A DNA stretch of 62,021 nucleotides, taken from assembly GCA_022509205.1 (NCBI GenBank), contig JAFLTR010000007.1, positions 1-62,021 on the forward strand, read 5' to 3'. This DNA is from Muribaculaceae bacterium. Its GTDB lineage: Bacteria; Bacteroidota; Bacteroidia; Bacteroidales; Muribaculaceae. Below the pieces are notes generated by a model. It had not been told where the DNA came from. It was given only the letters and a program-made list of their open reading frames with translations, and made no database searches. How positions within the stretch are numbered: the first letter of the stretch is position 1; each line of letters begins with the position of its first letter. Made by a program: the position numbers and the translations under genes. Of this stretch, positions 1 to 62,021 are shown piece by piece.

Positions 1-632
1 TCTATGATGCCTCAACTCAGCAATTTTCCGTAAAGTCATTTCAGGCTCAATATAACGAGGAGGAGGGTGAAATTCTCTTCCCGGATAATGCTGGTATGCA
101 GTGGTGGCTTTATGACTATTCTCTAGAACCGATGTTTCCGCTTGATATGTATACCATTGAGGGAGCCGTGAAAGTGAAAAAGACCATCAATAGTCTTATA
201 ATCAATAAAGGTGAAGAGGGCAGTCTGCAGATTAAATTCCAGGACTTCAGTCGTATCGACTTTAAAAATGGTAATCTTGTCTTTGATACTGACGATGGGC
301 TATCTATCCCTCTTGCAAACCTCAAGACTGTCCATTTCGATGAATATTTCGAAGAGGATAAAGTAGGGGATGGCGATGAAAATGGTGATGACAATGCATC
401 AGATAGTATTGCCTCGATAGAGCTCGACAGCAAAGTGAGACTGCTTTATGGCAAAGATTGGCTTGCCATCACCGGTCTTCAGCCCGGCTCATCCGTGAAT
501 ATCTTCAGTCTCAACGGAGCAAAAGTAATATCAGAAAAAGATTATGAAAGTCAGCAGATAGATATATCCAAGCTTGCTCCGGGTGTATATGTGGTAAATT
601 CCGGAGAATACTCTTTCAAAATCGTAAAATAA
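1..632 (+). CDS. Secreted protein with T9SS C-terminal sorting domain (5' partial)
   Basis: The reading frame is open from base 3 with no stop, so the gene starts before the window; the first internal ATG is at 96. What is visible is the C-terminal part of an exported protein. Around residues 50-80 of the ATG-started part it has the DGL..PLANLKTVHF type motif common in Bacteroidales secreted proteins, then an acidic Asp/Glu/Gly/Asn linker. The last ~65 residues look like a type A T9SS sorting domain: a VNIFSLNGAKV strand, then DISKLAPGVYVV, ending in a basic FKIVK. Such tails route proteins through the type IX secretion pore to the cell surface. It is followed after 18 nt by the next secreted protein, so they are probably co-transcribed. 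The function of the passenger part is unknown. Confidence 0.75.
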   Translation, partial: YDASTQQFSVKSFQAQYNEEEGEILFPDNAGMQWWLYDYSLEPMFPLDMYTIEGAVKVKKTINSLIINKGEEGSLQIKFQDFSRIDFKNGNLVFDTDDGLSIPLANLKTVHFDEYFEEDKVGDGDENGDDNASDSIASIELDSKVRLLYGKDWLAITGLQPGSSVNIFSLNGAKVISEKDYESQQIDISKLAPGVYVVNSGEYSFKIVK

Positions 633-650
633 ATTGATATCAAATATAAG

Positions 651-1790
651 ATGAAAAAATTAGTTTTATCCATAATCTCAACGTTAGCTCTAACTTCTTT
701 TGCTCTCGCCGACGAGCCTAACGTGATGGTGATTCATTATAATGACGGCTCGGAGGCTAAGGTCAAGATAGAGAATATAGAACACCTTGAATTCCTGAAT
801 CTTGATGATCTGAGCGGTTTTGAAGATGCGAAGAATCCGTCAGCATCGACCGATTCGCCCACTGATCCGGGAGACTCTACAGAGCCAGGAGGTTCTACGG
901 ATCCGGAGTTACCGGAAACGGCACCAAAAGTAGGAGACTATTTCTATAGTGACGGCACTTGGAGCGACGGAGGATTGGTGAGCATCGATCCCGATGGACA
1001 GAACGCCGTGTGGTCGTCGACAAAACCGGGCCCTATCGAAGGTAAAACAGTTATAGGTATTGTTTTCAATACCAATCCGGATAGAATCTCAGAAACCGAG
1101 AAAGCTAAGGGGTTTACCCATGGCTATGTCATCGGTTGCAAGAATATTACTGACCCCCAAAAGAAAAACTATTCCCAATATCCGGAGAGCGTATGGTATG
1201 CAAGCCAGTATGCCTACACCAATGATCTCGTACAAGTGAATCAAGTGGCAAAAACAGCTGTAACATGCTATAACAATATAGAAGGCTATGCAGAGACAAA
1301 GGCAATCCTTGAAAATAACGAGGCTGAATATTACTATACCGATATACCGATGTTCTACTACGGCACTCAAGCATACCCTGTAGCCGCTCCTAAGAATACA
1401 AGTGGATGGTATATCCCTTCTGTGGGTCAGATGTGGGATTGTGTAGCCAATTTCTGCAGTGGGGAAGTGGCGAAGTTCCTTGCGGATAATCGAACAAATT
1501 CGAAAGATTTTACATACTATGTATCCAAAAATGACCTTACATCGGCTGCTTTCCCGCAATTCATGAAGGTGTTTGAACTTGTGCCTGATACAGACAAGGA
1601 TGATATGACCATCCCGGACAATGGAAACCTCAACAACAACACTGGCACGATAAACCTTGCCACTTCCACTCGATATGATGATGAGACAAGAGTCATCATC
1701 AGCCTTGGATTGGATAAATGTAAACTCATAGAGGGTATGGCCGCATGGTTTGACGAAGAAACCCATGCTCGCCCTGTACTCGCATTCTAA
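651..1790 (+). CDS. Exported protein with Lcl/FISUMP-like C-terminal domain
   Basis: 379 residues. The N-terminus (KKLVLSIISTLALTSFALA) is a Sec signal peptide with likely cleavage near residue 20. The mature protein begins with the MVIHYNDGSEAKVKIENIEH motif seen in many Bacteroidales surface proteins, followed by a Ser/Thr/Pro/Gly-rich linker at about residues 60-95. The rest resembles the Lcl/FISUMP-type C-terminal module: GKTVIGIVFNTN, GYVIGCKNI, the hallmark GWYIPSVGQMWDC, and the typical ending ARPVLAF. No T9SS tail is visible. The gene lies 18 nt after one secreted protein and 49 nt before another, in the same direction, so it is probably part of a surface-protein operon. The family fold is recognised, but the ligand or role is not known. 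Confidence 0.7.
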   Translation: MKKLVLSIISTLALTSFALADEPNVMVIHYNDGSEAKVKIENIEHLEFLNLDDLSGFEDAKNPSASTDSPTDPGDSTEPGGSTDPELPETAPKVGDYFYSDGTWSDGGLVSIDPDGQNAVWSSTKPGPIEGKTVIGIVFNTNPDRISETEKAKGFTHGYVIGCKNITDPQKKNYSQYPESVWYASQYAYTNDLVQVNQVAKTAVTCYNNIEGYAETKAILENNEAEYYYTDIPMFYYGTQAYPVAAPKNTSGWYIPSVGQMWDCVANFCSGEVAKFLADNRTNSKDFTYYVSKNDLTSAAFPQFMKVFELVPDTDKDDMTIPDNGNLNNNTGTINLATSTRYDDETRVIISLGLDKCKLIEGMAAWFDEETHARPVLAF

Positions 1791-1839
1791 AATAAGTTTC
1801 TACAGATAATAATAATCTAACATTAAAAAAGATTTAGCT

Positions 1840-4800
1840 ATGAGAAAATGCTACTCATTACTAATCGGGAGCGTTTTGGCCATGACAGGGATTGCCGGAG
1901 CCAACGCCCAAACGGCCAAAACCGTGCCGTATTCCTCTCCTATAGCCATAAGCACAGGTGTGGATGATGGCTGGACTGCTATTCAAAGTGATAATGGAAA
2001 TTGGAATTTTACTAGTACCAGTGCTAATACCACTGATATTGGTGGATCTGGATTTATGGCTGAAAGTAGAGGAAATACAAAAGCAGCCAAGGATGAATGG
2101 TTGATATCACCTCTGATTCATTTCGATGCCGATAAAGAATACAGACTGTTTTATTATTATAAGGCAGAAAGTAACACTCATCCTCAAGACATGAATATGT
2201 ATATCACCCCCTCGGATGACCCTGCTACAATAAAACGAAGCACTCCTAATGATGCAGTAACTGGTTTTATTCAAACTACTTGGACGAAACAAGATTATAC
2301 ATATAAACCTACTACTACCGGAGATTATCATGTAGCGTTACAATGTGTTTCTCTTAGTGATAATTACTATATGAGGATTGCAGTTCTACAGGTTTATGAA
2401 AATAATTTTGCTCCTTCAGGTGTAACAGGTCTGACTGCTTCCCGTGATGAATCTACACCTCGTGAAGTTAAAGTTAATCTATCCTGGACTCTTCCGACAG
2501 AAAGCGTGTTTGGTGAAACCTTCTCCGACACTCAGACTATCAGCAAAGTGAATATCTATCGTGACGGTGGAACAACTCCGATCAAAACTTTCAATGAAGC
2601 AGCCACTACATTTGAAGACAATGCTGATAATGGCCTTACTGCCGGTATCCATACCTACGAGGTTGAAGTGGAAGTGGCAGGAGCTCTTAGTCCAAAAGTT
2701 AGTGTAACAACTAAATATGTGGGCCCTGTGACTCCGGAAGCTGTGCCTTATACATGGACGATAACGGATCAGGATGCCTTCGAAGATTGGAAAAGTTTAG
2801 TGGCGGATGAAGCGGTAAATACATCTAATTGGACTTATTATTCTTTAGGTACTTACGCACGTTTTTCTAACACTGCAAACCAAAAAGAAGCTAATTATCT
2901 GATCGCACCTCCTTTTAATATCACAAAAGAAGGGTATTATCTTGTTACTGTGAATGCGATGATAGGAAATACTTCCTATAATCCGGACAATATACTTAAA
3001 GTTGTATACGGAAATGAATGCAGTATTGCTTCTATGCAAACTGTCTGTGATAAAATCAATTTCACATCCAGTTCAAAGGCTCCATATTCTTATGTAGTTA
3101 AGATTTCAACTCCCGGCACATATTATTTTGGTGTGGAAGCTGCATCCGAGACTCCTAAAGCTACTACATTTGGCGTTTATAGTATAGGTTTGGAAGAAAC
3201 CGAAAAGACTCCAAATGTAGTGACTGACCTTACAGCAACACCGGGCGAAAATGATGCTTTGACCGTAAACCTGACATGGACTTGTCCCACCCAATCTTCT
3301 AACGGGGAAACTCTCGCTAATTCTGAATATTCAATCGAAGTCTATAGAGGAGCTGATAAAATAGCAACTTTAAATGGAGGCATTTCTTCTTATAAAGATG
3401 AAGCCATCGAACAGCCGGGAGTATACAATTATTCAGTAAAGACTGTAGCTCCGCAAGGCGCTTCAGTGGGACCGGTAGAAATCTCGAGTCCTTGGGTTGG
3501 ACCACATATTGTAGCTTTGCCATATAGTACACAATTTAAACCGGCTGATACTACTGTAGCAGTATGGGATATCGTTGATGCCAATAAAGATGGTAAATCT
3601 TGGGTCTATTATTCTAATTCATATCGTTGTGCTCCTTCTGAAGAAGCCGGAGAGGGTGATAGATTATACAAATTCGAGGATTATTTCCTTACTCCTCACT
3701 TTGACATACCTGCCGGTTACTATAAATTACAGTTTAAGGTAATGGGAGGTAATGCATCTAATCCGGTAGAATTCAAAGTAGGTGCAGTCAAAGCCGGAAC
3801 CTTCAATGCTGAAAATCCCGTACTCCTACAGGAGGAAAGCTTCACTTCAACGTCATTAGGAGCAAGTGCCTTTCAAACTTATCTATTTAAGGCAGAGACT
3901 GCTGATAAATATCAGATTGTCTTTGGTTTGGATGGTTTCTATTTTGTATCAAACATTAGTAGTGATGAATATTATTTCCCCGGCATTTCAGATTTCTCTA
4001 TTGAGGCCTTCCCTGTGCTTCCGGAAGTCGCTACTGAGCTGACAGCGGAAGTTGCAGATAACGAAGAACTCGAGGTAACACTTACTTGGATTAACCCGAG
4101 TGTGACTAATGTGGAGGACATGGATCTTGAGATCGCTAAGGCTGTCATTATCCGTGACGGGGAAGAAGTGGCTGAAGTGACTGAAAATCTCCCGCTTGGT
4201 GAACAGTCAACCTTCGTTGACACTGAAGATACTGGTCTAACAGCAGGTCCTCACACTTATTCTGTCGAGATCTATAACTTTGCCGGAAAGAGCACGGAGG
4301 AAGCTCCTACTGTAAAAGTCAGCTGGGTTGGCGGTGGCCTTGAGGCTCCTGTTAGACACAGTGTAGAGCATTTCGAAAATCTCTGGACATTTATCGATGC
4401 AGACAACAATAAAAACAGTAGCTGGGACTGCTGGTCGATCGGTACAACTGCCATGAAAGTGGATCAATCCAATGAAGATGGTTCATTTGATGACTGGGCT
4501 GTATCTCCGAAACTGAAGGTGGAATCGGGTGTCACTTACACTCTGACATTCGAAAGTTACCTGGGTGCCCTCTTTGCTCAATATGCTCCATATACTCTCG
4601 ACGTATATGTTTTGAACGGATCTACTGATCAAGCTATCAAGATTGGTGAGATTGTTTCAAAAGATGAAACTGCTGATGCAACTACAGATCCGGAGACCAC
4701 AACAATAACCATCTTTGGTGATGAAGGCCTCATGTTTGATGATCCGGTCGTTTCTACCCGTGCTAATGATGATGCCAATGGCGGTGCTGATGAACAGTTC

Positions 4801-5052
4801 GCAGCTGTTCCTGCTCAGACACTTAATATAGCCTTACATTCTCATTCAAAGGGAGGAGTGTATGTGAAAACTTTCAAGATGGAGGAATATGATGACTCCC
4901 TTTCTATAATCGAATCTCTCGAACATGAGAATGAATTTGCAACTGATGGTGAGGTTGAATACTATAATCTCCAGGGTATGAAGGTGAAGAATCCCGATAA
5001 GGGCATCTTTATCAAAGTAGAAGGAGATAAAGTCACTAAAATTGCAAGATAA
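1840..5052 (+). CDS. Large multi-domain adhesin-like protein (choice-of-anchor J / FnIII)
   Basis: 1070 residues with an N-terminal signal peptide ending near ANAQ. The body alternates modules of the choice-of-anchor J or cleaved-adhesin type with fibronectin type III-like modules. The first kind is marked by the motifs DEWLISPLIHF, NYLIAPPFNI, YFLTPHFDI and DDWAVSPKLKV, giving four copies. The FnIII-like modules carry VNLSWTLP, VNLTWTCP and VTLTWINP plus YRDG and GIHTYEV strands, giving three copies. The last ~50 residues (VEYYNLQGMKV, KGIFIKVEG) resemble a T9SS type A sorting tail. Such modules occur in P. gingivalis hemagglutinins and gingipain adhesin regions, so a surface adhesin or glycan/protein-binding role is likely; the target is unknown. 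It lies 70 nt before a second, larger protein of the same design. Confidence 0.75.
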   Translation: MRKCYSLLIGSVLAMTGIAGANAQTAKTVPYSSPIAISTGVDDGWTAIQSDNGNWNFTSTSANTTDIGGSGFMAESRGNTKAAKDEWLISPLIHFDADKEYRLFYYYKAESNTHPQDMNMYITPSDDPATIKRSTPNDAVTGFIQTTWTKQDYTYKPTTTGDYHVALQCVSLSDNYYMRIAVLQVYENNFAPSGVTGLTASRDESTPREVKVNLSWTLPTESVFGETFSDTQTISKVNIYRDGGTTPIKTFNEAATTFEDNADNGLTAGIHTYEVEVEVAGALSPKVSVTTKYVGPVTPEAVPYTWTITDQDAFEDWKSLVADEAVNTSNWTYYSLGTYARFSNTANQKEANYLIAPPFNITKEGYYLVTVNAMIGNTSYNPDNILKVVYGNECSIASMQTVCDKINFTSSSKAPYSYVVKISTPGTYYFGVEAASETPKATTFGVYSIGLEETEKTPNVVTDLTATPGENDALTVNLTWTCPTQSSNGETLANSEYSIEVYRGADKIATLNGGISSYKDEAIEQPGVYNYSVKTVAPQGASVGPVEISSPWVGPHIVALPYSTQFKPADTTVAVWDIVDANKDGKSWVYYSNSYRCAPSEEAGEGDRLYKFEDYFLTPHFDIPAGYYKLQFKVMGGNASNPVEFKVGAVKAGTFNAENPVLLQEESFTSTSLGASAFQTYLFKAETADKYQIVFGLDGFYFVSNISSDEYYFPGISDFSIEAFPVLPEVATELTAEVADNEELEVTLTWINPSVTNVEDMDLEIAKAVIIRDGEEVAEVTENLPLGEQSTFVDTEDTGLTAGPHTYSVEIYNFAGKSTEEAPTVKVSWVGGGLEAPVRHSVEHFENLWTFIDADNNKNSSWDCWSIGTTAMKVDQSNEDGSFDDWAVSPKLKVESGVTYTLTFESYLGALFAQYAPYTLDVYVLNGSTDQAIKIGEIVSKDETADATTDPETTTITIFGDEGLMFDDPVVSTRANDDANGGADEQFAAVPAQTLNIALHSHSKGGVYVKTFKMEEYDDSLSIIESLEHENEFATDGEVEYYNLQGMKVKNPDKGIFIKVEGDKVTKIAR

Positions 5053-5073
5053 TCAATTTTAAATCGCTACAAT

Positions 5074-5102
5074 GTAGGGACGTGTCATAGGCACGTCCTT
5101 AC
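5074..5102. repeat. Intergenic hairpin repeat, GTAGGGACGTG type
   Basis: Two 11-nt arms, GTAGGGACGTG and CACGTCCTTAC, pair with one G-T wobble around a 7-nt loop. It lies in the 70-nt gap between two surface-protein genes. Partial copies with the same GYAGGGACG core occur at 13053-13070 (reverse orientation) and 47972-47992, so this looks like a dispersed intergenic palindromic repeat rather than a gene-specific site. It has no following T-tract, so it is not a convincing terminator. Confidence 0.55.
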
Positions 5103-5122
5103 GCGTATAATCAAGAAATAGA

Positions 5123-8100
5123 ATGAAAAAAAGATACAAGGAGATCAACCGGTATTTACTTGTCCTGGGAATACTTGCCGGTAGTGCCTTTATAGCCGAT
5201 GCACAGAGCAGTTCCGAAGGAGTCCCTGCTCCTGATACAAAAGTGGCAGGCATTATGGTCTATAATGAAAACTGGCAATTAGGAGAACCGGATGCCGGGG
5301 TTTATTATATTGAGGTGAAGCCAGGTGGTTCTATTACCCCGATTTATAAGAATCCTGTGATGGCAGATGTGGTCTGTGCTTTAAAAAAGGATAACCTGAT
5401 GTATACAGCAGAGGCCACACAGGATTATAGATATTACTATCGACAGATGAACGTCTCTGATTGGTCGACTGTCGGAACCAAGCAGGAAATAGATGTCGAA
5501 GATGCCCCGGGGGCTCTTACCTATGACGCCACTTTAGGTAAGGCATTTGGTTCATTCTGGAATGAAAATTATGGAGGTTTCAGTTATTTCGGTGATTTCA
5601 ATCTTAACTCTGCAAGCTGGACTTCAATCGACAAGGTGCAACGTGACGAGAGAGATATATTCGCCCTTGCTGCTGATGGGAAAGGTACTATCTACTGTCT
5701 GTTTGGAGCTTACAATTATCTGGCTACTCTTGACCCGGTAACCGGACAAGTGAACAGAATTAAAACAACTGATTTCGAAATTGACACCAACTGGGCTGAA
5801 GGTAGAGTTAGTTCAATGTGTTATGATGAAGAAAATGACCGACTGATTGCTGCTGTAGCAGAAACTCTCGGCTGGGGTGCAAATAAATCCTACCGCAGTG
5901 GACTTTATACAATCAACCCTCATACGGGAGAAACATCAAAGGTAATGGATCTTCCCGGTAACGCTTGTTTCGCCGGGCTTTATGTAGTCGATGAGGCTGT
6001 CGATCCCACTGCTCCGGGAGAACCAACCGGACTATCAGTCAATCTTCAAGAAACCTCGATTCAGGGAACTGTAAGCTTTACAATGCCTTCCAAAACTGTC
6101 GGAGGTTCTCCTCTTTCCGGGTCTCTGGTGGCTATCATTAATCTTAACGGCAAGGAAACTACAGTTTCTGATCTCTCGGCAGGCCAACAGGTTACAACCC
6201 CTGTGCTCACGTTTATAAATGGAGAGAATATTTTGAAGGTGACCATTGCTGACAGTCAAAAACGTGGCGGTTCGCAGTCATTGACTTTCTGGGCTGGTGA
6301 AGATTCTCCTCTCGCGCCTTCGGATGTGAATCTTACCATTGATAACGGTAGGGGATTGCTAACTTGGAAGGCTCCAACAGGAGGTGTCCATAACGGAAAT
6401 TTCAATGTAAACAATGTAAAATATCGAGTAGTGCGACAGCCCGAAAATAAAGTAGTGGCGGATGCTTTAACATCAACCAATTTCACAGACTCGGGAATAG
6501 ACACTTCGTATAAGATTATCTATTACACTGTGACTGCCTATAACTCTGCCGGGAATTCAACTCCGGCTGAATCCAATCGGGCTCTATCTATAGGGGCTTT
6601 CCAGATTCCATATAGTGAGGGATTCGACACGGCTGATGATTTCGCCCTGTGGACCGTTGAGGACATCAACGGGGGGTCTACTTGGACTTATAACAACGGA
6701 AACGATGAGAAAGCGGCTGAATATAAATATGATGACAATAAGTTGCCCGGAGATGACTGGTTAATTTCTCCTCCTATTCATCTTGAAGCAGGAAAGTCTT
6801 ATAAGTTGTCTTATAAATGGCGCGTGTTATCAAAGAATTATCCGGAAAGTTTCGAAATTTTCTTGGGTGCCAAGCCGGAAGCTTCGTCAATGAATCAATT
6901 GCTGACTAAAAAGGTGAAAGTGACAAATACAGCCTATCAGACGGCAGAACAGGCATTGACTGTAGCATCTACCGGTAGCTACCATATCGGTATTCATTGT
7001 TTCAGCGATGGATACATGTATGTCCTCCGAGTAGATGATATTGAAATTTCGGAGATGGATAGCAAGGTTCCGGCTGCAGTAAACGATCTTACAATTACTC
7101 CGGCTCCACAAGGTGTTCGTTCGGCAACTGTCAAATTCACTGTGCCATCCGTTGATAGCCAAGGCAATACACTCACAGAGGTTTCTTCTGTAAAAATCCT
7201 CAGGAATAGCAATCTCATTCATGAATTAACTCAGGTTAATCCCGGACAGCAGGTAGAATACATAGACAATGATATCACAACAGACGGAATGATGAAATAT
7301 TCTGTTGTTTGTGAAAACAGCAGTGGTGCAGGTATTGAGGCAGTCAAAGAAGTGTATGTAGGTATAGATGCTCCCGGAGCTGTGACTGACCTGACAATTT
7401 CTGAGGTAAATAATCATCCTTTTATGAAATGGACCGCACCGTCAAGTGGGGTAAACGGAGGGTGGTTTGATGTCAATGCCGTTATATACCGGATTGTAAG
7501 AAGCGATGGAACTGTGATAAGTGAAAATTGCAAGGAAACTCAATTTACTGATAACTCCTATACTTCACCTACGCAGGGTCAGGATGCGTTATGGTATTTG
7601 GTTACACCCTATGTAGGTGACACAAAAGGCGCCTATGCTCAGACTGAACTTCTATTGTGTGGTACTCCTTATGCCACTCCTATGGTAGAATCTTTTGCTA
7701 ATGCGGATATGAAATATTATCCGTGGATTGCTCAAAGCGATAACGCTGTGAATTATTCCTGGACTCTCGACAATATGGGTTATAATCCTCAGATATCAGA
7801 TCAAAATGGTGACAAAGGACTGGCCACTTTCCATAGTGTCGGGGAGCCTTCAGGCACAGTCTCATATTTCTATTCGCCGAAATTTGACATTTCTAATCTG
7901 GAAAACCCTGTATTGAATTTTTATATCTATCATGCTCCCGGAGATGGAAACGGTTCCCTTGAGGTAGTAGTCAGCGCAGGAACCGATACTTTCGAAGGCC
8001 TTCAAGAAGCGCCTGCAATCTCTCGTACATCCGCCACAGGTTGGATACGATATTCTGTGAGCCTTTCAAGCTATAAAACCGTTCCTTGGATTCGTATCGG

Positions 8101-9514
8101 ATTCAAAGGTACCGGTGACGGGGTGGCGGATATATACCTTGATAATGTTTCTATTGAAAATGGAGTTAACAAGGATCTTGCTCTAACATCCCTCAAGGTT
8201 CCTACCAAGATTGCAGCGGGAGAACATATCAAGGTAAAGGCTTCTATACTTAATAATGGTATACAAAAAATTGAGAATGGCTCAATTAATCTTTTTGATG
8301 GAGGAGGTAAAACCCTTGGATCAATGAATGTTCCGGCTCTCGAAGCAGGTAAAAGCTGCGATATGGAGATTCCGGTAGAAGCTACTTCAGAAGGAAAGAT
8401 TAAAATCAATGCTACTCTTGTTGTGGAGGGGGATGAAAATTTAGTAAACAACTCCCTTTCAGCTGATGTTAATGTGGTGAAAGCTTCTATAAATTCACCC
8501 CAGAATCTAAGCGGCAATTTTGAAAATGGAGTTGTATCTCTCACATGGGAGGCACCAGCTTCTCATGGAGTCGTGACTGACGATGTGGAAGATTATGAGG
8601 ATTTCGCTATTGACGGTGTGGGGGATTGGACTATGTGGGATGGTGATTATGACACCACCTATATTATCAACACTTCCTATGGAGATTATCCCAATTCATC
8701 TGCCCGAAAGGCTTTCCAAGTTTGTAATGCAGATCTACTTGGAATAAATATCTGGGATGAAGGAAAGCCTCATAGTGGAAACAAGATGTTTATGGCTATG
8801 TGCAATAATATCTATGTCAACAACGATTGGTTGATCTCCCCGGAACTTAATGGTAAGGAACAGTGGATCAGTTTCTATGCCCGTTCCTTTACTCTCCAGA
8901 ATCTTCCCGCCGAGAGGATGAGAGTGTGGTATTCAACAACAGATAATGATCCCGCGAACTTCACGGAAATTACTTCTTCTTATGTGGAGCTTCCGGGCTC
9001 ATGGCAGAAGTATGAATATTATCTTCCTGAAGGGGCCAAATATTTTGCAATCAATTGTGTAAGCGATGGTGCTTATGCAATGTTTGTAGACGATATCTCA
9101 TTCAATGATTTAACTGTGCCTACATGGGTACTGGATCATTATGAAATTTATCGTGATGGTCAAAAGATCGGTGATTCAAAAACCTCTTCATACTCCTATG
9201 CAGAAACAAATGCTGGAGGTTCTTATACGGTAAAGGCTATCTACGACAGAGGTGAGAGTGGATTCTCAGATCCGCTTATACTGAATGGAAACGGTAGCAT
9301 TTCGGATGTAAATGTTTTGTCTGCAAGAGTCTTCAGTGGTAGAGGTAATATAACAATCTGCGATGCTGAGGGCCTTGAATGTTCTGTATTCTCAACTTCA
9401 GGTTCGCTCATATTCCATGGGGTGTCGGAAAGCGACAGGATTGTCTTAATAACTACACCCGGAATTTATATTGTTAGGATTGCTAATCGTTCCTATAAAC
9501 TTGTAGTAAGGTAA
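5123..9514 (+). CDS. Giant T9SS-secreted adhesin-like protein
   Basis: 1463 residues with a signal peptide (YLLVLGILAGSAFIADA). Residues ~30-300 have repeating strand motifs such as GTIYCLFG, GQVNRIKTT and SGLYTINPHTGE that suggest a beta-propeller-like domain. Then come FnIII-like segments and at least two choice-of-anchor J/cleaved-adhesin modules with the DWLISP hallmark (GDDWLISPPIHL, NNDWLISPEL), plus a MAM-like module (FYSPKFDISNL) and a CARDB-like module (IKVKASILNNG). The last ~70 residues form a T9SS sorting domain ending PGIYIVRIANRSYKLVVR. It shares architecture with the upstream 1070-residue protein, suggesting a paired set of adhesins. The substrate is not known. The left hairpin repeat of the Rpn module starts 57 nt after its stop and could also terminate its transcript. 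Confidence 0.78.
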   Translation: MKKRYKEINRYLLVLGILAGSAFIADAQSSSEGVPAPDTKVAGIMVYNENWQLGEPDAGVYYIEVKPGGSITPIYKNPVMADVVCALKKDNLMYTAEATQDYRYYYRQMNVSDWSTVGTKQEIDVEDAPGALTYDATLGKAFGSFWNENYGGFSYFGDFNLNSASWTSIDKVQRDERDIFALAADGKGTIYCLFGAYNYLATLDPVTGQVNRIKTTDFEIDTNWAEGRVSSMCYDEENDRLIAAVAETLGWGANKSYRSGLYTINPHTGETSKVMDLPGNACFAGLYVVDEAVDPTAPGEPTGLSVNLQETSIQGTVSFTMPSKTVGGSPLSGSLVAIINLNGKETTVSDLSAGQQVTTPVLTFINGENILKVTIADSQKRGGSQSLTFWAGEDSPLAPSDVNLTIDNGRGLLTWKAPTGGVHNGNFNVNNVKYRVVRQPENKVVADALTSTNFTDSGIDTSYKIIYYTVTAYNSAGNSTPAESNRALSIGAFQIPYSEGFDTADDFALWTVEDINGGSTWTYNNGNDEKAAEYKYDDNKLPGDDWLISPPIHLEAGKSYKLSYKWRVLSKNYPESFEIFLGAKPEASSMNQLLTKKVKVTNTAYQTAEQALTVASTGSYHIGIHCFSDGYMYVLRVDDIEISEMDSKVPAAVNDLTITPAPQGVRSATVKFTVPSVDSQGNTLTEVSSVKILRNSNLIHELTQVNPGQQVEYIDNDITTDGMMKYSVVCENSSGAGIEAVKEVYVGIDAPGAVTDLTISEVNNHPFMKWTAPSSGVNGGWFDVNAVIYRIVRSDGTVISENCKETQFTDNSYTSPTQGQDALWYLVTPYVGDTKGAYAQTELLLCGTPYATPMVESFANADMKYYPWIAQSDNAVNYSWTLDNMGYNPQISDQNGDKGLATFHSVGEPSGTVSYFYSPKFDISNLENPVLNFYIYHAPGDGNGSLEVVVSAGTDTFEGLQEAPAISRTSATGWIRYSVSLSSYKTVPWIRIGFKGTGDGVADIYLDNVSIENGVNKDLALTSLKVPTKIAAGEHIKVKASILNNGIQKIENGSINLFDGGGKTLGSMNVPALEAGKSCDMEIPVEATSEGKIKINATLVVEGDENLVNNSLSADVNVVKASINSPQNLSGNFENGVVSLTWEAPASHGVVTDDVEDYEDFAIDGVGDWTMWDGDYDTTYIINTSYGDYPNSSARKAFQVCNADLLGINIWDEGKPHSGNKMFMAMCNNIYVNNDWLISPELNGKEQWISFYARSFTLQNLPAERMRVWYSTTDNDPANFTEITSSYVELPGSWQKYEYYLPEGAKYFAINCVSDGAYAMFVDDISFNDLTVPTWVLDHYEIYRDGQKIGDSKTSSYSYAETNAGGSYTVKAIYDRGESGFSDPLILNGNGSISDVNVLSARVFSGRGNITICDAEGLECSVFSTSGSLIFHGVSESDRIVLITTPGIYIVRIANRSYKLVVR

Positions 9515-9571
9515 ATAGGGATTTGTGTATAAATAAGCATAGACAATTCAACAACTAATTAAGTAGTTTGA

Positions 9572-9629
9572 AAGGGATTCCTTCCGGTCTTTGCGGCGAT
9601 GGCCGTTATAGGGCGGGAGGAATTCTTTT
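9572..9629 (+). repeat. Left structured direct repeat flanking the rpn gene
   Basis: 58 nt, matching 10634-10692 with one substitution in the inner stem plus one substitution and one indel near position 9609. The sequence folds into an outer stem of 12 bp (GGATTCCTTCCG at 9575-9586 with CGGGAGGAATTC at 9614-9625, two G-U pairs), extendable by the AAA and TTT flanks. An inner 5-bp stem (9593-9597 with 9602-9606) closes a GATG loop. A T6 run follows, so this copy could act as an intrinsic terminator for the large adhesin gene upstream. Both copies have the same orientation. Confidence 0.85.
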
Positions 9630-9647
9630 TTGTAAATTTCCCAACGG

Positions 9648-9679
9648 TTTGCTTTTGTGATAATAAAAGATTAACTTTG
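9648..9679 (+). promoter_or_regulatory. Bacteroidetes-type promoter for the rpn gene
   Basis: TTTG at 9648-9651 and TAACTTTG at 9672-9679 with 20 nt between match the -33/-7 consensus of the Bacteroidetes housekeeping sigma factor. Transcription would start near 9686, about 15 nt before the ATG at 9701. Confidence 0.7.
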
Positions 9680-9681
9680 AG

Positions 9682-9700
9682 AATAATTCTAAGAATTATT
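9682..9700. promoter_or_regulatory. Palindromic operator candidate abutting the rpn start codon
   Basis: Perfect 9-nt arms, AATAATTCT and AGAATTATT, around a single central A. It sits directly between the -7 box and the ATG and covers the expected transcription start. This position fits a repressor site; the regulator is unknown and could be the Rpn protein itself. Confidence 0.55.
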
Positions 9701-10606
9701 ATGCCGACAGAAGATCTGAATCATATATTTATCTCTCCATTTACCGATTACGGTTTTTATCATCTTTTCGGGAAAGAAGGAAAATCACGGCAGAATCTCA
9801 TATTCTTACTGAATGCGATACTGCATGATTATCTTGGCTTCGAGAAGATTGTAGATTTAAGTTTCGGACAGACAGAAAATAAGGGTACCAGTTCTGTTCA
9901 TAAATCCACACGCTATGATATACATTGCACCACCGATCAGGGTCATCATATAATTGTGGAGATGCAAAACAGGTGGGAACCGAACTTTGATAACCGGTTG
10001 CTCTATTACGTAATAGAGACCATCGCCAAGCAGGGCGTGCATAAATTCATGAAGCAGACGTGGAATTATGAGATAGTGCCGGTAGTAGGAATAGCCTTAT
10101 GTAATTTCACACGTGAGAAGTTCAAGAACCGCCCATTGACATATTATAATTTGCGGGAAATAGAGACCAACGAGCCTTACGGAGAACAAATCAATTTAGT
10201 GTATGTGAATATTAAAGAATTCACCGAAGATGAAGATAAATGTAAGACAGAGCTTGAAAAGATAATCTATAGCTTGAACAATATGGAAACCCTACAAAAG
10301 CAACAACATAATCCGTTTTCTACGGCTCCCGGTGATTTTTACGACAATTTGTTGACTATGAGTCAATACAGCTCATTGACTCCTGATGAACAGATGGAAT
10401 ATACCCGGGCCAGGATGTATGCCAACGATGAGATGCTTCGCATTCAACGAAGCAGAGCCGAAGGAAGAGCCGAGGGAAGAGCCGAGGGTGAGAGTCAACA
10501 GGCATGGCGCAGTGCAGAAAAGATGTTTGCAAAAAATCTCGATTTGGAAACCATCTCAGAGTTCACCGGTCTCCCTCTGGATGAATTGAAAAAACACTTC
10601 AGTTGA
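9701..10606 (+). CDS. Rpn family recombination-promoting nuclease / PD-(D/E)XK transposase-like
   Basis: 301 residues from the ATG at 9701. The longer frame from 9599 would begin inside the left repeat and run through the promoter, so I reject it. The N-terminal half is a PD-(D/E)XK nuclease of the Rpn/transposase_31-like family: ISPFTDYGFYHLFG, then D73 and the E87-M-Q89 triad, then NRLLYYV and a downstream VVGIAL strand. In this family E. coli RpnA is a DNA endonuclease that promotes RecA-independent recombination. The C-terminal part holds the typical RAEG repeats (three units, encoded by near-identical DNA and therefore slippage-prone) and ends in a small helical segment (LETISEFTGLPLDELKKHF). 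The gene has its own promoter and operator and is bracketed by hairpin direct repeats, so it looks like a self-contained mobile or selfish module. Confidence 0.85.
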   Translation: MPTEDLNHIFISPFTDYGFYHLFGKEGKSRQNLIFLLNAILHDYLGFEKIVDLSFGQTENKGTSSVHKSTRYDIHCTTDQGHHIIVEMQNRWEPNFDNRLLYYVIETIAKQGVHKFMKQTWNYEIVPVVGIALCNFTREKFKNRPLTYYNLREIETNEPYGEQINLVYVNIKEFTEDEDKCKTELEKIIYSLNNMETLQKQQHNPFSTAPGDFYDNLLTMSQYSSLTPDEQMEYTRARMYANDEMLRIQRSRAEGRAEGRAEGESQQAWRSAEKMFAKNLDLETISEFTGLPLDELKKHFS

Positions 10607-10633
10607 ATCCTGCTTGTTAAACAAGATAAAACT

Positions 10634-10692
10634 AAGGGATTCCTTCCGGTCTTTGTGGCGATGGCCGTTAACGGGGCGGGAGGAATTCTTTT
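10634..10692 (+). repeat. Right structured direct repeat flanking the rpn gene
   Basis: 59 nt, nearly identical to 9572-9629 and in the same orientation, starting 28 nt after the rpn stop. The outer stem (10637-10648 with 10677-10688) is unchanged. In the inner stem (10655-10659 with 10664-10668) the only change is C to T, which turns a C-G pair into a U-G pair, so pairing is kept. A short T-tract follows. Confidence 0.85.
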
Positions 10693-10701
10693 ATATTATT
10701 T

Positions 10702-10733
10702 TTTGGGGAAATTGCAGCAATAACTTATATTTG
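10702..10733 (+). promoter_or_regulatory. Promoter of the iorAB operon
   Basis: TTTG at 10702-10705, 20 nt spacer, TATATTTG at 10726-10733. The predicted start near 10740 leaves a leader of about 64 nt before iorA. It begins 10 nt past the right hairpin repeat. Confidence 0.65.
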
Positions 10734-10803
10734 TAAAAAATTAGAACTTTCTTTCCTACGGACCTTTCCATAGGGAAAAAGAGTCGACCTTAAAATTAAT
10801 ACC

Positions 10804-12435
10804 ATGAACAACGACAAGACAAAACGTCTCCTTTTGGGTGACGAAGCTTTTGCCTTGGGTGCGATAAATGCAGGTTTATCAGGTGCATACGCATATCCGG
10901 GTACTCCTTCCACAGAAATTCTCGAATTTATCCAGATGGATCCGTTGGCGAAGCAGCGAAAGATCCATTCCGCATGGTCAACCAACGAAAAAACGGCCAT
11001 GGAGGAAGCTCTCGGTATGTCGTTCTGTGGTAAACGGGCCACTGTCTCAATGAAACATGTGGGAATGAATGTAGCAGCCGATCCCTTCATTAATTCGGCT
11101 ATGACGGGGGCCAACGGCGGTCTCCTTGTGGTTGCAGCCGACGACCCATCTATGCACAGCTCCCAAAACGAACAGGACTCCCGTTTTTATGCAGACTTCG
11201 CGATGATACCTACCCTCGAGCCATCCGACCAGCAGGAAGCATACGATATGGCCAAATACGGGTTTGAACTGTCTGAGAAGGCCGGGATTCCGGTGTTGGT
11301 GAGATTTGTGACCCGCCTTAGCCATTCAAGAGCCGATGTGGAGGTGGACAAAAATCCTATGCCTGAAAATTCGCTCCATTATCCCGCAAGAACAGACCAA
11401 TGGGTGCTCATGCCGGCGATGTCAAGGAAAAGAAATGTCAGCCTGATAAATGATTTCGCAAAACTTCAGGAAGATTCGGAAGCCTCACCTTTCAATTTTT
11501 ATCAGGAGGGGAAAGACTCTTCTCTTGGAATCATTGTAAGCGGAATCGCTCATAATTACCTGAAGGAAATCTATCCTGAGGGAATTCCTTATCCGGTGGT
11601 GAAGATTTCACAATATCCTTTGCCGGTGAAATTGATTTCCAAACTTATGGATACTTGCGATTCGGTATTGATTCTCGAAGAGGGCCAACCGTTTATCGAA
11701 AAGAAAATCCGGGGTGAACTGGATAAAAATCTTCTTCCGATTTATGGTAAACTGACTGGAGAGGTGAAGCGCGACGGGGAACTGACGCCCGATTTGGTGA
11801 AAAGTGCATTGTTAAAAATAAAAGGGGAAGAATGTGGCCTCAAGGAGAAAGACTTAAAGGCCGCTTCTGAGATTGTGACGCCACGACCGCCGGCATTGTG
11901 CCAGGGTTGCGGTCATAGAGACGTGTTCCAGGCTCTTAACGAAGTGTTGGAAGAATACGAAAGTCCGAAAGTTTTCGGCGACATAGGCTGCTACACACTC
12001 GGGTTTCTTGCTCCGTTTAATGCTATCGACACGTGTGTAGACATGGGTGCTTCCATCACAATGGCCAAAGGAGCTGCCGATGCCGGACAGAATCCCTCAG
12101 TGGCCGTGATAGGCGATTCCACCTTCACTCATTCCGGAATGACAGGACTGCTCGATGCTGTGAATGAAAATTCACCGATGACTGTAATTATCACTGACAA
12201 CCTCACCACCGGTATGACCGGAGGCCAGGATTCCCAAGGCACCGGTAAACTGGAGGATATATGTCTTGGAATCGGGGTAGACCCGAAGCATTGCCGCACA
12301 ATTGCCTCCCATCCCAACAATATCGCCGACATGAAGAAACTTTTCAAGGAGGAGATAGATTATCCGGGGCTTTCAGTGATTGTTTCGCGAAGAGAGTGTA
12401 TACAGACAGCAAGAAGAAAAGCAAAACAAAAATGA
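10804..12435 (+). CDS. iorA: Indolepyruvate ferredoxin oxidoreductase, alpha subunit
   Basis: 543 residues. With IorB it oxidatively decarboxylates aryl-pyruvates (indolepyruvate, phenylpyruvate, hydroxyphenylpyruvate) to aryl-acetyl-CoA with ferredoxin reduction. The N-terminal pyrimidine-type domain has AYPGTPSTEILEF near residues 30-43. The C-terminal thiamine diphosphate domain has CQGCGHRDVF (Cys366, Cys369), GDIGCYTLG, and the TPP/Mg motif starting GDSTFTHSG near 437 and ending VIITDN. Many family members carry a C-terminal ferredoxin domain with eight Fe-S cysteines; here the protein stops after CIQTARRKAKQK and has no such domain. Its stop overlaps the iorB start in ATGA, so the two are translationally coupled. 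Confidence 0.88.
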   Translation: MNNDKTKRLLLGDEAFALGAINAGLSGAYAYPGTPSTEILEFIQMDPLAKQRKIHSAWSTNEKTAMEEALGMSFCGKRATVSMKHVGMNVAADPFINSAMTGANGGLLVVAADDPSMHSSQNEQDSRFYADFAMIPTLEPSDQQEAYDMAKYGFELSEKAGIPVLVRFVTRLSHSRADVEVDKNPMPENSLHYPARTDQWVLMPAMSRKRNVSLINDFAKLQEDSEASPFNFYQEGKDSSLGIIVSGIAHNYLKEIYPEGIPYPVVKISQYPLPVKLISKLMDTCDSVLILEEGQPFIEKKIRGELDKNLLPIYGKLTGEVKRDGELTPDLVKSALLKIKGEECGLKEKDLKAASEIVTPRPPALCQGCGHRDVFQALNEVLEEYESPKVFGDIGCYTLGFLAPFNAIDTCVDMGASITMAKGAADAGQNPSVAVIGDSTFTHSGMTGLLDAVNENSPMTVIITDNLTTGMTGGQDSQGTGKLEDICLGIGVDPKHCRTIASHPNNIADMKKLFKEEIDYPGLSVIVSRRECIQTARRKAKQK

Positions 12436-13034
12436 AGACAGATATAGTGCTCGCCGGAGTTGGAGGCCAGGGTATCCTCTCCATAGCCAATGTGATAGGA
12501 TTGGCAGCGTTAAAAGAGAATCTTTACTTGAAGCAGGCAGAAGTCCACGGAATGAGCCAACGGGGTGGCGACGTGCAATCTAATCTCCGCATTTCCGACA
12601 CCCCTATCTCTTCTGATCTCATACCTTTCGGAGGAGCCGACCTCATTGTGTCGCTTGAGCCGATGGAGGCCCTCAGATATCTCCCTTATCTATCCGAAAC
12701 GGGTTGGATTGTCACCAACACAAATCCTTTCGTGAATATTCCGAATTATCCGGAGATGGAAAAGGTCATGACGGAACTGGCAAAGGTGGATAATCTTGTG
12801 GCATTCGACATGGACAAAGTTGCCAAAGAAATCGGTTCCCCGCGTTCCTCAAATATGGTTTTGCTTGGGGCTGCATCACCTTTCCTCGGGCTCCCAAAAG
12901 AGATTATCGAAGAAGGAATATCCGGTTTCTTTGCAAGCAAAGGGGAGAAGATAACGGACTTAAATCTCAAGAGCTTCGAAGCCGGACGCATTGAAGCCGA
13001 AAAATTTATCAAAGGGAAAGCCTTCAACGTGTGA
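12432..13034 (+). CDS. iorB: Indolepyruvate ferredoxin oxidoreductase, beta subunit
   Basis: 200 residues from the ATG at 12432, which overlaps the iorA stop by 4 nt; the frame extending upstream to 12261 lies inside iorA and is rejected. This is the gamma-type domain of 2-oxoacid:ferredoxin oxidoreductases, recognised by VLAGVGGQGILS, then AEVHGMSQRGGDVQSNLRIS and the LEPMEALRYL segment. It pairs with the TPP-carrying alpha subunit. The downstream 139-nt gap holds a partial GYAGGGACG repeat and a run of AACTCT motifs before the aminotransferase gene. Confidence 0.88.
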   Translation: MKTDIVLAGVGGQGILSIANVIGLAALKENLYLKQAEVHGMSQRGGDVQSNLRISDTPISSDLIPFGGADLIVSLEPMEALRYLPYLSETGWIVTNTNPFVNIPNYPEMEKVMTELAKVDNLVAFDMDKVAKEIGSPRSSNMVLLGAASPFLGLPKEIIEEGISGFFASKGEKITDLNLKSFEAGRIEAEKFIKGKAFNV

Positions 13035-13052
13035 TTCCGAGGATTCAACGGA

Positions 13053-13070
13053 GCATGCAACGTCCCTGCA
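13053..13070 (-). repeat. Partial intergenic repeat, GCAGGGACGTTGCATGC type
   Basis: Read on the minus strand, TGCAGGGACGTTGCATGC shares the TGYAGGGACG core with 5074-5084 and 47972-47981. It looks like one arm of a decayed palindromic repeat between iorB and the aminotransferase gene. Confidence 0.35.
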
Positions 13071-13118
13071 AATTTTCAACTGGTTTATATTGCCGTTGAT
13101 ATCGTTGCAGGAGCTATT

Positions 13119-13170
13119 ACAACTCTGACAGCTATAACAACTTTCATAACTCTAAAACTCTCACAACTCT
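13119..13170 (+). repeat. AACTCT motif run in the aminotransferase leader
   Basis: ACAACTCT (13119), ACAACTTT (13135), ATAACTCT (13146), AAAACTCT (13154) and ACAACTCT (13163) follow at 8-16 nt spacing in a G-poor stretch ending 3 nt before the ATG at 13174. It may be an unstructured leader or a short tandem expansion; no function is known. Confidence 0.4.
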
Positions 13171-13173
13171 AAT

Positions 13174-14484
13174 ATGCTTCCCTTAACTAATCAACAACTG
13201 GAGGATGCAATCCGGAAACTGGAGATCCAGGATATCACTACGGCCACCATCCGACAGATAGTGTCTTTATCCAAAGAACTCGAACAGGCCTCCGGAGAAC
13301 CGTTCATACATCTTGAAATAGGCAATCCCGGGCTGCAGGCCGAAAGAATAGGCATCGAGGCTGAGATCGAGGCTCTCCAAAGAGGAGTGGCCAACGCTTA
13401 CCCCGACATCAGCGGAATCCCGGAACTCAAGAAAGCCGGTTCTGAATTCGTGAAGGCTTTTCTCGACCTTGAAATCCCACCGAAATATATAATTCCTACA
13501 GTCGGTTCGATGCAAGCCTGCTACACCCTTTTCACTCTCCTTAAACAGAGGCTTCCCGAACGTGACTCCGTGCTCTTCTTTTGTCCCGGATTTCCCGCTC
13601 AACAACATCAGGCCAAGATGCTCGGATTGAAATGCGTGGAATTCGATATCTACAACTATCGTGGTGAGAAACTAAGGGACAAACTGGATGAGATTCTTTC
13701 TTCGGGGAAATTCACTGCTATGATCTATAGTAACCCCAATAATCCGAGTTGGACCAATTTCACAGAGGAGGAACTGAAGATAATCGGTGAAGCAGCTACA
13801 AAAAATGACGTGATAGTGTTGGAAGACCTCGCTTATATGGGGATGGATTTCCGTAAGGATTTCTCTGTGCCTTATGAAGCTCCCTTCATACCGTCGGTGG
13901 GAAAATACACCACCAATTTTATCCTGATGATATCGGCTTCCAAGATATTCAGTTACGCGGGGCAGCGGGTAGCCATCGTGGCTATGAGCCCGGAAGTGTT
14001 TAATCGAAGGTATCCTGTGCTGGAGAAATTTTATGAGATGCCTAATTTCGGAGAATGTTACATTTTCGGAGTGCTTTACACTGCTTCATCAGGAGTGGCC
14101 CATTCGGCTCAGTTCGGTATGGCTGCAATGCTCAGGGAGGCCACTAAGGGGAATCTCAATTTTGTAGACCACACGAAAGATTATGGACGCAGGGCCGCTA
14201 AAATGAAAGAAGCATTGCTCTCAAATGGATTCCATATCGTATATGACAAAGATGGCGAAGAACCGATTTCCGATGGATTCTTCTTCACAGTAGGATATAA
14301 GGATATGCCGAGTGAGACGCTTCAGAAGGAACTGCTGAGATACGGGATTTCCGCAATTTCTCTTCCATGCACCGGAAGCAAAAGAGACGGAGTCAGGGTA
14401 TGCGTTTCGATGATGACCGATCCCCGACAATTTACAAAACTTAATGAACTGCTAAAAAAGTTCCATGATGACCATCAAAGGTAA
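13174..14484 (+). CDS. PLP-dependent aminotransferase, class I/II fold
   Basis: 436 residues, aspartate aminotransferase superfamily. Visible features are the substrate/PLP segments HLEIGNPG and YPDISGIPELKKA, the TVGSMQACYTLF loop, YSNPNNPSW, the VLEDLAYMGMD acid that contacts the pyridine nitrogen, and the Schiff-base lysine in SASKIFSYAGQR (Lys257). A late Arg in DGVRVCVSMM likely binds the substrate carboxylate. In this operon it most likely converts aromatic or other amino acids to the 2-oxoacids used by IorAB. It overlaps the next gene by 20 nt. The exact amino acid specificity cannot be read from sequence. Confidence 0.82.
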   Translation: MLPLTNQQLEDAIRKLEIQDITTATIRQIVSLSKELEQASGEPFIHLEIGNPGLQAERIGIEAEIEALQRGVANAYPDISGIPELKKAGSEFVKAFLDLEIPPKYIIPTVGSMQACYTLFTLLKQRLPERDSVLFFCPGFPAQQHQAKMLGLKCVEFDIYNYRGEKLRDKLDEILSSGKFTAMIYSNPNNPSWTNFTEEELKIIGEAATKNDVIVLEDLAYMGMDFRKDFSVPYEAPFIPSVGKYTTNFILMISASKIFSYAGQRVAIVAMSPEVFNRRYPVLEKFYEMPNFGECYIFGVLYTASSGVAHSAQFGMAAMLREATKGNLNFVDHTKDYGRRAAKMKEALLSNGFHIVYDKDGEEPISDGFFFTVGYKDMPSETLQKELLRYGISAISLPCTGSKRDGVRVCVSMMTDPRQFTKLNELLKKFHDDHQR

Positions 14485-15772
14485 GACCACAGCCGAGGAA
14501 GCTGTAAAGCTAATCAAAAGCGGCGACCATATCTATGTGCAGGGCAGCACCTCCATACCTGAAGTGCTTTTGAAAGCATTGGCCGAAAGAGGAGATGAGC
14601 TGAGGGATGTAACCGTCTATTCAGGTTTTGGTGTTGCCAAAGGTGAGTCGCCTATATGTAGGCCGGAGTTTAAGGACTCTTTCCTGGTAGACAGTTTCTT
14701 TGTAAACAACTCAGTGAGACGATGGATAGGGGAGGGTTATGGAGTCACCACCCCGTGTTTCCTGGGTGAGGTGCCCTCGCTCTTCAGGGAGGGCTATTGG
14801 AAAGTGGATGTGGCATTCCTCAATTGCAGCCTGCCAGACAAAGATGGTTATGTGAGCTATGGCGTTTCTGCGGATGTAGCCGTATCGGCAGTGGAGTGTG
14901 CAAAGATGATTATTGCCCAGATAAATCCCAATATGCCATTCTCCTACGGCGACCCGGTGATTCATCTCTCCGAGATTGATGCCTATGTGGAGGTAAATGA
15001 GCCCCTTGTGGAAGTGGCTACCCCCCGCCCGTCGGAGGCAGAGAAGATCATCGGAGGATACATAGCGGAAGAGATTCCGGATGGCGCAACCCTTCAGATC
15101 GGGGTAGGGGGAATCCCTAACGCTGTGTTGTCGGCTTTAAGAAATCATAAACATCTCGGCCTCCACACCGAGGCTATGACCGACGGAGTGCTCCCCTTGA
15201 TTCTTGAGGGAATCATCGACAATTCAAGAAAAAAGATATTGCCGGGGAAATCTGTGGCTTCCCTTGCCTTGGGCTCGCGAGAGCTGTATAAGGTGATGGA
15301 CTATAACAAAGATATGATTTTTAAGGATGTGGCCTGGACCAATGATCCCTTCATAATAGGGGAGAACCCGGATGTGGTCTCTATAAATTCATGTCTCGAG
15401 ATTGATCTGACCGGACAGATATGTGCCGATTCTATCGGGCAAAAAATCTATTCCGGCATAGGGGGACAACATGATTTTGTTTACGGTTCATCGAGAAGCG
15501 AGGGTGGCAAATCATTTCTGGCGATGCTTTCCACCACGTCAAAGGGTGACAATAAGATCAAACCGGTTTTGACCGCAGGTGCCGGTGTTGTCACGACCCG
15601 TTTCCAGACGGAATGGATAGTTACCGAAAATGGCAAAGCAAACTTAAAGGGGAAGAACTTGCCCCAAAGGGCCAGGGCTCTGATTTCTCTTGCAGCTCCT
15701 CAATTTCGCGAGGAGCTTGAGAAGGCAGCCTGTGAACGTTTCGGCTACAGCTTCCTGCGCCTCCGCAACTAA
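14465..15772 (+). CDS. Acetyl-CoA hydrolase/transferase family CoA-transferase
   Basis: 435 residues from the first ATG (a second in-frame ATG follows at 14468). The protein belongs to the acetyl-CoA hydrolase / 4-hydroxybutyrate CoA-transferase family: N-terminal VQGSTSIPEVLLKAL, central LQIGVGGIPNAVL, the catalytic glutamate in GLHTEAMTDG (Glu236), and the C-terminal GGQHDFVYGSSRSEGGKS. It moves CoA between acyl groups such as acetate, succinate or propionate. Together with the aminotransferase and IorAB it would release the free aryl or branched acid and conserve the thioester bond. The 20-nt overlap with the aminotransferase suggests translational coupling. The donor/acceptor pair is inference. 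Confidence 0.82.
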   Translation: MMTIKGKTTAEEAVKLIKSGDHIYVQGSTSIPEVLLKALAERGDELRDVTVYSGFGVAKGESPICRPEFKDSFLVDSFFVNNSVRRWIGEGYGVTTPCFLGEVPSLFREGYWKVDVAFLNCSLPDKDGYVSYGVSADVAVSAVECAKMIIAQINPNMPFSYGDPVIHLSEIDAYVEVNEPLVEVATPRPSEAEKIIGGYIAEEIPDGATLQIGVGGIPNAVLSALRNHKHLGLHTEAMTDGVLPLILEGIIDNSRKKILPGKSVASLALGSRELYKVMDYNKDMIFKDVAWTNDPFIIGENPDVVSINSCLEIDLTGQICADSIGQKIYSGIGGQHDFVYGSSRSEGGKSFLAMLSTTSKGDNKIKPVLTAGAGVVTTRFQTEWIVTENGKANLKGKNLPQRARALISLAAPQFREELEKAACERFGYSFLRLRN

Positions 15773-15790
15773 GAGTTAGGGATGTGTTGT

Positions 15791-15814
15791 ATCGCGAGGC
15801 TTTCGCGGATTTTT
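15791..15814 (+). terminator. Intrinsic terminator of the ior operon
   Basis: ATCGCGA (15791-15797) pairs with TCGCGGAT (15803-15810) with one bulged G, followed by a T run. It lies 18 nt past the CoA-transferase stop and close to the end of the convergent fimbrial operon. Confidence 0.5.
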
Positions 15815-15822
15815 AGGGGCGA

Positions 15823-17673
15823 TTATTTACCGAGGGTGACGCCGGGTTGTTCAACGTAGCGCCAGGGAAGTATCTCTATTTTGATGCCTAAATAGGATTC
15901 TTCGGGATCATTCGGATTCTCAGGGTATATCACAGTGTTGCCGTCTGCCACGGGTACTCCTAATCCATTGATGGCATTGACTGTGAAATTGTACCAGTTG
16001 TTTCTTACCACGCCGTATTTGCCTGTACCCGCTACTACCGTCCCGGCTGATTCCACATCAGAGCCCATGTGAGGTATGTCAAACCAATAGTAAGTCTGGC
16101 CCGATTCCCAATATTTGATGAGGCCGACCAAATCAAGGGCTGCTTTAATTTCCGGGGCGTTATCACGATATCCCATATCATTCTCACCCTTATCCAGCAC
16201 TCCATCTTCGCCAATTCCCATTTTCAAGATAGCATAATATCTTTCAGAGCCATCGTTTTTTAAAGCCACTTTGGCATAATAGCGCGGGGAAGAGTCAGCG
16301 GTGTATGCATTGTCGGGGTTTCCCGGAGATGAAGCCACCAACTTAAGGTCGCTCCCGGTGATTGAGGTCCAGGTATTCCCCGTTTGTTTATAGATTTTGG
16401 TGTAGGATGCCCAAGTATTCATTAGGGCCGTTTTCGTGTCGTTATCATTGAAGTTGTAGATCTCTCCGCCCCATTGTGCGAGAGTGAGGGGAGTTCCGGA
16501 AGAGTTAACAAGTTGGGCGGCACCGATCACCTTAGATGAAACGAGTTCTTCGGAAATGCCGGCTTCATTCCTTCCTGCATTTTCGAGGAGGTAGGTGTAG
16601 TTTATATTTCCGTTGTTGGAGTCAAACCGGTATTGCTTGGCATCGTTATAGTTTTGGAAAGTGAAATTACCGTCGATTTTATCTATAGAAGGATTTATCG
16701 CCCAATAGGAACGAAAGTTGGTGGGATCGTTCCAGTCTACCGACCAACCGGAGAATTTCTCGTCCCAACGGGTATTGATTTTCTTCACCAGTCGAGCAGT
16801 CTTGGCTTTGGCGGTGACATTCCAGCCAATCAATCTTACATAGATATCAGTGCCGGAAGAGCCACCTTGATCAATCTTTTCAGACGAAAGCTTATAGATA
16901 TCGAATGTCTCGTTATTGTAAGTCACCTGTTGGGGTGAAACAGGGACTCCGTCGGCTGTAGTAATCGCGATGTTGCCGGATACCTTTGCCAATACTCGTT
17001 CCAAATAAATGCTGGCCGGAGAGTTTTGAGCCTCCTCTTCTGTTTGCTTGATATTGTCGCGGATATATACGGCTATTATCTCGCTGTCAGTGCTTTCTGT
17101 AGAAGATGATTGAGATGATTCGTTATATATAGTCTTTTTCCCTTTATAGACAGAAGAACTCATAACAAAAGCTTCTTGGCTGCTATAATCGCCGGCATTT
17201 TGCAAAAGGGAGATATGGGTGCCTGCAGAAAGCGATGGTGCACTGCTACCGATATTGGCTACCACCGCTATATATGAGGGACAAGAGTTGGTTACGATAC
17301 TTGATTCTATTTCCAGAAGTGTTGTGACGGTTGATTCAATATTGGAGGTATTCCCGGCATTTCCGCTTGAATAATTGTTGGAAAGGTCGGCGCTTCCTAC
17401 ATCGATATGAGTGGCACCTACGGCATTTATAGCCTGTGCTTTGAGATCCTTATCGAAGAAATAAAACCGGAGATTGTCGATTCTGTTTTCATTAGCGGAA
17501 CCGACGTAGAACCCGTCGCGTGTTCCCACAGTAGGAACCACAATATTTATGCACAGGTAGCCATTTCCAGAACCAGCCGTCAGATTGTTCTGGATATCCT
17601 TTTCCTTTTCCGACTCACTTGAGCAAGAAATTAGAAAGGCTACAAATGCAATCAATATATATTTAAATCTCAT
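15823..17673 (-). CDS. Mfa1-type fimbrillin lipoprotein (last gene of fimbrial operon)
   Basis: 616 residues. The N-terminus IAFVAFLISCSSESEKEKD is a lipoprotein signal with the lipobox LISC. The middle is a beta-rich fimbrillin body. The C-terminal region has the Mfa1 family signature GVVRNNWYNFTVNAINGLG, followed by IKIEILPWRYVEQPGV, the strand expected to act in donor-strand polymerisation. In P. gingivalis, Mfa1-type proteins are exported as lipoproteins, cleaved by a protease and polymerised on the cell surface. This is the distal gene of four on the minus strand, 18 nt after its neighbour. No Mfa2/FimB-like anchor is visible in the operon. Confidence 0.78.
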   Translation of the reverse strand: MRFKYILIAFVAFLISCSSESEKEKDIQNNLTAGSGNGYLCINIVVPTVGTRDGFYVGSANENRIDNLRFYFFDKDLKAQAINAVGATHIDVGSADLSNNYSSGNAGNTSNIESTVTTLLEIESSIVTNSCPSYIAVVANIGSSAPSLSAGTHISLLQNAGDYSSQEAFVMSSSVYKGKKTIYNESSQSSSTESTDSEIIAVYIRDNIKQTEEEAQNSPASIYLERVLAKVSGNIAITTADGVPVSPQQVTYNNETFDIYKLSSEKIDQGGSSGTDIYVRLIGWNVTAKAKTARLVKKINTRWDEKFSGWSVDWNDPTNFRSYWAINPSIDKIDGNFTFQNYNDAKQYRFDSNNGNINYTYLLENAGRNEAGISEELVSSKVIGAAQLVNSSGTPLTLAQWGGEIYNFNDNDTKTALMNTWASYTKIYKQTGNTWTSITGSDLKLVASSPGNPDNAYTADSSPRYYAKVALKNDGSERYYAILKMGIGEDGVLDKGENDMGYRDNAPEIKAALDLVGLIKYWESGQTYYWFDIPHMGSDVESAGTVVAGTGKYGVVRNNWYNFTVNAINGLGVPVADGNTVIYPENPNDPEESYLGIKIEILPWRYVEQPGVTLGK

Positions 17674-17691
17674 ATAGAATCAGAAGAATTA

Positions 17692-20340
17692 TTACATGTC
17701 TGAAAGGCTTATTTCAAAGAAATACACATCGCCATACGTGCTATAGATTTTTATTTCTGTATCCCCTGAAACATTGATTGGAATTTCATATTCTCTTATT
17801 TTCGGTGTCGAATTTTTATTATTTCCGACATCATCTGTGTGCTCGGTTCCCGCAACATTTATAGTTACTTTTCGAGTCTGATCGTTATTAACCCAATACT
17901 TAACTTTAATCTTGCAAGATTCTTTAACCGTTAGCTTGAAATGCCCATTAGATGTACTACCACTTCCACCCATTTGGATACCCCATTCATTAATTTCATT
18001 ATTATCTGGAATCCTTGCCTTACAATTACCTCTTCCAACTAATTCCAGACCCCCAAAATCAAATCCGGATTCTAAAGAAGTAGGATCGGAATAATCTTTA
18101 AAGATGTCATCGAAAATCCAGGAAGGATTGACCCTGTTTATTGATCCCCTATTTTCGTCGGAGTCTGAATAGAAAGATGTATTAAGAGATTTGGCATATA
18201 CTCCATAGTAGTAATTGCCATTGGGTAGATCATCAGCATTTATTGTGTAGGTAAGAGTGTTACTAATTTCCCTATCTTCGCCAATCTGTTGATACCAACT
18301 ATTATAAAGTTTTAAATAGTACTTATAGTCGGAGCCGTAGCGAAGGGATGCGTTGGGGTTATTGGTATTTAGATCTATGGTTACAGAGTTGGGGATGAAT
18401 TTATAAACATTATAATCTTGGAGATTATCAAATTTTTTAAGTTTCACACTCTCTCTATCCGGCATCCATTCAAAGATATGGCAAACGTTGTAGGTAACAG
18501 TTGAGCATCTGTCACTATCCCACTTTTGATCTCCTAATTTTTCATCCGGGTCAAAATAGTAGAATCCTACTTTATAAGCATCCGGATCACTCTGAGCCTC
18601 AAATGTATAAGGTTCCATGTGCATCCGATATGTTCTTTCGGGATAGTTATTATTTTGTAAATACCTACAAAAAGCTACAGGACCACCAATAGACACTTCA
18701 CTATTGTTGCTTATATCAAAAAACCAATACCATAGCAAATCTTGACTTTCTGTGTTTTGCACGATTGTATTTTCATCGATTCTTGGCCAATAGATACCCT
18801 TAAGGTTCATCAGAGATTCTTTCGAATAATTAGTGATTATATAGTCATACGGTGGTTCAGTTGTGCCACGCCCCTGATAAATTCTGAATACTACATTTTT
18901 ATGATTGCGAGGCAAGGTGAAAGTTCCCCATGGATGGGTATCAAATCCTTCTCTGCTTATAGTGTGGAATTGTGCTTCCCACACAGAGGCGGAGAGACCG
19001 TCATCGTGAGTGCCGTTATTGGTTGTGACTTTAGTGATTATGGAATTTAAGCTGTTAACAGTGATTTCATAATTATAGATCATATTACGGAAGACACAGT
19101 AATCCCTGCCGGGAGAAGAGGTGTCTTCTTCTCCCCATTGGTCGTTGCAGTTACCTTGATGGACCACATATTCCAATTCGGCACTTTTGCGATCGGCAGA
19201 GTTTTTATCCAGTACAGTCATCTTTACCACATAGTAGGAAGCGAAACTATTATATAGATGACCCAAACAGTCGGGATAGTCAGTTTTGTCTGCCAATCTT
19301 TCTCTATCTGAATGAAGGGACGGGTTACCATTCCAGCCCCAGTGTTTGTTTTCATATTGGTAGAAAGAGAAAGTGTTGTCTCTTTCAGCCGGAATCCAAT
19401 CTGTCTTCCCGTCTGAATAATAGCACTGTGGGTTGACATCTGTACCGGATTTAGCATCAAGTTTTGTATCTGCAAAATTTGGGGTATTAGTTGAAGACCA
19501 TTCTCCCCAGTTTTTCGTCTCTCCGGTATAAACAGGTCTTTCAGCGAGGAAAACGCCGCGAGGAAGATTACATCTTCGATAACTTACATTTGAAACCTCA
19601 GCATTAGGCCCGGCATTGATAGCGACATTTATCTTGGAATAAAGTCTGTAAAGATAAAGCTTGCAGCCGCTCAGAGTATGATTCATTGTTTTGTATAAAT
19701 CATCTGCGAGTTTCATAACACAGTCAGAATTTTCTGATGTGGCTACACTCCCGTCGCTGTTACATGAAAGGAAAGGGCGACCGCTACCGGTTTTATATAC
19801 CACACCCATCATAATTCTGTCGTCGGGAGAAGAAACGTCGGGCATTGGAGCGTCTCCAATCGTCGGGCATTTGAAACTAATGTTAAGGAATTGTTGCCAA
19901 GTCTCGGCGTTCTGTAGCTGCTCTTTGATTGGCACTCCGTCCCAATCATTGAAAACAGATTTGGAATCGCTATAATATTTTCCTTCGCTATCATAATTTG
20001 CAACTCCCACGATCACCACCTGCGGATGGGCGTCGTAGTAAATCACCGGGAGAGATATCCTATTGGATGTGGGAATGAATTCATCTGAAGCTATACGATT
20101 TCCTGTGGTGGTGTCATAGACTCCAATCCATAGTTTGGAGATATGGTCAGAGCCAAAATCTTCTGCCCGGGTTCTAATTTCAGCACCGGAAGTCTCGATT
20201 TCAAAAGAGATAGTGGCCTCCACCATTTTTCCGGATGATTTTTCCTTGCCGGAATCCAACATCAGGTCATCCTTACACCCTGAGAATAACAAAGTGCAAA
20301 GAGAGAAAAACAGGTATATTAAGCGTTTGAAGTTATTCAT
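17692..20340 (-). CDS. Large fimbrial accessory or tip-like lipoprotein
   Basis: 882 residues from the ATG at 20340; an in-frame TTG six bases upstream is possible but less likely. The N-terminus (LIYLFFSLCTLLFSGCKDD) has the lipobox FSGC. Residues ~30-480 look like fimbrillin-family beta-sandwich sequence, including a long region with LSGCKLYLYRLYSKINVAI. The last ~120 residues form a separate beta-sandwich: WGIQMGGSGSTSNG, CKIKVKYWVNNDQTRKV, and YSTYGDVYFFEISL. A comparable strand set is in the next protein (IAIYEIDYV). Such terminal domains in Bacteroidales often bind sugars, so a tip-adhesin role is my inference. It starts 2 nt after the upstream gene's stop, so translation is probably coupled. 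No close named family was recognised. Confidence 0.6.
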   Translation of the reverse strand: MNNFKRLIYLFFSLCTLLFSGCKDDLMLDSGKEKSSGKMVEATISFEIETSGAEIRTRAEDFGSDHISKLWIGVYDTTTGNRIASDEFIPTSNRISLPVIYYDAHPQVVIVGVANYDSEGKYYSDSKSVFNDWDGVPIKEQLQNAETWQQFLNISFKCPTIGDAPMPDVSSPDDRIMMGVVYKTGSGRPFLSCNSDGSVATSENSDCVMKLADDLYKTMNHTLSGCKLYLYRLYSKINVAINAGPNAEVSNVSYRRCNLPRGVFLAERPVYTGETKNWGEWSSTNTPNFADTKLDAKSGTDVNPQCYYSDGKTDWIPAERDNTFSFYQYENKHWGWNGNPSLHSDRERLADKTDYPDCLGHLYNSFASYYVVKMTVLDKNSADRKSAELEYVVHQGNCNDQWGEEDTSSPGRDYCVFRNMIYNYEITVNSLNSIITKVTTNNGTHDDGLSASVWEAQFHTISREGFDTHPWGTFTLPRNHKNVVFRIYQGRGTTEPPYDYIITNYSKESLMNLKGIYWPRIDENTIVQNTESQDLLWYWFFDISNNSEVSIGGPVAFCRYLQNNNYPERTYRMHMEPYTFEAQSDPDAYKVGFYYFDPDEKLGDQKWDSDRCSTVTYNVCHIFEWMPDRESVKLKKFDNLQDYNVYKFIPNSVTIDLNTNNPNASLRYGSDYKYYLKLYNSWYQQIGEDREISNTLTYTINADDLPNGNYYYGVYAKSLNTSFYSDSDENRGSINRVNPSWIFDDIFKDYSDPTSLESGFDFGGLELVGRGNCKARIPDNNEINEWGIQMGGSGSTSNGHFKLTVKESCKIKVKYWVNNDQTRKVTINVAGTEHTDDVGNNKNSTPKIREYEIPINVSGDTEIKIYSTYGDVYFFEISLSDM

Positions 20341-20342
20341 TC

Positions 20343-22907
20343 TCAATCAATAGTATAAGAGATTTTCCTACTATCCGGACTTTTTACTTCAAAGTCTACA
20401 TTCAGTTGATTCATCCGTAGGCCGGTTACTTTAAATCGGTAGAGGTGGTTTCGCATCACGGGGTAGATCTTTTTCAGATCATCGGAGCTCCCGGATTCCC
20501 ACTTACTGTCGTAACTATCTCTGTTGGTTGTGCCTCCTCCACCCCCCGGCGCGAAATATATACGATAAGAAGCATTGTCGTCGAGGTTGTCGTCAGTGCT
20601 ACGGTCGAATCTCATCTCGATACGTATTACCTTTGGCGATTCCGACATTGTAGCGTTGTTGTTAGGGTCGGTGACGTTCTTTTCCGGCACGTAAGCGTAA
20701 TAGTAATAGTAATCATCACCATTGGTGTCAATTCCCCCATCGGAAGTAACGCCTACAGTGCCCCCGTCGATCATGTGAGCGTAGTCGGAGCGATTTATAC
20801 GGGTATTGAAGATACGAGGATAAGGGCCGTCGCCGGTGATTTTTATAGTCCGGTTGGCCCAATCCCAGCCAAATTCCGTGTTCCATATCCCGAAAAGCCA
20901 AGCTATTTTGTTTTGATAGGCCTCTTTTTCAGCCGCTTCGCTTGAAAATGCTTCATTACTATAAGTAAATCCCTTCTCCTTGATATCTTTGATTTCTTTG
21001 TCTACTCCTAAGGCATCTTTATATTCATGGGTTAGGCTTACATCAGAGATGTTATCAGTTTTATAACTTGCACCTTTAACTTCTTCGGGATATTTCTCAT
21101 CTGCAGAATATCCGTTCCAAATTACATTTGTAGGGGTAAAGACATCCAAAGGCGCCGAACGGGAGAAACGGTTCAAGGTTCTTAGAAACATGTGTTGAGG
21201 TTCCGGGAAGATGGATTTAGGTAGAAGCACCTCAACTTTAGCCACAGACCGGAGCAGGTAGATAGTACGGAATGGATATTCGTTTAATTTTGCTTCGTCG
21301 CCTGTGCTGGTGGGAAGTTTTGAAGAGAGATCGAAAGCAGTGCCTTCCGGCCACACATCAGTGCCTACCGCTTTGAAATCTTGAATGCCATACATGGAAA
21401 TTCCACCCTCCGGAGTATTGGCGGGGTTGATCATCTGTTTATCTGCATTCTGGACCATCCTGGATTTCACATAGTCTATCTCATAAATAGCGATGTCGCC
21501 GTTTATGGCATAGATTGCAAAATCGGAGGGCGTGCCCGTCACACGAATTGTTTCTCCATGATCCTTTTTATAACTGAAAGTATAGGTGGCAAGTGTTTCA
21601 TTCACTTCATAACTAAAGAGTTTGATACTGCTGCCGGTGCTTCCAAAAGTACCTTTTCTGACTACAAGGGTAGGCTTTTCCCCGTCATTTTTGGGGATAG
21701 CCCGGCATGTTATATATAGATAACCATCGGCGGGAAGCTGAAAAGATAAATAGTTTCCGTCGTCGGTAGAAAATTTAACGGATTCACTCACACTTCTATC
21801 TGTTGCCCGAAGTACAACACATTTTTCATCTCCTTGGGGCGTGTATGGTTTTTTTGAATCGTCGGTGTTGTCTTTGGGATTGGTTCCAAGCTTAAGTCCT
21901 CTGACTGTAATATCTTCCTCTAAATAGTTGTCTTTTGTATTGTCATAATTGTCAGGGAAGAGTTTCTTTTTCCAATCGTTATTAAGGGTCGCCCAAGCGG
22001 TCTTTATATCGGAATTGTCGGTGGTGTAACATTTGTCTGTGTTTAAATTATCTTCGCCGCCGAAATTCCAAAGTTGCCATACATTGTAGTAGTCATAATC
22101 CTTCATATCGGTGAAAGTGATCTTGACTCGGGCTGCATTGCTCAATTGAGGTTTTGTGTTGCTGTGAAAAACAGCTTTATTTACGTCATAATTATTTCGG
22201 ATAGCATCTTCAGCTGCTTGGTCGCTGGGAAAACGAATAGCGAGCCAATCCTGGTACCACCCCATCTTGAATCCGGCCCCTGTAACGAAAAAGAGGGTTT
22301 CAGAATCGTCAGCCTCATCAGGATTAGATGAGCTTGTGTAAGATTCATCGGCCAAACAATGCGTGATATAAAAGATATTGTTATGGTAGATACCATTGGC
22401 ATCTTTAGTGAATTGTGTATTTGTTAAATCCGGAGTTTCGGGTGTATTTGTAAAATCGGGATAACCGGCCCAGTTAGCGAACACTGCGACCTTGAAATCA
22501 TTTTCCCGGATATAGTTTACCACATCTGAAGAGAGATCTTCGGTGGGAATTTTTACATAATATTTCTTTCTGTTTTCGAAATCCGGATCATTCTCATCAA
22601 TAAACTCAGTAATCTCCTGGTTTTTGAATTCCTTGAGGAATGTACCGTTAGCACGGAAAAAGACCACATTGAAGTTGTCGGGATTCACCACAATCTCCTC
22701 GTCAAAGTCGGAGAGGCGTGAAGTGTGGGAATCATCAAATCCGCCGGGTATATCGAGCGCTAAGTATAGGGCACCACCTTCGGCGCCACCGTCCAGACCT
22801 GCATTATGTTGCTCCATCGATAATTTATCATCGACGCATGAGAATAGGCCTAAAAGAGAGAAGAAGGCTATAAGAAAAGGATATATATGTCGCGAAAATA
22901 GATTCAT
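20343..22907 (-). CDS. Fimbrillin-like lipoprotein with inserted beta-sandwich
   Basis: 854 residues. Signal FLIAFFSLLGLFSCVDD with lipobox LFSC. An early LYLALDIPGG strand and a C-terminal YPVMRNHLYRFKVTGLRMN segment followed by VDFEVKSPD match the fimbrillin/Mfa-like scheme (compare VRNNWY in the flanking genes). Residues ~370-490 look like an inserted domain (GYLYITCRAIPKNDGEK, YKKDHGETIRVTG, GDIAIYEIDYV) similar in style to the C-terminal domain of the following protein. It sits between the first Mfa1-like gene (23 nt gap) and the 882-residue protein (2 nt gap). It is probably a large structural or adhesive component of the fimbria; the exact role is not known. Confidence 0.6.
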   Translation of the reverse strand: MNLFSRHIYPFLIAFFSLLGLFSCVDDKLSMEQHNAGLDGGAEGGALYLALDIPGGFDDSHTSRLSDFDEEIVVNPDNFNVVFFRANGTFLKEFKNQEITEFIDENDPDFENRKKYYVKIPTEDLSSDVVNYIRENDFKVAVFANWAGYPDFTNTPETPDLTNTQFTKDANGIYHNNIFYITHCLADESYTSSSNPDEADDSETLFFVTGAGFKMGWYQDWLAIRFPSDQAAEDAIRNNYDVNKAVFHSNTKPQLSNAARVKITFTDMKDYDYYNVWQLWNFGGEDNLNTDKCYTTDNSDIKTAWATLNNDWKKKLFPDNYDNTKDNYLEEDITVRGLKLGTNPKDNTDDSKKPYTPQGDEKCVVLRATDRSVSESVKFSTDDGNYLSFQLPADGYLYITCRAIPKNDGEKPTLVVRKGTFGSTGSSIKLFSYEVNETLATYTFSYKKDHGETIRVTGTPSDFAIYAINGDIAIYEIDYVKSRMVQNADKQMINPANTPEGGISMYGIQDFKAVGTDVWPEGTAFDLSSKLPTSTGDEAKLNEYPFRTIYLLRSVAKVEVLLPKSIFPEPQHMFLRTLNRFSRSAPLDVFTPTNVIWNGYSADEKYPEEVKGASYKTDNISDVSLTHEYKDALGVDKEIKDIKEKGFTYSNEAFSSEAAEKEAYQNKIAWLFGIWNTEFGWDWANRTIKITGDGPYPRIFNTRINRSDYAHMIDGGTVGVTSDGGIDTNGDDYYYYYAYVPEKNVTDPNNNATMSESPKVIRIEMRFDRSTDDNLDDNASYRIYFAPGGGGGTTNRDSYDSKWESGSSDDLKKIYPVMRNHLYRFKVTGLRMNQLNVDFEVKSPDSRKISYTID

Positions 22908-22930
22908 ATCAGAAATTAACCTCTTTTTAA

Positions 22931-25015
22931 TTAGATATCGACCTCTTCATAGACGATGTGCCAAGGAATTATCATCACTTCAAAACCGATATTGTTGGCC
23001 GGGGAGGGTTCATTGTTAGGTATTATAGGTTGGGAGAGATCATCTACCGGGGTGCCGGGATTTGCAACTCCATCTATCTGGAAATGATACCAGTTGTTTC
23101 TCACCATACCGTGGTCGGCGGTTCTTAAACCGAAGTTTCCTTCTTCAAGTCGACTTGTGTTATGCATTATCTGGAGGGCATAATACATGCAACCCTGATT
23201 ATAGTGTTTAGCGAAATAGTAAGTGTTGCCGTAGACAAATTTTTTGTATTTATCGTCGTTAATAATTTCATAAGTGTTCGCTCCGGTTTTCACATAGAGA
23301 GAGATTTCGCTTTTGGGATAAGGGAAGCACCATCCGTCTCCGCCGATAATTTCGGCCGGGACAATATCGAAATTATCAGCCGACGCTTCTACATATACGT
23401 TATCCTTTTTTACATAAAATTTCGGAATATCTTCGATCGGGGAGAATTGGGTTGCGGGAACGAAATCCTCGCTAAGGTCGGAGATACACTTGGTGTTATT
23501 CTTCATATTGTTGCCCATAGATATTCTGAAATAATCGATATAGGCTTCGCGAGTCCAATATTGGTTGTTGGTGAAGAATTTCTCTGAAACGTCTGATAAT
23601 AGGCCGGTCTCTTGATCTATCTCGGTAGTGTTGTTATCGATACGGTCAATTAGCAGTTGGGCACAAACAATAAGGTGGGAGCCACAGCGGAAGTGTGTGA
23701 GATCGCCAAGGGGGTCTGCAAGTCCGCTAAAAGTTTGTGTGGGGGAATAAGTGTTTTCACCTTGATACTCCCTGATGTTTCTTTTTGAAGGGTTAGAAAA
23801 GTAGAAGAAACTGTAATAGTTCAGGAGATGAGTGTCTTGATTTTCGTAATAAGACTTGAATTGGTCGCGATTAGAAGCAAAAATTTTGTCGTTTGCTTTC
23901 CGGTATTGACTGGGATAAGATCTATAGGATTTTGAGTAGTTGTTATCTACAGCCCAGTAATTCCCTATCACATTCGTGCCGCTATAAAGGTTCCACTCCT
24001 GGATAGTAGAGATCGAAGTGTCAAGATATTTGAAGAGATATTCTTGAGGCTCTGTGGCATTTATTCCCCAACCGACAATATTTGCTTTCCAAGTATATTC
24101 GGAAGCCTCGACATTATCATGACCATCCTCATCCTTACTGTTGTATTTAGTCACCAATTTGAGGGTATTGGTTTGGGAATCTGAGGGAGTGTATAATAAG
24201 GTATTGGAGGTGCCCGAGTCGAAAGTATTGTTTACGATGCCGTTGTTGAAATAATATTCTTTGTTGTTGTTTGCAAAGAGGATAGTGAATTTCGACTGTA
24301 GTCTTTCCACATAGAGAGTGACGGAGGGGTGTTCCAAAGCCTCGGATATAGTGTTATAGACTTTGAGGGAGCCGTTTTCCATCACTAAAGATGAAGTGGG
24401 GGATAGCCTTCGGTTTATCACAGCCATGGCTGTAGCCATTGTGTGGTATTTATATCCCTTCTTGTCAATGAAGAAGATCTCATTGGAGTCGATAAGGCTA
24501 ATATTCTGATTACCACTTTTGAGATTGGTCTGAAGGGATTCGCTTGCATTGAGAATGACCCTCATATTGTTGATTGAGGAGAGGAAAGGATCGGTGAGTG
24601 GCACTTTGCAGACTCCTTTATAAGCCGTGGTCTTATTACTGCCGGTTTGAGAGTATTCTTGCAGATATTCGAGTTGAAGACGGGAGATTATATTCTGGTT
24701 GTTGTCGTAAGCTAAAACCCAATGGGCATCAGGATTGTTGGCTACGGCTTTTTCCTGATCGAGACCTTCATTAAAGAAATAAAGACCGGATTCAGTATTA
24801 TCTACCGGACTATCGAAGACAGATCGGGTGGTAGCCTCGTCATCAGCTAAATTTATTATCAAAGATATATAGCCGTAGCTCTCGGCTTCATCGGGGATGT
24901 CGGGGGTTGAAAGATTGTCTTCGGAACAAGACGGAAGGATGAAAAATAGAAACCACATCATCCAAAGTCCCGCCGAATATATAATTTTATATTTCTTTGA
25001 GTTTTTCAAATCCAC
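22931..25015 (-). CDS. Mfa1-type fimbrillin lipoprotein (first gene of fimbrial operon)
   Basis: 694 residues from a GTG at 25015. This start gives a Lys-rich n-region (KNSKKYKIIY) before the hydrophobic MMWFLFFILPSC lipobox; the only later ATGs (codons 19-20) would leave no basic residues. The C-terminal region carries the Mfa1 signature HGMVRNNWYHFQIDGV and a final FEVMIIPWHIVYEEVDI strand. With the distal gene it forms a pair of Mfa1-like subunits that bracket two larger lipoproteins. A consensus promoter lies 121 nt upstream and a 17-bp palindrome lies 13 nt upstream in the leader. Confidence 0.74.
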   Translation of the reverse strand: MDLKNSKKYKIIYSAGLWMMWFLFFILPSCSEDNLSTPDIPDEAESYGYISLIINLADDEATTRSVFDSPVDNTESGLYFFNEGLDQEKAVANNPDAHWVLAYDNNQNIISRLQLEYLQEYSQTGSNKTTAYKGVCKVPLTDPFLSSINNMRVILNASESLQTNLKSGNQNISLIDSNEIFFIDKKGYKYHTMATAMAVINRRLSPTSSLVMENGSLKVYNTISEALEHPSVTLYVERLQSKFTILFANNNKEYYFNNGIVNNTFDSGTSNTLLYTPSDSQTNTLKLVTKYNSKDEDGHDNVEASEYTWKANIVGWGINATEPQEYLFKYLDTSISTIQEWNLYSGTNVIGNYWAVDNNYSKSYRSYPSQYRKANDKIFASNRDQFKSYYENQDTHLLNYYSFFYFSNPSKRNIREYQGENTYSPTQTFSGLADPLGDLTHFRCGSHLIVCAQLLIDRIDNNTTEIDQETGLLSDVSEKFFTNNQYWTREAYIDYFRISMGNNMKNNTKCISDLSEDFVPATQFSPIEDIPKFYVKKDNVYVEASADNFDIVPAEIIGGDGWCFPYPKSEISLYVKTGANTYEIINDDKYKKFVYGNTYYFAKHYNQGCMYYALQIMHNTSRLEEGNFGLRTADHGMVRNNWYHFQIDGVANPGTPVDDLSQPIIPNNEPSPANNIGFEVMIIPWHIVYEEVDI

Positions 25016-25027
25016 TAAAAACTAAGT

Positions 25028-25044
25028 TTGGAATAATATTCCAA
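25028..25044. promoter_or_regulatory. Palindrome in the fimbrial operon leader
   Basis: TTGGAATA and TATTCCAA are perfect 8-nt arms around one central base. It sits 13 nt upstream of the GTG start and inside the predicted leader, so it may be a regulator site or a hairpin that limits access to the start. Confidence 0.4.
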
Positions 25045-25135
25045 CTGTCTGAAAATAAACACAATCCAATTAATGCTCAACCTGAATAAAAGCGCTTTTC
25101 ATGTAATCGTTAGAGATATCAGGTCATATAGCATA

Positions 25136-25167
25136 CAAAATTAGTTTTTTTCTTTTTATTAAGCAAA
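25136..25167 (-). promoter_or_regulatory. Promoter of the fimbrial operon
   Basis: On the minus strand TTTG (25167-25164), 20 nt spacer, TAATTTTG (25143-25136). The predicted start near 25129 gives a leader of about 115 nt. Confidence 0.6.
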
Positions 25168-25476
25168 AAAAATTGAGGTGTTCTTCGGCAGTCAGCCATT
25201 AAGGAAAGTTTCTACCGGGAGGTCGATTATTTTTCGTTTAAGTGCTACTGGTGTTGCCATAGTCTATCTGTAAATATTGTTATGCATATATATTCTATAT
25301 ACAAATGAAAATGAATTTATGACACGAAGACACACTGTATATCAAAATTCTCACGCTTGTCAGTAACTGTTTCTCTTGCGCCTCCCTCATTGGAAATAGC
25401 TATATTGCAACTGAAATCATTACGCAAATAGCTGAATCCGAAATTTTGCCAGTAATATGCCAGGAGTGGAAAAATC

Positions 25477-25519
25477 AAATCGCTATATGATGCTGAGTGA
25501 CAGCAAGATATAGCGATTT
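25477..25519 (-). terminator. Terminator downstream of tRNA-Arg
   Basis: Perfect 12-nt inverted repeat, AAATCGCTATAT and ATATAGCGATTT, with an inner GCTG/CAGC pairing, followed on the minus strand by GATTTTT. It starts 5 nt beyond the tRNA 3' end. Confidence 0.65.
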
Positions 25520-25524
25520 GCAGG

Positions 25525-25596
25525 TATCTCCATACGGAGTCGAACCGTAATCGTCGGAACCGGAATCCGATATTCTATCCATTGAACTATGGAGAC
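25525..25596 (-). tRNA. tRNA-Arg (anticodon CCG)
   Basis: 72 nt. Acceptor GTCTCCA pairs with TGGAGAT (one G-U), D-stem GTTC/GAAT, anticodon stem TCGGA/TCCGA with loop TTCCGGT giving anticodon CCG, T-stem TACGG/CCGTA with loop TTCGACT, discriminator A. The CCA end is not encoded. It is enclosed by a terminator on each side. Confidence 0.92.
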
Positions 25597-25600
25597 AAGT

Positions 25601-25631
25601 AAAAAAATGCAGTGAATCCGAGATTCACTGC
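25601..25631 (-). terminator. Terminator of the nuclease gene
   Basis: Perfect 10-nt arms, GCAGTGAATC (25609-25618) and GATTCACTGC (25622-25631), with a 3-nt loop, followed on the minus strand by ATTTTTTT. It ends the transcript of the nuclease gene just before the tRNA. Confidence 0.8.
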
Positions 25632-25739
25632 AAATTTAAGCTATTTTAAGGAGAGGTGCAAATTAAATAGGTTCTTAAGTTTCAGGGGAGGGTGAAATGA
25701 TTCGCTTCTCAACCTCTCCGAGACTTTCTCTTTCGGAGC

Positions 25740-26876
25740 TTATTTATTCCAGTCGGAGAAAGAATAAGTGGCCTCTATCTCATTTTCGATGTCATCGGGT
25801 AGGGCATAGAAGAGGTCGTAGCCTAAAAGTTTTTCAAGATCATCCACGCTCATAGCATAATCCTGGAGATTACCCGGGTTTGAGCCATTTTGCATAACGA
25901 ATGCTATGGCACGCGGTTTGGCAGCGGGATTGCTTTCATCATAATAAAGGAAAGCCTTGAAACAGGCGCTCGGCACCCTTGCCTTGGCAGCTCCTACATA
26001 AAGATTGTCGGAGTCGTAGTACACTGGACCTGAAACAATCCAGATAGCTCCGTCACGTTTCGCCCAATCTCTCTCCTTGTTTTCAAGAGTTGCCCACAAA
26101 CCGCTGTTGAGAGAGCTCAACTGAGGCACCATATTAGTCATCACTGCAGCATCCTTCATAGCAGTGGAGCTCCATTTCTGGTCGGCAGCCGGACACATGT
26201 GGCCTCTCTCATATTTGTAGGTGGAATATGCGTAATCTGTACTTAAACAACCTTCCACTTCTTTATCCACCCAATAGTCGCGGCTTGTAGATGTGCTTCC
26301 GTTGGTTTCCGATTTCAGAAGTTCCCAGCAAACATAGTTAGGTGTATGGTTGTTTTTGTTGAAATTTACGGTGAACCCAGTGTATTCCTTCACTTGTTGG
26401 GGAGTTCCTTCCGGAAGGACCACATAGGAAAGAGGGTATTTGTAGTTTGATGGCACGGCATCAGGACTGTCGGCAGGTGTCTCGCCCGGTTTTTCCTCGT
26501 CTCCGGTGTTGTCACCATTGTTATCACCATTGTTGTCGCCGTTATTATCTTCTCCCGGTTTCTCTTCGTCACCGGTGTTGTCATCTCCGGTGTTGTCGTC
26601 TCCGGGTTTTTCTTGGTCGCCGTTATTGTCATCACCAGGTTTCTCTTCATCACCGCTGTTATCGTCGCCGGGTTTCTCCTCGTCACCATTGTCGTCGCCG
26701 GGTTTTTCCTCATCTCCGTCAGTCGGGTCTTCAACGATAGTGGTGTCGTCATCATCCGGCCAGAACGGTTCTTCGGCATCCGTGTTACATGAATTTAAGG
26801 TCAGAAGGCTGCTTCCTAAGAAGAGAGCCATACATAGGAAAGAACCGATAAATTTCTTCTTGGTAAAGATAGTCAT
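25740..26876 (-). CDS. Surface DNA/RNA non-specific endonuclease lipoprotein
   Basis: 378 residues. The signal FLGSSLLTLNSCNTD has a lipobox-like LNSC, so the protein is likely membrane-anchored and possibly surface exposed. Residues ~38-135 are an acidic linker with six EKPG units set in GDD/N-rich repeats. The catalytic domain is of the Serratia nuclease (NUC1) type: YERGHMCPAADQ with the presumed general base His226 (Glu in place of the usual Asp of DRGH), TNMVPQ, and the metal-binding segment LNSGLWATLENKERDW. Later strands IWIVSGPVYY and CFKAFLYY fit the family. It cuts DNA and RNA without sequence preference. It is divergent from a TonB receptor and OB-fold lipoprotein, suggesting nucleic-acid foraging. 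It is followed by a strong terminator. Confidence 0.88.
   Translation of the reverse strand: MTIFTKKKFIGSFLCMALFLGSSLLTLNSCNTDAEEPFWPDDDDTTIVEDPTDGDEEKPGDDNGDEEKPGDDNSGDEEKPGDDNNGDQEKPGDDNTGDDNTGDEEKPGEDNNGDNNGDNNGDNTGDEEKPGETPADSPDAVPSNYKYPLSYVVLPEGTPQQVKEYTGFTVNFNKNNHTPNYVCWELLKSETNGSTSTSRDYWVDKEVEGCLSTDYAYSTYKYERGHMCPAADQKWSSTAMKDAAVMTNMVPQLSSLNSGLWATLENKERDWAKRDGAIWIVSGPVYYDSDNLYVGAAKARVPSACFKAFLYYDESNPAAKPRAIAFVMQNGSNPGNLQDYAMSVDDLEKLLGYDLFYALPDDIENEIEATYSFSDWNK
26475..26730 (-). repeat. Coding repeat: acidic EKPG-GDDN linker
   Basis: Degenerate tandem repeats coding for units such as GDEEKPGDDN and short GDNN units, inside the nuclease gene. Such arrays can change length by slippage and so vary the tether between anchor and enzyme. 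Confidence 0.75.
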
Positions 26877-27089
26877 ATAGATTTAAGTTAGATTAGATTT
26901 AAGTTAGAAGGGCATTTAGATAGTTAACGCAAAATTAAGGAAAAAATTTGAAAAAATCGGAAGATTGCTTATTTTCCCTTATTTTTGTTTATATGCCCTG
27001 TCATGAAGAATTGACAGAAAAAGGGTACAAAAAATTCCATTAAATTTTGGCACTTATAATGTTAGATAGATATGTCCCGGAGGAAAGAA

Positions 27090-27115
27090 ATTATAAACAT
27101 TATAAACATTTATAC
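27090..27115 (+). repeat. 9-nt ATTATAAAC repeats
   Basis: ATTATAAAC twice in perfect tandem (27090-27098 and 27099-27107), followed by a degenerate ATTTATAC. It lies about 200 nt upstream of the TonB receptor promoter and could be a protein-binding array. Confidence 0.4.
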
Positions 27116-27315
27116 AATAACCCGGATCTATTAATTTTGGAGTACTTCATTTGGACGAGAAAAAAAATCTCTTGGGCAAGTTATATATCATATCTTTATT
27201 TTTTCGTCCGGTTCATAGGGTAATTTTTTAGAAGAATTAGAGAGGTAGGAATCGAAGAGGAAGGAATTCTGATTTTAACAGAAATTAAATTCCTTTTGTT
27301 AAAATGAAGGATTAC

Positions 27316-27346
27316 TTTGCGGGAATGTAAAAAAGGTTTAACTTTG
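27316..27346 (+). promoter_or_regulatory. Promoter of the TonB receptor operon
   Basis: TTTG (27316-27319), 19 nt, TAACTTTG (27339-27346), an exact Bacteroidetes-type match. The start near 27353 gives a leader of about 128 nt with hairpins GGCAG-CATC-CTGCC and AATTTCGGA/TCCGAATT. Confidence 0.75.
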
Positions 27347-27480
27347 CAAAAGCATAGAAGTATCTTGGAAAACACGAAATGAGGGGCAGCATCCTGCCTT
27401 ACAATCTACAAATTTCGGAATCAAATCCGAATTACAAGGTCTAAAACAACATAAACATATTTTCAACTAAAACCCTTATT

Positions 27481-30255
27481 ATGAAGAGATTGTTTCTCGT
27501 AGCCCTGGTGCTCATAGGAATGGTTGGCTTCGCATTTGCGCAACCAAAAACCATGACTTGCCGGGGAACTGTTATTGACGAACAGGGAGAACCGGTAGTA
27601 GGCGCCACCGTACAGGCAACAGGTACTACCATCGCTATCCCTACAGACATCGACGGCAAATTCAGTCTGAAGGTGCCGGCTGACACAAAAAACATTCAGA
27701 TTAGCTATGTAGGTTACAAGACCAAGATCTTGAGGGCTGAACCGGAGATGGGAGAAATCCGTCTTGAGCCGGATTCCAAAATGCTTCAAGACGTAGTTGT
27801 GACTTCATCAATCGCAAAGACCCGTGAGACACCTGTGGCCATTTCTGAGATCACGGCCCAGGAGATAGAAGTGAAGCTTGGCGACAAGGAATTGCCTGAA
27901 CTTCTTAACACCACTCCGGGCGTTTGGGCCACTCCGGAAGGTGGCGGCCATGGTGACGCTAAAATCAACATGCGTGGTTTCAAGGCTCCGAACGTAGCTG
28001 TGCTTATCAACGGTATCCCGATGAACGATATGGAGTGGGGTGGTATCTACTGGTCCAACTTCGGTCACCTGCCCAACGTGACATCCAATGTGCAGACACA
28101 GCGCGGACTCGGTGCTGCCATTATCTCCACACCGTCAATCGGTGGTACGATCGCTTATACCACCAAAGGTCTTGACGCCAAGAAAGGTGGATCATTGTGG
28201 TATGGCACAGGCAACGACGGTCTGAACAATATCGGTATGACTCTTTCCACCGGCCTTATGAAAAACGGCTGGGCCATCACATTGATGGGCGGTCGCCGCT
28301 GGGCAAACGGTTATATCCAGGGAACACAATATGATGAATGGAGCTGGTTTGTGAACGTCACCAAGAAAATCGGCGACAAGAACCAGATAGCCCTTACGGC
28401 TTTCGGTGCTCCGCAATGGCACAACCAGCGTTCAAGCGCTTCCCTTATGATCAATGAGTGGCAGAATGTAGCCAACTTCATGGGGACTGAATCACCTTAC
28501 CGCTACAACCCGATCTTCGGTTATGACAATGAGGGACAACAGCGTACATCGGCCCGCAACCAGTTCCATAAACCGATTATCTCACTCAACCACATCTGGC
28601 AGATCAACGCCTATTCATCCCTTTCTACCGCACTTTACGTTTCATTGGCAAACGGTTACGGATATTCAGGCCAGGGTCGTCCGATCGACATTTCAAGCCC
28701 GAGCGGCACAAACTGGCGTACAGGATGGTATGGCACCGACGGCTACGGTAATCTCAACTGGGAATACCAGGGTATCTCAACCCGTCGCCCAGACGGAACA
28801 TTCGACTACGGTTCTATCCAGGATATGAATGCCGCAAGCGCCACGGGTTCAAATATGGTGATGGCTTCATCCAACAACGACCACCAATGGTATGGACTTA
28901 TCTCCACTTATAAGAACGAGATACTTCCTAACCGTCTTTCAATAACAGCCGGTATCGACATGCGTTATTATATCGGCCACCACTACAATAAGATCATCGA
29001 CCTCTACAGCGGCGAATACTTTATCGACGACTCAAGCCGCGGCGGTTCAAGCATGATGGCACAGAACAATTCGATGGCCGGTAACCAGCAATGGATCTAC
29101 CAGAAATTGGGCGTAGGCGATATAGTCTACAGAAACTATTACGGTTATGCCAACCAGGAAGGTATCTACGGCCAGGCTGAGGGAAAATATCTCGAAGGCC
29201 GCATCACAACTGTGATTGCCGGTTCGCTTAACGTAACGACCTATCAGAGAAAAGACCTCTTCTATTATGACGCCGACAAGGCTTGGTCGGCCAAGAAGAG
29301 CTATCTTGGCGGAACAATCAAGGGTGGTATCAACTGGAATATCGACCGCCACAACAATATATTCGCCAACGGAGGATACATCTCCAAGGCTCCGTTCTTC
29401 TCCAACGGTGTGTTCGTTTCTTCCGACGTGAGCAACGCCATCAACCCCAAATCATTCAACGAGAAGATTGGTTCGGCAGAAATCGGCTACAGCTTCCACT
29501 CTCCGAAGTTTACCATGACCCTCAACGGTTACTACACCGTATGGATGGACCAGACCAACCGCAACACCCAGCGTTCAGTCTACATCAACCGAGGTCCGAA
29601 TGCCGGCGAACGTTACACTGTAAACCTTGAAAACGTACAGGCCAACCACATGGGTGTGGAAATGAACTTTACATATATCCCGACCAACTGGTTTGAGCTC
29701 AACGGAATGATATCCTGGGGTGACTGGAAATGGGGCAACAACGTGCTCGGCTATTTCTACAACAGCCAGGGTGCGCCGCTTGCCGACCTCGAAGGTAACG
29801 TGGCCCCGGAAATGTTTGGCAAAGACCATATATGGGTAAGGGTTAAACAGAAAGGAGTACACATCGGCGGTTCTGCACAGACCACAGGTATGCTCGGCGT
29901 AACTTTCCGTCCGTTCAAGGGCTTCCGCATCGGCGCCGACTGGTTGCTCAATGCCCGCAACTATTCGGATTATTCACTAACAAGTTCGGCACTCAGCAGC
30001 AGCGTCAACAGCACTATCACAGTTGAAGAACCATGGGAGATCCCGTTTGGCAACGAGCTTAATTTCAACGTAAGCTATAACTTCAAGATCGGAGGAATCT
30101 ATGCCACAGTATATGGCAATGTCAACAATGTGCTCAACAACAACTACATCAAAGACGCCAACACAAATTATTATGAAAAGGGAGACTGGACCAACGCATG
30201 GGGTTATTACTCATTCGGAAGGACTTTCTCAGTTCGTCTTAAACTCAGTTTCTAA
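27481..30255 (+). CDS. TonB-dependent outer membrane receptor
   Basis: 924 residues with a clear signal peptide (MVGFAFAQP). The first ~85 mature residues are a carboxypeptidase-regulatory-like domain (GTVIDEQGEPVVGATVQATG, DGKFSLKVP, ISYVGYKT). The plug follows (VVVTSSIAKTRETPVAIS, LPELLNTTPGVWATPEGG, INMRGFKAPNVAVLINGIPM). The rest is a 22-strand barrel ending in FSVRLKLSF. It is shorter than typical SusC proteins, and no SusD is next to it; instead a multi-OB-fold lipoprotein follows after 31 nt. It should import a bound ligand with energy from TonB. The ligand is not evident from sequence; the divergent nuclease gene suggests nucleic-acid fragments as one hypothesis. Confidence 0.88.
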   Translation: MKRLFLVALVLIGMVGFAFAQPKTMTCRGTVIDEQGEPVVGATVQATGTTIAIPTDIDGKFSLKVPADTKNIQISYVGYKTKILRAEPEMGEIRLEPDSKMLQDVVVTSSIAKTRETPVAISEITAQEIEVKLGDKELPELLNTTPGVWATPEGGGHGDAKINMRGFKAPNVAVLINGIPMNDMEWGGIYWSNFGHLPNVTSNVQTQRGLGAAIISTPSIGGTIAYTTKGLDAKKGGSLWYGTGNDGLNNIGMTLSTGLMKNGWAITLMGGRRWANGYIQGTQYDEWSWFVNVTKKIGDKNQIALTAFGAPQWHNQRSSASLMINEWQNVANFMGTESPYRYNPIFGYDNEGQQRTSARNQFHKPIISLNHIWQINAYSSLSTALYVSLANGYGYSGQGRPIDISSPSGTNWRTGWYGTDGYGNLNWEYQGISTRRPDGTFDYGSIQDMNAASATGSNMVMASSNNDHQWYGLISTYKNEILPNRLSITAGIDMRYYIGHHYNKIIDLYSGEYFIDDSSRGGSSMMAQNNSMAGNQQWIYQKLGVGDIVYRNYYGYANQEGIYGQAEGKYLEGRITTVIAGSLNVTTYQRKDLFYYDADKAWSAKKSYLGGTIKGGINWNIDRHNNIFANGGYISKAPFFSNGVFVSSDVSNAINPKSFNEKIGSAEIGYSFHSPKFTMTLNGYYTVWMDQTNRNTQRSVYINRGPNAGERYTVNLENVQANHMGVEMNFTYIPTNWFELNGMISWGDWKWGNNVLGYFYNSQGAPLADLEGNVAPEMFGKDHIWVRVKQKGVHIGGSAQTTGMLGVTFRPFKGFRIGADWLLNARNYSDYSLTSSALSSSVNSTITVEEPWEIPFGNELNFNVSYNFKIGGIYATVYGNVNNVLNNNYIKDANTNYYEKGDWTNAWGYYSFGRTFSVRLKLSF

Positions 30256-30286
30256 CCTTTCCTGATAAAAATAAAAGAATCAAGAT

Positions 30287-33091
30287 ATGAAAATTAGATA
30301 TATAAAATCGTTGGCATTCGTGGGAGTTGCGCTACTTGCAGCGAGCTGTACCGACAATTCCTGGAACAACACCTTCCTGGATGGATTCGAGGGAGAACCC
30401 ACTTATGACAACTCGGTGACAGTGAGCTATACACTGAGCACCACCGACTATGAAACCATCGGCAAGACCCTCTACGATATGGCTGTGACCGATGAGGAGA
30501 AGGCGGCAGCAAACGGCATCCGCAACAACCATTATTTCGATCAGAACAGTGTGTATCCCGCACAGGTTGCTGTGCCCTATTTCCTGAACCAGAACCAGAC
30601 AGATTTCTATATCTATAATGATGGTTCAACAGTGGAGGTGAATCTGCAGCAGGCCGAGACTCCGGCAGAGATTACAGCAGTCAACGCCGCACCCCGTATG
30701 GTGATGGCCACAGCCCCTGCAGCCGGCACAATACCGAGCACTCTTCTGAATGCTTATCCGGAAGCAGAGGCAGGTGATCTGGCAATAGTTTCCTACCCCG
30801 GAGCTGCAACACAGTCTGTGGCTCCTCAGGCAGTAGCGATGGCTAAAAAGGCGGCAACAAGAGCCGGAGTTGATTTGACCTCCAACATCAAGAATCTTTC
30901 CGAAGGTGCGGCCCTTACTGCTACTGCAGTCGTTACCGCTCAATGCGGAAGAGGACTTATCCTGACCGACAATGCAGGTTCGATATTCTATTACAACAAC
31001 AATGTTGACCTTGCCACTTATCCTATCGGTACGATAGTGAATGTGTCGGGTTCAGTTGCAGTATATGGTGGTTTCCAGTTGACAAATACGGCCACTCTCT
31101 CAGTAGTTGGTTCTGAAACTTACACTTATCCGACCCCGACCACTTACACCGCATCCATGATTAGCGCCGCTATTACAGCCAATGCTGCCAACACAGCACA
31201 GTATGTAAGTTTTGAGGGCACGCTCAATATTAATGGAAACTATTATAACATCGACATTCCGGGCGTGGAAAATGGTCAGGGAAGTCTTTACACACCTACC
31301 GATGAACTTAAAGCATTGCTTGAAACCGGTAAAACTTACACTTTCACAGGTTACTTCACCGGCATCACCAGCGGAAAATATTTCTATATGGTATTGACAT
31401 CCGTTAATGGTAACTCAGGCAACACGGGTGGTGGAAACACCGGCGGAAGTACCGGAGGTGACAATACAGGCGGAAGTACCGGTGGACAGACCTATTGGTC
31501 GGTGCCTTACGCTCTGGCACAGATGGAAGGTGGTTATGAGGGCGATGCAATAGTAGCCGGATATATCACCGAAATCAGTGAGATATCTACCTCTTACGGT
31601 AATGCAACTTATTTCATTGGTGAAACTCCTACAGCCACTGAAACTCTTGAAGTCTACAGAGGTTATGGTCTGAACGGAGAAAAATTCACAAGCGAGAACG
31701 ATATAAAGGTAGGAGACCTTGTATTGGTATCCGGAAAACTTGTAAACTACAACGGTACTCTGGAATTCACCACCGGCAGCCAGATTCTCAGTATCAATGA
31801 TGAGAATGTATCGGCAGGCGGTTCAACAGGTGGAGGAGCTTCCGGCGACTATTGGTCGGTAGCCTATGCTCTGGCTCAGATGGCCGGTGGCTTTGAGGGT
31901 GAAGCAATCGTAGAAGGTTACATCACTTCAATCGATGATATGTCGACTTCCTACGGAAACGCTACCTACCATATCGGCGACACAGCAAATGCCACTGAGA
32001 CTCTTGAGGTCTACAGAGGTTATGGTCTGAACGGAGAAAAATTCGTCACAGGCGATGAAATCAAGGTGGGCGACAAAGTAGTGGTGTCAGGAAAACTTGT
32101 CAACTACAACGGCACCTATGAATTCACTACCGGAAGCAAGATTTTGAGCATCAATGGCTCGGGCACTCCGAGTGCTCCCACATTGAATGAAGCCACAGCC
32201 ATCAATGAAGTGTATATGTTCAATGGCACAGAATGGGCTTTAGCAGAAGATATCGTAGCTATGGACGGTGTGGATTATACAGCTCTGGGTCTCACAGCCA
32301 ACAAACTTACCGATCCGGCTGTGTATCTCCCCATCTATTTGAAAAACACATATCCCTACGCCTCAGCCGGCACAGAGATGTATGTGGCCTATAATGTAGG
32401 TAATGTGTCGAGCAGTTGCGCCCTTATGGAATATGACGGTGCCAACTGGAGTTATGTCGACAACTTTATCCAGGATAAGGTGGCAGCCTTCACCAAGTCC
32501 GGTGGTTCTTACTCTTTCAGGAAGTATATCGGTGAGGAAGTATTCACTATCTATGAGGGTGATAAAATAGCTCTCAACTGCAGCTATCTTATCGTGTATG
32601 GCGGTGTATGTATGGAACCTGTTCCGACCGGAAAGACCTATGGTTATCCGGGAGAAACACCGGTGACAATCACTGACGGCTCGATCGTGATGCCAAACGG
32701 TGACAATGCCTTTACGTTCACCACAACCACCGAATATAACGGCAATACCTACACCACACCGGAAGGATATTTCCTCATCCAGGATTCCAACGGTAGATAT
32801 ATGTATCTGCAGGGCACCTATTCAAGCTTCAATGTAAGAAGCAACAATGCTTACATCGAGAGCGACGGATCTATCTCAGTGGGTTATCTCTTCAAGGCTA
32901 CCAAAGAGGAAGACGGCACATGGAGAATCGTCAATGAACAGGACATCACCCGTACACTCTATTACTCGGATGGAAATGCTGACTTCGCAGCCTACACCAC
33001 CGAACAGCTTGACAGATATGTGGGACGTCTGCCTTACCTCTATATCTCGGAGACCAGTACTCCGGTGGCTGATGACACAACGGGAGAATAA
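30287..33091 (+). CDS. Surface lipoprotein with tandem OB-fold-like domains
   Basis: 934 residues; signal FVGVALLAASCTDN with lipobox AASC. After an N-terminal region it has OB-fold-like modules: one or two divergent ones at about residues 200-375 (GTIVNVSGSVAVYGGFQL, TYTFTGYFTGITSGKYF), a Gly/Thr/Asn linker, then two near-identical modules (31493-31799 and 31850-32156) with YWSV-YALAQM, GYIT, SYGNATY and VSGKLVNYNGT, of the DUF6359 / OB-fold kind. The C-terminal part has a segment starting YFLIQDSNGRYMYLQG that is frequent in Bacteroidales secreted nuclease-associated proteins. It sits where a SusD would be, just after a TonB receptor, so it probably presents ligand to the receptor. OB folds often bind nucleic acids or oligosaccharides. 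Confidence 0.7.
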   Translation: MKIRYIKSLAFVGVALLAASCTDNSWNNTFLDGFEGEPTYDNSVTVSYTLSTTDYETIGKTLYDMAVTDEEKAAANGIRNNHYFDQNSVYPAQVAVPYFLNQNQTDFYIYNDGSTVEVNLQQAETPAEITAVNAAPRMVMATAPAAGTIPSTLLNAYPEAEAGDLAIVSYPGAATQSVAPQAVAMAKKAATRAGVDLTSNIKNLSEGAALTATAVVTAQCGRGLILTDNAGSIFYYNNNVDLATYPIGTIVNVSGSVAVYGGFQLTNTATLSVVGSETYTYPTPTTYTASMISAAITANAANTAQYVSFEGTLNINGNYYNIDIPGVENGQGSLYTPTDELKALLETGKTYTFTGYFTGITSGKYFYMVLTSVNGNSGNTGGGNTGGSTGGDNTGGSTGGQTYWSVPYALAQMEGGYEGDAIVAGYITEISEISTSYGNATYFIGETPTATETLEVYRGYGLNGEKFTSENDIKVGDLVLVSGKLVNYNGTLEFTTGSQILSINDENVSAGGSTGGGASGDYWSVAYALAQMAGGFEGEAIVEGYITSIDDMSTSYGNATYHIGDTANATETLEVYRGYGLNGEKFVTGDEIKVGDKVVVSGKLVNYNGTYEFTTGSKILSINGSGTPSAPTLNEATAINEVYMFNGTEWALAEDIVAMDGVDYTALGLTANKLTDPAVYLPIYLKNTYPYASAGTEMYVAYNVGNVSSSCALMEYDGANWSYVDNFIQDKVAAFTKSGGSYSFRKYIGEEVFTIYEGDKIALNCSYLIVYGGVCMEPVPTGKTYGYPGETPVTITDGSIVMPNGDNAFTFTTTTEYNGNTYTTPEGYFLIQDSNGRYMYLQGTYSSFNVRSNNAYIESDGSISVGYLFKATKEEDGTWRIVNEQDITRTLYYSDGNADFAAYTTEQLDRYVGRLPYLYISETSTPVADDTTGE
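31493..32156 (+). repeat. Coding duplication: two OB-fold-like units
   Basis: Units at 31493-31799 and 31850-32156 repeat with a 357-bp period. A ~45-nt stretch in each (ending in the codons for GLNGEKF) differs at a single base, which points to a recent duplication or gene conversion. Confidence 0.8.
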
Positions 33092-33127
33092 TCAATTGCA
33101 GATTGATAACTCTATTTGTTAATGAAA

Positions 33128-33156
33128 AGGGCGTCGGACAACGACGCTCTTTTTTT
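33128..33156 (+). terminator. Intrinsic terminator of the TonB receptor operon
   Basis: AGGGCGTCG (33128-33136), loop GACAA, CGACGCTCT (33142-33150), 9 bp with one G-U, followed by TTTTTT. Confidence 0.88.
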
Positions 33157-33274
33157 GACGTTTAAGAGATTCATTTTGCTTGCGAGCTTATACTATCGAG
33201 CTTAAAATTATCGGGATTGAACTATTAAGCTTCGCGGTGTGTTTAATAGAAAACTTCAAGACAGAGAAAAGGCT

Positions 33275-33784
33275 ATGAAAAGGATATATCAAATCATATT
33301 GTCGTCGACATTGCTTTTAAGTTGTGGCGGCTTTCTCGTTTCATGCAGTGACGACACAGAGAATGAAATCGAAAATACAGTCACTATAGATTCACTGCCG
33401 GCAGCGGCAAGGCAATTTCTAAATAAATATTTTGAGGGAGAAAAGATTTCTAAGATTGAAGAGGAGATCGACGGCAATGTCACTGTCTATGTGGTGAATC
33501 TTGAAAACGGTTTTGAGGTTGTGTTTAATTCAGAGGGAGAATGGACCCAAGTTGTGGCACCCGACTATAAGACAGTGCCTTCGGGAATCATCCCGGAAAC
33601 AGTGACCGGAGCTTTGAGTGCAAACAACTACTCAAGCTACGGAATAAAGCAGATAAACACCACCGGCGAGGGCTGGAAAGTGGAATTGAGCAATAATCTC
33701 AATAATGAACCCGGAGGAGCGGGCATTGATATATGGATCAACCAATCGGGAGAGATTACGAATGTCTCGCAGGAAGATGTCTAA
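33275..33784 (+). CDS. PepSY-like lipoprotein
   Basis: 169 residues from the ATG at 33275; an upstream in-frame GTG at 33239 would place basic residues oddly before the signal and is rejected. Signal ILSSTLLLSCGGFLVSCSDD has two possible lipobox cysteines (LLSC and LVSC); the second, followed by SDD, fits better. The mature part has two repeats of the PepSY-like fold (DSLPAAARQFLNKYF with KISKIEEE, then VTGALSANNYSSYGIKQI). Such small periplasmic or surface proteins are common in Bacteroidales; some are thought to bind or inhibit enzymes, but function here is unknown. The upstream region has CGAGCTTA twice (33183 and 33197). Confidence 0.72.
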   Translation: MKRIYQIILSSTLLLSCGGFLVSCSDDTENEIENTVTIDSLPAAARQFLNKYFEGEKISKIEEEIDGNVTVYVVNLENGFEVVFNSEGEWTQVVAPDYKTVPSGIIPETVTGALSANNYSSYGIKQINTTGEGWKVELSNNLNNEPGGAGIDIWINQSGEITNVSQEDV

Positions 33785-33906
33785 AATATTGAAATCCGGA
33801 TATGTTAGAATCAGGACGATGGATTTTAATTAAATAGACAGAAAGATTATTTCACGGGATTAAAATTAAGAAGAAAAATAAGTGTTCCAATTAAATCGGT
33901 AAAAAT

Positions 33907-34488
33907 ATGGAAAGAAATGATTTGTTTTACAGGGCTACAAAATTCTGGTGGATCCCGATGATTGTGGGACTGGTGTTCATAGGTTTCGGGGTATGGTGTC
34001 TGTGTAATCCGGGCCCCTCACTGACCATTATGGCTTATATATTTGCCGGAGCCTTGGGGGCAGTCGGGATTGTGAACTTAATATACGGATTTGCGAACAC
34101 AAGAAATAATCATGGATGGGGATGGTCTGTTGCCTGTGGCATAATTGAAATATTATGTTCCGTCTGGTTATTCTTCCTTCCCGGTAGTTCTTTGGTTACA
34201 GCTTTTATCTTCTGTGCCGGACTCTATATAATATTTGTGGCCGTGAATGCCATATCGGAATCCTTTGTGATGTATAATTATTCCACCTTCTGGAGCATCT
34301 GGCTGTTTCTTCTGTTGTTGTGTAGCGTGGTGTGCTCCTGCATCTTCCTTGCCGGTCCGATAGTAGGCACTTTGGCAGTGTGGTTATATATAGGTATTTC
34401 CTTCATCACTTACGGAGTTTCGAGAGTGATATTCTCTATAAGAATAAATCAGATCAACAATCGATTCAATCAGGAAGACCCTGAATAG
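33907..34488 (+). CDS. DUF308 / HdeD-like membrane protein
   Basis: 193 residues with about six hydrophobic segments, e.g. WIPMIVGLVFIGFGVWCL, IMAYIFAGALGAVGIVNLIY, and a repeat of the pattern in the second half, as in HdeD/DUF308 inner-membrane proteins. A short charged tail (NRFNQEDPE) ends it. E. coli HdeD contributes to acid resistance; for this homologue no function is established. It is flanked by 100-150 nt gaps and is probably a single gene. Confidence 0.75.
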   Translation: MERNDLFYRATKFWWIPMIVGLVFIGFGVWCLCNPGPSLTIMAYIFAGALGAVGIVNLIYGFANTRNNHGWGWSVACGIIEILCSVWLFFLPGSSLVTAFIFCAGLYIIFVAVNAISESFVMYNYSTFWSIWLFLLLLCSVVCSCIFLAGPIVGTLAVWLYIGISFITYGVSRVIFSIRINQINNRFNQEDPE

Positions 34489-34533
34489 AGAAGAGGGGTC
34501 GTAATTGTTCTTTTTGGGACATTTGTGTGCGAT

Positions 34534-34555
34534 ATAGGGCAAAATTTTGCCCTAT
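34534..34555. promoter_or_regulatory. 22-bp perfect palindrome before the DUF4493 operon
   Basis: ATAGGGCAAAATTTTGCCCTAT reads the same on both strands. It lies 45 nt after the DUF308 gene and 82 nt before the first DUF4493 gene. With no loop bases and no following T-run it fits a dimeric regulator site better than a terminator, though a terminator role for the DUF308 gene cannot be excluded. Confidence 0.5.
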
Positions 34556-34637
34556 TATTGGTTTATTTGTAATTTTACGGCCGATATAAGGCTCCGTGAA
34601 GGAGCGAAAGTAGAATTAGCAAACTATACCAAGCATA

Positions 34638-37307
34638 ATGAATGTCAAAAAAACGGTTTTCCTCTGTGCCCTCCCTATGCTTTTTTGGAGCTGCATAGAT
34701 GAATCCCCCTTTACAGTGTCAGATACGGGTAAAGGAAAGATTTCACTGAATATCACTGCTTGTTCCGAAATATCCGGTGAAATGCCCAATGTCAGGAGCA
34801 TCAGTGAAGAGATAGTGGCTCCTGACGCTTCCTTGTTTCAGATCAGACTCTCATCAGCCGACGGGAGTTATGTGAAAACATGGAGTTCCCTTGCCGAATT
34901 TGAAAAAGAGGAAAGCTTCTCTATCGGCACTTATGACCTCGAAGCCTTTTACGGATCTCCGAGTTCACAAGGTATTGTAGCTGAGGGGGAAGAGGGTCAT
35001 GAGCATGCATACTACTATGCCATAAACGAGGAAGTAAAGATAGAATCCGATAAAACCACTCCGGTGGCCCTCGAAGCAAAACTGGCTAACTCGGTAGTGA
35101 TAATTGAATACACTGATGCTTTCAAGAGATATTTCAAAAGTTGGGAAACCACACTGAAGACCGACGGGGCCGCTCAGGTGGCTTTGGAAGATAAAGAATG
35201 TCTCGCTTATATAAAATCCGGCAATGTCAATCTCACAATAAAAGCGGAGTTGCAAAATGGCAATGTGGTCAGAATGACTCCCGCATCTTTCCAGGCAGAA
35301 CCGCAACATCTCTATAAAATCAAATACAACATCAACAACGGTGAAATCGGTGAGGTGGATAAACTTGAGATTATTTTCAACGATGACTTAGAAAATGAAG
35401 ACAATATCGAGATTGACCTAACCGAAGAACTTTTTACCGGTGGAGTGCCCATCGTAATGCTCGAAGGACTCGAAGACCTTGAGGGGGATGTATTGGAGAT
35501 GCTTGAGGGTTATCCGTTTGAGGAGACAGTGAAGTTTATAATCAATGCCTACGAAGGGATAAAGACGGTAAAATTAAGGATCGTCACCACAGACGGGACA
35601 CTGCCTTCATTCATGCCAAATGGAGAGCTTGATTTGATGAGTCTTGATGAGGCAGGGCAGGCTGAGCTTTCAAATCATGGTATTCGTTGTCTTGGACTCT
35701 TCAATAATCCGGATAAACTTGCTTTGATAGATATCACCGAAGTGTGCCGGCAATTGCCTGTTGGAAGCTATGATATCAGCCTCACGGTTGGAGATAAATA
35801 TGGACGAGAGGGGGAACCTACTTCTTTCAAACAAGTGACTTGTCCCGTGGATTTAGATCTTTCCTTAATGACCAATGAGCAGGGGGAGACCGGGATAGTG
35901 GAATTAGGTGAAAGGGAAGCGGATGTGATTGTGTCGTATAATGGTCCCGCTCCATCTATCGATGGACCCATAGGCTTCAAAGTAGCCGGTAACCTTATGA
36001 TGGAGAATGTAAGGATTCTTTCAATCGAAGAAATGCCAAACACCCGGGGATTCGATGCCAAGAACTACAAGATGAGAATAAGTCTGCCTGACGCCGACAG
36101 AGACGATTTCCCTGTGGAGATAACTTATAACGGCGTGCCGGTCACCGACTTAGAAAAGAATCCGTTGCAAGTCACAATCAAAGTGAAATATCCTGACTAT
36201 GAGATGGAATATGACGCTATGTCCACCCGTATCTTGATGCGTCTGAATGAAGACTCATTCAAAAATGCCGATATAATAAAGAAGGTGCAAAAAGGTTTGC
36301 GAATTTATGTGGATGGCGAGGAAGTTTCTCGCAGCAGAATAAAATTTGAAAATGATATATGGACGATTGACGGTCTTGATGGCAGCGAACATACTCTTCA
36401 AACCGCAATCGGCTTCAATGAAATTCCGGCAAAATACAGCGAAGAGACACTTCTTGAAATGGAGGAACAACAAAAGGTGCCTAATATTAATTTTCAGGAG
36501 GTAGATAATGATAAGGCCATCAATATTTCATCTATCAAGTCCGGTGGCTCTTTTACAGTTAGTTTTGGTCTTATCACTCAGACCCATGAATTCAAGAGTA
36601 GCATTAGTAGAAATGTCCCGAAGTATTGGGCTACAATAAATGACTACACATGTTTTGAAAATTCCAACAACAGAAATACCTGGTTTCTGGTCCCTTCAAC
36701 TTATGTTGAGGATGGAGTTGTGACCATAGAATCAGTGGGCTATCATCATAACGGACCGGAACCAACTGATCCAAAAGATGACACTCTATATTGTCCAAAT
36801 AAACCATCGGAATTATTATCAAAATCCGGAGAACTTTTCTTGGGTGAATATTCCTATACCGGAGGTTATCTGGATGCACACGAGGAAAGAAGCGATGGTA
36901 TCGATTTTACCTCTCGGCCTGTAGCCTTAAAATTCACTTACAACTATTCCTCTTATCAAGGCGAGACAGGATTTGCCGAAGTAGAAGTTTTAGATGAAAA
37001 CGATAACATTCTCAGTCAAGCGGAACTATATTTGTCGGAGACTCAGAATCAAAATCAGGAAATAGAGCTTAGATTAGAAAACTATGATTTTGGAGTTAAG
37101 GCTGCAAAACTTAAGCTGTTATTTAAATCTACGTCAGGTGAACAGAATCCGGCAATAAATATTCCGCAGGGAGCATCTTTAAGTCAAGGTATTACAAGTA
37201 GAACCCAATTGGCTTCGTCTAGTAATAAAACAATTGCCGCCAACCAATATAAAGCAGTGGCAAAAGGTTCGGTTTTAAAAATTTCAAATCTCAGTATTGA
37301 ATATTAA
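34638..37307 (+). CDS. DUF4493 lipoprotein (large)
   Basis: 889 residues. Lipoprotein signal FLCALPMLFWSCIDESPF with lipobox FWSC. Residues ~30-250 are the DUF4493 domain (GKGKISLNITA, FSIGTYDLEAFYGSP, LEAKLANSVVIIEYTDAF, EPQHLYKIKYNIN), a beta-sandwich found in Bacteroidales lipoproteins of unknown function. The middle holds Ig-like repeats (VKLRIVTTDGTLP, VGSYDISLTVGDKYG), and the last ~250 residues form another beta-rich region (FDFGV-type strands and LKISNLSIEY). Its stop overlaps the next start in TAATG. It is the first of six same-strand genes for surface or outer-membrane proteins. The function is unknown. Confidence 0.72.
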   Translation: MNVKKTVFLCALPMLFWSCIDESPFTVSDTGKGKISLNITACSEISGEMPNVRSISEEIVAPDASLFQIRLSSADGSYVKTWSSLAEFEKEESFSIGTYDLEAFYGSPSSQGIVAEGEEGHEHAYYYAINEEVKIESDKTTPVALEAKLANSVVIIEYTDAFKRYFKSWETTLKTDGAAQVALEDKECLAYIKSGNVNLTIKAELQNGNVVRMTPASFQAEPQHLYKIKYNINNGEIGEVDKLEIIFNDDLENEDNIEIDLTEELFTGGVPIVMLEGLEDLEGDVLEMLEGYPFEETVKFIINAYEGIKTVKLRIVTTDGTLPSFMPNGELDLMSLDEAGQAELSNHGIRCLGLFNNPDKLALIDITEVCRQLPVGSYDISLTVGDKYGREGEPTSFKQVTCPVDLDLSLMTNEQGETGIVELGEREADVIVSYNGPAPSIDGPIGFKVAGNLMMENVRILSIEEMPNTRGFDAKNYKMRISLPDADRDDFPVEITYNGVPVTDLEKNPLQVTIKVKYPDYEMEYDAMSTRILMRLNEDSFKNADIIKKVQKGLRIYVDGEEVSRSRIKFENDIWTIDGLDGSEHTLQTAIGFNEIPAKYSEETLLEMEEQQKVPNINFQEVDNDKAINISSIKSGGSFTVSFGLITQTHEFKSSISRNVPKYWATINDYTCFENSNNRNTWFLVPSTYVEDGVVTIESVGYHHNGPEPTDPKDDTLYCPNKPSELLSKSGELFLGEYSYTGGYLDAHEERSDGIDFTSRPVALKFTYNYSSYQGETGFAEVEVLDENDNILSQAELYLSETQNQNQEIELRLENYDFGVKAAKLKLLFKSTSGEQNPAINIPQGASLSQGITSRTQLASSSNKTIAANQYKAVAKGSVLKISNLSIEY

Positions 37308-38971
37308 TGATTATGAAAGCAATAAAATATATAATCGGGAGTTTGCTGTTTGTTTCTTTGCTTACAGGATGTAAGAGCGAAGAAGATTTCAGTGGAGGTG
37401 TAACAGAAGAGGGTGAAGGCCAGATACTTGCCTCGTCAATCGCTCTCGACATTATTTCCGAAGCATTAAGCACCCGCAGTGTCGGAACTCCGACGGCTGA
37501 TGATTTCACAATTGAGATATGCAGGAGCAGTAATGAAAATATAGCCGCAGTGAAGATGCTCTATAGCCAACTTCCGGAAGTGCTGACTCTTCCGGTGGGA
37601 AGTTATACCGTGAAGGCTTATTTCGGTGACCCGGATATTACAGCTGCTTTCGATGCCCCGTACTTCTATGGAGAGGTGAAGGATGTGAATGTGCAGGCAA
37701 ATAAAATTGTGGATGTAGATCCTATAGAGTGTAAACCTGCGAATGTCAAGGTCTCGATAATCTTCGATGAAACTTTGCGGAAGGAGATGAGCGAAGACTC
37801 AAAGGTAGTGGTGAAAGTGGGAGAAAGCGGAGAACTTACGTTTACCGTCACCACAGAATCAGCCGGATATTTCAAATATGTAGAAAACAGCAACACCCTT
37901 GCAGCTAATTTTATCGGAGAGGTGCAAGGAGAAGATTTCAATGTAATCAAGACTTATAGTGACGTTCAACCGGGTTATTATTATCAGATAACATTCAAAC
38001 TAAATGTGATGGACCCGGGGATGGAGGAAGATCCCAATCAGGGAGAACAGCCGGGCGATCCCAACGGAGGTCAGGGGGATGATACCCGCGATCCTCAGGA
38101 GCCGGAAAATCCCTCAACTCCTGATGATCCTCAAGGTCCGGGCAATAGTGGCGATAGCAATGATCCGGGTGCAGATAACCCGTCGCAACCCGAGAATCCG
38201 GGAAGTGATGACAACCCTTCCAATTCAGGGAGTCTGAAGATTGACGCCACAGTGATTTATACAGTTAATACAGAGGGGGGAGAGGAGAGCCTTGATCCCG
38301 ATTTTCAGGAATATTTGAAGGATGGCAACAGCTGGGATTTCTCCGGCGATCATCCTTTCGACGACGATGACGTGACTGATGAACCCAATGTGGAAGACAA
38401 AGTTCCGGAAGTGAAACCGGATCCCAGCGACCCCGACGATGGAAACGAAGGCAACGGGGGTAACGGACAGGGTGGCAACACTAAGCCGGATGAGCCATCC
38501 GATCCTACACCGGAACAACCGGTAATGACTCCGCCACAAGTGGTATCCGACGACGTGGATCTTAACACGGTAACCAATATAACAGGCTGGCCCGACGGCA
38601 AAAGACTGGAAATAAAGATACTTTCAAAATCGAAGATTAAGAAATTTATCTGCAATATCGAGTCAGAACAGCTCAACAAGGAGACATTGGAGGGAATTGG
38701 TCTTTCGGATGAACTTGATCTTGTGAACGAAAATGACTTATGGCCGACACTGAGGGGATTGGGTTTCCCGGTCGGATCAGATGTAACCGATCCCCAGGAA
38801 GTGGATGCTGACGGTAATTATGTGATACATTTCTCACTCACAAATGAAGTGGACGGATTTACATTTGTGTATCTTTTGAATGCTTTGGGAGCAGGAACCC
38901 ATAAATTCGTATTCCATTTAGAGAATGAGGCAGGAGAATCCACTGCAACTCTCGCCTTGGAATGTAAATAA
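37307..38971 (+). CDS. DUF4493 lipoprotein with Pro/Asp/Gly-rich linkers
   Basis: 554 residues; start ATG overlaps the preceding TAA by one base (a second ATG follows two codons later). Signal IIGSLLFVSLLTGCKSEED, lipobox LTGC. The DUF4493 domain spans ~30-235 (LPVGSYTVKAYFGDP, CKPANVKVSIIFDETLRKEM, GYYYQITFKLNV). It is followed by a disordered linker rich in Pro, Asp, Gly and Asn (about 38020-38240), a short beta segment, a second Gly/Asn-rich linker, and a C-terminal domain (NITGWPDGKRLEIKIL, LGAGTHKFVFHLEN) that resembles the Ig-like part of the upstream protein. The two look like a paralogous pair with different tails. Confidence 0.7.
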   Translation: MIMKAIKYIIGSLLFVSLLTGCKSEEDFSGGVTEEGEGQILASSIALDIISEALSTRSVGTPTADDFTIEICRSSNENIAAVKMLYSQLPEVLTLPVGSYTVKAYFGDPDITAAFDAPYFYGEVKDVNVQANKIVDVDPIECKPANVKVSIIFDETLRKEMSEDSKVVVKVGESGELTFTVTTESAGYFKYVENSNTLAANFIGEVQGEDFNVIKTYSDVQPGYYYQITFKLNVMDPGMEEDPNQGEQPGDPNGGQGDDTRDPQEPENPSTPDDPQGPGNSGDSNDPGADNPSQPENPGSDDNPSNSGSLKIDATVIYTVNTEGGEESLDPDFQEYLKDGNSWDFSGDHPFDDDDVTDEPNVEDKVPEVKPDPSDPDDGNEGNGGNGQGGNTKPDEPSDPTPEQPVMTPPQVVSDDVDLNTVTNITGWPDGKRLEIKILSKSKIKKFICNIESEQLNKETLEGIGLSDELDLVNENDLWPTLRGLGFPVGSDVTDPQEVDADGNYVIHFSLTNEVDGFTFVYLLNALGAGTHKFVFHLENEAGESTATLALECK

Positions 38972-39026
38972 TTAGAAGATGTAATCTGCTGCTTTCTCTT
39001 CTATGGGAAGCTGAAAATCTGAAATA

Positions 39027-41327
39027 ATGAACAGGATTTTAAAATATATTCCGGGAATCTCTTCAGTTGCATCGATAATGCTACTTGCAGGATGCTCCGA
39101 AGAGGCGCCCTTCTCAACCTCTGATAATGAAAGCTCAGTCGTGAAGTTTTCATTATCACTCAACGAAAAGGTGACCCGAGCTGTGTCGGAAGATGAAACG
39201 GCCTCTTTGCTGGAGGGTGCAGTGATGCAAATCACCGATGAAAAAGGAATGCTGTTTAATTGGAAAGGCTACTCAAATATACCGTCAGAGGGAGTAGCCT
39301 TGAAGTTCGGAGATTATCTGGCTACGGCTTACGCCGGGGATTCTGTGCCGGCATCGTTTGATAAGAGATATTTCAAGGGTCAGGCTGCTTTCTCCGTGTC
39401 ACAAAATCAGATCAACACCCGGGTATCAGTTGTGTGTAAAATCGCCAATGTGGTGGTAAATGTGAATGCGGATGACATTGAAAAAAAATATAGGGATGAC
39501 CTTAAAGTGGAATTTTTCACCAACGACGGAACACTGAATTTCACCAAAGATAATCTTGATGCCTCGGGTTATTTCATGCGTAGTTTTGACAAGACCGACG
39601 GTAAATATGACGATGTGATAAACTATAGGGTTTCCGGTATTGATAAAGACGGCGTTTCGTTTACTAAAACGGGTAAAATTACCGGAGTTAAGGCAGCTCA
39701 TGGTTACACATTAAATCTACAGTCTTACGAGAAAGATGAGACTAATGGCGGCCTTACTCTTAGGATTCAAATCGAGGAATATAGCTTGCAAAGCGACACG
39801 ATAGAACTTGAGGGGCGTCCGGAATTTCAATGGAACTCCTCAGCAATTATCCGTAACGGCCAGATATCCGGTACGGATGAGACATTTACCGACCAGACTC
39901 TCGTAATCGCTGCTTACAGCGAGTTGCGTTCGTTGGTGATTTCAAGTGATAATGCTACTCTAAAGGAATCGTTTAATCAGAACCTTCCGATAGATCTGAC
40001 TATCGCTCCCTATTCTGTGCAGCAGGATTTAAAAGAGTGTGGCATAGAGTATGAGAAATCCTATATTGGTGCAGATGCGGAAAAGACTTATATAAAATAC
40101 TCGCTGACACTAAAAGAGAAATGGTTTAAGTCGCTGCCTGTCAGCCAGGAAGAATATGTGCTGACTCTTACTGCTGTGGATAAAAGGAATTACAGCAATA
40201 CTTCTACAATAAGAATTGCGAATTCCAATTCTGCTATAGCTCCTCCGTTTGAAATCCTGGAAGAATATTGGACTAAAGATTATCTGGCTGTTAGAGCCAA
40301 GAGTGCCGATGTGAAGATTAATATGGAGGATGGTTCAGATGAGGTAGCCAACGCCCAACTGCAATACCGTAAGGTGGGAGAGGAGGAATGGCAAAGTGTG
40401 CCCTTGACAGATCTTTCTCAGGGAGAAAAGATTGTAACAATCAAGAATCTTGAGACGGCCGTGTATCCGAATCCGGGAGTGACCTATGAATGTCGTCTTG
40501 TAGGAGGTGAAATCGTAGACCTTGATGAAAGCGGAGAAAACCGGGATTATCAAATCCGTACTAAAGACCTTAAAACCTTTACAACGGAAACTATCTTCGA
40601 AATGCCCAATGCCGGAATGGAAGACTGGATACTTTCCAATAAAGTCTGGGAACCGGGAGCCGATTCCAGCCACAGTTTCTGGGATACAGGTAACCATGGA
40701 TCCACAACACTTGGAGAAAGCTATAACCTAACAACTCAGTCAACCGAACTTAAACATAAAGGGAATTCCTCAGCGTGTCTTGAATCTCGATATGTTGTGG
40801 TAAAAATCGGAGCCGGGAATCTTTTCACAGGGAATTTTGCCGGAACTTCAGGCTCCGGTGTAATAAAAATGGATGGAATGATAGATTTGGGCAAACCTTA
40901 CAACAACTCTCATCCAACCGGATTACGGGTTTGGGTTAATTATAGACCTAAGACCGCAAATAATCAGGGAGGGAAGTCGGGATATATAGAATCAGGGCAA
41001 TTAGACCAAGGACAGATCTACATAGCTTTGGCTTCTGATATCCATAGAGCTGACACAAGTAAGGAATCGACTTTAGTAAGAACCGATAATCTCCCGACTG
41101 CTTTCCTCGCCTTTAATGAACATACCTTTGAAGGAGACTATGGTGAGGAAGGAGAAATGAAAGAGGTTGTTATACCATTCAAATATTTAGAAAAGGCTCA
41201 CAACATTAAAGCCAATTACCTTGTAATAGTATGTTCCGCCTCTAAATATGGTGATTATTACAGCGGAGCGGATGGTTCCACCATGTGGGTCGATGATTTT
41301 GAGCTTATTTACGACGATATAGAATAA
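39027..41327 (+). CDS. DUF4493 lipoprotein with C-terminal PCMD domain
   Basis: 766 residues. Signal ISSVASIMLLAGCSEEAPF, lipobox LAGC. N-terminal DUF4493-like domain to about residue 255 (LKFGDYLATAYAGDS, CKIANVVVNVNADDI, HGYTLNLQSY), then Ig/FnIII-like segments (YEKSYI, QLQYRKVGEEEWQSV). From about residue 520 it has the PCMD (putative carbohydrate metabolism) domain: FEMPNAGMEDW, FWDTGNHGSTTLG, GAGNLFTGNF, YLVIVCSASKYGDYYSG and STMWVDDFEL. PCMD folds resemble jelly-roll carbohydrate-binding domains, hence a sugar-binding guess. It joins the two domain families that otherwise sit on separate genes of this operon. Confidence 0.76.
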   Translation: MNRILKYIPGISSVASIMLLAGCSEEAPFSTSDNESSVVKFSLSLNEKVTRAVSEDETASLLEGAVMQITDEKGMLFNWKGYSNIPSEGVALKFGDYLATAYAGDSVPASFDKRYFKGQAAFSVSQNQINTRVSVVCKIANVVVNVNADDIEKKYRDDLKVEFFTNDGTLNFTKDNLDASGYFMRSFDKTDGKYDDVINYRVSGIDKDGVSFTKTGKITGVKAAHGYTLNLQSYEKDETNGGLTLRIQIEEYSLQSDTIELEGRPEFQWNSSAIIRNGQISGTDETFTDQTLVIAAYSELRSLVISSDNATLKESFNQNLPIDLTIAPYSVQQDLKECGIEYEKSYIGADAEKTYIKYSLTLKEKWFKSLPVSQEEYVLTLTAVDKRNYSNTSTIRIANSNSAIAPPFEILEEYWTKDYLAVRAKSADVKINMEDGSDEVANAQLQYRKVGEEEWQSVPLTDLSQGEKIVTIKNLETAVYPNPGVTYECRLVGGEIVDLDESGENRDYQIRTKDLKTFTTETIFEMPNAGMEDWILSNKVWEPGADSSHSFWDTGNHGSTTLGESYNLTTQSTELKHKGNSSACLESRYVVVKIGAGNLFTGNFAGTSGSGVIKMDGMIDLGKPYNNSHPTGLRVWVNYRPKTANNQGGKSGYIESGQLDQGQIYIALASDIHRADTSKESTLVRTDNLPTAFLAFNEHTFEGDYGEEGEMKEVVIPFKYLEKAHNIKANYLVIVCSASKYGDYYSGADGSTMWVDDFELIYDDIE

Positions 41328-41420
41328 AGATTGCTACCTGGCAGTTTAAAACTATAAACATAATTAAGGTCGTTCCGACTATAAAAAGGGACGAGAAAAA
41401 ATAACTAAACTTTCCCTTCG

Positions 41421-42503
41421 ATGGGCAAAAAAATATTATTACTACTTATTGCTCTATCGGCCTGGACGGGAGTCAGGGCCGAAGCTGAGGCAGATCCGGA
41501 GGCTATGCCTGACTACAGGTTTACCCCTACCGAAACTAACAAGGAAAAGTATATCAAAAAGGGAGCTGTCAAAGTTAATTCCTCCCGGAGTGAGACTCAG
41601 GATTCAATCTCCGATATGATGTTTGAGAATCCTCCTCTTATCATGCCGGTGCCACAGATACAGGAATCTAAAAAGGATTCCATATCTGACTTGATGTTTG
41701 AGAATCCCCCGCTCGTCATGCCTGTGCCGCAGACAAAAGAAATCGAGGTAACGGAGCCGGGAGATTGTAATCTGCCTGCGACAAATCCTCTTGATACTGT
41801 TTATGTTGAAGAGAAGCCACAACCGCAGGAGATAGAGGAATTCAAGAGGGAAATAGAATCTGTTGACTTTATCCCGAAGGGTTGCTGGATTTTCGGTCTG
41901 TCGGTTTCCTATACCCAGTCGTCGCAAGATAAATACCAGTTCCTGATTCTTGAAGGGATTTCCGGAGACACCTATAGTTTCAAGATTTCTCCGATGGTGA
42001 TGTTTGCCGTCAAAGCTGATCTGGGTCTTGGGGCACGTTTCTCTTATGCACGTAATCTCACTAAGGTGGCCAATGCTGATATAGTGCTCGATGCTGAGAC
42101 AGACTATTCATTCGATCATCTTTATCGGCTCTCCCATAATTATTACGGCACTCTTCTGATGAGAAACTATTTTTCAATAGGCAAAAGCAAGCGTTTCGGT
42201 TTCTTCAATGAGGTGGGCCTTCAGTTGGGAGGAGGGCAGACTAAACTTACGACAGGAGTGGGTGAAGACCTGACCGGCACATACGAGCGCAATTTTTCGC
42301 TTAATGTCGGCCTGACTCCCGGACTCTGTATTTTCCTTAGCAATTATTCCGCTCTGGAAGTCAATGTCGGTCTGTTGGGTTTCAACTATAATAAAACCAA
42401 AGCGGTGAAAGACCAGATTTATGTCTCCCATCGTGATTCAAAATATGCCAATTTCCGGATAAATCTCTTCTCGATTACATTCGGAGCAACCTTCTATATA
42501 TGA
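41421..42503 (+). CDS. Outer-membrane beta-barrel protein A of the DUF4493/PCMD operon
   Basis: 360 residues with signal peptide LLLLIALSAWTGVRAEA. The N-terminal ~150 residues are a soluble, Pro-rich region with two copies of DSISD-MFENPPL-MPVPQ. From FIPKGCWIFGLSVSYTQ (about residue 153) it is a membrane barrel with alternating strands, a GFFNEVGLQLGGG strand, LTPGLCIFLSN, and the final INLFSITFGATFYI. The next gene encodes a homologous barrel (FIPKGIWQVGL, GVFNEVELAFAGG, FSPGVCVFV). I infer that the barrels anchor or export the lipoproteins encoded around them; no direct evidence. Confidence 0.68.
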   Translation: MGKKILLLLIALSAWTGVRAEAEADPEAMPDYRFTPTETNKEKYIKKGAVKVNSSRSETQDSISDMMFENPPLIMPVPQIQESKKDSISDLMFENPPLVMPVPQTKEIEVTEPGDCNLPATNPLDTVYVEEKPQPQEIEEFKREIESVDFIPKGCWIFGLSVSYTQSSQDKYQFLILEGISGDTYSFKISPMVMFAVKADLGLGARFSYARNLTKVANADIVLDAETDYSFDHLYRLSHNYYGTLLMRNYFSIGKSKRFGFFNEVGLQLGGGQTKLTTGVGEDLTGTYERNFSLNVGLTPGLCIFLSNYSALEVNVGLLGFNYNKTKAVKDQIYVSHRDSKYANFRINLFSITFGATFYI

Positions 42504-42511
42504 TTTGAGCC

Positions 42512-43591
42512 ATGAGGAAAATTATTTTTACAGCAATAAGCCTCCTGGTGACAGTATTCATTACAGAGGCACAAGCGACCACCGGAAATCCGACTCTTGA
42601 AAAGGAGAAGATACTCCGCACAGACACAATCTATCGCAGCGACACAATCTGCGTCCGGGAAGTCATAACGCGCACAGATGTTATAAACCGCACGGAACAG
42701 ATAGTGCGTTACTATGATTCGCAGCTTCCGGTTGATACCGTTTCCCGACCCGGGGGGCGTTATGTATGGGTGCCGGATTCTATGGGGGGCAAGGTAAACA
42801 GTGTGCTCCATGGAGCACCTTTGGAGGTAATCTCAAATGTTCAGGACAACGTAGACCTCAACGAAAAAGTGATTTTCAGGGGTGACACCATCAATATGAT
42901 ATTGAAAGACCGTAACTTGGGAAGATACGACCGCGGGCTCTTCAATTTCCTCTTTATCCCAAAGGGAATATGGCAAGTGGGATTGACAGCCTCCTATGGA
43001 GAATTTTCCACAGAAAATCTGGAGATACTCGACCTCATTTCCGATATAGATTTCAATGGCAAACTATGGTCTGTGCGTCCCTATTTCCAGTATTTTCTAA
43101 AGAGTAATCTGTCGGTGGGACTACGCTTGGGCTACACTCAAGGAAAGGCAAATATCGGGTCGTTTAATGTGGATATCGACGAAGACATTAACTTCAATCT
43201 GCATGATATCCTATATAAGAGCAATTCTTATTCGGCAGCTCTGACCTTCTCGCAGTATCTCGGAATCACGCGCCGCGGACGTTTCGGAGTCTTTAACGAA
43301 GTGGAACTTGCCTTTGCCGGGGGAGACTCGGATTTCAACCGTCCCTTCAACGGAGAGATGAGGCGCACCCACACACAAACATTTGAAGCGGCCTTGAACT
43401 TCTCGCCAGGTGTCTGCGTCTTTGTGCTAGATCAGGTTTCTTTCAATGTTTCGCTCGGAGTTTTCGGATTGAACGTGAAGCATGAGAAACAGAAAGTGAA
43501 TGATGAGGATTTGGGATGGCGCACCACATCAGGTGCCAACTTCCGTTTTAATATTTTCAATATCAATTTCGGAATTGCAGTAAACATATAA
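42512..43591 (+). CDS. Outer-membrane beta-barrel protein B, paralogue of A
   Basis: 359 residues, 8 nt after barrel A. Signal IIFTAISLLVTVFITEAQA. The N-terminal region has DTIYRSDTICVREV and repeats of TDVI/TEQIV, likely a periplasmic segment, with a lysine/arginine-rich RPGGRYVWVPD piece. The barrel begins at FIPKGIWQVGLTASYGE and ends FRFNIFNINFGIAVNI, aligning by eye with the barrel of the preceding gene. The tight spacing and homology indicate a duplicated pair that may form a hetero-oligomer. Confidence 0.68.
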   Translation: MRKIIFTAISLLVTVFITEAQATTGNPTLEKEKILRTDTIYRSDTICVREVITRTDVINRTEQIVRYYDSQLPVDTVSRPGGRYVWVPDSMGGKVNSVLHGAPLEVISNVQDNVDLNEKVIFRGDTINMILKDRNLGRYDRGLFNFLFIPKGIWQVGLTASYGEFSTENLEILDLISDIDFNGKLWSVRPYFQYFLKSNLSVGLRLGYTQGKANIGSFNVDIDEDINFNLHDILYKSNSYSAALTFSQYLGITRRGRFGVFNEVELAFAGGDSDFNRPFNGEMRRTHTQTFEAALNFSPGVCVFVLDQVSFNVSLGVFGLNVKHEKQKVNDEDLGWRTTSGANFRFNIFNINFGIAVNI

Positions 43592-43641
43592 GACCGGATT
43601 TCATTTGAAAAGGCAATGAACCACCAATCTTGAACTGACGT

Positions 43642-45213
43642 ATGCAAAAATATCTCCATATTCTGATTCCCGCAATATTAATAGGGCTTTCAGGTTGCAT
43701 CAAAAACGACCTTCCCTATCCTAAGATCCAGCAGAACATCACGGTCTTGACGCCGGAAGGAGCGAAAAGCGCCACATTGATCGACAGCACAAATCTTACG
43801 GCAACTGTCTATCTAACCGAAGACGTGGATATCTATAAGGTGTCTTTCAGTGAGTTCAAATTTACTCCCGGGGCAGAAGTGACTCCGGATCTGTCGGAGG
43901 GGAACTATGATCTGTCGAGCCCCTTATATGTCACCCTTTCCAAGTACCAAAGCTACCGGTGGCAAATAAATGCCGAACAGACAATAGATAGATATTTTGC
44001 CGTGGAGGGAGAAATCGGAGAATCCACTGTAGATGCTGTGGGAAAGAGGATAGTGTTGCAAGTGCCGTTTTCAGCAGATATAACCGCCCTTAAAGTAACG
44101 GCCATAAAACTTGGTCCGGCCGGTCATACTGTCATGACACCGGATATAATTGAAGGGTATACCTATGATTTCTCACAACCATTTGCCGTTGAGGTGAATG
44201 CATGGGGAAGGACAGAAGACTGGACAATATATGTTGAGAGGGTGGAACAGACTGTCAACACAGACAATGCCGAGGCCTGGAGCCGGGTGATATGGGCTTA
44301 CGGAAGTTGCGAAGCTGAAAAAACAGGATCGTTCCAATATAAACAATCGGATTCCGAGGAATGGCTTGAGATAGATCCCGAATGGCTTACCCAAAACGGA
44401 GGCACACTCTCATGCTATATTCCTCATCTGCAACCATTGACCTCATACGATGTGAGAGCATACTCAGAAAATGAATATGCCAATATTCTCACCGTCAAGA
44501 CTGAAGACACTATGATACTTCCTGACGGGTCGTTTGATCAGTGGTGGCTCAAGGATAACAAGATATGGTGTCCGTGGGATGAAGGAGGTACACCATATTG
44601 GGACACGGGCAATACCGGAGCGGCAACTCTTGGACAGAGCAACGTTGTGCCCACAGATCATACAGTCACCGGTACCGGACAGGCAGCCCAGTTGGATACA
44701 AAATTTGTTGGTATTTTCGGATTAGGAAAACTCGGGGCAGGATCTATCTACACGGGCAGTTTTGCAAAAGTAGACGGAACGAACGGAATCCTCGATTTCG
44801 GACGACCCTTCACACTGCGTCCCACCAAGCTGAGAGGCTATTACCAATACCGCACGGCTGATATCGATTATACCAATACAGAATTTAAAGAGCTCAAAGG
44901 TAGGCCGGATACCTGCCACATCTATATAGCGTTGACCGATTGGACTGCACCTTACCAGATCCGCACGAATCCCAACAACAGGCAGTTGTTTAATAAGGAT
45001 GCAGATTATATAATTGCCTATGGTGAACTTCTCTACAGCGGCACTATGGATAATTATGAGCCTTTCGAGATTAAGCTTGAATATCGCGATTATTTCACCA
45101 CTCCGACTTATCTTCAGATCACTTGCGCAGCCTCCAAATATGGTGACTTCTTCACGGGAGCCAATGGAGCCACATTGTATGTGGATGAATTCTCGCTTGA
45201 TTACGACTACTGA
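43642..45213 (+). CDS. PCMD-domain lipoprotein
   Basis: 523 residues. Signal ILIPAILIGLSGCIKND, lipobox LSGC. Two N-terminal beta domains (ITVLTPEGAKSATLID; VVLQVPFSADITALKVTA-like strands with WTIYVERVEQT) resemble the Bacteroidetes Ig-like repeats found before PCMD domains. The PCMD domain starts near residue 293 (LPDGSFDQWW, YWDTGNTGAATLG, GAGSIYTGSF, RGYYQYRTADIDY) and ends LQITCAASKYGDFFTG...YVDEFSLDYDY. The match to the C-terminal half of the 766-residue protein is clear (SASKYGDYYSG and AASKYGDFFTG). It is the last surface gene of the operon, 51 nt before murF-alr. Confidence 0.78.
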   Translation: MQKYLHILIPAILIGLSGCIKNDLPYPKIQQNITVLTPEGAKSATLIDSTNLTATVYLTEDVDIYKVSFSEFKFTPGAEVTPDLSEGNYDLSSPLYVTLSKYQSYRWQINAEQTIDRYFAVEGEIGESTVDAVGKRIVLQVPFSADITALKVTAIKLGPAGHTVMTPDIIEGYTYDFSQPFAVEVNAWGRTEDWTIYVERVEQTVNTDNAEAWSRVIWAYGSCEAEKTGSFQYKQSDSEEWLEIDPEWLTQNGGTLSCYIPHLQPLTSYDVRAYSENEYANILTVKTEDTMILPDGSFDQWWLKDNKIWCPWDEGGTPYWDTGNTGAATLGQSNVVPTDHTVTGTGQAAQLDTKFVGIFGLGKLGAGSIYTGSFAKVDGTNGILDFGRPFTLRPTKLRGYYQYRTADIDYTNTEFKELKGRPDTCHIYIALTDWTAPYQIRTNPNNRQLFNKDADYIIAYGELLYSGTMDNYEPFEIKLEYRDYFTTPTYLQITCAASKYGDFFTGANGATLYVDEFSLDYDY

Positions 45214-45264
45214 CGGCCAACTTTAAAATAGGAACCAAGCAGGAGATGCTATGAATATCGGGAT

Positions 45265-47745
45265 ATGACAATTGAAAGAGTCATTGAGGAATTGATGTCG
45301 AAGTTCGGCAAAGAATTCCGTTTCTACCGGAACGGTAAGGAAACGGATATCAGGGAACTTGTGACCGATTCACGAAATCATTTCAATCCTGCTGAATCTC
45401 TTTTCTTTGCTATAAAGACTCCGGGAGGTAACGACGGCAACAAATATATTCCCGAACTTTATCAAAAAGGGGTAAGGAATTTTGTGTCGGAAGAAATTAC
45501 TGAAGATAAGAGAATCCTTGAAGATTGCAATTTCCTGATAGTGCCTGACAGTGTCGAAGCTCTTGGAATCGTGGGGAGACTGAACCGTAACCGGACTCGG
45601 GAAATAGTGGCTATAACGGGGAGCAGGGGTAAAACCACACTGAAAGAAATACTTTTTCAGCTATTGGAACCCGATTGCAAAGTTTCACGTTCTCCCAGGA
45701 GTTACAATTCCAAAATCGGTGTGCCTCTCTCCTTATGGCAAATAAGTCAGGATTCAGATATAGCCCTAATAGAGGCCGGTGTATCGCGAAGAGGGGAGAT
45801 GAAGCATTTGAGTGAGACAATCGGCCCCGACATTGTGATATTCACAAAAGTAGGAGATGCCCATTCCCACGGATTCGCTTCGATGGAAGAAAAAGCGATG
45901 GAGAAGTCCCTGCTTGCTTTTGGTCCCAATGTAAAGGGCGTAGTCTATTCTCTTGATGACCAATACATGAGAAGGGCTTTGGAGAAGTTGCCTGGGAATG
46001 TGGAAAAAATGACCTGGTCGGAACATGATTTCGAAGCTGATATCTACATAACAGAGAAAACTTCAGAAGGCTTTAAATATATTTTTAAAGGGGAATCAGA
46101 GGAGATAGAGACCGAACTAAATGAATCCTACGATCTTGAGAATATTGTTTTGGCGTTGGGGTTTATGCTTAAGAAAGGTTACAGTCCCACGGAATTGAAA
46201 AACCGCATAAAGTCTTTGCAGCGCATTAACACGAGGTTGAATGTCTCGGAGGGTATAAACGGTTGCTCGGTCATACTTGATTCCTACACCAGCGATATTT
46301 CATCTCTTTTGCCGGCAATCGACTTTATGAAGAGAAGAAAAATGCCTTGGCAGCGACTGTCACTTATTGTAAGCGATCTTCATCATGAAGGCAACAGTCA
46401 GGAAGAAGCCTACAAGGATATCGCAAAGATTGTAAGGGAAACCGGAATCTCCAAATTTATCGGTATCGGAGAAGCTATCAAATCGTTTTCTTATCTTTTC
46501 CCAAAAAATTCCGTTTTTTATAAAGATACTGCAGAATATCTGCAAGATTTTTCAGTTTCATCTTTCAATAATGAAATCATACTTCTGAAAGGTGGAGCGG
46601 AATATGGATTCAGGAAAATTTCCGAGCAACTTGAGGCGAGAAAACATGAGACGGTGCTGGAGGTGAATCTTGATGCTCTCTTGCGCAATTATAATTATTT
46701 CCGGAGCCACGTGCCGTCGGCCACCGGAATCATAGCCATGGTGAAGGCCTCCGGTTATGGAGCGGGAAGTTATGAGATTGCAAAGACATTGCAGGATGCA
46801 GGGGCTGCTTATTTAGCCGTTGCTGCTCTTGACGAGGGTATCGATCTCAGAAGAAACGGGATTGTGATGCCGGTGATGATTATGAATCCGAAAGCTGCCA
46901 ATTATCAGTCGCTGTTCCATCATAAGCTTGAACCTGTGGTCTATTCCCTTGAAATGCTCCAGACTTTCTTGAAAGAAGCAGGGAGATATGATTTGGGAGA
47001 ATACCCTGTACACATCAAGCTTGACACGGGAATGCACCGCATGGGTTTCCTCCCGGATGAACTTGATACTCTACTGGATTTGTTGAAAAGTTCGTCAAGC
47101 ATCAGAGTCGCCTCCATATTTTCTCATCTTGCCACAGCCGATTGCCTTGATATGGATGAATTCACACTCAGGCAACTTCACCGGTTTGAAGAAATGTCGG
47201 GAAAAATTATAGACCGCCTGGGGTATCCGATAAAACGTCATATTCTGAACTCAGCCGGTATTTTAAGATTTCCGAAGTATCATTACGATCTTGTGAGACT
47301 GGGTATCGGACTTTATGGAGCCAACACTCTTCCTTCTGCAATCGAGAAACCATTATCGGTAGTTTCTACATTGCGTAGCGTCATAATCTGCATAAGAGAG
47401 ATTGAAGGTGATGAGGCAGTTGGATATGGCCGGAATGGGAAAATCTCGGGGAAACGCCGTATCGCCACCGTGCCTATCGGTTATGCCGACGGTATGAACC
47501 GGAAATTCGGAAACGGCGCAACCCGGGTGTTTCTTAACGGGAATTATGTTCCTACAATCGGTAATATCTGTATGGACGCGATGATGATAGATGTCACCGG
47601 CATTGAATGTAAGGAGGGGGATTCCGTAGAAATTTTCGGCGAGAATGTGAGTTTGCAGAGTCTTGCCGACACACTTGATACGATCCCTTATGAGTTACTC
47701 ACCTCTGTATCTCCACGTGTCAAAAGGATTTATTATCGGGAATAA
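45265..47745 (+). CDS. Bifunctional MurF ligase / alanine racemase
   Basis: 826 residues, the fused form typical of Bacteroidetes. Residues 1-~450 are UDP-MurNAc-tripeptide:D-Ala-D-Ala ligase (MurF) with the ATP loop AITGSRGKTTLKE (Lys123), then NSKIGVPLSLW and IEAGVSRRGEM. Residues ~460-826 are a PLP alanine racemase with IIAMVKASGYGAGSYEI (PLP lysine Lys494), HIKLDTGMHRMGF, LNSAGILRF, and the catalytic tyrosine in PIGYADGMNR (Tyr740). It makes D-Ala and adds D-Ala-D-Ala to the cell-wall precursor in the cytoplasm. The usual YGHG of racemases reads YGAG here, as in other fused versions I know of. It lies only 51 nt after the PCMD gene on the same strand. Confidence 0.93.
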   Translation: MTIERVIEELMSKFGKEFRFYRNGKETDIRELVTDSRNHFNPAESLFFAIKTPGGNDGNKYIPELYQKGVRNFVSEEITEDKRILEDCNFLIVPDSVEALGIVGRLNRNRTREIVAITGSRGKTTLKEILFQLLEPDCKVSRSPRSYNSKIGVPLSLWQISQDSDIALIEAGVSRRGEMKHLSETIGPDIVIFTKVGDAHSHGFASMEEKAMEKSLLAFGPNVKGVVYSLDDQYMRRALEKLPGNVEKMTWSEHDFEADIYITEKTSEGFKYIFKGESEEIETELNESYDLENIVLALGFMLKKGYSPTELKNRIKSLQRINTRLNVSEGINGCSVILDSYTSDISSLLPAIDFMKRRKMPWQRLSLIVSDLHHEGNSQEEAYKDIAKIVRETGISKFIGIGEAIKSFSYLFPKNSVFYKDTAEYLQDFSVSSFNNEIILLKGGAEYGFRKISEQLEARKHETVLEVNLDALLRNYNYFRSHVPSATGIIAMVKASGYGAGSYEIAKTLQDAGAAYLAVAALDEGIDLRRNGIVMPVMIMNPKAANYQSLFHHKLEPVVYSLEMLQTFLKEAGRYDLGEYPVHIKLDTGMHRMGFLPDELDTLLDLLKSSSSIRVASIFSHLATADCLDMDEFTLRQLHRFEEMSGKIIDRLGYPIKRHILNSAGILRFPKYHYDLVRLGIGLYGANTLPSAIEKPLSVVSTLRSVIICIREIEGDEAVGYGRNGKISGKRRIATVPIGYADGMNRKFGNGATRVFLNGNYVPTIGNICMDAMMIDVTGIECKEGDSVEIFGENVSLQSLADTLDTIPYELLTSVSPRVKRIYYRE

Positions 47746-47758
47746 AATGTCCTTTTCC

Positions 47759-47959
47759 TTATTGGATTGAGGAAAGACTTTCGATGCATTTCTTCACCTC
47801 TTCATCAGTGGTGAAGAGTTTTTCACGGCAGAATTTAATAAGTTCTGCCGCTCTTTTTGTAAGGTCGGTCAATGCATCAATGTCGCAATTATCGCTTTGC
47901 ATTTTCGCAACAATAGCCTCGAGTTCTTGAATGGCTTTAGTATATGTGAGATCTTCCAT
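47759..47959 (-). CDS. xseB: Exodeoxyribonuclease VII small subunit
   Basis: 66 residues, normal size for XseB. YTKAIQELEAIVAKMQSDN, DALTDLTKRAAELIKFCR and the short C-terminal helix match the family's helical hairpin. It forms a complex with XseA to degrade single-stranded DNA. No xseA is found in this window; it lies downstream of pyrB on the minus strand, convergent with murF-alr with a 13-nt gap. Confidence 0.88.
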   Translation of the reverse strand: MEDLTYTKAIQELEAIVAKMQSDNCDIDALTDLTKRAAELIKFCREKLFTTDEEVKKCIESLSSIQ

Positions 47960-47971
47960 AAGTTTTGAAGT

Positions 47972-47992
47972 TGTAGGGACGCTGCGTGCAGC
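47972..47992 (+). repeat. Partial intergenic repeat, TGTAGGGACG type
   Basis: TGTAGGGACG followed by the small palindrome GCTGCGTGCAGC, between xseB and pyrB. It shares its core with 5074-5084 and the reverse copy at 13053-13070. Confidence 0.4.
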
Positions 47993-48017
47993 TTATAATT
48001 GTGGGGTTGTAAACTTG

Positions 48018-49109
48018 TTACTTGGCCTTTGATTCACAGTAAAGGCACCGCATCTCACCGGGTTTGTCAAGTGCCGGACGGAAAATGCTCTCTACACCGG
48101 TTTCCATATTTGAAATGCACCTTCTATTACGGCAGATATATTTCCCTTTCACTGCATCTGCAGGAATCAGTATAGAATCTTTAGAGGGATCTTTCGACCA
48201 TTCCAAAAGTTTGCTAATCAGAGCCATTCTTACGAATTTCCCGTTTTCCACCTGTCGGAAATAGGCGGCACGAGGATCGGAGTCTACATCAGTGCTGATT
48301 TCATTGACACGGGGCAATGGATGAAGAATGCACATATCAGGCTTGGCGTTTTTCAATTTCTCTGCATCAAGCACAAAGAAGTCTTTTACTCTGTCATATT
48401 CATCTTCATCAAGGAATCTTTCCTTTTGCACTCTGGTCATATACAGCACATCCAGGTCACCGATAACAGGTTCTATGGAATCCACTTCGACATAAGGCAC
48501 ACCGTTCATTTCGCACACCTCGTGTTTCATATAGTCAGGCAGACGTAACTGTTCGGGAGCAATCAATACAACCTTTATCCCGGGATATCTCGAGAGAGCC
48601 TTGATTAGGGAATGAACCGTTCGACCGAATTTAAGGTCACCGCAGAAACCTATTGTTATATTGTCAATCCTCCCTAATTCTCTCTTGATTGTTAGGAGGT
48701 CGGTAAGGGTTTGAGTGGGATGGCTGTGGCTACCGTCACCTGCATTTATCACCGGCACTTTTGAATTTAAAGCCGCCACTGTAGCAGCACCCTCCTCGAA
48801 ATGGCGCATAGCGATGATATCTGCGAAACAGTTGATTACCTTGGTGGTATCAGCACATGTCTCTCCTTTGCTCACCGATGAATTCTTTGCATCGGAAAAT
48901 CCCAGAACATTCCCTCCAAGCTCCATCATTGCGGAAGTGAAGCTGAGACGGGTACGTGTGGAGGGTTCATAAAAGAGGGTAGCAAGCTTTTTCCCTTTGC
49001 ATACCTCTGAGTATTTTTCTCGATTATCGATAATTTCCTGTCCGAGGTTCAGAACCTCCTCGAGTTCCTCTTTGGTGAGGTCGGTGGGATCTATCAAATG
49101 TTTTGCCAT
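48018..49109 (-). CDS. pyrB: Aspartate carbamoyltransferase fused to a PyrI-type zinc domain
   Basis: 363 residues, about 55 more than a usual PyrB. The catalytic part (1-~305) has the carbamoyl-phosphate motif STRTR (50-54), Lys81 in SKGET, HPTQTLTDL (130-138) and HPLPRVNE. It joins carbamoyl phosphate to aspartate in pyrimidine synthesis. After a linker, residues ~322-363 match the zinc domain of the regulatory subunit PyrI: Cys326-x4-Cys331-x23-Cys355-x2-Cys358, the same spacing as Cys109/114/138/141 of E. coli PyrI, including the CIS after the second cysteine. The nucleotide-binding N-domain of PyrI is absent, and no separate pyrI is in the window. It overlaps pyrE by 16 nt. The effect on allostery is unknown. 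Confidence 0.92.
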   Translation of the reverse strand: MAKHLIDPTDLTKEELEEVLNLGQEIIDNREKYSEVCKGKKLATLFYEPSTRTRLSFTSAMMELGGNVLGFSDAKNSSVSKGETCADTTKVINCFADIIAMRHFEEGAATVAALNSKVPVINAGDGSHSHPTQTLTDLLTIKRELGRIDNITIGFCGDLKFGRTVHSLIKALSRYPGIKVVLIAPEQLRLPDYMKHEVCEMNGVPYVEVDSIEPVIGDLDVLYMTRVQKERFLDEDEYDRVKDFFVLDAEKLKNAKPDMCILHPLPRVNEISTDVDSDPRAAYFRQVENGKFVRMALISKLLEWSKDPSKDSILIPADAVKGKYICRNRRCISNMETGVESIFRPALDKPGEMRCLYCESKAK

Positions 49110-49729
49110 GATGGATCTGAGGGGTTAGAGATAAATTTTTTAAGTTTTGCATCGTCATTTTTGGAGATATATCCTTCTTCAACAGCCACTTTGCAAAGAG
49201 TTTCGAAATTTGTGAGAGATATATTTTTAACATCGGCCTCTTTAAGCCTTTGGAGGCCTTTCTCCATTCCGTAGGTGAAGATACTGACGATTCCGAGCAC
49301 ATCAGCACCGGCCTCCCTTAAGGCTTCGACAACTTCGATGCAACTTCCGGCTGTCGAGATAAGGTCTTCAATGACAACCACCTTGTCGCCCTTTTCGAGG
49401 CGTCCTTCAATACGGTTTTCCCGACCATGGTCTTTATTACCACCTCTTACATAGCCCATGGGTTTGTCGAGAATCCAGGCTGCAATGGCTGCATGAGCGA
49501 TTCCCGCAGTGCTGGTACCCATCAATGAGTCAGCTTCAGGGTAGTTTTCTTTCACCGTTTTTGCAATAGTTTCTTCCACTATTTTGCGGGCTTCGGGATC
49601 TGATAGAATCAGACGATTATCGCAGTAAATAGGACTTTTTATTCCACTGGCCCAAGTGAAGGGCTCGTTGGGACGCAGGAACACTGCCTTGATTCTCAGC
49701 AACTCCTTGGCTATAGCAATTTCATTCAT
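49094..49729 (-). CDS. pyrE: Orotate phosphoribosyltransferase
   Basis: 211 residues. Converts orotate and PRPP to orotidine monophosphate. Visible are SGIKSPIYCDNR near residues 28-39, GTSTAGIAHAAIAAW, KDHGRENRIEG in the flexible catalytic loop, and the PRPP-binding VVVIEDLISTAGS. Its 3' end overlaps the pyrB start by 16 nt, so both are translated from one message. pyrF starts 62 nt upstream on the same strand. Confidence 0.93.
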   Translation of the reverse strand: MNEIAIAKELLRIKAVFLRPNEPFTWASGIKSPIYCDNRLILSDPEARKIVEETIAKTVKENYPEADSLMGTSTAGIAHAAIAAWILDKPMGYVRGGNKDHGRENRIEGRLEKGDKVVVIEDLISTAGSCIEVVEALREAGADVLGIVSIFTYGMEKGLQRLKEADVKNISLTNFETLCKVAVEEGYISKNDDAKLKKFISNPSDPSWQNI

Positions 49730-49791
49730 ATTGAATTATTTTTTTACCTCTTTTGCCGGATTTAACAATCGGATGTGAGAGATTTAATTTC

Positions 49792-50532
49792 TTAGATAAA
49801 ATTGGAGGGATTGTAAATGAATTCCTCATCCTTAAGGAACTCCGAGATACATTTTTGATACGCGGCTACCGGGTCGGAGGCGGCGGTTATGGGACGTCCC
49901 ACAACGATAAAATCAGACCCCAGTTCCCTTGCGAGAGCGGGAGTAGTGATTCGGACCTGATCGTCTTTTGCGGAGTCGGCAAAACGGATACCCGGAGTCA
50001 CTGTGATGAAGTCAGGACCACAAACTTGCTTGACTTTTGCAGCTTCCAACGGTGAACAAACCACACCGTCCAGGCCGGCTTCCATAGCATTGTGAGCATA
50101 GTGGGCTATTGTCTCATCGATAGGATTGTCGATGAGAAGCTGTTCCCTCATTGCTGCTTCAGAAGTAGATGTCAGTTGAGTCACAGCTATCAGCAGAGGT
50201 CTTGAACCGTCAGCCCGGGTAAGTCCTTCTTTTGCTGCAACCATCATTTCTTTAGTGCCGGAGGCGTGCACATTCACCATATCCACATCAAGATTGGATA
50301 GCACTTTCATAGCTTTCTTTACGGTGTTGGGTATGTCATGAAGTTTCAGGTCAAGGAAAATTTTGAATCCTCTCTTCTTCAATTCTCTTACAATTTCAGG
50401 ACCTGCGGCATAGAAGAGTTCCATACCGATTTTCAAGAATGGCTTTCTTTCAAGATCCTTGAATTTATCAAGAAAATCATAACATTCCTGAGTGCTGCCA
50501 AAGTCGCAGGCTATGATGACGTCTTTATTCAT
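49792..50532 (-). CDS. pyrF: Orotidine 5'-phosphate decarboxylase
   Basis: 246 residues from the ATG at 50532; the frame extends 26 codons further (to 50610), but that part lies across the promoter and has no homology-like sequence. Final step to UMP. The hallmark [45 protein letters not shown] and [11 protein letters not shown] phosphate-binding segments are all present. Transcribed with pyrE and pyrB downstream. Confidence 0.93.
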
Positions 50533-50578
50533 AAAGTTTTTATGCAAAAGGTTCCTAAATCTAATCAGAAGCAATATG

Positions 50579-50611
50579 CAAAGGTAACAAAAAATGTGGA
50601 ACGGGGTCAAA
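50579..50611 (-). promoter_or_regulatory. Promoter of the pyrFEB operon
   Basis: On the minus strand a TTTG (50611-50608), 21 nt, TACCTTTG (50586-50579). The start near 50572 leaves a leader of about 40 nt. The -33 part coincides with the T-run of the clpB terminator. Confidence 0.55.
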
Positions 50612-50638
50612 AAAATGCCGGGCTTTATATCCCGGCAT
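50608..50638 (-). terminator. Intrinsic terminator of clpB
   Basis: Perfect 8-nt arms, ATGCCGGG (50615-50622) and CCCGGCAT (50631-50638), with an 8-nt loop; on the minus strand it is followed by TTTTTT. It lies 27 nt past the clpB stop. Confidence 0.85.
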
Positions 50639-50664
50639 TTATATCAGATTTATATCAGATTACT

Positions 50665-53256
50665 TTATTCGTTGGTGAAGACCAGATCTTCCCCTTTGCG
50701 GTCTATCTTTATGGGATGTTCCCTGTCGACCTTCTGTGAAAGGATATCTTTGGAAAGCTGGTTGAGCACCATTCTCTGAATAGTCCTCTTGACGGGACGA
50801 GCACCGAATTCGGGATCGTAGCCATCCTCTGCCAGGAGTTCGAGGGCAGCAGGTGTCACTTCCAAAGTCACTCCATTGGAGGCAAGCATCTTCTGAACAC
50901 CCTTAACCTGTAGATCTACAATCTCCTGAATCTCTTTCTTGTTGAGCGGAGTGAACATCACAATCTCATCGATACGGTTGAGGAATTCCGGACGTATCTT
51001 CATCTTGAGAAGATCCATCACATCCTGTTTGGTCTTATAGATCACTTCTTCACGCTCTCCCTCCTTCATGTTTGCAAAATTCTCGCGAATAATGTTTGAA
51101 CCTTCATTGGAGGTCATGATAATTATGGTGTTCTTGAAGTTGATGAAACGTCCTTTGTTATCAGTGAGTCGTCCATCATCGAGCACTTGCAAGAGGATGT
51201 TGAAGACATCGGGGTTGGCCTTCTCGATTTCGTCGAAAAGTACGACGCTATATGGTTTGCGTCTCACGGCCTCTGTCAACTGTCCGCCCTCTTCATAGCC
51301 GACGTATCCCGGAGGCGCTCCGACGAGCCTTGACACGGAGTGTTTCTCCATATATTCCGACATATCGATACGGGTCATCATATCCTCATCATCGAAGAGA
51401 TACTCTGCAAGGGCTTTTGCGAGCTCTGTTTTACCTACACCGGTAGTGCCAAGGAAGATGAAAGAACCGATGGGTCGGCGCGGGTCGTTAAGTCCGGCAC
51501 GGGAACGCCTTACAGCATCGCTGACAGCCTTTATGGCATCATCCTGACCAATTACCCTGTGGTGGAGTTCCTCTTCGAGATGTAGCAGTTTCTCCTTCTC
51601 GCTTTGCGCCATCTTCTTGACCGGTATCCCGGTCCAACGGCTTACGATTTCGGCAATATCTTCAGCGTCAACCTCCTCTTTGATCAGAGCCCCTTCACCC
51701 TGCATCTCATGAAGTTTCTCCTGATATTGCTTGATCTCTTCCTCTTTCTGTTTGATTTTGCTGTAGCGGATTTCAGCCACTTTTGCATAGTCTCCCTCAC
51801 GTTCGGCTCTTTCGGCCTCATGGTTGAGCTGTTCTATGTCGATCTTGTTTTGCTGAATCTTGTTGATTTCCTCCTTTTCGGCTTTCCATTTGGCGAGTAG
51901 GGATTTCTCGGTGTCGCGAAGGTTGGCAAGGTCCTCATCTATCTCTTTGATCTTATATGTGTCACCTTCACGTTTTATAGCCTCCCTTTCGATTTCGAGT
52001 TGCTTAATTTTACGGGAAGCCTCATCAAGAGCCTGCGGCATGGAATCCATTTCCAGACGGAGTTTTGAGGCAGCCTCATCAATAAGGTCGATAGCCTTGT
52101 CAGGGAGGAAACGGTCTGTTATATAACGTACGCTCAATTGTACGGCAGCGATGATCGCTTCGTCCATGATACGCACCTTATGATGGTTTTCATATCTTTC
52201 TTTCAGACCTCTCAGAATGGAGATAGCCGCAAGTTCATCCGGTTCATCTACCATCACTTTCTGGAAACGACGTTCCAAAGCTTTGTCCTTTTCGAAATAT
52301 TTCTGGTATTCATCGAGAGTCGTAGCACCGATAGAACGGAGTTCGCCGCGGGCCAAAGCAGGTTTGAGGATATTGGCGGCATCCATAGCTCCCTCACCTT
52401 TACCGGCTCCCACAAGGGTATGGATCTCATCGATAAAGAGAATTATTTCTCCGTCGCTTTGAGTCACCTCATTAACGATAGCTTTCAGGCGTTCCTCGAA
52501 TTCACCTTTATATTTAGCACCGGCAACGAGGGCTCCCATATCGAGCGAATAAATCTGTTTGCTTTTCAGATTTTCCGGCACGTCACCACGGACGATTCTA
52601 TGTGCGAGGCCTTCAGCGATAGCTGTCTTACCTGTACCAGGTTCTCCTACAAGCATCGGGTTGTTTTTAGTTCTTCTGGATAGAATCTGGAGCACCCTGC
52701 GGATCTCCTCGTCGCGGCCGATCACCGGGTCTAATTTACCGTTGCGTGCTCGGTCGTTCAAATTGATTGCATATTTTGAAAGTGCCTGATAAGACTCTTC
52801 AGCACTTTGCTGAGTCACTTTGTTTCCTTTACGAAGCTCGTTAATGGCTGCTTTCAGGCCATCTTCAGTGATTCCGGCATCCTTGAGAATCTGGGAAGCC
52901 TTGCAACGTGTGCGCAGAATTCCCATAAGAATGGCTTCCACAGAGACATATTCATCGCCCATCGACTTTGAAAAGTCGATAGCTTTCTGCAAAGCCTCGT
53001 TTGATTCGCGGCTGAGAGTAACATCTCCTCCGCTAACTTTGGGAAGAGCCTGGATATCCTTTTCGATAGCAAGGTTTACTGAATTTAGATTGGCTCCAAG
53101 TTTTTGGAAAACGAAATTTACTATGGTCTCGCTCTCGCCGATAATGGCTTTGAGAATATGAACCGGTTCAATTAATTGTTGACCGTTCTGGCGAGTGAGG
53201 TCGAGTGCCTTTTGCACTACCTCCTGCGACTTGATTGTGAAATTATTGAAGTTCAT
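50665..53256 (-). CDS. clpB: ATP-dependent chaperone ClpB
   Basis: 863 residues, full length. Cytosolic hexameric disaggregase working with DnaK. The N-domain begins [17 protein letters not shown]; the first AAA+ module has [28 protein letters not shown] and an arginine-finger LERRFQKV; the M-domain coiled coil spans about residues 410-525; the second module has [16 protein letters not shown] (Thr where Pro is usual), [20 protein letters not shown] and [16 protein letters not shown]. The C-terminus [16 protein letters not shown] is standard. It carries its own terminator. Confidence 0.96.
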
Positions 53257-53560
53257 TTATTTATTTTTTAATATTTTTTGCTTTATAATCCTTTCAATTT
53301 ATTAACATTCCAACTCCAAAAATAGTTTTCACAAAATGGAGGAATCAATAAGGTCTAATAAAAACAGTGAAAAACAAGGAAAAATAGACAAGATGGATTA
53401 TATTTGCGATGTTTTTGGGATTGGGACGTGTTAGGTGGGGGAGGAAGTTGACGGTGAGTTGTAAATCGTCATGCAACTGATATTATTTAATGGGAGTGAA
53501 TTTGGAAATACAGGAACGCGGGTGCAGCATTGGATGATATAGAATTAAATTGCAAGATAT
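53257..53560. other. Intergenic region between clpB and the DUF59 gene
   Basis: 304 nt, divergent genes, no ORF of note. Possible minus-strand promoter for clpB: TTG at 53348-53346, 21 nt, TATTTTTG at 53324-53317. On the plus strand a -7-like TATATTTG lies at 53399-53406 without a clear -33 partner. A TTGGGACGTG at 53421 weakly recalls the GGGACG repeats. No CIRCE-type heat-shock element was seen. Confidence 0.35.
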
Positions 53561-53908
53561 ATGGAAGAGGAAAAGAAAGTGGCAGACGCCAATGAAGAGA
53601 CATTGAGAATAACGGAAAAAGCCATTGAGATGCTCAAGACTGTTTTTGACCCGGAAATACCGGTGAATGTCTATGATTTGGGGTTGATTTATAAAATTGA
53701 TTATCAGCCGGAAGACAAGAGTCTACATGTAGACATGACTCTCACCGCTCCTCATTGCCCTATGGCAGATTTCATTATGGAGGATGTAAGGCAGAAACTT
53801 TTGAGTGTCGATGGCCCTGAGAAACTCGACCTGCGACTTGTGTTTGAACCCGAATGGAACCAAGACATGATGAGCGAGGAAGCAAAACTTGAGCTCGGCT
53901 ACCTTTAG
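53561..53908 (+). CDS. DUF59 / MIP18-family Fe-S assembly factor (SufT/PaaD-like)
   Basis: 115 residues. The DUF59 fold shows EKAIEMLKTVFDPEIPVNV, YDLGLIYKI and the cysteine motif LTAPHCPMADFI, followed by a C-terminal VFEPEWNQDMMSEEAK as in the SUF-associated family. These proteins help mature iron-sulfur proteins in the cytoplasm. In many Bacteroidetes a copy is near the suf genes, but here no suf gene is adjacent. lpxH follows after 59 nt on the same strand. Confidence 0.85.
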   Translation: MEEEKKVADANEETLRITEKAIEMLKTVFDPEIPVNVYDLGLIYKIDYQPEDKSLHVDMTLTAPHCPMADFIMEDVRQKLLSVDGPEKLDLRLVFEPEWNQDMMSEEAKLELGYL

Positions 53909-53967
53909 AATAGTAATAAGAACATTTGGGTTGGAAAATTATTAAAGGGAACAGGATTTAATAAATT

Positions 53968-54717
53968 ATGGAACGTAGAAAGACATATTTTCTTAGCGAT
54001 TTGCACCTCGGGGCGCCTTATATGAAGGACTCTCGGGAGAGTGAGCGAAGGATTGTGGCTTTCCTCGATTCTATAAAGGATGAAGCCGAAGCCATCTATT
54101 TATTGGGAGATATTCTTGATTATTGGTATGAGTACCGTTATGTCGTACCCAGAGGATATGTCAGATTCTTCGGAAAATTGGCTGAACTGTCTGATTCCGG
54201 AGTGAAGATAGTGTGGCTGAAAGGTAATCATGATATATGGATCTATGATTATCTTCCTCAGGAACTTGGAATAGAGGTGATTGATGGCAGTCTCATCCGA
54301 GAGATTTATGGTAAGAAAGTCTTTCTAAACCACGGAGACGGTGTGGGGAAACAGGCTCCGACATTCCGTTTAATACGTTCCATGTTTAGAAACCGTTTTT
54401 GCCAATGGATGTTTGCGGGAATTCACCCTCGTTGGACTGTACCGTTTGCCTACAACTGGAGTGCCCATAGCCGCAAAGGAGGGGAGGAGAGGGGAATACC
54501 CGACGAAGATCTACTTAAGAATCTGAAGAATTTTGTGGCGGAATACCATAAGGAACATCCTGATACCGATTATTTCATTTTTGGCCATGTCCATATATTA
54601 AGTCGGGAGGAGATTTCTGACGGATGTGAGATGATAGTTCTCGGAGAATGGATCCGAACCTTCAGTTATGCAGTCATGACTTCAAAGGGATTGACATTGC
54701 ACAAATTTAGTAACTAA
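53968..54717 (+). CDS. lpxH: UDP-2,3-diacylglucosamine diphosphatase
   Basis: 249 residues. Metallophosphoesterase of lipid A synthesis that releases UMP from UDP-diacylglucosamine to give lipid X. Metal and active-site motifs are in order: FLSDLHLGAPY, YLLGDILDYWYEY, LKGNHDIWIYD, FLNHGDGVG, and FGHVHILS. Length and the YWYEYR sequence fit Bacteroidetes LpxH-type enzymes (LpxH versus LpxH2 not separable by eye). Its end overlaps the convergent DUF1573 gene by 4 nt. Confidence 0.85.
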   Translation: MERRKTYFLSDLHLGAPYMKDSRESERRIVAFLDSIKDEAEAIYLLGDILDYWYEYRYVVPRGYVRFFGKLAELSDSGVKIVWLKGNHDIWIYDYLPQELGIEVIDGSLIREIYGKKVFLNHGDGVGKQAPTFRLIRSMFRNRFCQWMFAGIHPRWTVPFAYNWSAHSRKGGEERGIPDEDLLKNLKNFVAEYHKEHPDTDYFIFGHVHILSREEISDGCEMIVLGEWIRTFSYAVMTSKGLTLHKFSN

Positions 54718-55106
54718 TCCTTTTTGGGAATTACGGTGCCCCGGATTTTGAGATTGAACTTACCCGGGTTGCCTGTACAGCGCACAGTCACTACTTTAGT
54801 AAAACCACCGGGACGCCCGAGCGGATTGTAGGTCACTTTAATTACTCCCGAAGCCCCCGGAGCTATTTCCTCTTTGGGAAATTCAGGTCGTGTGCAACCA
54901 CATTCGGCGCGTGCGCTGTTAATCTTAACCGGTTCGTCGCCTATATTGGTAAAAGTAAATTCATGAGTGACCTTACCCCCCTCTTCGCGGATATTACCGA
55001 AATCGTAGGTGGTTTTTTCAAACTGAAGTTTTCCTTTAGATTTATCTGCGCTGACTGCGAAAACCATCAATGAAGCGATTAGCAGAAGAAATGATATTCT
55101 TTTCAT
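54714..55106 (-). CDS. DUF1573 exported Ig-like protein
   Basis: 130 residues. Signal peptide ISFLLLIASLMVFAVSADK. The single DUF1573 domain shows FEKTTYDFGNIREEGG, HEFTFTNIGDEPVKI, the conserved AECGCTRPEFPKE, and GVIKVTYNPLGRPG, ending LKIRGTVIP. Such small ASH-like beta-sandwiches are periplasmic or surface proteins of unknown role in Bacteroidetes. Convergent with lpxH (4-nt overlap) and divergent from the acyltransferase gene. Confidence 0.85.
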   Translation of the reverse strand: MKRISFLLLIASLMVFAVSADKSKGKLQFEKTTYDFGNIREEGGKVTHEFTFTNIGDEPVKINSARAECGCTRPEFPKEEIAPGASGVIKVTYNPLGRPGGFTKVVTVRCTGNPGKFNLKIRGTVIPKKD

Positions 55107-55194
55107 ATTTACGAGAATTTTGCAATTGCTGACGTTTGTTTAACGTGCTGAAATTAACAAAAATTGTTGAAAGTGAAGTAAAAGCTATTCTATT

Positions 55195-55226
55195 TTTGAG
55201 TTAAGACAATTTTTTAGTTAAATTTG
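55195..55226 (+). promoter_or_regulatory. Promoter of the acyltransferase-legB pair
   Basis: TTTG (55195-55198), 20 nt, TAAATTTG (55219-55226). The predicted start near 55233 rules out the TTG at 55224 as a translation start and supports the ATG at 55260. Confidence 0.7.
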
Positions 55227-55259
55227 CAACTATTGATTAAAAATCATTGGCAAAAAAGC

Positions 55260-56204
55260 ATGCAACCCATCATCGCGCCCATTGAGAGGGAACTGATAAT
55301 CAAAGAATTGACTCCCGATAAATTGCTACGCAAAGCAAATAAGGGAGACAATGAGGTTTATGTGGTGGATGCTTTCAACGCTCCGGAAACCATGAAGGAA
55401 ATCGGGCGTTTGCGGGAAATAGCTTTCCGGGATGCCGGAGGTGGTACCGGTCTGGATTGTGACATAGATGAATTTGACACTATGGAGAATCCCTGCCGCC
55501 AGTTGATTGTATGGGATCCTCATGACAAAGAAATAGTTGGTGGTTATAGATTTATCCTTGGAGAAGATATAAAGATGAAGGATAATACACCAAATATTGC
55601 CACTTCCCACATGTTCGGTTTTTCCGACAAATTCCTGAAAGATTTATTGCCAAACACTCTGGAACTCGGACGTTCCTTTGTATCGGTGGATTATCAGAGT
55701 ACCCGTTCTAATTCCAAGGCTATCTATGTCCTCGATAATCTGTGGGATGGATTAGGTGCCTTAACCGTATTGTATCCCCAAATACACTATTTGTTCGGTA
55801 AGGTGACAATGTATCCCTCTTTCGGAACGGAGGCGCGTGATATACTTTTAGGATTTCTTCATAAGTATTTCCATGACGACGAGAAGCTTGTGTGGCCTCT
55901 CGAAGAATTGCCAAGTGCAGCTCTCTCGGGAAAAATCCAAAATATGTTCACTGGTAAGGATTTCCGCGAAGATTACAAGATTCTGAATCAGACAATACGT
56001 TCCCTGGGAAAGAATATCCCGCCGCTTGTGAATGCCTATATGTCATTATCACCAACCATGAAAGTGTTCGGTACTGCCGTAAACCATGAATTCGGGGAAG
56101 TTGAGGAGACGGGAATATTCTTCAAGATATCTGAGATTTTTGATGAGAAGAAACGACGCCACATACATTCCTTTATTGAAAAGGAATCGTCGTTTGTAAA
56201 GTGA
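55260..56204 (+). CDS. OlsB/GlsB-like N-acyltransferase (GNAT, acetyltransf_5 type)
   Basis: 314 residues from the ATG at 55260. The central GNAT-like domain is of the hemolysin/OlsB kind: LREIAFRDAGGGTGLD, DIDEFDTMENPCRQLIVWD, EIVGGYRFILGED, and LELGRSFVSVDYQ. Bacteroidetes members of this family (GlsB) transfer an acyl group to glycine to start glycine/flavolipin-type lipids; related OlsB enzymes act on ornithine. No PlsC-like partner (GlsA) is next to it. A legB-like gene follows after 33 nt on the same strand. Family is fairly certain, substrate is not. Confidence 0.65.
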   Translation: MQPIIAPIERELIIKELTPDKLLRKANKGDNEVYVVDAFNAPETMKEIGRLREIAFRDAGGGTGLDCDIDEFDTMENPCRQLIVWDPHDKEIVGGYRFILGEDIKMKDNTPNIATSHMFGFSDKFLKDLLPNTLELGRSFVSVDYQSTRSNSKAIYVLDNLWDGLGALTVLYPQIHYLFGKVTMYPSFGTEARDILLGFLHKYFHDDEKLVWPLEELPSAALSGKIQNMFTGKDFREDYKILNQTIRSLGKNIPPLVNAYMSLSPTMKVFGTAVNHEFGEVEETGIFFKISEIFDEKKRRHIHSFIEKESSFVK

Positions 56205-56237
56205 TACTGCCTCCACATTTCATTCCATTAGCATTAT

Positions 56238-57218
56238 ATGAAACAAATAGCCGTTACCGGGGCCGACGGATTCATAGGCAGCCATCTTGTGGAGGCTCTT
56301 CTTGAGAGGGGCTATAAGGTTAGGGCTCTATCGCAATATAATTCCTTCAATAATTGGGGTTGGCTTGAGGATATTGCACCTCGAGAGAACCTGGATGTGT
56401 GGTGTGGTGATGTAAGGGATCCTGAATTCTGTAGAAGATTCACAGAGGGAGCCGATACAATCTTCCATCTTGCAGCCCTCATAGCCATACCATATAGTTA
56501 TATTGCACCGGATTCTTATGTCGACACCAACATAAAGGGGACATTAAATATCTGTCAGGCAGCCAAAGATCATGGTGGCCAGAGGGTTTTAGTCACCTCA
56601 ACTTCCGAGGTGTATGGAACGGCCCGATATGTCCCCATAGATGAGAAGCATCCTAAGCAACCCCAAAGCCCTTATTCGGCTACAAAAATTGGTGCAGATG
56701 CAATAGCGTTAAGTTTTCATAATGCATTCGACCTGGATGTGACTGTGGTTAGACCTTTTAACACCTATGGACCACGTCAGAGTGCAAGAGCCATCATCCC
56801 CACCATAATCACACAGATAGCATCCGGAGTAAGGAAGATAAAAGTAGGGGATCTTAGTCCGACGCGTGATTTCAATTATGTCGCAGACACTTGCCGAGGA
56901 TTTATAGATATCGCCGAGGCTAACTCTACAAAAGGGCTTGAGATAAACATCGCCACCGGGAAAGAAACCTCGATGGAGGATCTTTTTAAAACCATAGCTC
57001 GGCTGATGGGGGTAGATGTCGAGTGGGTTAGGGATCCTGAAAGAATACGTCCTGCCACGAGTGAGGTGTTCCGTCTGTTAGGGGATAATTCACTCATAAA
57101 GGAACTGACAGGGTGGGAACCCCGCGTATCGCTTGAGGAAGGGTTAGAAAGGACAATAAGATGGTTTTCAGAACCCTCCCGCATGGAAAAGTATAAACCG
57201 GGCATTTATAACCGGTAG
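56238..57218 (+). CDS. NAD-dependent nucleotide-sugar 4,6-dehydratase (LegB-like)
   Basis: 326 residues, extended SDR fold. VTGADGFIGSHLVEALLERG is the Rossmann motif, STSEVYG holds the catalytic Thr/Ser region and YSATKIGAD the Tyr-xxx-Lys pair. RALSQYNSFNNWGWLED after the first strand is characteristic of LegB-type GDP-GlcNAc 4,6-dehydratases in legionaminic acid synthesis. The convergent neighbour 28 nt away encodes a CMP-nonulosonate synthetase, which supports this reading. The aminotransferase, acetyltransferase, epimerase and synthase steps are missing from the window. Confidence 0.72.
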   Translation: MKQIAVTGADGFIGSHLVEALLERGYKVRALSQYNSFNNWGWLEDIAPRENLDVWCGDVRDPEFCRRFTEGADTIFHLAALIAIPYSYIAPDSYVDTNIKGTLNICQAAKDHGGQRVLVTSTSEVYGTARYVPIDEKHPKQPQSPYSATKIGADAIALSFHNAFDLDVTVVRPFNTYGPRQSARAIIPTIITQIASGVRKIKVGDLSPTRDFNYVADTCRGFIDIAEANSTKGLEINIATGKETSMEDLFKTIARLMGVDVEWVRDPERIRPATSEVFRLLGDNSLIKELTGWEPRVSLEEGLERTIRWFSEPSRMEKYKPGIYNR

Positions 57219-57246
57219 ATATTGACTTGAAGAGGAGTCTATAAAG

Positions 57247-57954
57247 TTACCTTACGCCACATATTTGAGGAAACAGGGATTCGGCTATGAGCCAGTCTTG
57301 AGGAGTGTCAAGGTCGATGCTTCTGTATGCCGGCATTTCGAAAGGTATAATTTTCTTGAATTTTGATATAGGAGATTTAAGCAAAGCATCTACAGTCATA
57401 ACGTAGACAGCACCATTGTATTCCCATACCTTAGGTGCATCTTGACGACGGTTAAAATCTCCGTTACCCTTGCTGATCTTAAGAAATCCGTCGGGGGAGG
57501 TTTCAAACAAGTTGTAATAGGGATTGGATTTTGATTCTGTAACGCTGACCACCATATCAATGTCGGGGTTCCAGAGTTTCTCCGCTGTTTTTATATCCTC
57601 GTTTGTTCGGAAAGGGGAGGTGGGCTGAAGTAGCACGACTCTGTCGAAATTCCGGTCAGCTTTTTTAAATTCATCAAGCACATGAAGTATCACTGAATAA
57701 GTTGAAGCCGTGTCGGAAGCCAAATCATCGGGACGCAGAAAAGGTATCTTAAGGCCATGGCGAGTCGCCTCTTTGGCAATTTCCGGAGAATCGGTGGAAA
57801 CAAAGATGGAATCATCGGGTGAAGCACAATCCAAGGCCTGGCGTACTGCCCGACTTACGAGGGATTCGCCGCAAAATGGCTTGATATTTTTATTCGGTAT
57901 TCCTTTACTGCCTCCCCGGGCAGGTATCAGATACAGAGTTCTAACAGAATCCAT
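57247..57954 (-). CDS. CMP-nonulosonate cytidylyltransferase (NeuA/LegF/PseF family)
   Basis: 235 residues. Activates a sialic-acid-like sugar (legionaminate, pseudaminate or neuraminate) with CTP. LIPARGGSKGIPNKNIKPFCG is split here by its two key parts, LIPARGGSKGIPNKN and the following Lys; then FVSTDSPEIAKEA, LLQPTSPFRTNEDI, WEYNGAVYV and a C-terminal SIDLDTPQDW. With the LegB-like neighbour, legionaminate is the best guess. A hairpin plus T-run sits just upstream of the start. Confidence 0.78.
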   Translation of the reverse strand: MDSVRTLYLIPARGGSKGIPNKNIKPFCGESLVSRAVRQALDCASPDDSIFVSTDSPEIAKEATRHGLKIPFLRPDDLASDTASTYSVILHVLDEFKKADRNFDRVVLLQPTSPFRTNEDIKTAEKLWNPDIDMVVSVTESKSNPYYNLFETSPDGFLKISKGNGDFNRRQDAPKVWEYNGAVYVMTVDALLKSPISKFKKIIPFEMPAYRSIDLDTPQDWLIAESLFPQICGVR

Positions 57955-57960
57955 AGGCTA

Positions 57961-58000
57961 AAAAATAAAAGGGTGATAACCTCTTCGGTCGCACCCTTTG
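57961..58000 (-). promoter_or_regulatory. Terminator-like hairpin in the leader of the CMP-sugar synthetase gene
   Basis: Arms CAAAGGGTG/CACCCTTT-type (57993-58000 and 57969-57976) with an inner ACC/GGT pairing, followed on the minus strand by TTTTATTTTTT, ending about 7 nt before the ATG at 57954. A -7-like TACCTTTG lies at 58071-58064. It may end transcripts of the rml operon or act as an attenuator for the downstream gene. Confidence 0.55.
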
Positions 58001-58202
58001 TTCTTTATAAGTTTCTACAGGTAAAAAATCTTAAGGTAAAAAAGATTGTCTTTAGGTTCAGTGCAAAGGTATAGAAAAGAATCGGTAAATTTTTCAAACA
58101 TGTTGTAAAACATATAGGATTACGGGAAAAGTTACCAAAATAGTTTAGGGCTCTCGATTCCTACGTTTCACACAGTGTCACTACAATTCTTACCTACATT
58201 TT

Positions 58203-59348
58203 CTAATTCTTACCTTTATACATGTTCTCATAGTATTTCTCATAGTCACCACTTGTGACGTTGTCTACCCATTCCTTGTTATCAAGATACCATTTCACAG
58301 TCTTCTCAATACCCTCTTCAAATTGCAAACTGGGTTCCCAACCAAGTTCTTTCTGCAGTTTTCTACTGTCGATGGCATAACGCATATCATGGCCAAGACG
58401 GTCGGTCACATAGCTTATAAGATGCTCTGAGGAGCCTTCAGGTTTTCCGGTCAGCCGGTCGACTGTTTTAATCAAAACCTTTATCAATTCGATGTTTTTC
58501 CATTCATTGAAACCACCGATATTATATGTGTCTCCCGGTTTCCCCTCATGGAAAATAAGGTCGATAGCTCGGGCATGGTCTTCGACATAAAGCCAGTCTC
58601 TGACATTTTCTCCTTTCCCGTAAACCGGCAATGGACGTCCCTGGAGAATGTTGTTTATGAAAAGAGGTATTAGTTTTTCCGGGAATTGATAGGGTCCGTA
58701 GTTATTTGAACAGTTAGTCACTATAGTCGGCATTCCGTATGTGTCGTGATATGCCCTTACGAAATGATCGCTCGAAGCCTTTGAAGCCGAGTAAGGTGAA
58801 TGGGGGTTATATTTTGTTGTCTCTACGAAGAAATCTACACCGAAAGCCAGATGGTCGTCGGCCGATGCCTTTGTGGTGAAGGGGGCCTTTACACCCTCCG
58901 GGTTTGTAATCTCCAGAGCTCCGTAAACTTCATCAGTGGATATGTGGTAGAAAAGCTTACCTTCGTATCCTGAAGGGAGTGTGTCCCAATATTCCTTGGC
59001 AGCCTGAAGCAGTGAAAGAGTGCCCATCACGTTGGTGCGAGCAAATGTGAAAGGGTCTTTTATACTTCTGTCTACATGACTTTCGGCTGCAAGATGGATA
59101 ATGCCGGTGATCTCATGCTCTTTAATGATCTCCCTCATTTTGTCGAGGTCGGCGATATCCGCTTTCACGAATACGTAGTTTGGTTTTTGCTCTATGTCTT
59201 TGAGATTGTTGAGATTGCCGGCATAGGTCAATTTATCGACATTCACTATCTTGCAATCCGGATATTTGTTTACAAAGAGACGCACAACGTGAGAGCCTAT
59301 GAATCCGGCTCCTCCGGTGATCAAAATATTCTTGGGTGATTGTGGCAT
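58203..59348 (-). CDS. rmlB: dTDP-glucose 4,6-dehydratase
   Basis: 381 residues. Second step of dTDP-L-rhamnose synthesis. Motifs: ITGGAGFIGSHVVRLF, HLAAESHVDRSI, STDEVYGALE, the catalytic YSASKASSDHFVRAYH, and NCSNNYGPYQFPEKLIPL. Last gene of the rmlA-rmlC-rmlD-rmlB order on the minus strand, 53 nt after rmlD. Confidence 0.96.
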   Translation of the reverse strand: MPQSPKNILITGGAGFIGSHVVRLFVNKYPDCKIVNVDKLTYAGNLNNLKDIEQKPNYVFVKADIADLDKMREIIKEHEITGIIHLAAESHVDRSIKDPFTFARTNVMGTLSLLQAAKEYWDTLPSGYEGKLFYHISTDEVYGALEITNPEGVKAPFTTKASADDHLAFGVDFFVETTKYNPHSPYSASKASSDHFVRAYHDTYGMPTIVTNCSNNYGPYQFPEKLIPLFINNILQGRPLPVYGKGENVRDWLYVEDHARAIDLIFHEGKPGDTYNIGGFNEWKNIELIKVLIKTVDRLTGKPEGSSEHLISYVTDRLGHDMRYAIDSRKLQKELGWEPSLQFEEGIEKTVKWYLDNKEWVDNVTSGDYEKYYENMYKGKN

Positions 59349-59401
59349 GTTTCTGTTTGTTTAATGAAGCGTAAAATACTTTTTTACCGATGCTTCGGTT
59401 T

Positions 59402-60256
59402 TTATTTAGCCAGACACTTCTCGAGAGAGTCGCGCCAGTGGGGAACGGTTTTCCCGAAAGTTGTTTTATATTTGGTTTTGTCGAGGACAGAATAGGGAGG
59501 CCTCACTACTTTTGAAGGGAATTCGGAAGAATGACAAGGGAGCACTTCTTTCCCTTTGAAGCCTTTTATGGAAGCGGCGGCATGGGCGAAATCATACCAA
59601 GAGCACACCCCCTCGTTAGAGAAATGATAAATTCCCTCGTTTCCTTTGAGTTTCCTTTCACTGATCATGTCTATGATGGCTCCTGCTAGATCGGTGGCAT
59701 AGGTAGGAGTGCCGCATTGGTCGAAAACAACCTTGATACTGTCGCGGTTTTGGAGCAGATTCAATATCTTTTCTACAAAATTGTTGCCATAGTCGGAATA
59801 TAGCCAGGCGGTGCGAAGTATAATAGCCGATGCCTCGGAACCGGCGATTTCCATTTCTCCTTTCAGTTTCGTGCGTCCGTATGCTCCCGTAGGGGCCGGT
59901 GGCTCGTCCTCGGAGAGGGGCACATTCTTTCCGCTTCCCCCGAAAACATAATCTGTGGATATGTGTATAAGGGTTCCGTTCCTTTCTTTGATAGCTCTTG
60001 CCAGGATTCCGGGTGCGATACCGTTAATCAGTATCGCGACATCTTCATGGTCTTCAGCCGCATCTACATTAGTATATGCCGCACAGTTTATTATAACGTC
60101 GATTTCTTTGTCAGTAATAAATTTTCTGACAGCATCCGGATCTGTGATATCCAATTCCGCTACATCGGTGTAGATATAATTGTCGGGCATTCCTTCCGCG
60201 GCTTTGCGGACGCTACGCCCAAGCTGCCCATTGGCACCGGTCACTAATATATTCAT
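59402..60256 (-). CDS. rmlD: dTDP-4-dehydrorhamnose reductase
   Basis: 284 residues. Final reduction to dTDP-L-rhamnose with NAD(P)H. VTGANGQLGRSVRKA, INCAAYTNVDAAEDHED, STDYVFGGSG and YGRTKLKGE (Tyr/Lys pair) are all in place, and the C-terminal GIYHFSNEGVCSWYDFA fits the family. Between rmlC (67 nt) and rmlB (53 nt). Confidence 0.95.
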   Translation of the reverse strand: MNILVTGANGQLGRSVRKAAEGMPDNYIYTDVAELDITDPDAVRKFITDKEIDVIINCAAYTNVDAAEDHEDVAILINGIAPGILARAIKERNGTLIHISTDYVFGGSGKNVPLSEDEPPAPTGAYGRTKLKGEMEIAGSEASAIILRTAWLYSDYGNNFVEKILNLLQNRDSIKVVFDQCGTPTYATDLAGAIIDMISERKLKGNEGIYHFSNEGVCSWYDFAHAAASIKGFKGKEVLPCHSSEFPSKVVRPPYSVLDKTKYKTTFGKTVPHWRDSLEKCLAK

Positions 60257-60323
60257 ATATTGTTTTAAATCAAAAATCCAATTTCGGATTTTAGGTTTCC
60301 CATATCAAAATTATAGACCCAAT

Positions 60324-60875
60324 TTAAGCAAACGGGGTCTTAAACTCATTCAATTTCGGATGTTTTTTGTCTTTGTCAGAGACAATGGCGTTTTCTTTTG
60401 GGGTTTGCCATTCGATTGCGAGGGTTTCATCAAACGGATCGATTCCTCCATCGACTTCCGGGTGATAATATTCATCACATTTATATTGGAAGACAGCCAC
60501 ATCGCTCAAGACCTCAAAGCCATGTGCAAATCCTTTTGGAATGAAGAATTGCCTGTGGTTATCTTCTGTAAGTTCCACTGCAACGTGCTGTCCGTAAGTC
60601 GGTGAGCCTTCCCGAAGGTCTACAGCCACATCAAGCACTCGCCCCACAACGCATCTAACAAGTTTTGCCTGAGAAAAGGGCGGTTTCTGGAAATGCAGGC
60701 CTCTCAATACTCCCTTGGTGCTACAGGATTCATTGTCCTGTACAAAATTTACATGAGCCACTTTCTCATCGAATTCTCTTTTTGAAAATGACTCAAAGAA
60801 ATACCCCCTTTGATCTTTCCAAACTCGCGGTTCGATTATAACGACTCCTTCTATCTTGGTGGGTGTGACTTCCAT
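60324..60875 (-). CDS. rmlC: dTDP-4-dehydrorhamnose 3,5-epimerase
   Basis: 183 residues, cupin fold. GVVIIEPRVWKDQRGYFFES, the catalytic His in LRGLHFQKPPFSQAK, VVDLREGSPTYG-type strand (VAVDLREGSPTYGQ), and PKGFAHGFEVLSD identify it. Length and order in the operon are normal. Confidence 0.95.
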   Translation of the reverse strand: MEVTPTKIEGVVIIEPRVWKDQRGYFFESFSKREFDEKVAHVNFVQDNESCSTKGVLRGLHFQKPPFSQAKLVRCVVGRVLDVAVDLREGSPTYGQHVAVELTEDNHRQFFIPKGFAHGFEVLSDVAVFQYKCDEYYHPEVDGGIDPFDETLAIEWQTPKENAIVSDKDKKHPKLNEFKTPFA

Positions 60876-60925
60876 TTTTCTTAACAGAATTTAATTAAAA
60901 ATTTCGCAAAAGTTTCGGCTTGTTC

Positions 60926-61831
60926 TTAATCAAGGTTGGGAGAAGCGGTACGTTCCATCTCGTCTACCACTTTCATGAGATATTGCCCATATTGATTTTT
61001 GATCATAGGTTGGGCTATTTCCTGTATCTTCTCTTTGCTGATCCATCCCTGACGATAAGCTATACCTTCGAGACAAGCGATTTTGAGGCCTTGACGTTTT
61101 TCGAGCACCTCGACATATATTGAAGCTTCTGCGAGCGAGTCGTGAGTGCCTGTGTCAAGCCATGCGAACCCTCTGGGAAGAGTCTTTACCATAAGGTTGC
61201 CATTGTTTAGATATTCTTGATTGACAGTGGTGATTTCGTATTCACCGCGAGCGGAGGGTTTGATACTTGAGGCCACGTCCACAACGCTGTTGGGATAGAA
61301 ATATAGTCCCACGACGGCATAATTGCTCTTAGGTTGCTTAGGCTTTTCCTCGATCGATATGCAGTTTCCGTCTTTGTCAAATTCAGCGACTCCATAGCGT
61401 TCGGGATCATCAACCCAGTAGCCGAAGACGGTGGCTTTCCCTTTCTCTTCCACATTCTTGACAGCCTCCTTAAGCACTGATGCAAAAGAGGGGCCATGGA
61501 AAATATTGTCACCGAGCACGAGACAAACGGAGTCATCGCCTATGAAGTCTTTCCCAATCACAAAGGCCTGAGCGAGGCCATCGGGAGAAGGCTGTTCAGC
61601 GTAAGATAGTTTGATTCCATAATCGGAACCGTCGCCCAAAAGGCGTTTAAAAGCCGGAAGATCCTGAGGTGTGGAAATTATCAGGATATCCCGTATGCCG
61701 GCCAGCATGAGGGTGGAGAGGGGATAATATACCATCGGTTTATCGTAAATCGGTAGCAACTGTTTGCTCACTCCTTTAGTGACAGGGTAAAGACGGGTGC
61801 CGGAACCGCCGGCAAGCACAATGCCTTTCAT
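60926..61831 (-). CDS. rmlA: Glucose-1-phosphate thymidylyltransferase
   Basis: 301 residues. Makes dTDP-glucose from dTTP and glucose-1-phosphate. The signature [18 protein letters not shown] is followed by [46 protein letters not shown] and [10 protein letters not shown]. First gene of the rml operon. A weak promoter match lies upstream at 61905-61875 and tRNA-Leu lies 105 nt upstream on the same strand. Confidence 0.96.
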
Positions 61832-61874
61832 TGAGAAAAAGTGGGTTTTGTGTTATGTTTTAGCAATAATGGCG

Positions 61875-61905
61875 TAAAAATAAATAAAAAGGAGCATGCG
61901 CCAAA
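61875..61905 (-). promoter_or_regulatory. Possible promoter of the rml operon
   Basis: On the minus strand TTTG (61905-61902), 19 nt, TATTTTTA (61882-61875), one mismatch from the -7 consensus. It lies between tRNA-Leu and rmlA. Confidence 0.35.
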
Positions 61906-61936
61906 CAAAAATTTCACACATCTCCAAATTATCTTG

Positions 61937-62020
61937 TGTCCAGGATGAGACTCGAACTCACACGGCCTAACGGCCACTACCCCCTCAAAGTAGCGTGTCT
62001 ACCAATTTCACCACCTAGAC
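61937..62020 (-). tRNA. tRNA-Leu (anticodon GAG)
   Basis: 84 nt with a long variable arm typical of class II tRNAs. Acceptor GTCTAGG pairs with CCTGGAC (one U-G), anticodon stem CTACT/GGTAG with loop TTGAGGG giving GAG, T-stem GTGAG/CTCAT with loop TTCGAGT, discriminator A, no encoded CCA. The 5' end is one base from the window edge. Confidence 0.9.
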
Positions 62021-62021
62021 A

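Follow-up and report, generated by a model that had tools for sequence, protein, structure and literature searches.

How nucleic acid crosses the outer membrane of Bacteroidota is, to our knowledge, an open question, and the gut is rich in DNA and RNA from mucosal and microbial debris. The question is raised here by a locus in a 62,021-nt stretch of a Muribaculaceae genome (the window, by which we mean that whole stretch; the genome is 2.3 Mb in 104 contigs and 88% complete), which an initial annotation had read as a possible nucleic-acid scavenging locus. Its three genes lie as placed there: a nuclease gene on the minus strand (25740..26876) and, on the plus strand, a receptor gene (27481..30255) and the gene of a modular surface lipoprotein (30287..33091), which starts 31 bp past the receptor. 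The 604-nt divergent gap between nuclease and receptor (26877..27480) had been described as rich in regulatory-looking elements; we find only ordinary AT-rich sequence there, including candidate Bacteroides-type -7 boxes at 27339 on the plus strand (142 nt ahead of the receptor) and at 26937 on the minus strand (61 nt ahead of the nuclease), marked with what we take to be the motif of such boxes. Elsewhere in the window, a run of large minus-strand proteins at 15823-25015 resembles a fimbrial operon, with Fimbrillin_C domains in two of them (15823-17673 and 22931-25015) and a tRNA-Arg (25523-25596) adjoining it; 34638-41327 codes for a tandem array of three DUF4493 proteins, of which the third also has a PCMD domain, and a PD-(D/E)XK nuclease-family transposase gene (PF12784) lies at 9599-10606.

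By Pfam, the receptor is an outer-membrane protein of the TonB-dependent-receptor type, with a carboxypeptidase-regulatory-like domain (27562-27801, plus strand; CarbopepD_reg_2; PF13715, PF13620) followed by a plug domain (27820-28149, plus strand; PF07715) and then the barrel. It scores 107.7 bits against the SusC/RagA model TIGR04056, whose cut-off is 368.25, with the best stretch at residues 26-183, and no second full-length relative of it was found within the window genome. Of the 99 genomes of the window's family, 57 have the receptor at an E-value of at most 1e-60, with full-length matches down to 48% identity. Of the other 56 loci of the family we fetched 50, leaving out 6 on short or partial contigs, and in all 50 a lipoprotein of the same kind stands directly 3' of the receptor at a spacing of 5 to 38 bp. 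A lipoprotein also adjoins the receptor in 79 of 80 loci from a genome collection (the best 80 of 580 relatives). The nearest relative found, the locus L091, has a receptor 81% identical to the window's. Order-wide, the receptor occurs at E 1e-100 in 67 of 295 genomes (40 loci were fetched as a sample of their own, and others came with the family and genus-Bacteroides samples), and the genus of B. clarus has it in 72 of 119; the type strains of B. clarus and B. rodentium (L150, L148) are examples of operon carriers. A 123-genome family that we had guessed to contain Bacteroides appears not to do so; the receptor matches 8 of its 123 genomes, none above 56% identity. The pair is less constant in the most distant set, where a lipoprotein-sized gene follows at +1 in 28 of 42 loci. 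Receptor and lipoprotein are a conserved unit.

Within this unit, mean column identity is 65% for the receptor (23 sequences aligned) and, far below that, 26% for the lipoprotein (22 sequences aligned). What is kept of the lipoprotein is an N-terminal core (residues 22-175; 30350..30811, on the plus strand like all its modules; drawn from alignments and a structure model) and an FxG..W core module (residues 633-745; 32183..32521), which the alignments place in most aligned partners. The middle and the C-terminus are swapped between relatives, which carry OB, choice-of-anchor-J/DUF5017 or trefoil modules there, with DUF5017 modules in several lipoproteins of window-type relatives. In the window's lipoprotein the model predicts OB-type modules 1-2 with confidence (residues 196-378; 30872..31420), a third at residues 404-505 (31496..31801; best PF01336 stretch at 423-494) and, less confidently, a fourth at residues 522-625 (31850..32161). 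The C-terminal domain (residues 757-925; 32555..33061) is a beta-trefoil by structural match, lectins making up many of the best matches, and shares 39% identity across 172 residues with a nuclease-fused module of L091. This trefoil took up the 50 listed structural matches of the lipoprotein model, and the OB modules are not among them. In a Pfam search up to E 1 the lipoprotein matches PF01336 (OB fold) alone, modestly (32.9 bits against a cut-off of 27, in two stretches), and neither SusD nor PF18942 (DUF5689); a PDB sequence search up to E 1 gave no match. The view that the receptor's partner is not SusD accords with this result and with a model composed mostly of beta modules.

The initial annotation had further taken the OB folds as a pointer to nucleic acid. 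That argument is weakened by the exchange of these modules: our own profiles, built on few seeds, find an OB module in at least 64 of the 91 lipoproteins from the window and the L041-L131 set, in at least 12 of 62 from the genus Bacteroides, in at least 9 of 50 from other loci and in 0 of 28 from the most distant set. With such variability, we reject the idea that the OB fold defines what the protein binds. Conservation does not lie with the OB folds, which alternate with choice-of-anchor-J and beta-trefoil modules, so the ligand is something that we infer. As a separate observation, the third genes of L149, L153, L155 and L162 encode mutually related exported proteins of 384-395 residues; that of L149 has an OB-fold match and could be an extra capture protein.

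Hydrolases of nucleic acid recur beside the pair across Bacteroidota. By Pfam, a fusion of Endonuclease_1, Exo_endo_phos and a secretion tail is the third gene in L249, L251 and L269, Endonuclease_1 lies directly 3' of the receptor in L285, L286 and L288 (L288 also with DUF5689), a type I phosphodiesterase/nucleotide pyrophosphatase (NPP) is the third gene in L253, L256, L257 and L281, and an S1/P1 nuclease stands directly 5' of the receptor in L155, L159 and L169, to which our own profile adds L245. In L072, L084 and L086, which belong to the L041-L131 set, the third gene upstream is Endonuclease I-like and lies on the opposite strand. Two other arrangements were seen: in L237 and L238 a nucleotide pyrophosphatase-like gene is divergent from the receptor, as the window's nuclease is, and a carboxypeptidase-reg-like outer-membrane protein of 1066-1126 residues (by eye) is the third gene in L195, L197, L200 and L207 and lies upstream in L168, these being Bacteroides and Lutibacter-labelled loci.

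To count neighbours without preselecting families, we tallied Pfam matches for 41 downstream genes from 93 loci. These are third genes that share the strand of the receptor, lie no more than 350 bp away and encode at least 120 residues, drawn from loci that belong neither to the L041-L131 set nor to the genus-Bacteroides sample. PF01223 (Endonuclease_NS) has 8, the OB fold 6 and NPP 4, and several families tie at 3, including Endonuclease_1 and the plainly housekeeping GCV_T. Among 45 upstream genes (7 of 52 were dropped as repeats of a single protein judged by eye to be ABC-F-like), kdotransferase has 7, secretion tails 5, S1/P1 nuclease and NLPC_P60 4 each and DUF5689 3. Four hydrolase profiles, applied to genes of at least 150 residues, match 63 of 811 genes at -1 and +1 to +3 versus 3 of 600 farther genes, with no overall enrichment at -3, -2, +4 and +5 (7 of 570 versus 3 of 600). 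The near-to-far excess appears in the genus Bacteroides (35/227 versus 0/42) and in other loci (26/301 versus 0/168); the L041-L131 set has none (1/279 versus 3/363), and the window's own family therefore contributes nothing to these statistics. Since the four families were picked after being noticed near the receptor, and some of the near genes seeded the profiles, the family-blind tallies carry more weight. A hydrolase neighbour stands at 64 of 251 loci, and in 22 of 100 clusters after thinning at 70% receptor identity, the count that we use because some collection loci duplicate genomes sampled otherwise; most receptor clusters are thus without one. On a 206-row receptor tree the hydrolase label requires at least 26 changes.

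These neighbours bear on the alternative that survives best, which we nevertheless regard as unlikely: that the pair imports some other nutrient (a glycan, peptide or cofactor) caught by OB, choice-of-anchor-J and lectin-like trefoil modules, the nucleases belonging to a general neighbourhood of surface hydrolases. The lectins among the trefoil's best matches would fit, as would a lipoprotein whose module exchange suits changing surface ligands and a family, the window's own, with no nuclease enrichment. Yet the leading neighbour families (the best 25 of 42 and of 53) include several nucleic-acid hydrolases and no carbohydrate-active enzyme, the receptor falls far below the SusC/RagA cut-off with a partner lacking any SusD match, and the trefoil is found fused to a nuclease as well as to the lipoprotein.

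Kinship of the receptor provides a second line of evidence. DUF5689 occurs in 137 of 355 genomes of the class, and in the best 30 loci it is preceded, without exception on its own strand, by a gene that in most cases encodes a receptor of the window's kind: our own barrel profile gives 26 of the 30 upstream partners at least 108 bits and 18 of 22 other TonB-type receptors at most 4. In a 122-row barrel tree (FastTree, with local support only and long branches flagged), which left out 3 of the 30 partners as too short, 26 of 27 DUF5689 partners fall into a single clade (support 100) that is sister to the window's receptors (97); the remaining one, L319, falls among the controls. The window's receptor clade also includes three rows taken as controls, and both clades are separated from almost every other control (95), the exception being a single one with a long branch. 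The window's receptor itself lies outside the DUF5689-partner clade, no DUF5689 match was found in the window genome, and in hhalign comparisons of window-type with DUF5689 lipoproteins only the signal peptide aligns, with no detectable homology beyond it. Judged from sequence, the window pair stands in a sister relation to the DUF5689-partner pairs, outside their group. Eight loci on the Flavobacteriales side vary, with a lipoprotein-like +1 gene in L291-L294, none in L296-L298 and an ambiguous case in L295; Endonuclease I follows the pair in L291 and L293 by our own profile, and in L293 also by Pfam.

The architecture of the sister clade is that of a pair which mutants link to natural transformation. 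In a Riemerella anatipestifer transposon screen, the adjacent genes RA0C_RS04915 and RA0C_RS04920 were both reported as essential for transformation, the former being an outer-membrane, carboxypeptidase-reg-like protein and the latter carrying choice-of-anchor J, DUF5689 and DUF5017 (PMC8459023). The same study reports that a mutant of RS09840, a SusC/RagA-type receptor, transforms about tenfold less, so receptor effects on transformation need not be direct (PMC8459023). In another Riemerella study, a tonBA mutant shows reduced transformation without a defect in iron uptake, and removal of phosphate lowers transformation (PMC8383284).

This last effect touches on an explanation that we hold to be improbable, namely that the pair is a phosphate-acquisition system whose goal is organic phosphate (nucleotides, phosphodiesters), as in the Flavobacterium PUS loci, with DNA as one source. 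NPP-type phosphodiesterases and S1/P1 nucleases do adjoin distant relatives of the pair, and a study of Flavobacterium johnsoniae describes induction of receptors, lipoproteins and extracellular nucleases at low phosphate (PMC8115612). A transformation that falls without phosphate is unlike a starvation response, though this effect concerns the sister-type system.

The nuclease of the window matches PF01223 at 143.9 bits against a cut-off of 23 (E 7.8e-42). It is lipid-anchored, with an acidic linker at about residues 31-140 between the leader and the catalytic domain (residues 150-361; 25794-26429, minus strand), and in an alignment to Serratia nuclease (1ql0) the His of RGH, the Asn and the Glu of that enzyme's site, whose roles we take to be catalytic, all align; the motif DRGH is ERGH in the window. 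By the initial annotation's own account, a nuclease not conserved together with the receptor pair would count against it, and in the window's family this is what was found, with a window-type nuclease adjoining the pair in 0 of 50 loci (up to 4 genes upstream and 5 downstream, as far as the stretches reach) and a PF01223-like gene farther off in 1 of 50. This rules out the nuclease as a fixed third member.

In other samples such a link does exist. Endonuclease_NS is the third gene in 9 of the 80 collection loci, all nine Pfam-confirmed, and, by our own profile, on the same strand in 34 of the 63 genus-Bacteroides loci whose third gene lies within the stretch (that of L208 in pieces); 66 of 72 loci had been fetched there, the six left out being that of the query itself, one interrupted by an internal stop and four truncated ones. 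Endonuclease_NS was not found beside the pair in the B. fragilis and B. graminisolvens loci that we fetched. In L091 the order is receptor, lipoprotein, nuclease, small gene, second nuclease, and in a tree of 24 nucleases, which took 10 of the 34 from the genus Bacteroides, the window's nuclease groups with both of these (support 95 and 99), which suggests that the linkage survived rearrangement in the window's lineage. Three copies that adjoin no receptor fall just outside this trio. Far from it, the 18 nucleases from Bacteroides-type loci make up a group of their own, so the two kinds of link appear to have recruited different nucleases. A chance placement, with a nuclease that has nothing to do with the pair and a pair of unknown function, has little probability: it would suit the 0/50 adjacency, the genome's other copy (60% identical over 241 residues, and lying before an mnmE-like gene named by eye) and a 604-nt divergent gap that excludes a shared transcript, but the closest kin of the nuclease, the two in L091, lie directly downstream of the same pair, a linkage that outlived rearrangement, and PF01223 genes are few, 2 in the window genome and 3 in that of L091.

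We therefore consider it probable that the pair acts as an importer that draws nucleic acid across the outer membrane with power from TonB, and that it is served by exchangeable nucleases and used in nutrition or transformation. We favor this reading because the pair is conserved, because several hydrolase families recur nearby, because a nuclease of L091 shares the lipoprotein's trefoil, and because sister-clade receptors pair with DUF5689 lipoproteins in the architecture of the published transformation pair. Weighing against it are the 0/50 nuclease adjacency, the variable OB module, the lectin-like trefoil matches, the lead of kdotransferase in the upstream tally (7 of 45, versus 4 for S1/P1 nuclease), the count of 22 in 100 clusters with a hydrolase and the lack of lipoprotein homology to DUF5689 proteins. 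In such an importer, the lipoprotein would sit over the barrel at the cell surface, where its exchangeable modules may catch the substrate (DNA, RNA or fragments) or attach the cell to surfaces. The polymer would be trimmed by a nuclease, either lipid-anchored or secreted and newly recruited in different lineages, a part that the divergent Endonuclease_NS lipoprotein may play in the window, and TonB would then open the plug to let fragments or a strand enter the periplasm. The purpose may be food, in the form of phosphate or nucleosides, or gene uptake.

The scavenging idea of the initial annotation thus gains from the hydrolases that recur near the receptor across Bacteroidota, from the grouping of the window's nuclease with the two of L091 and from the sister-clade kinship, and loses through the weak positional link within the window's own family; its support now comes mostly from evidence other than that first put forward. 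Among the matches listed in a search of open-access papers, none describes the pair as a nucleic-acid importer. More speculatively, and with a good deal less confidence than for the importer itself, Bacteroidota might take up DNA through a TonB-powered barrel and a modular surface lipoprotein in place of a secretin and pilus, the window and DUF5689 branches being devoted to nuclease-aided eating and to transformation, respectively, and one pair perhaps serving both where no DUF5689 is found. With a widespread receptor family, nuclease neighbours and a transformation-linked sister clade, the question is directly testable in genetically tractable Bacteroides. If the importer reading is true, the cut-capture-import logic of polysaccharide loci extends to DNA and RNA.

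The window's genes can be set beside several known systems. The nuclease shares its catalytic domain and aligned active-site residues with the Serratia nuclease/EXOG family (PF01223), and differs in being a lipoprotein, in its long acidic linker and in ERGH for DRGH. SusCD/RagAB importers likewise join a TonB-dependent receptor with an N-terminal carboxypeptidase-reg domain to a following surface lipoprotein gene and sometimes a hydrolase; the window pair differs in having no SusD match and a TIGR04056 score far below cut-off, and the recurrent neighbours of window-type pairs are nucleases, not glycosidases. The Flavobacterium PUS loci follow the same logic of receptor, surface lipoprotein and phosphodiesterase or nuclease; they use SusD-type PusD or polygalacturonase-like lipoproteins, unlike the window (PMC8115612). 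In the Riemerella pair RA0C_RS04915/RS04920, as in the window, a receptor-type barrel adjoins a modular partner. The window's receptor is, as expected of such a pair, a TonB-receptor-like outer-membrane protein with a carboxypeptidase-reg domain, and DUF5017 is common to RS04920 and some window-type lipoproteins. By its published domain description, RS04920 has the make-up of the partner in the sister-clade locus L327, which is exactly DUF5689 plus DUF5017 (PMC8459023), whereas the window's receptor belongs to the sister of that clade and is paired with a lipoprotein without DUF5689.
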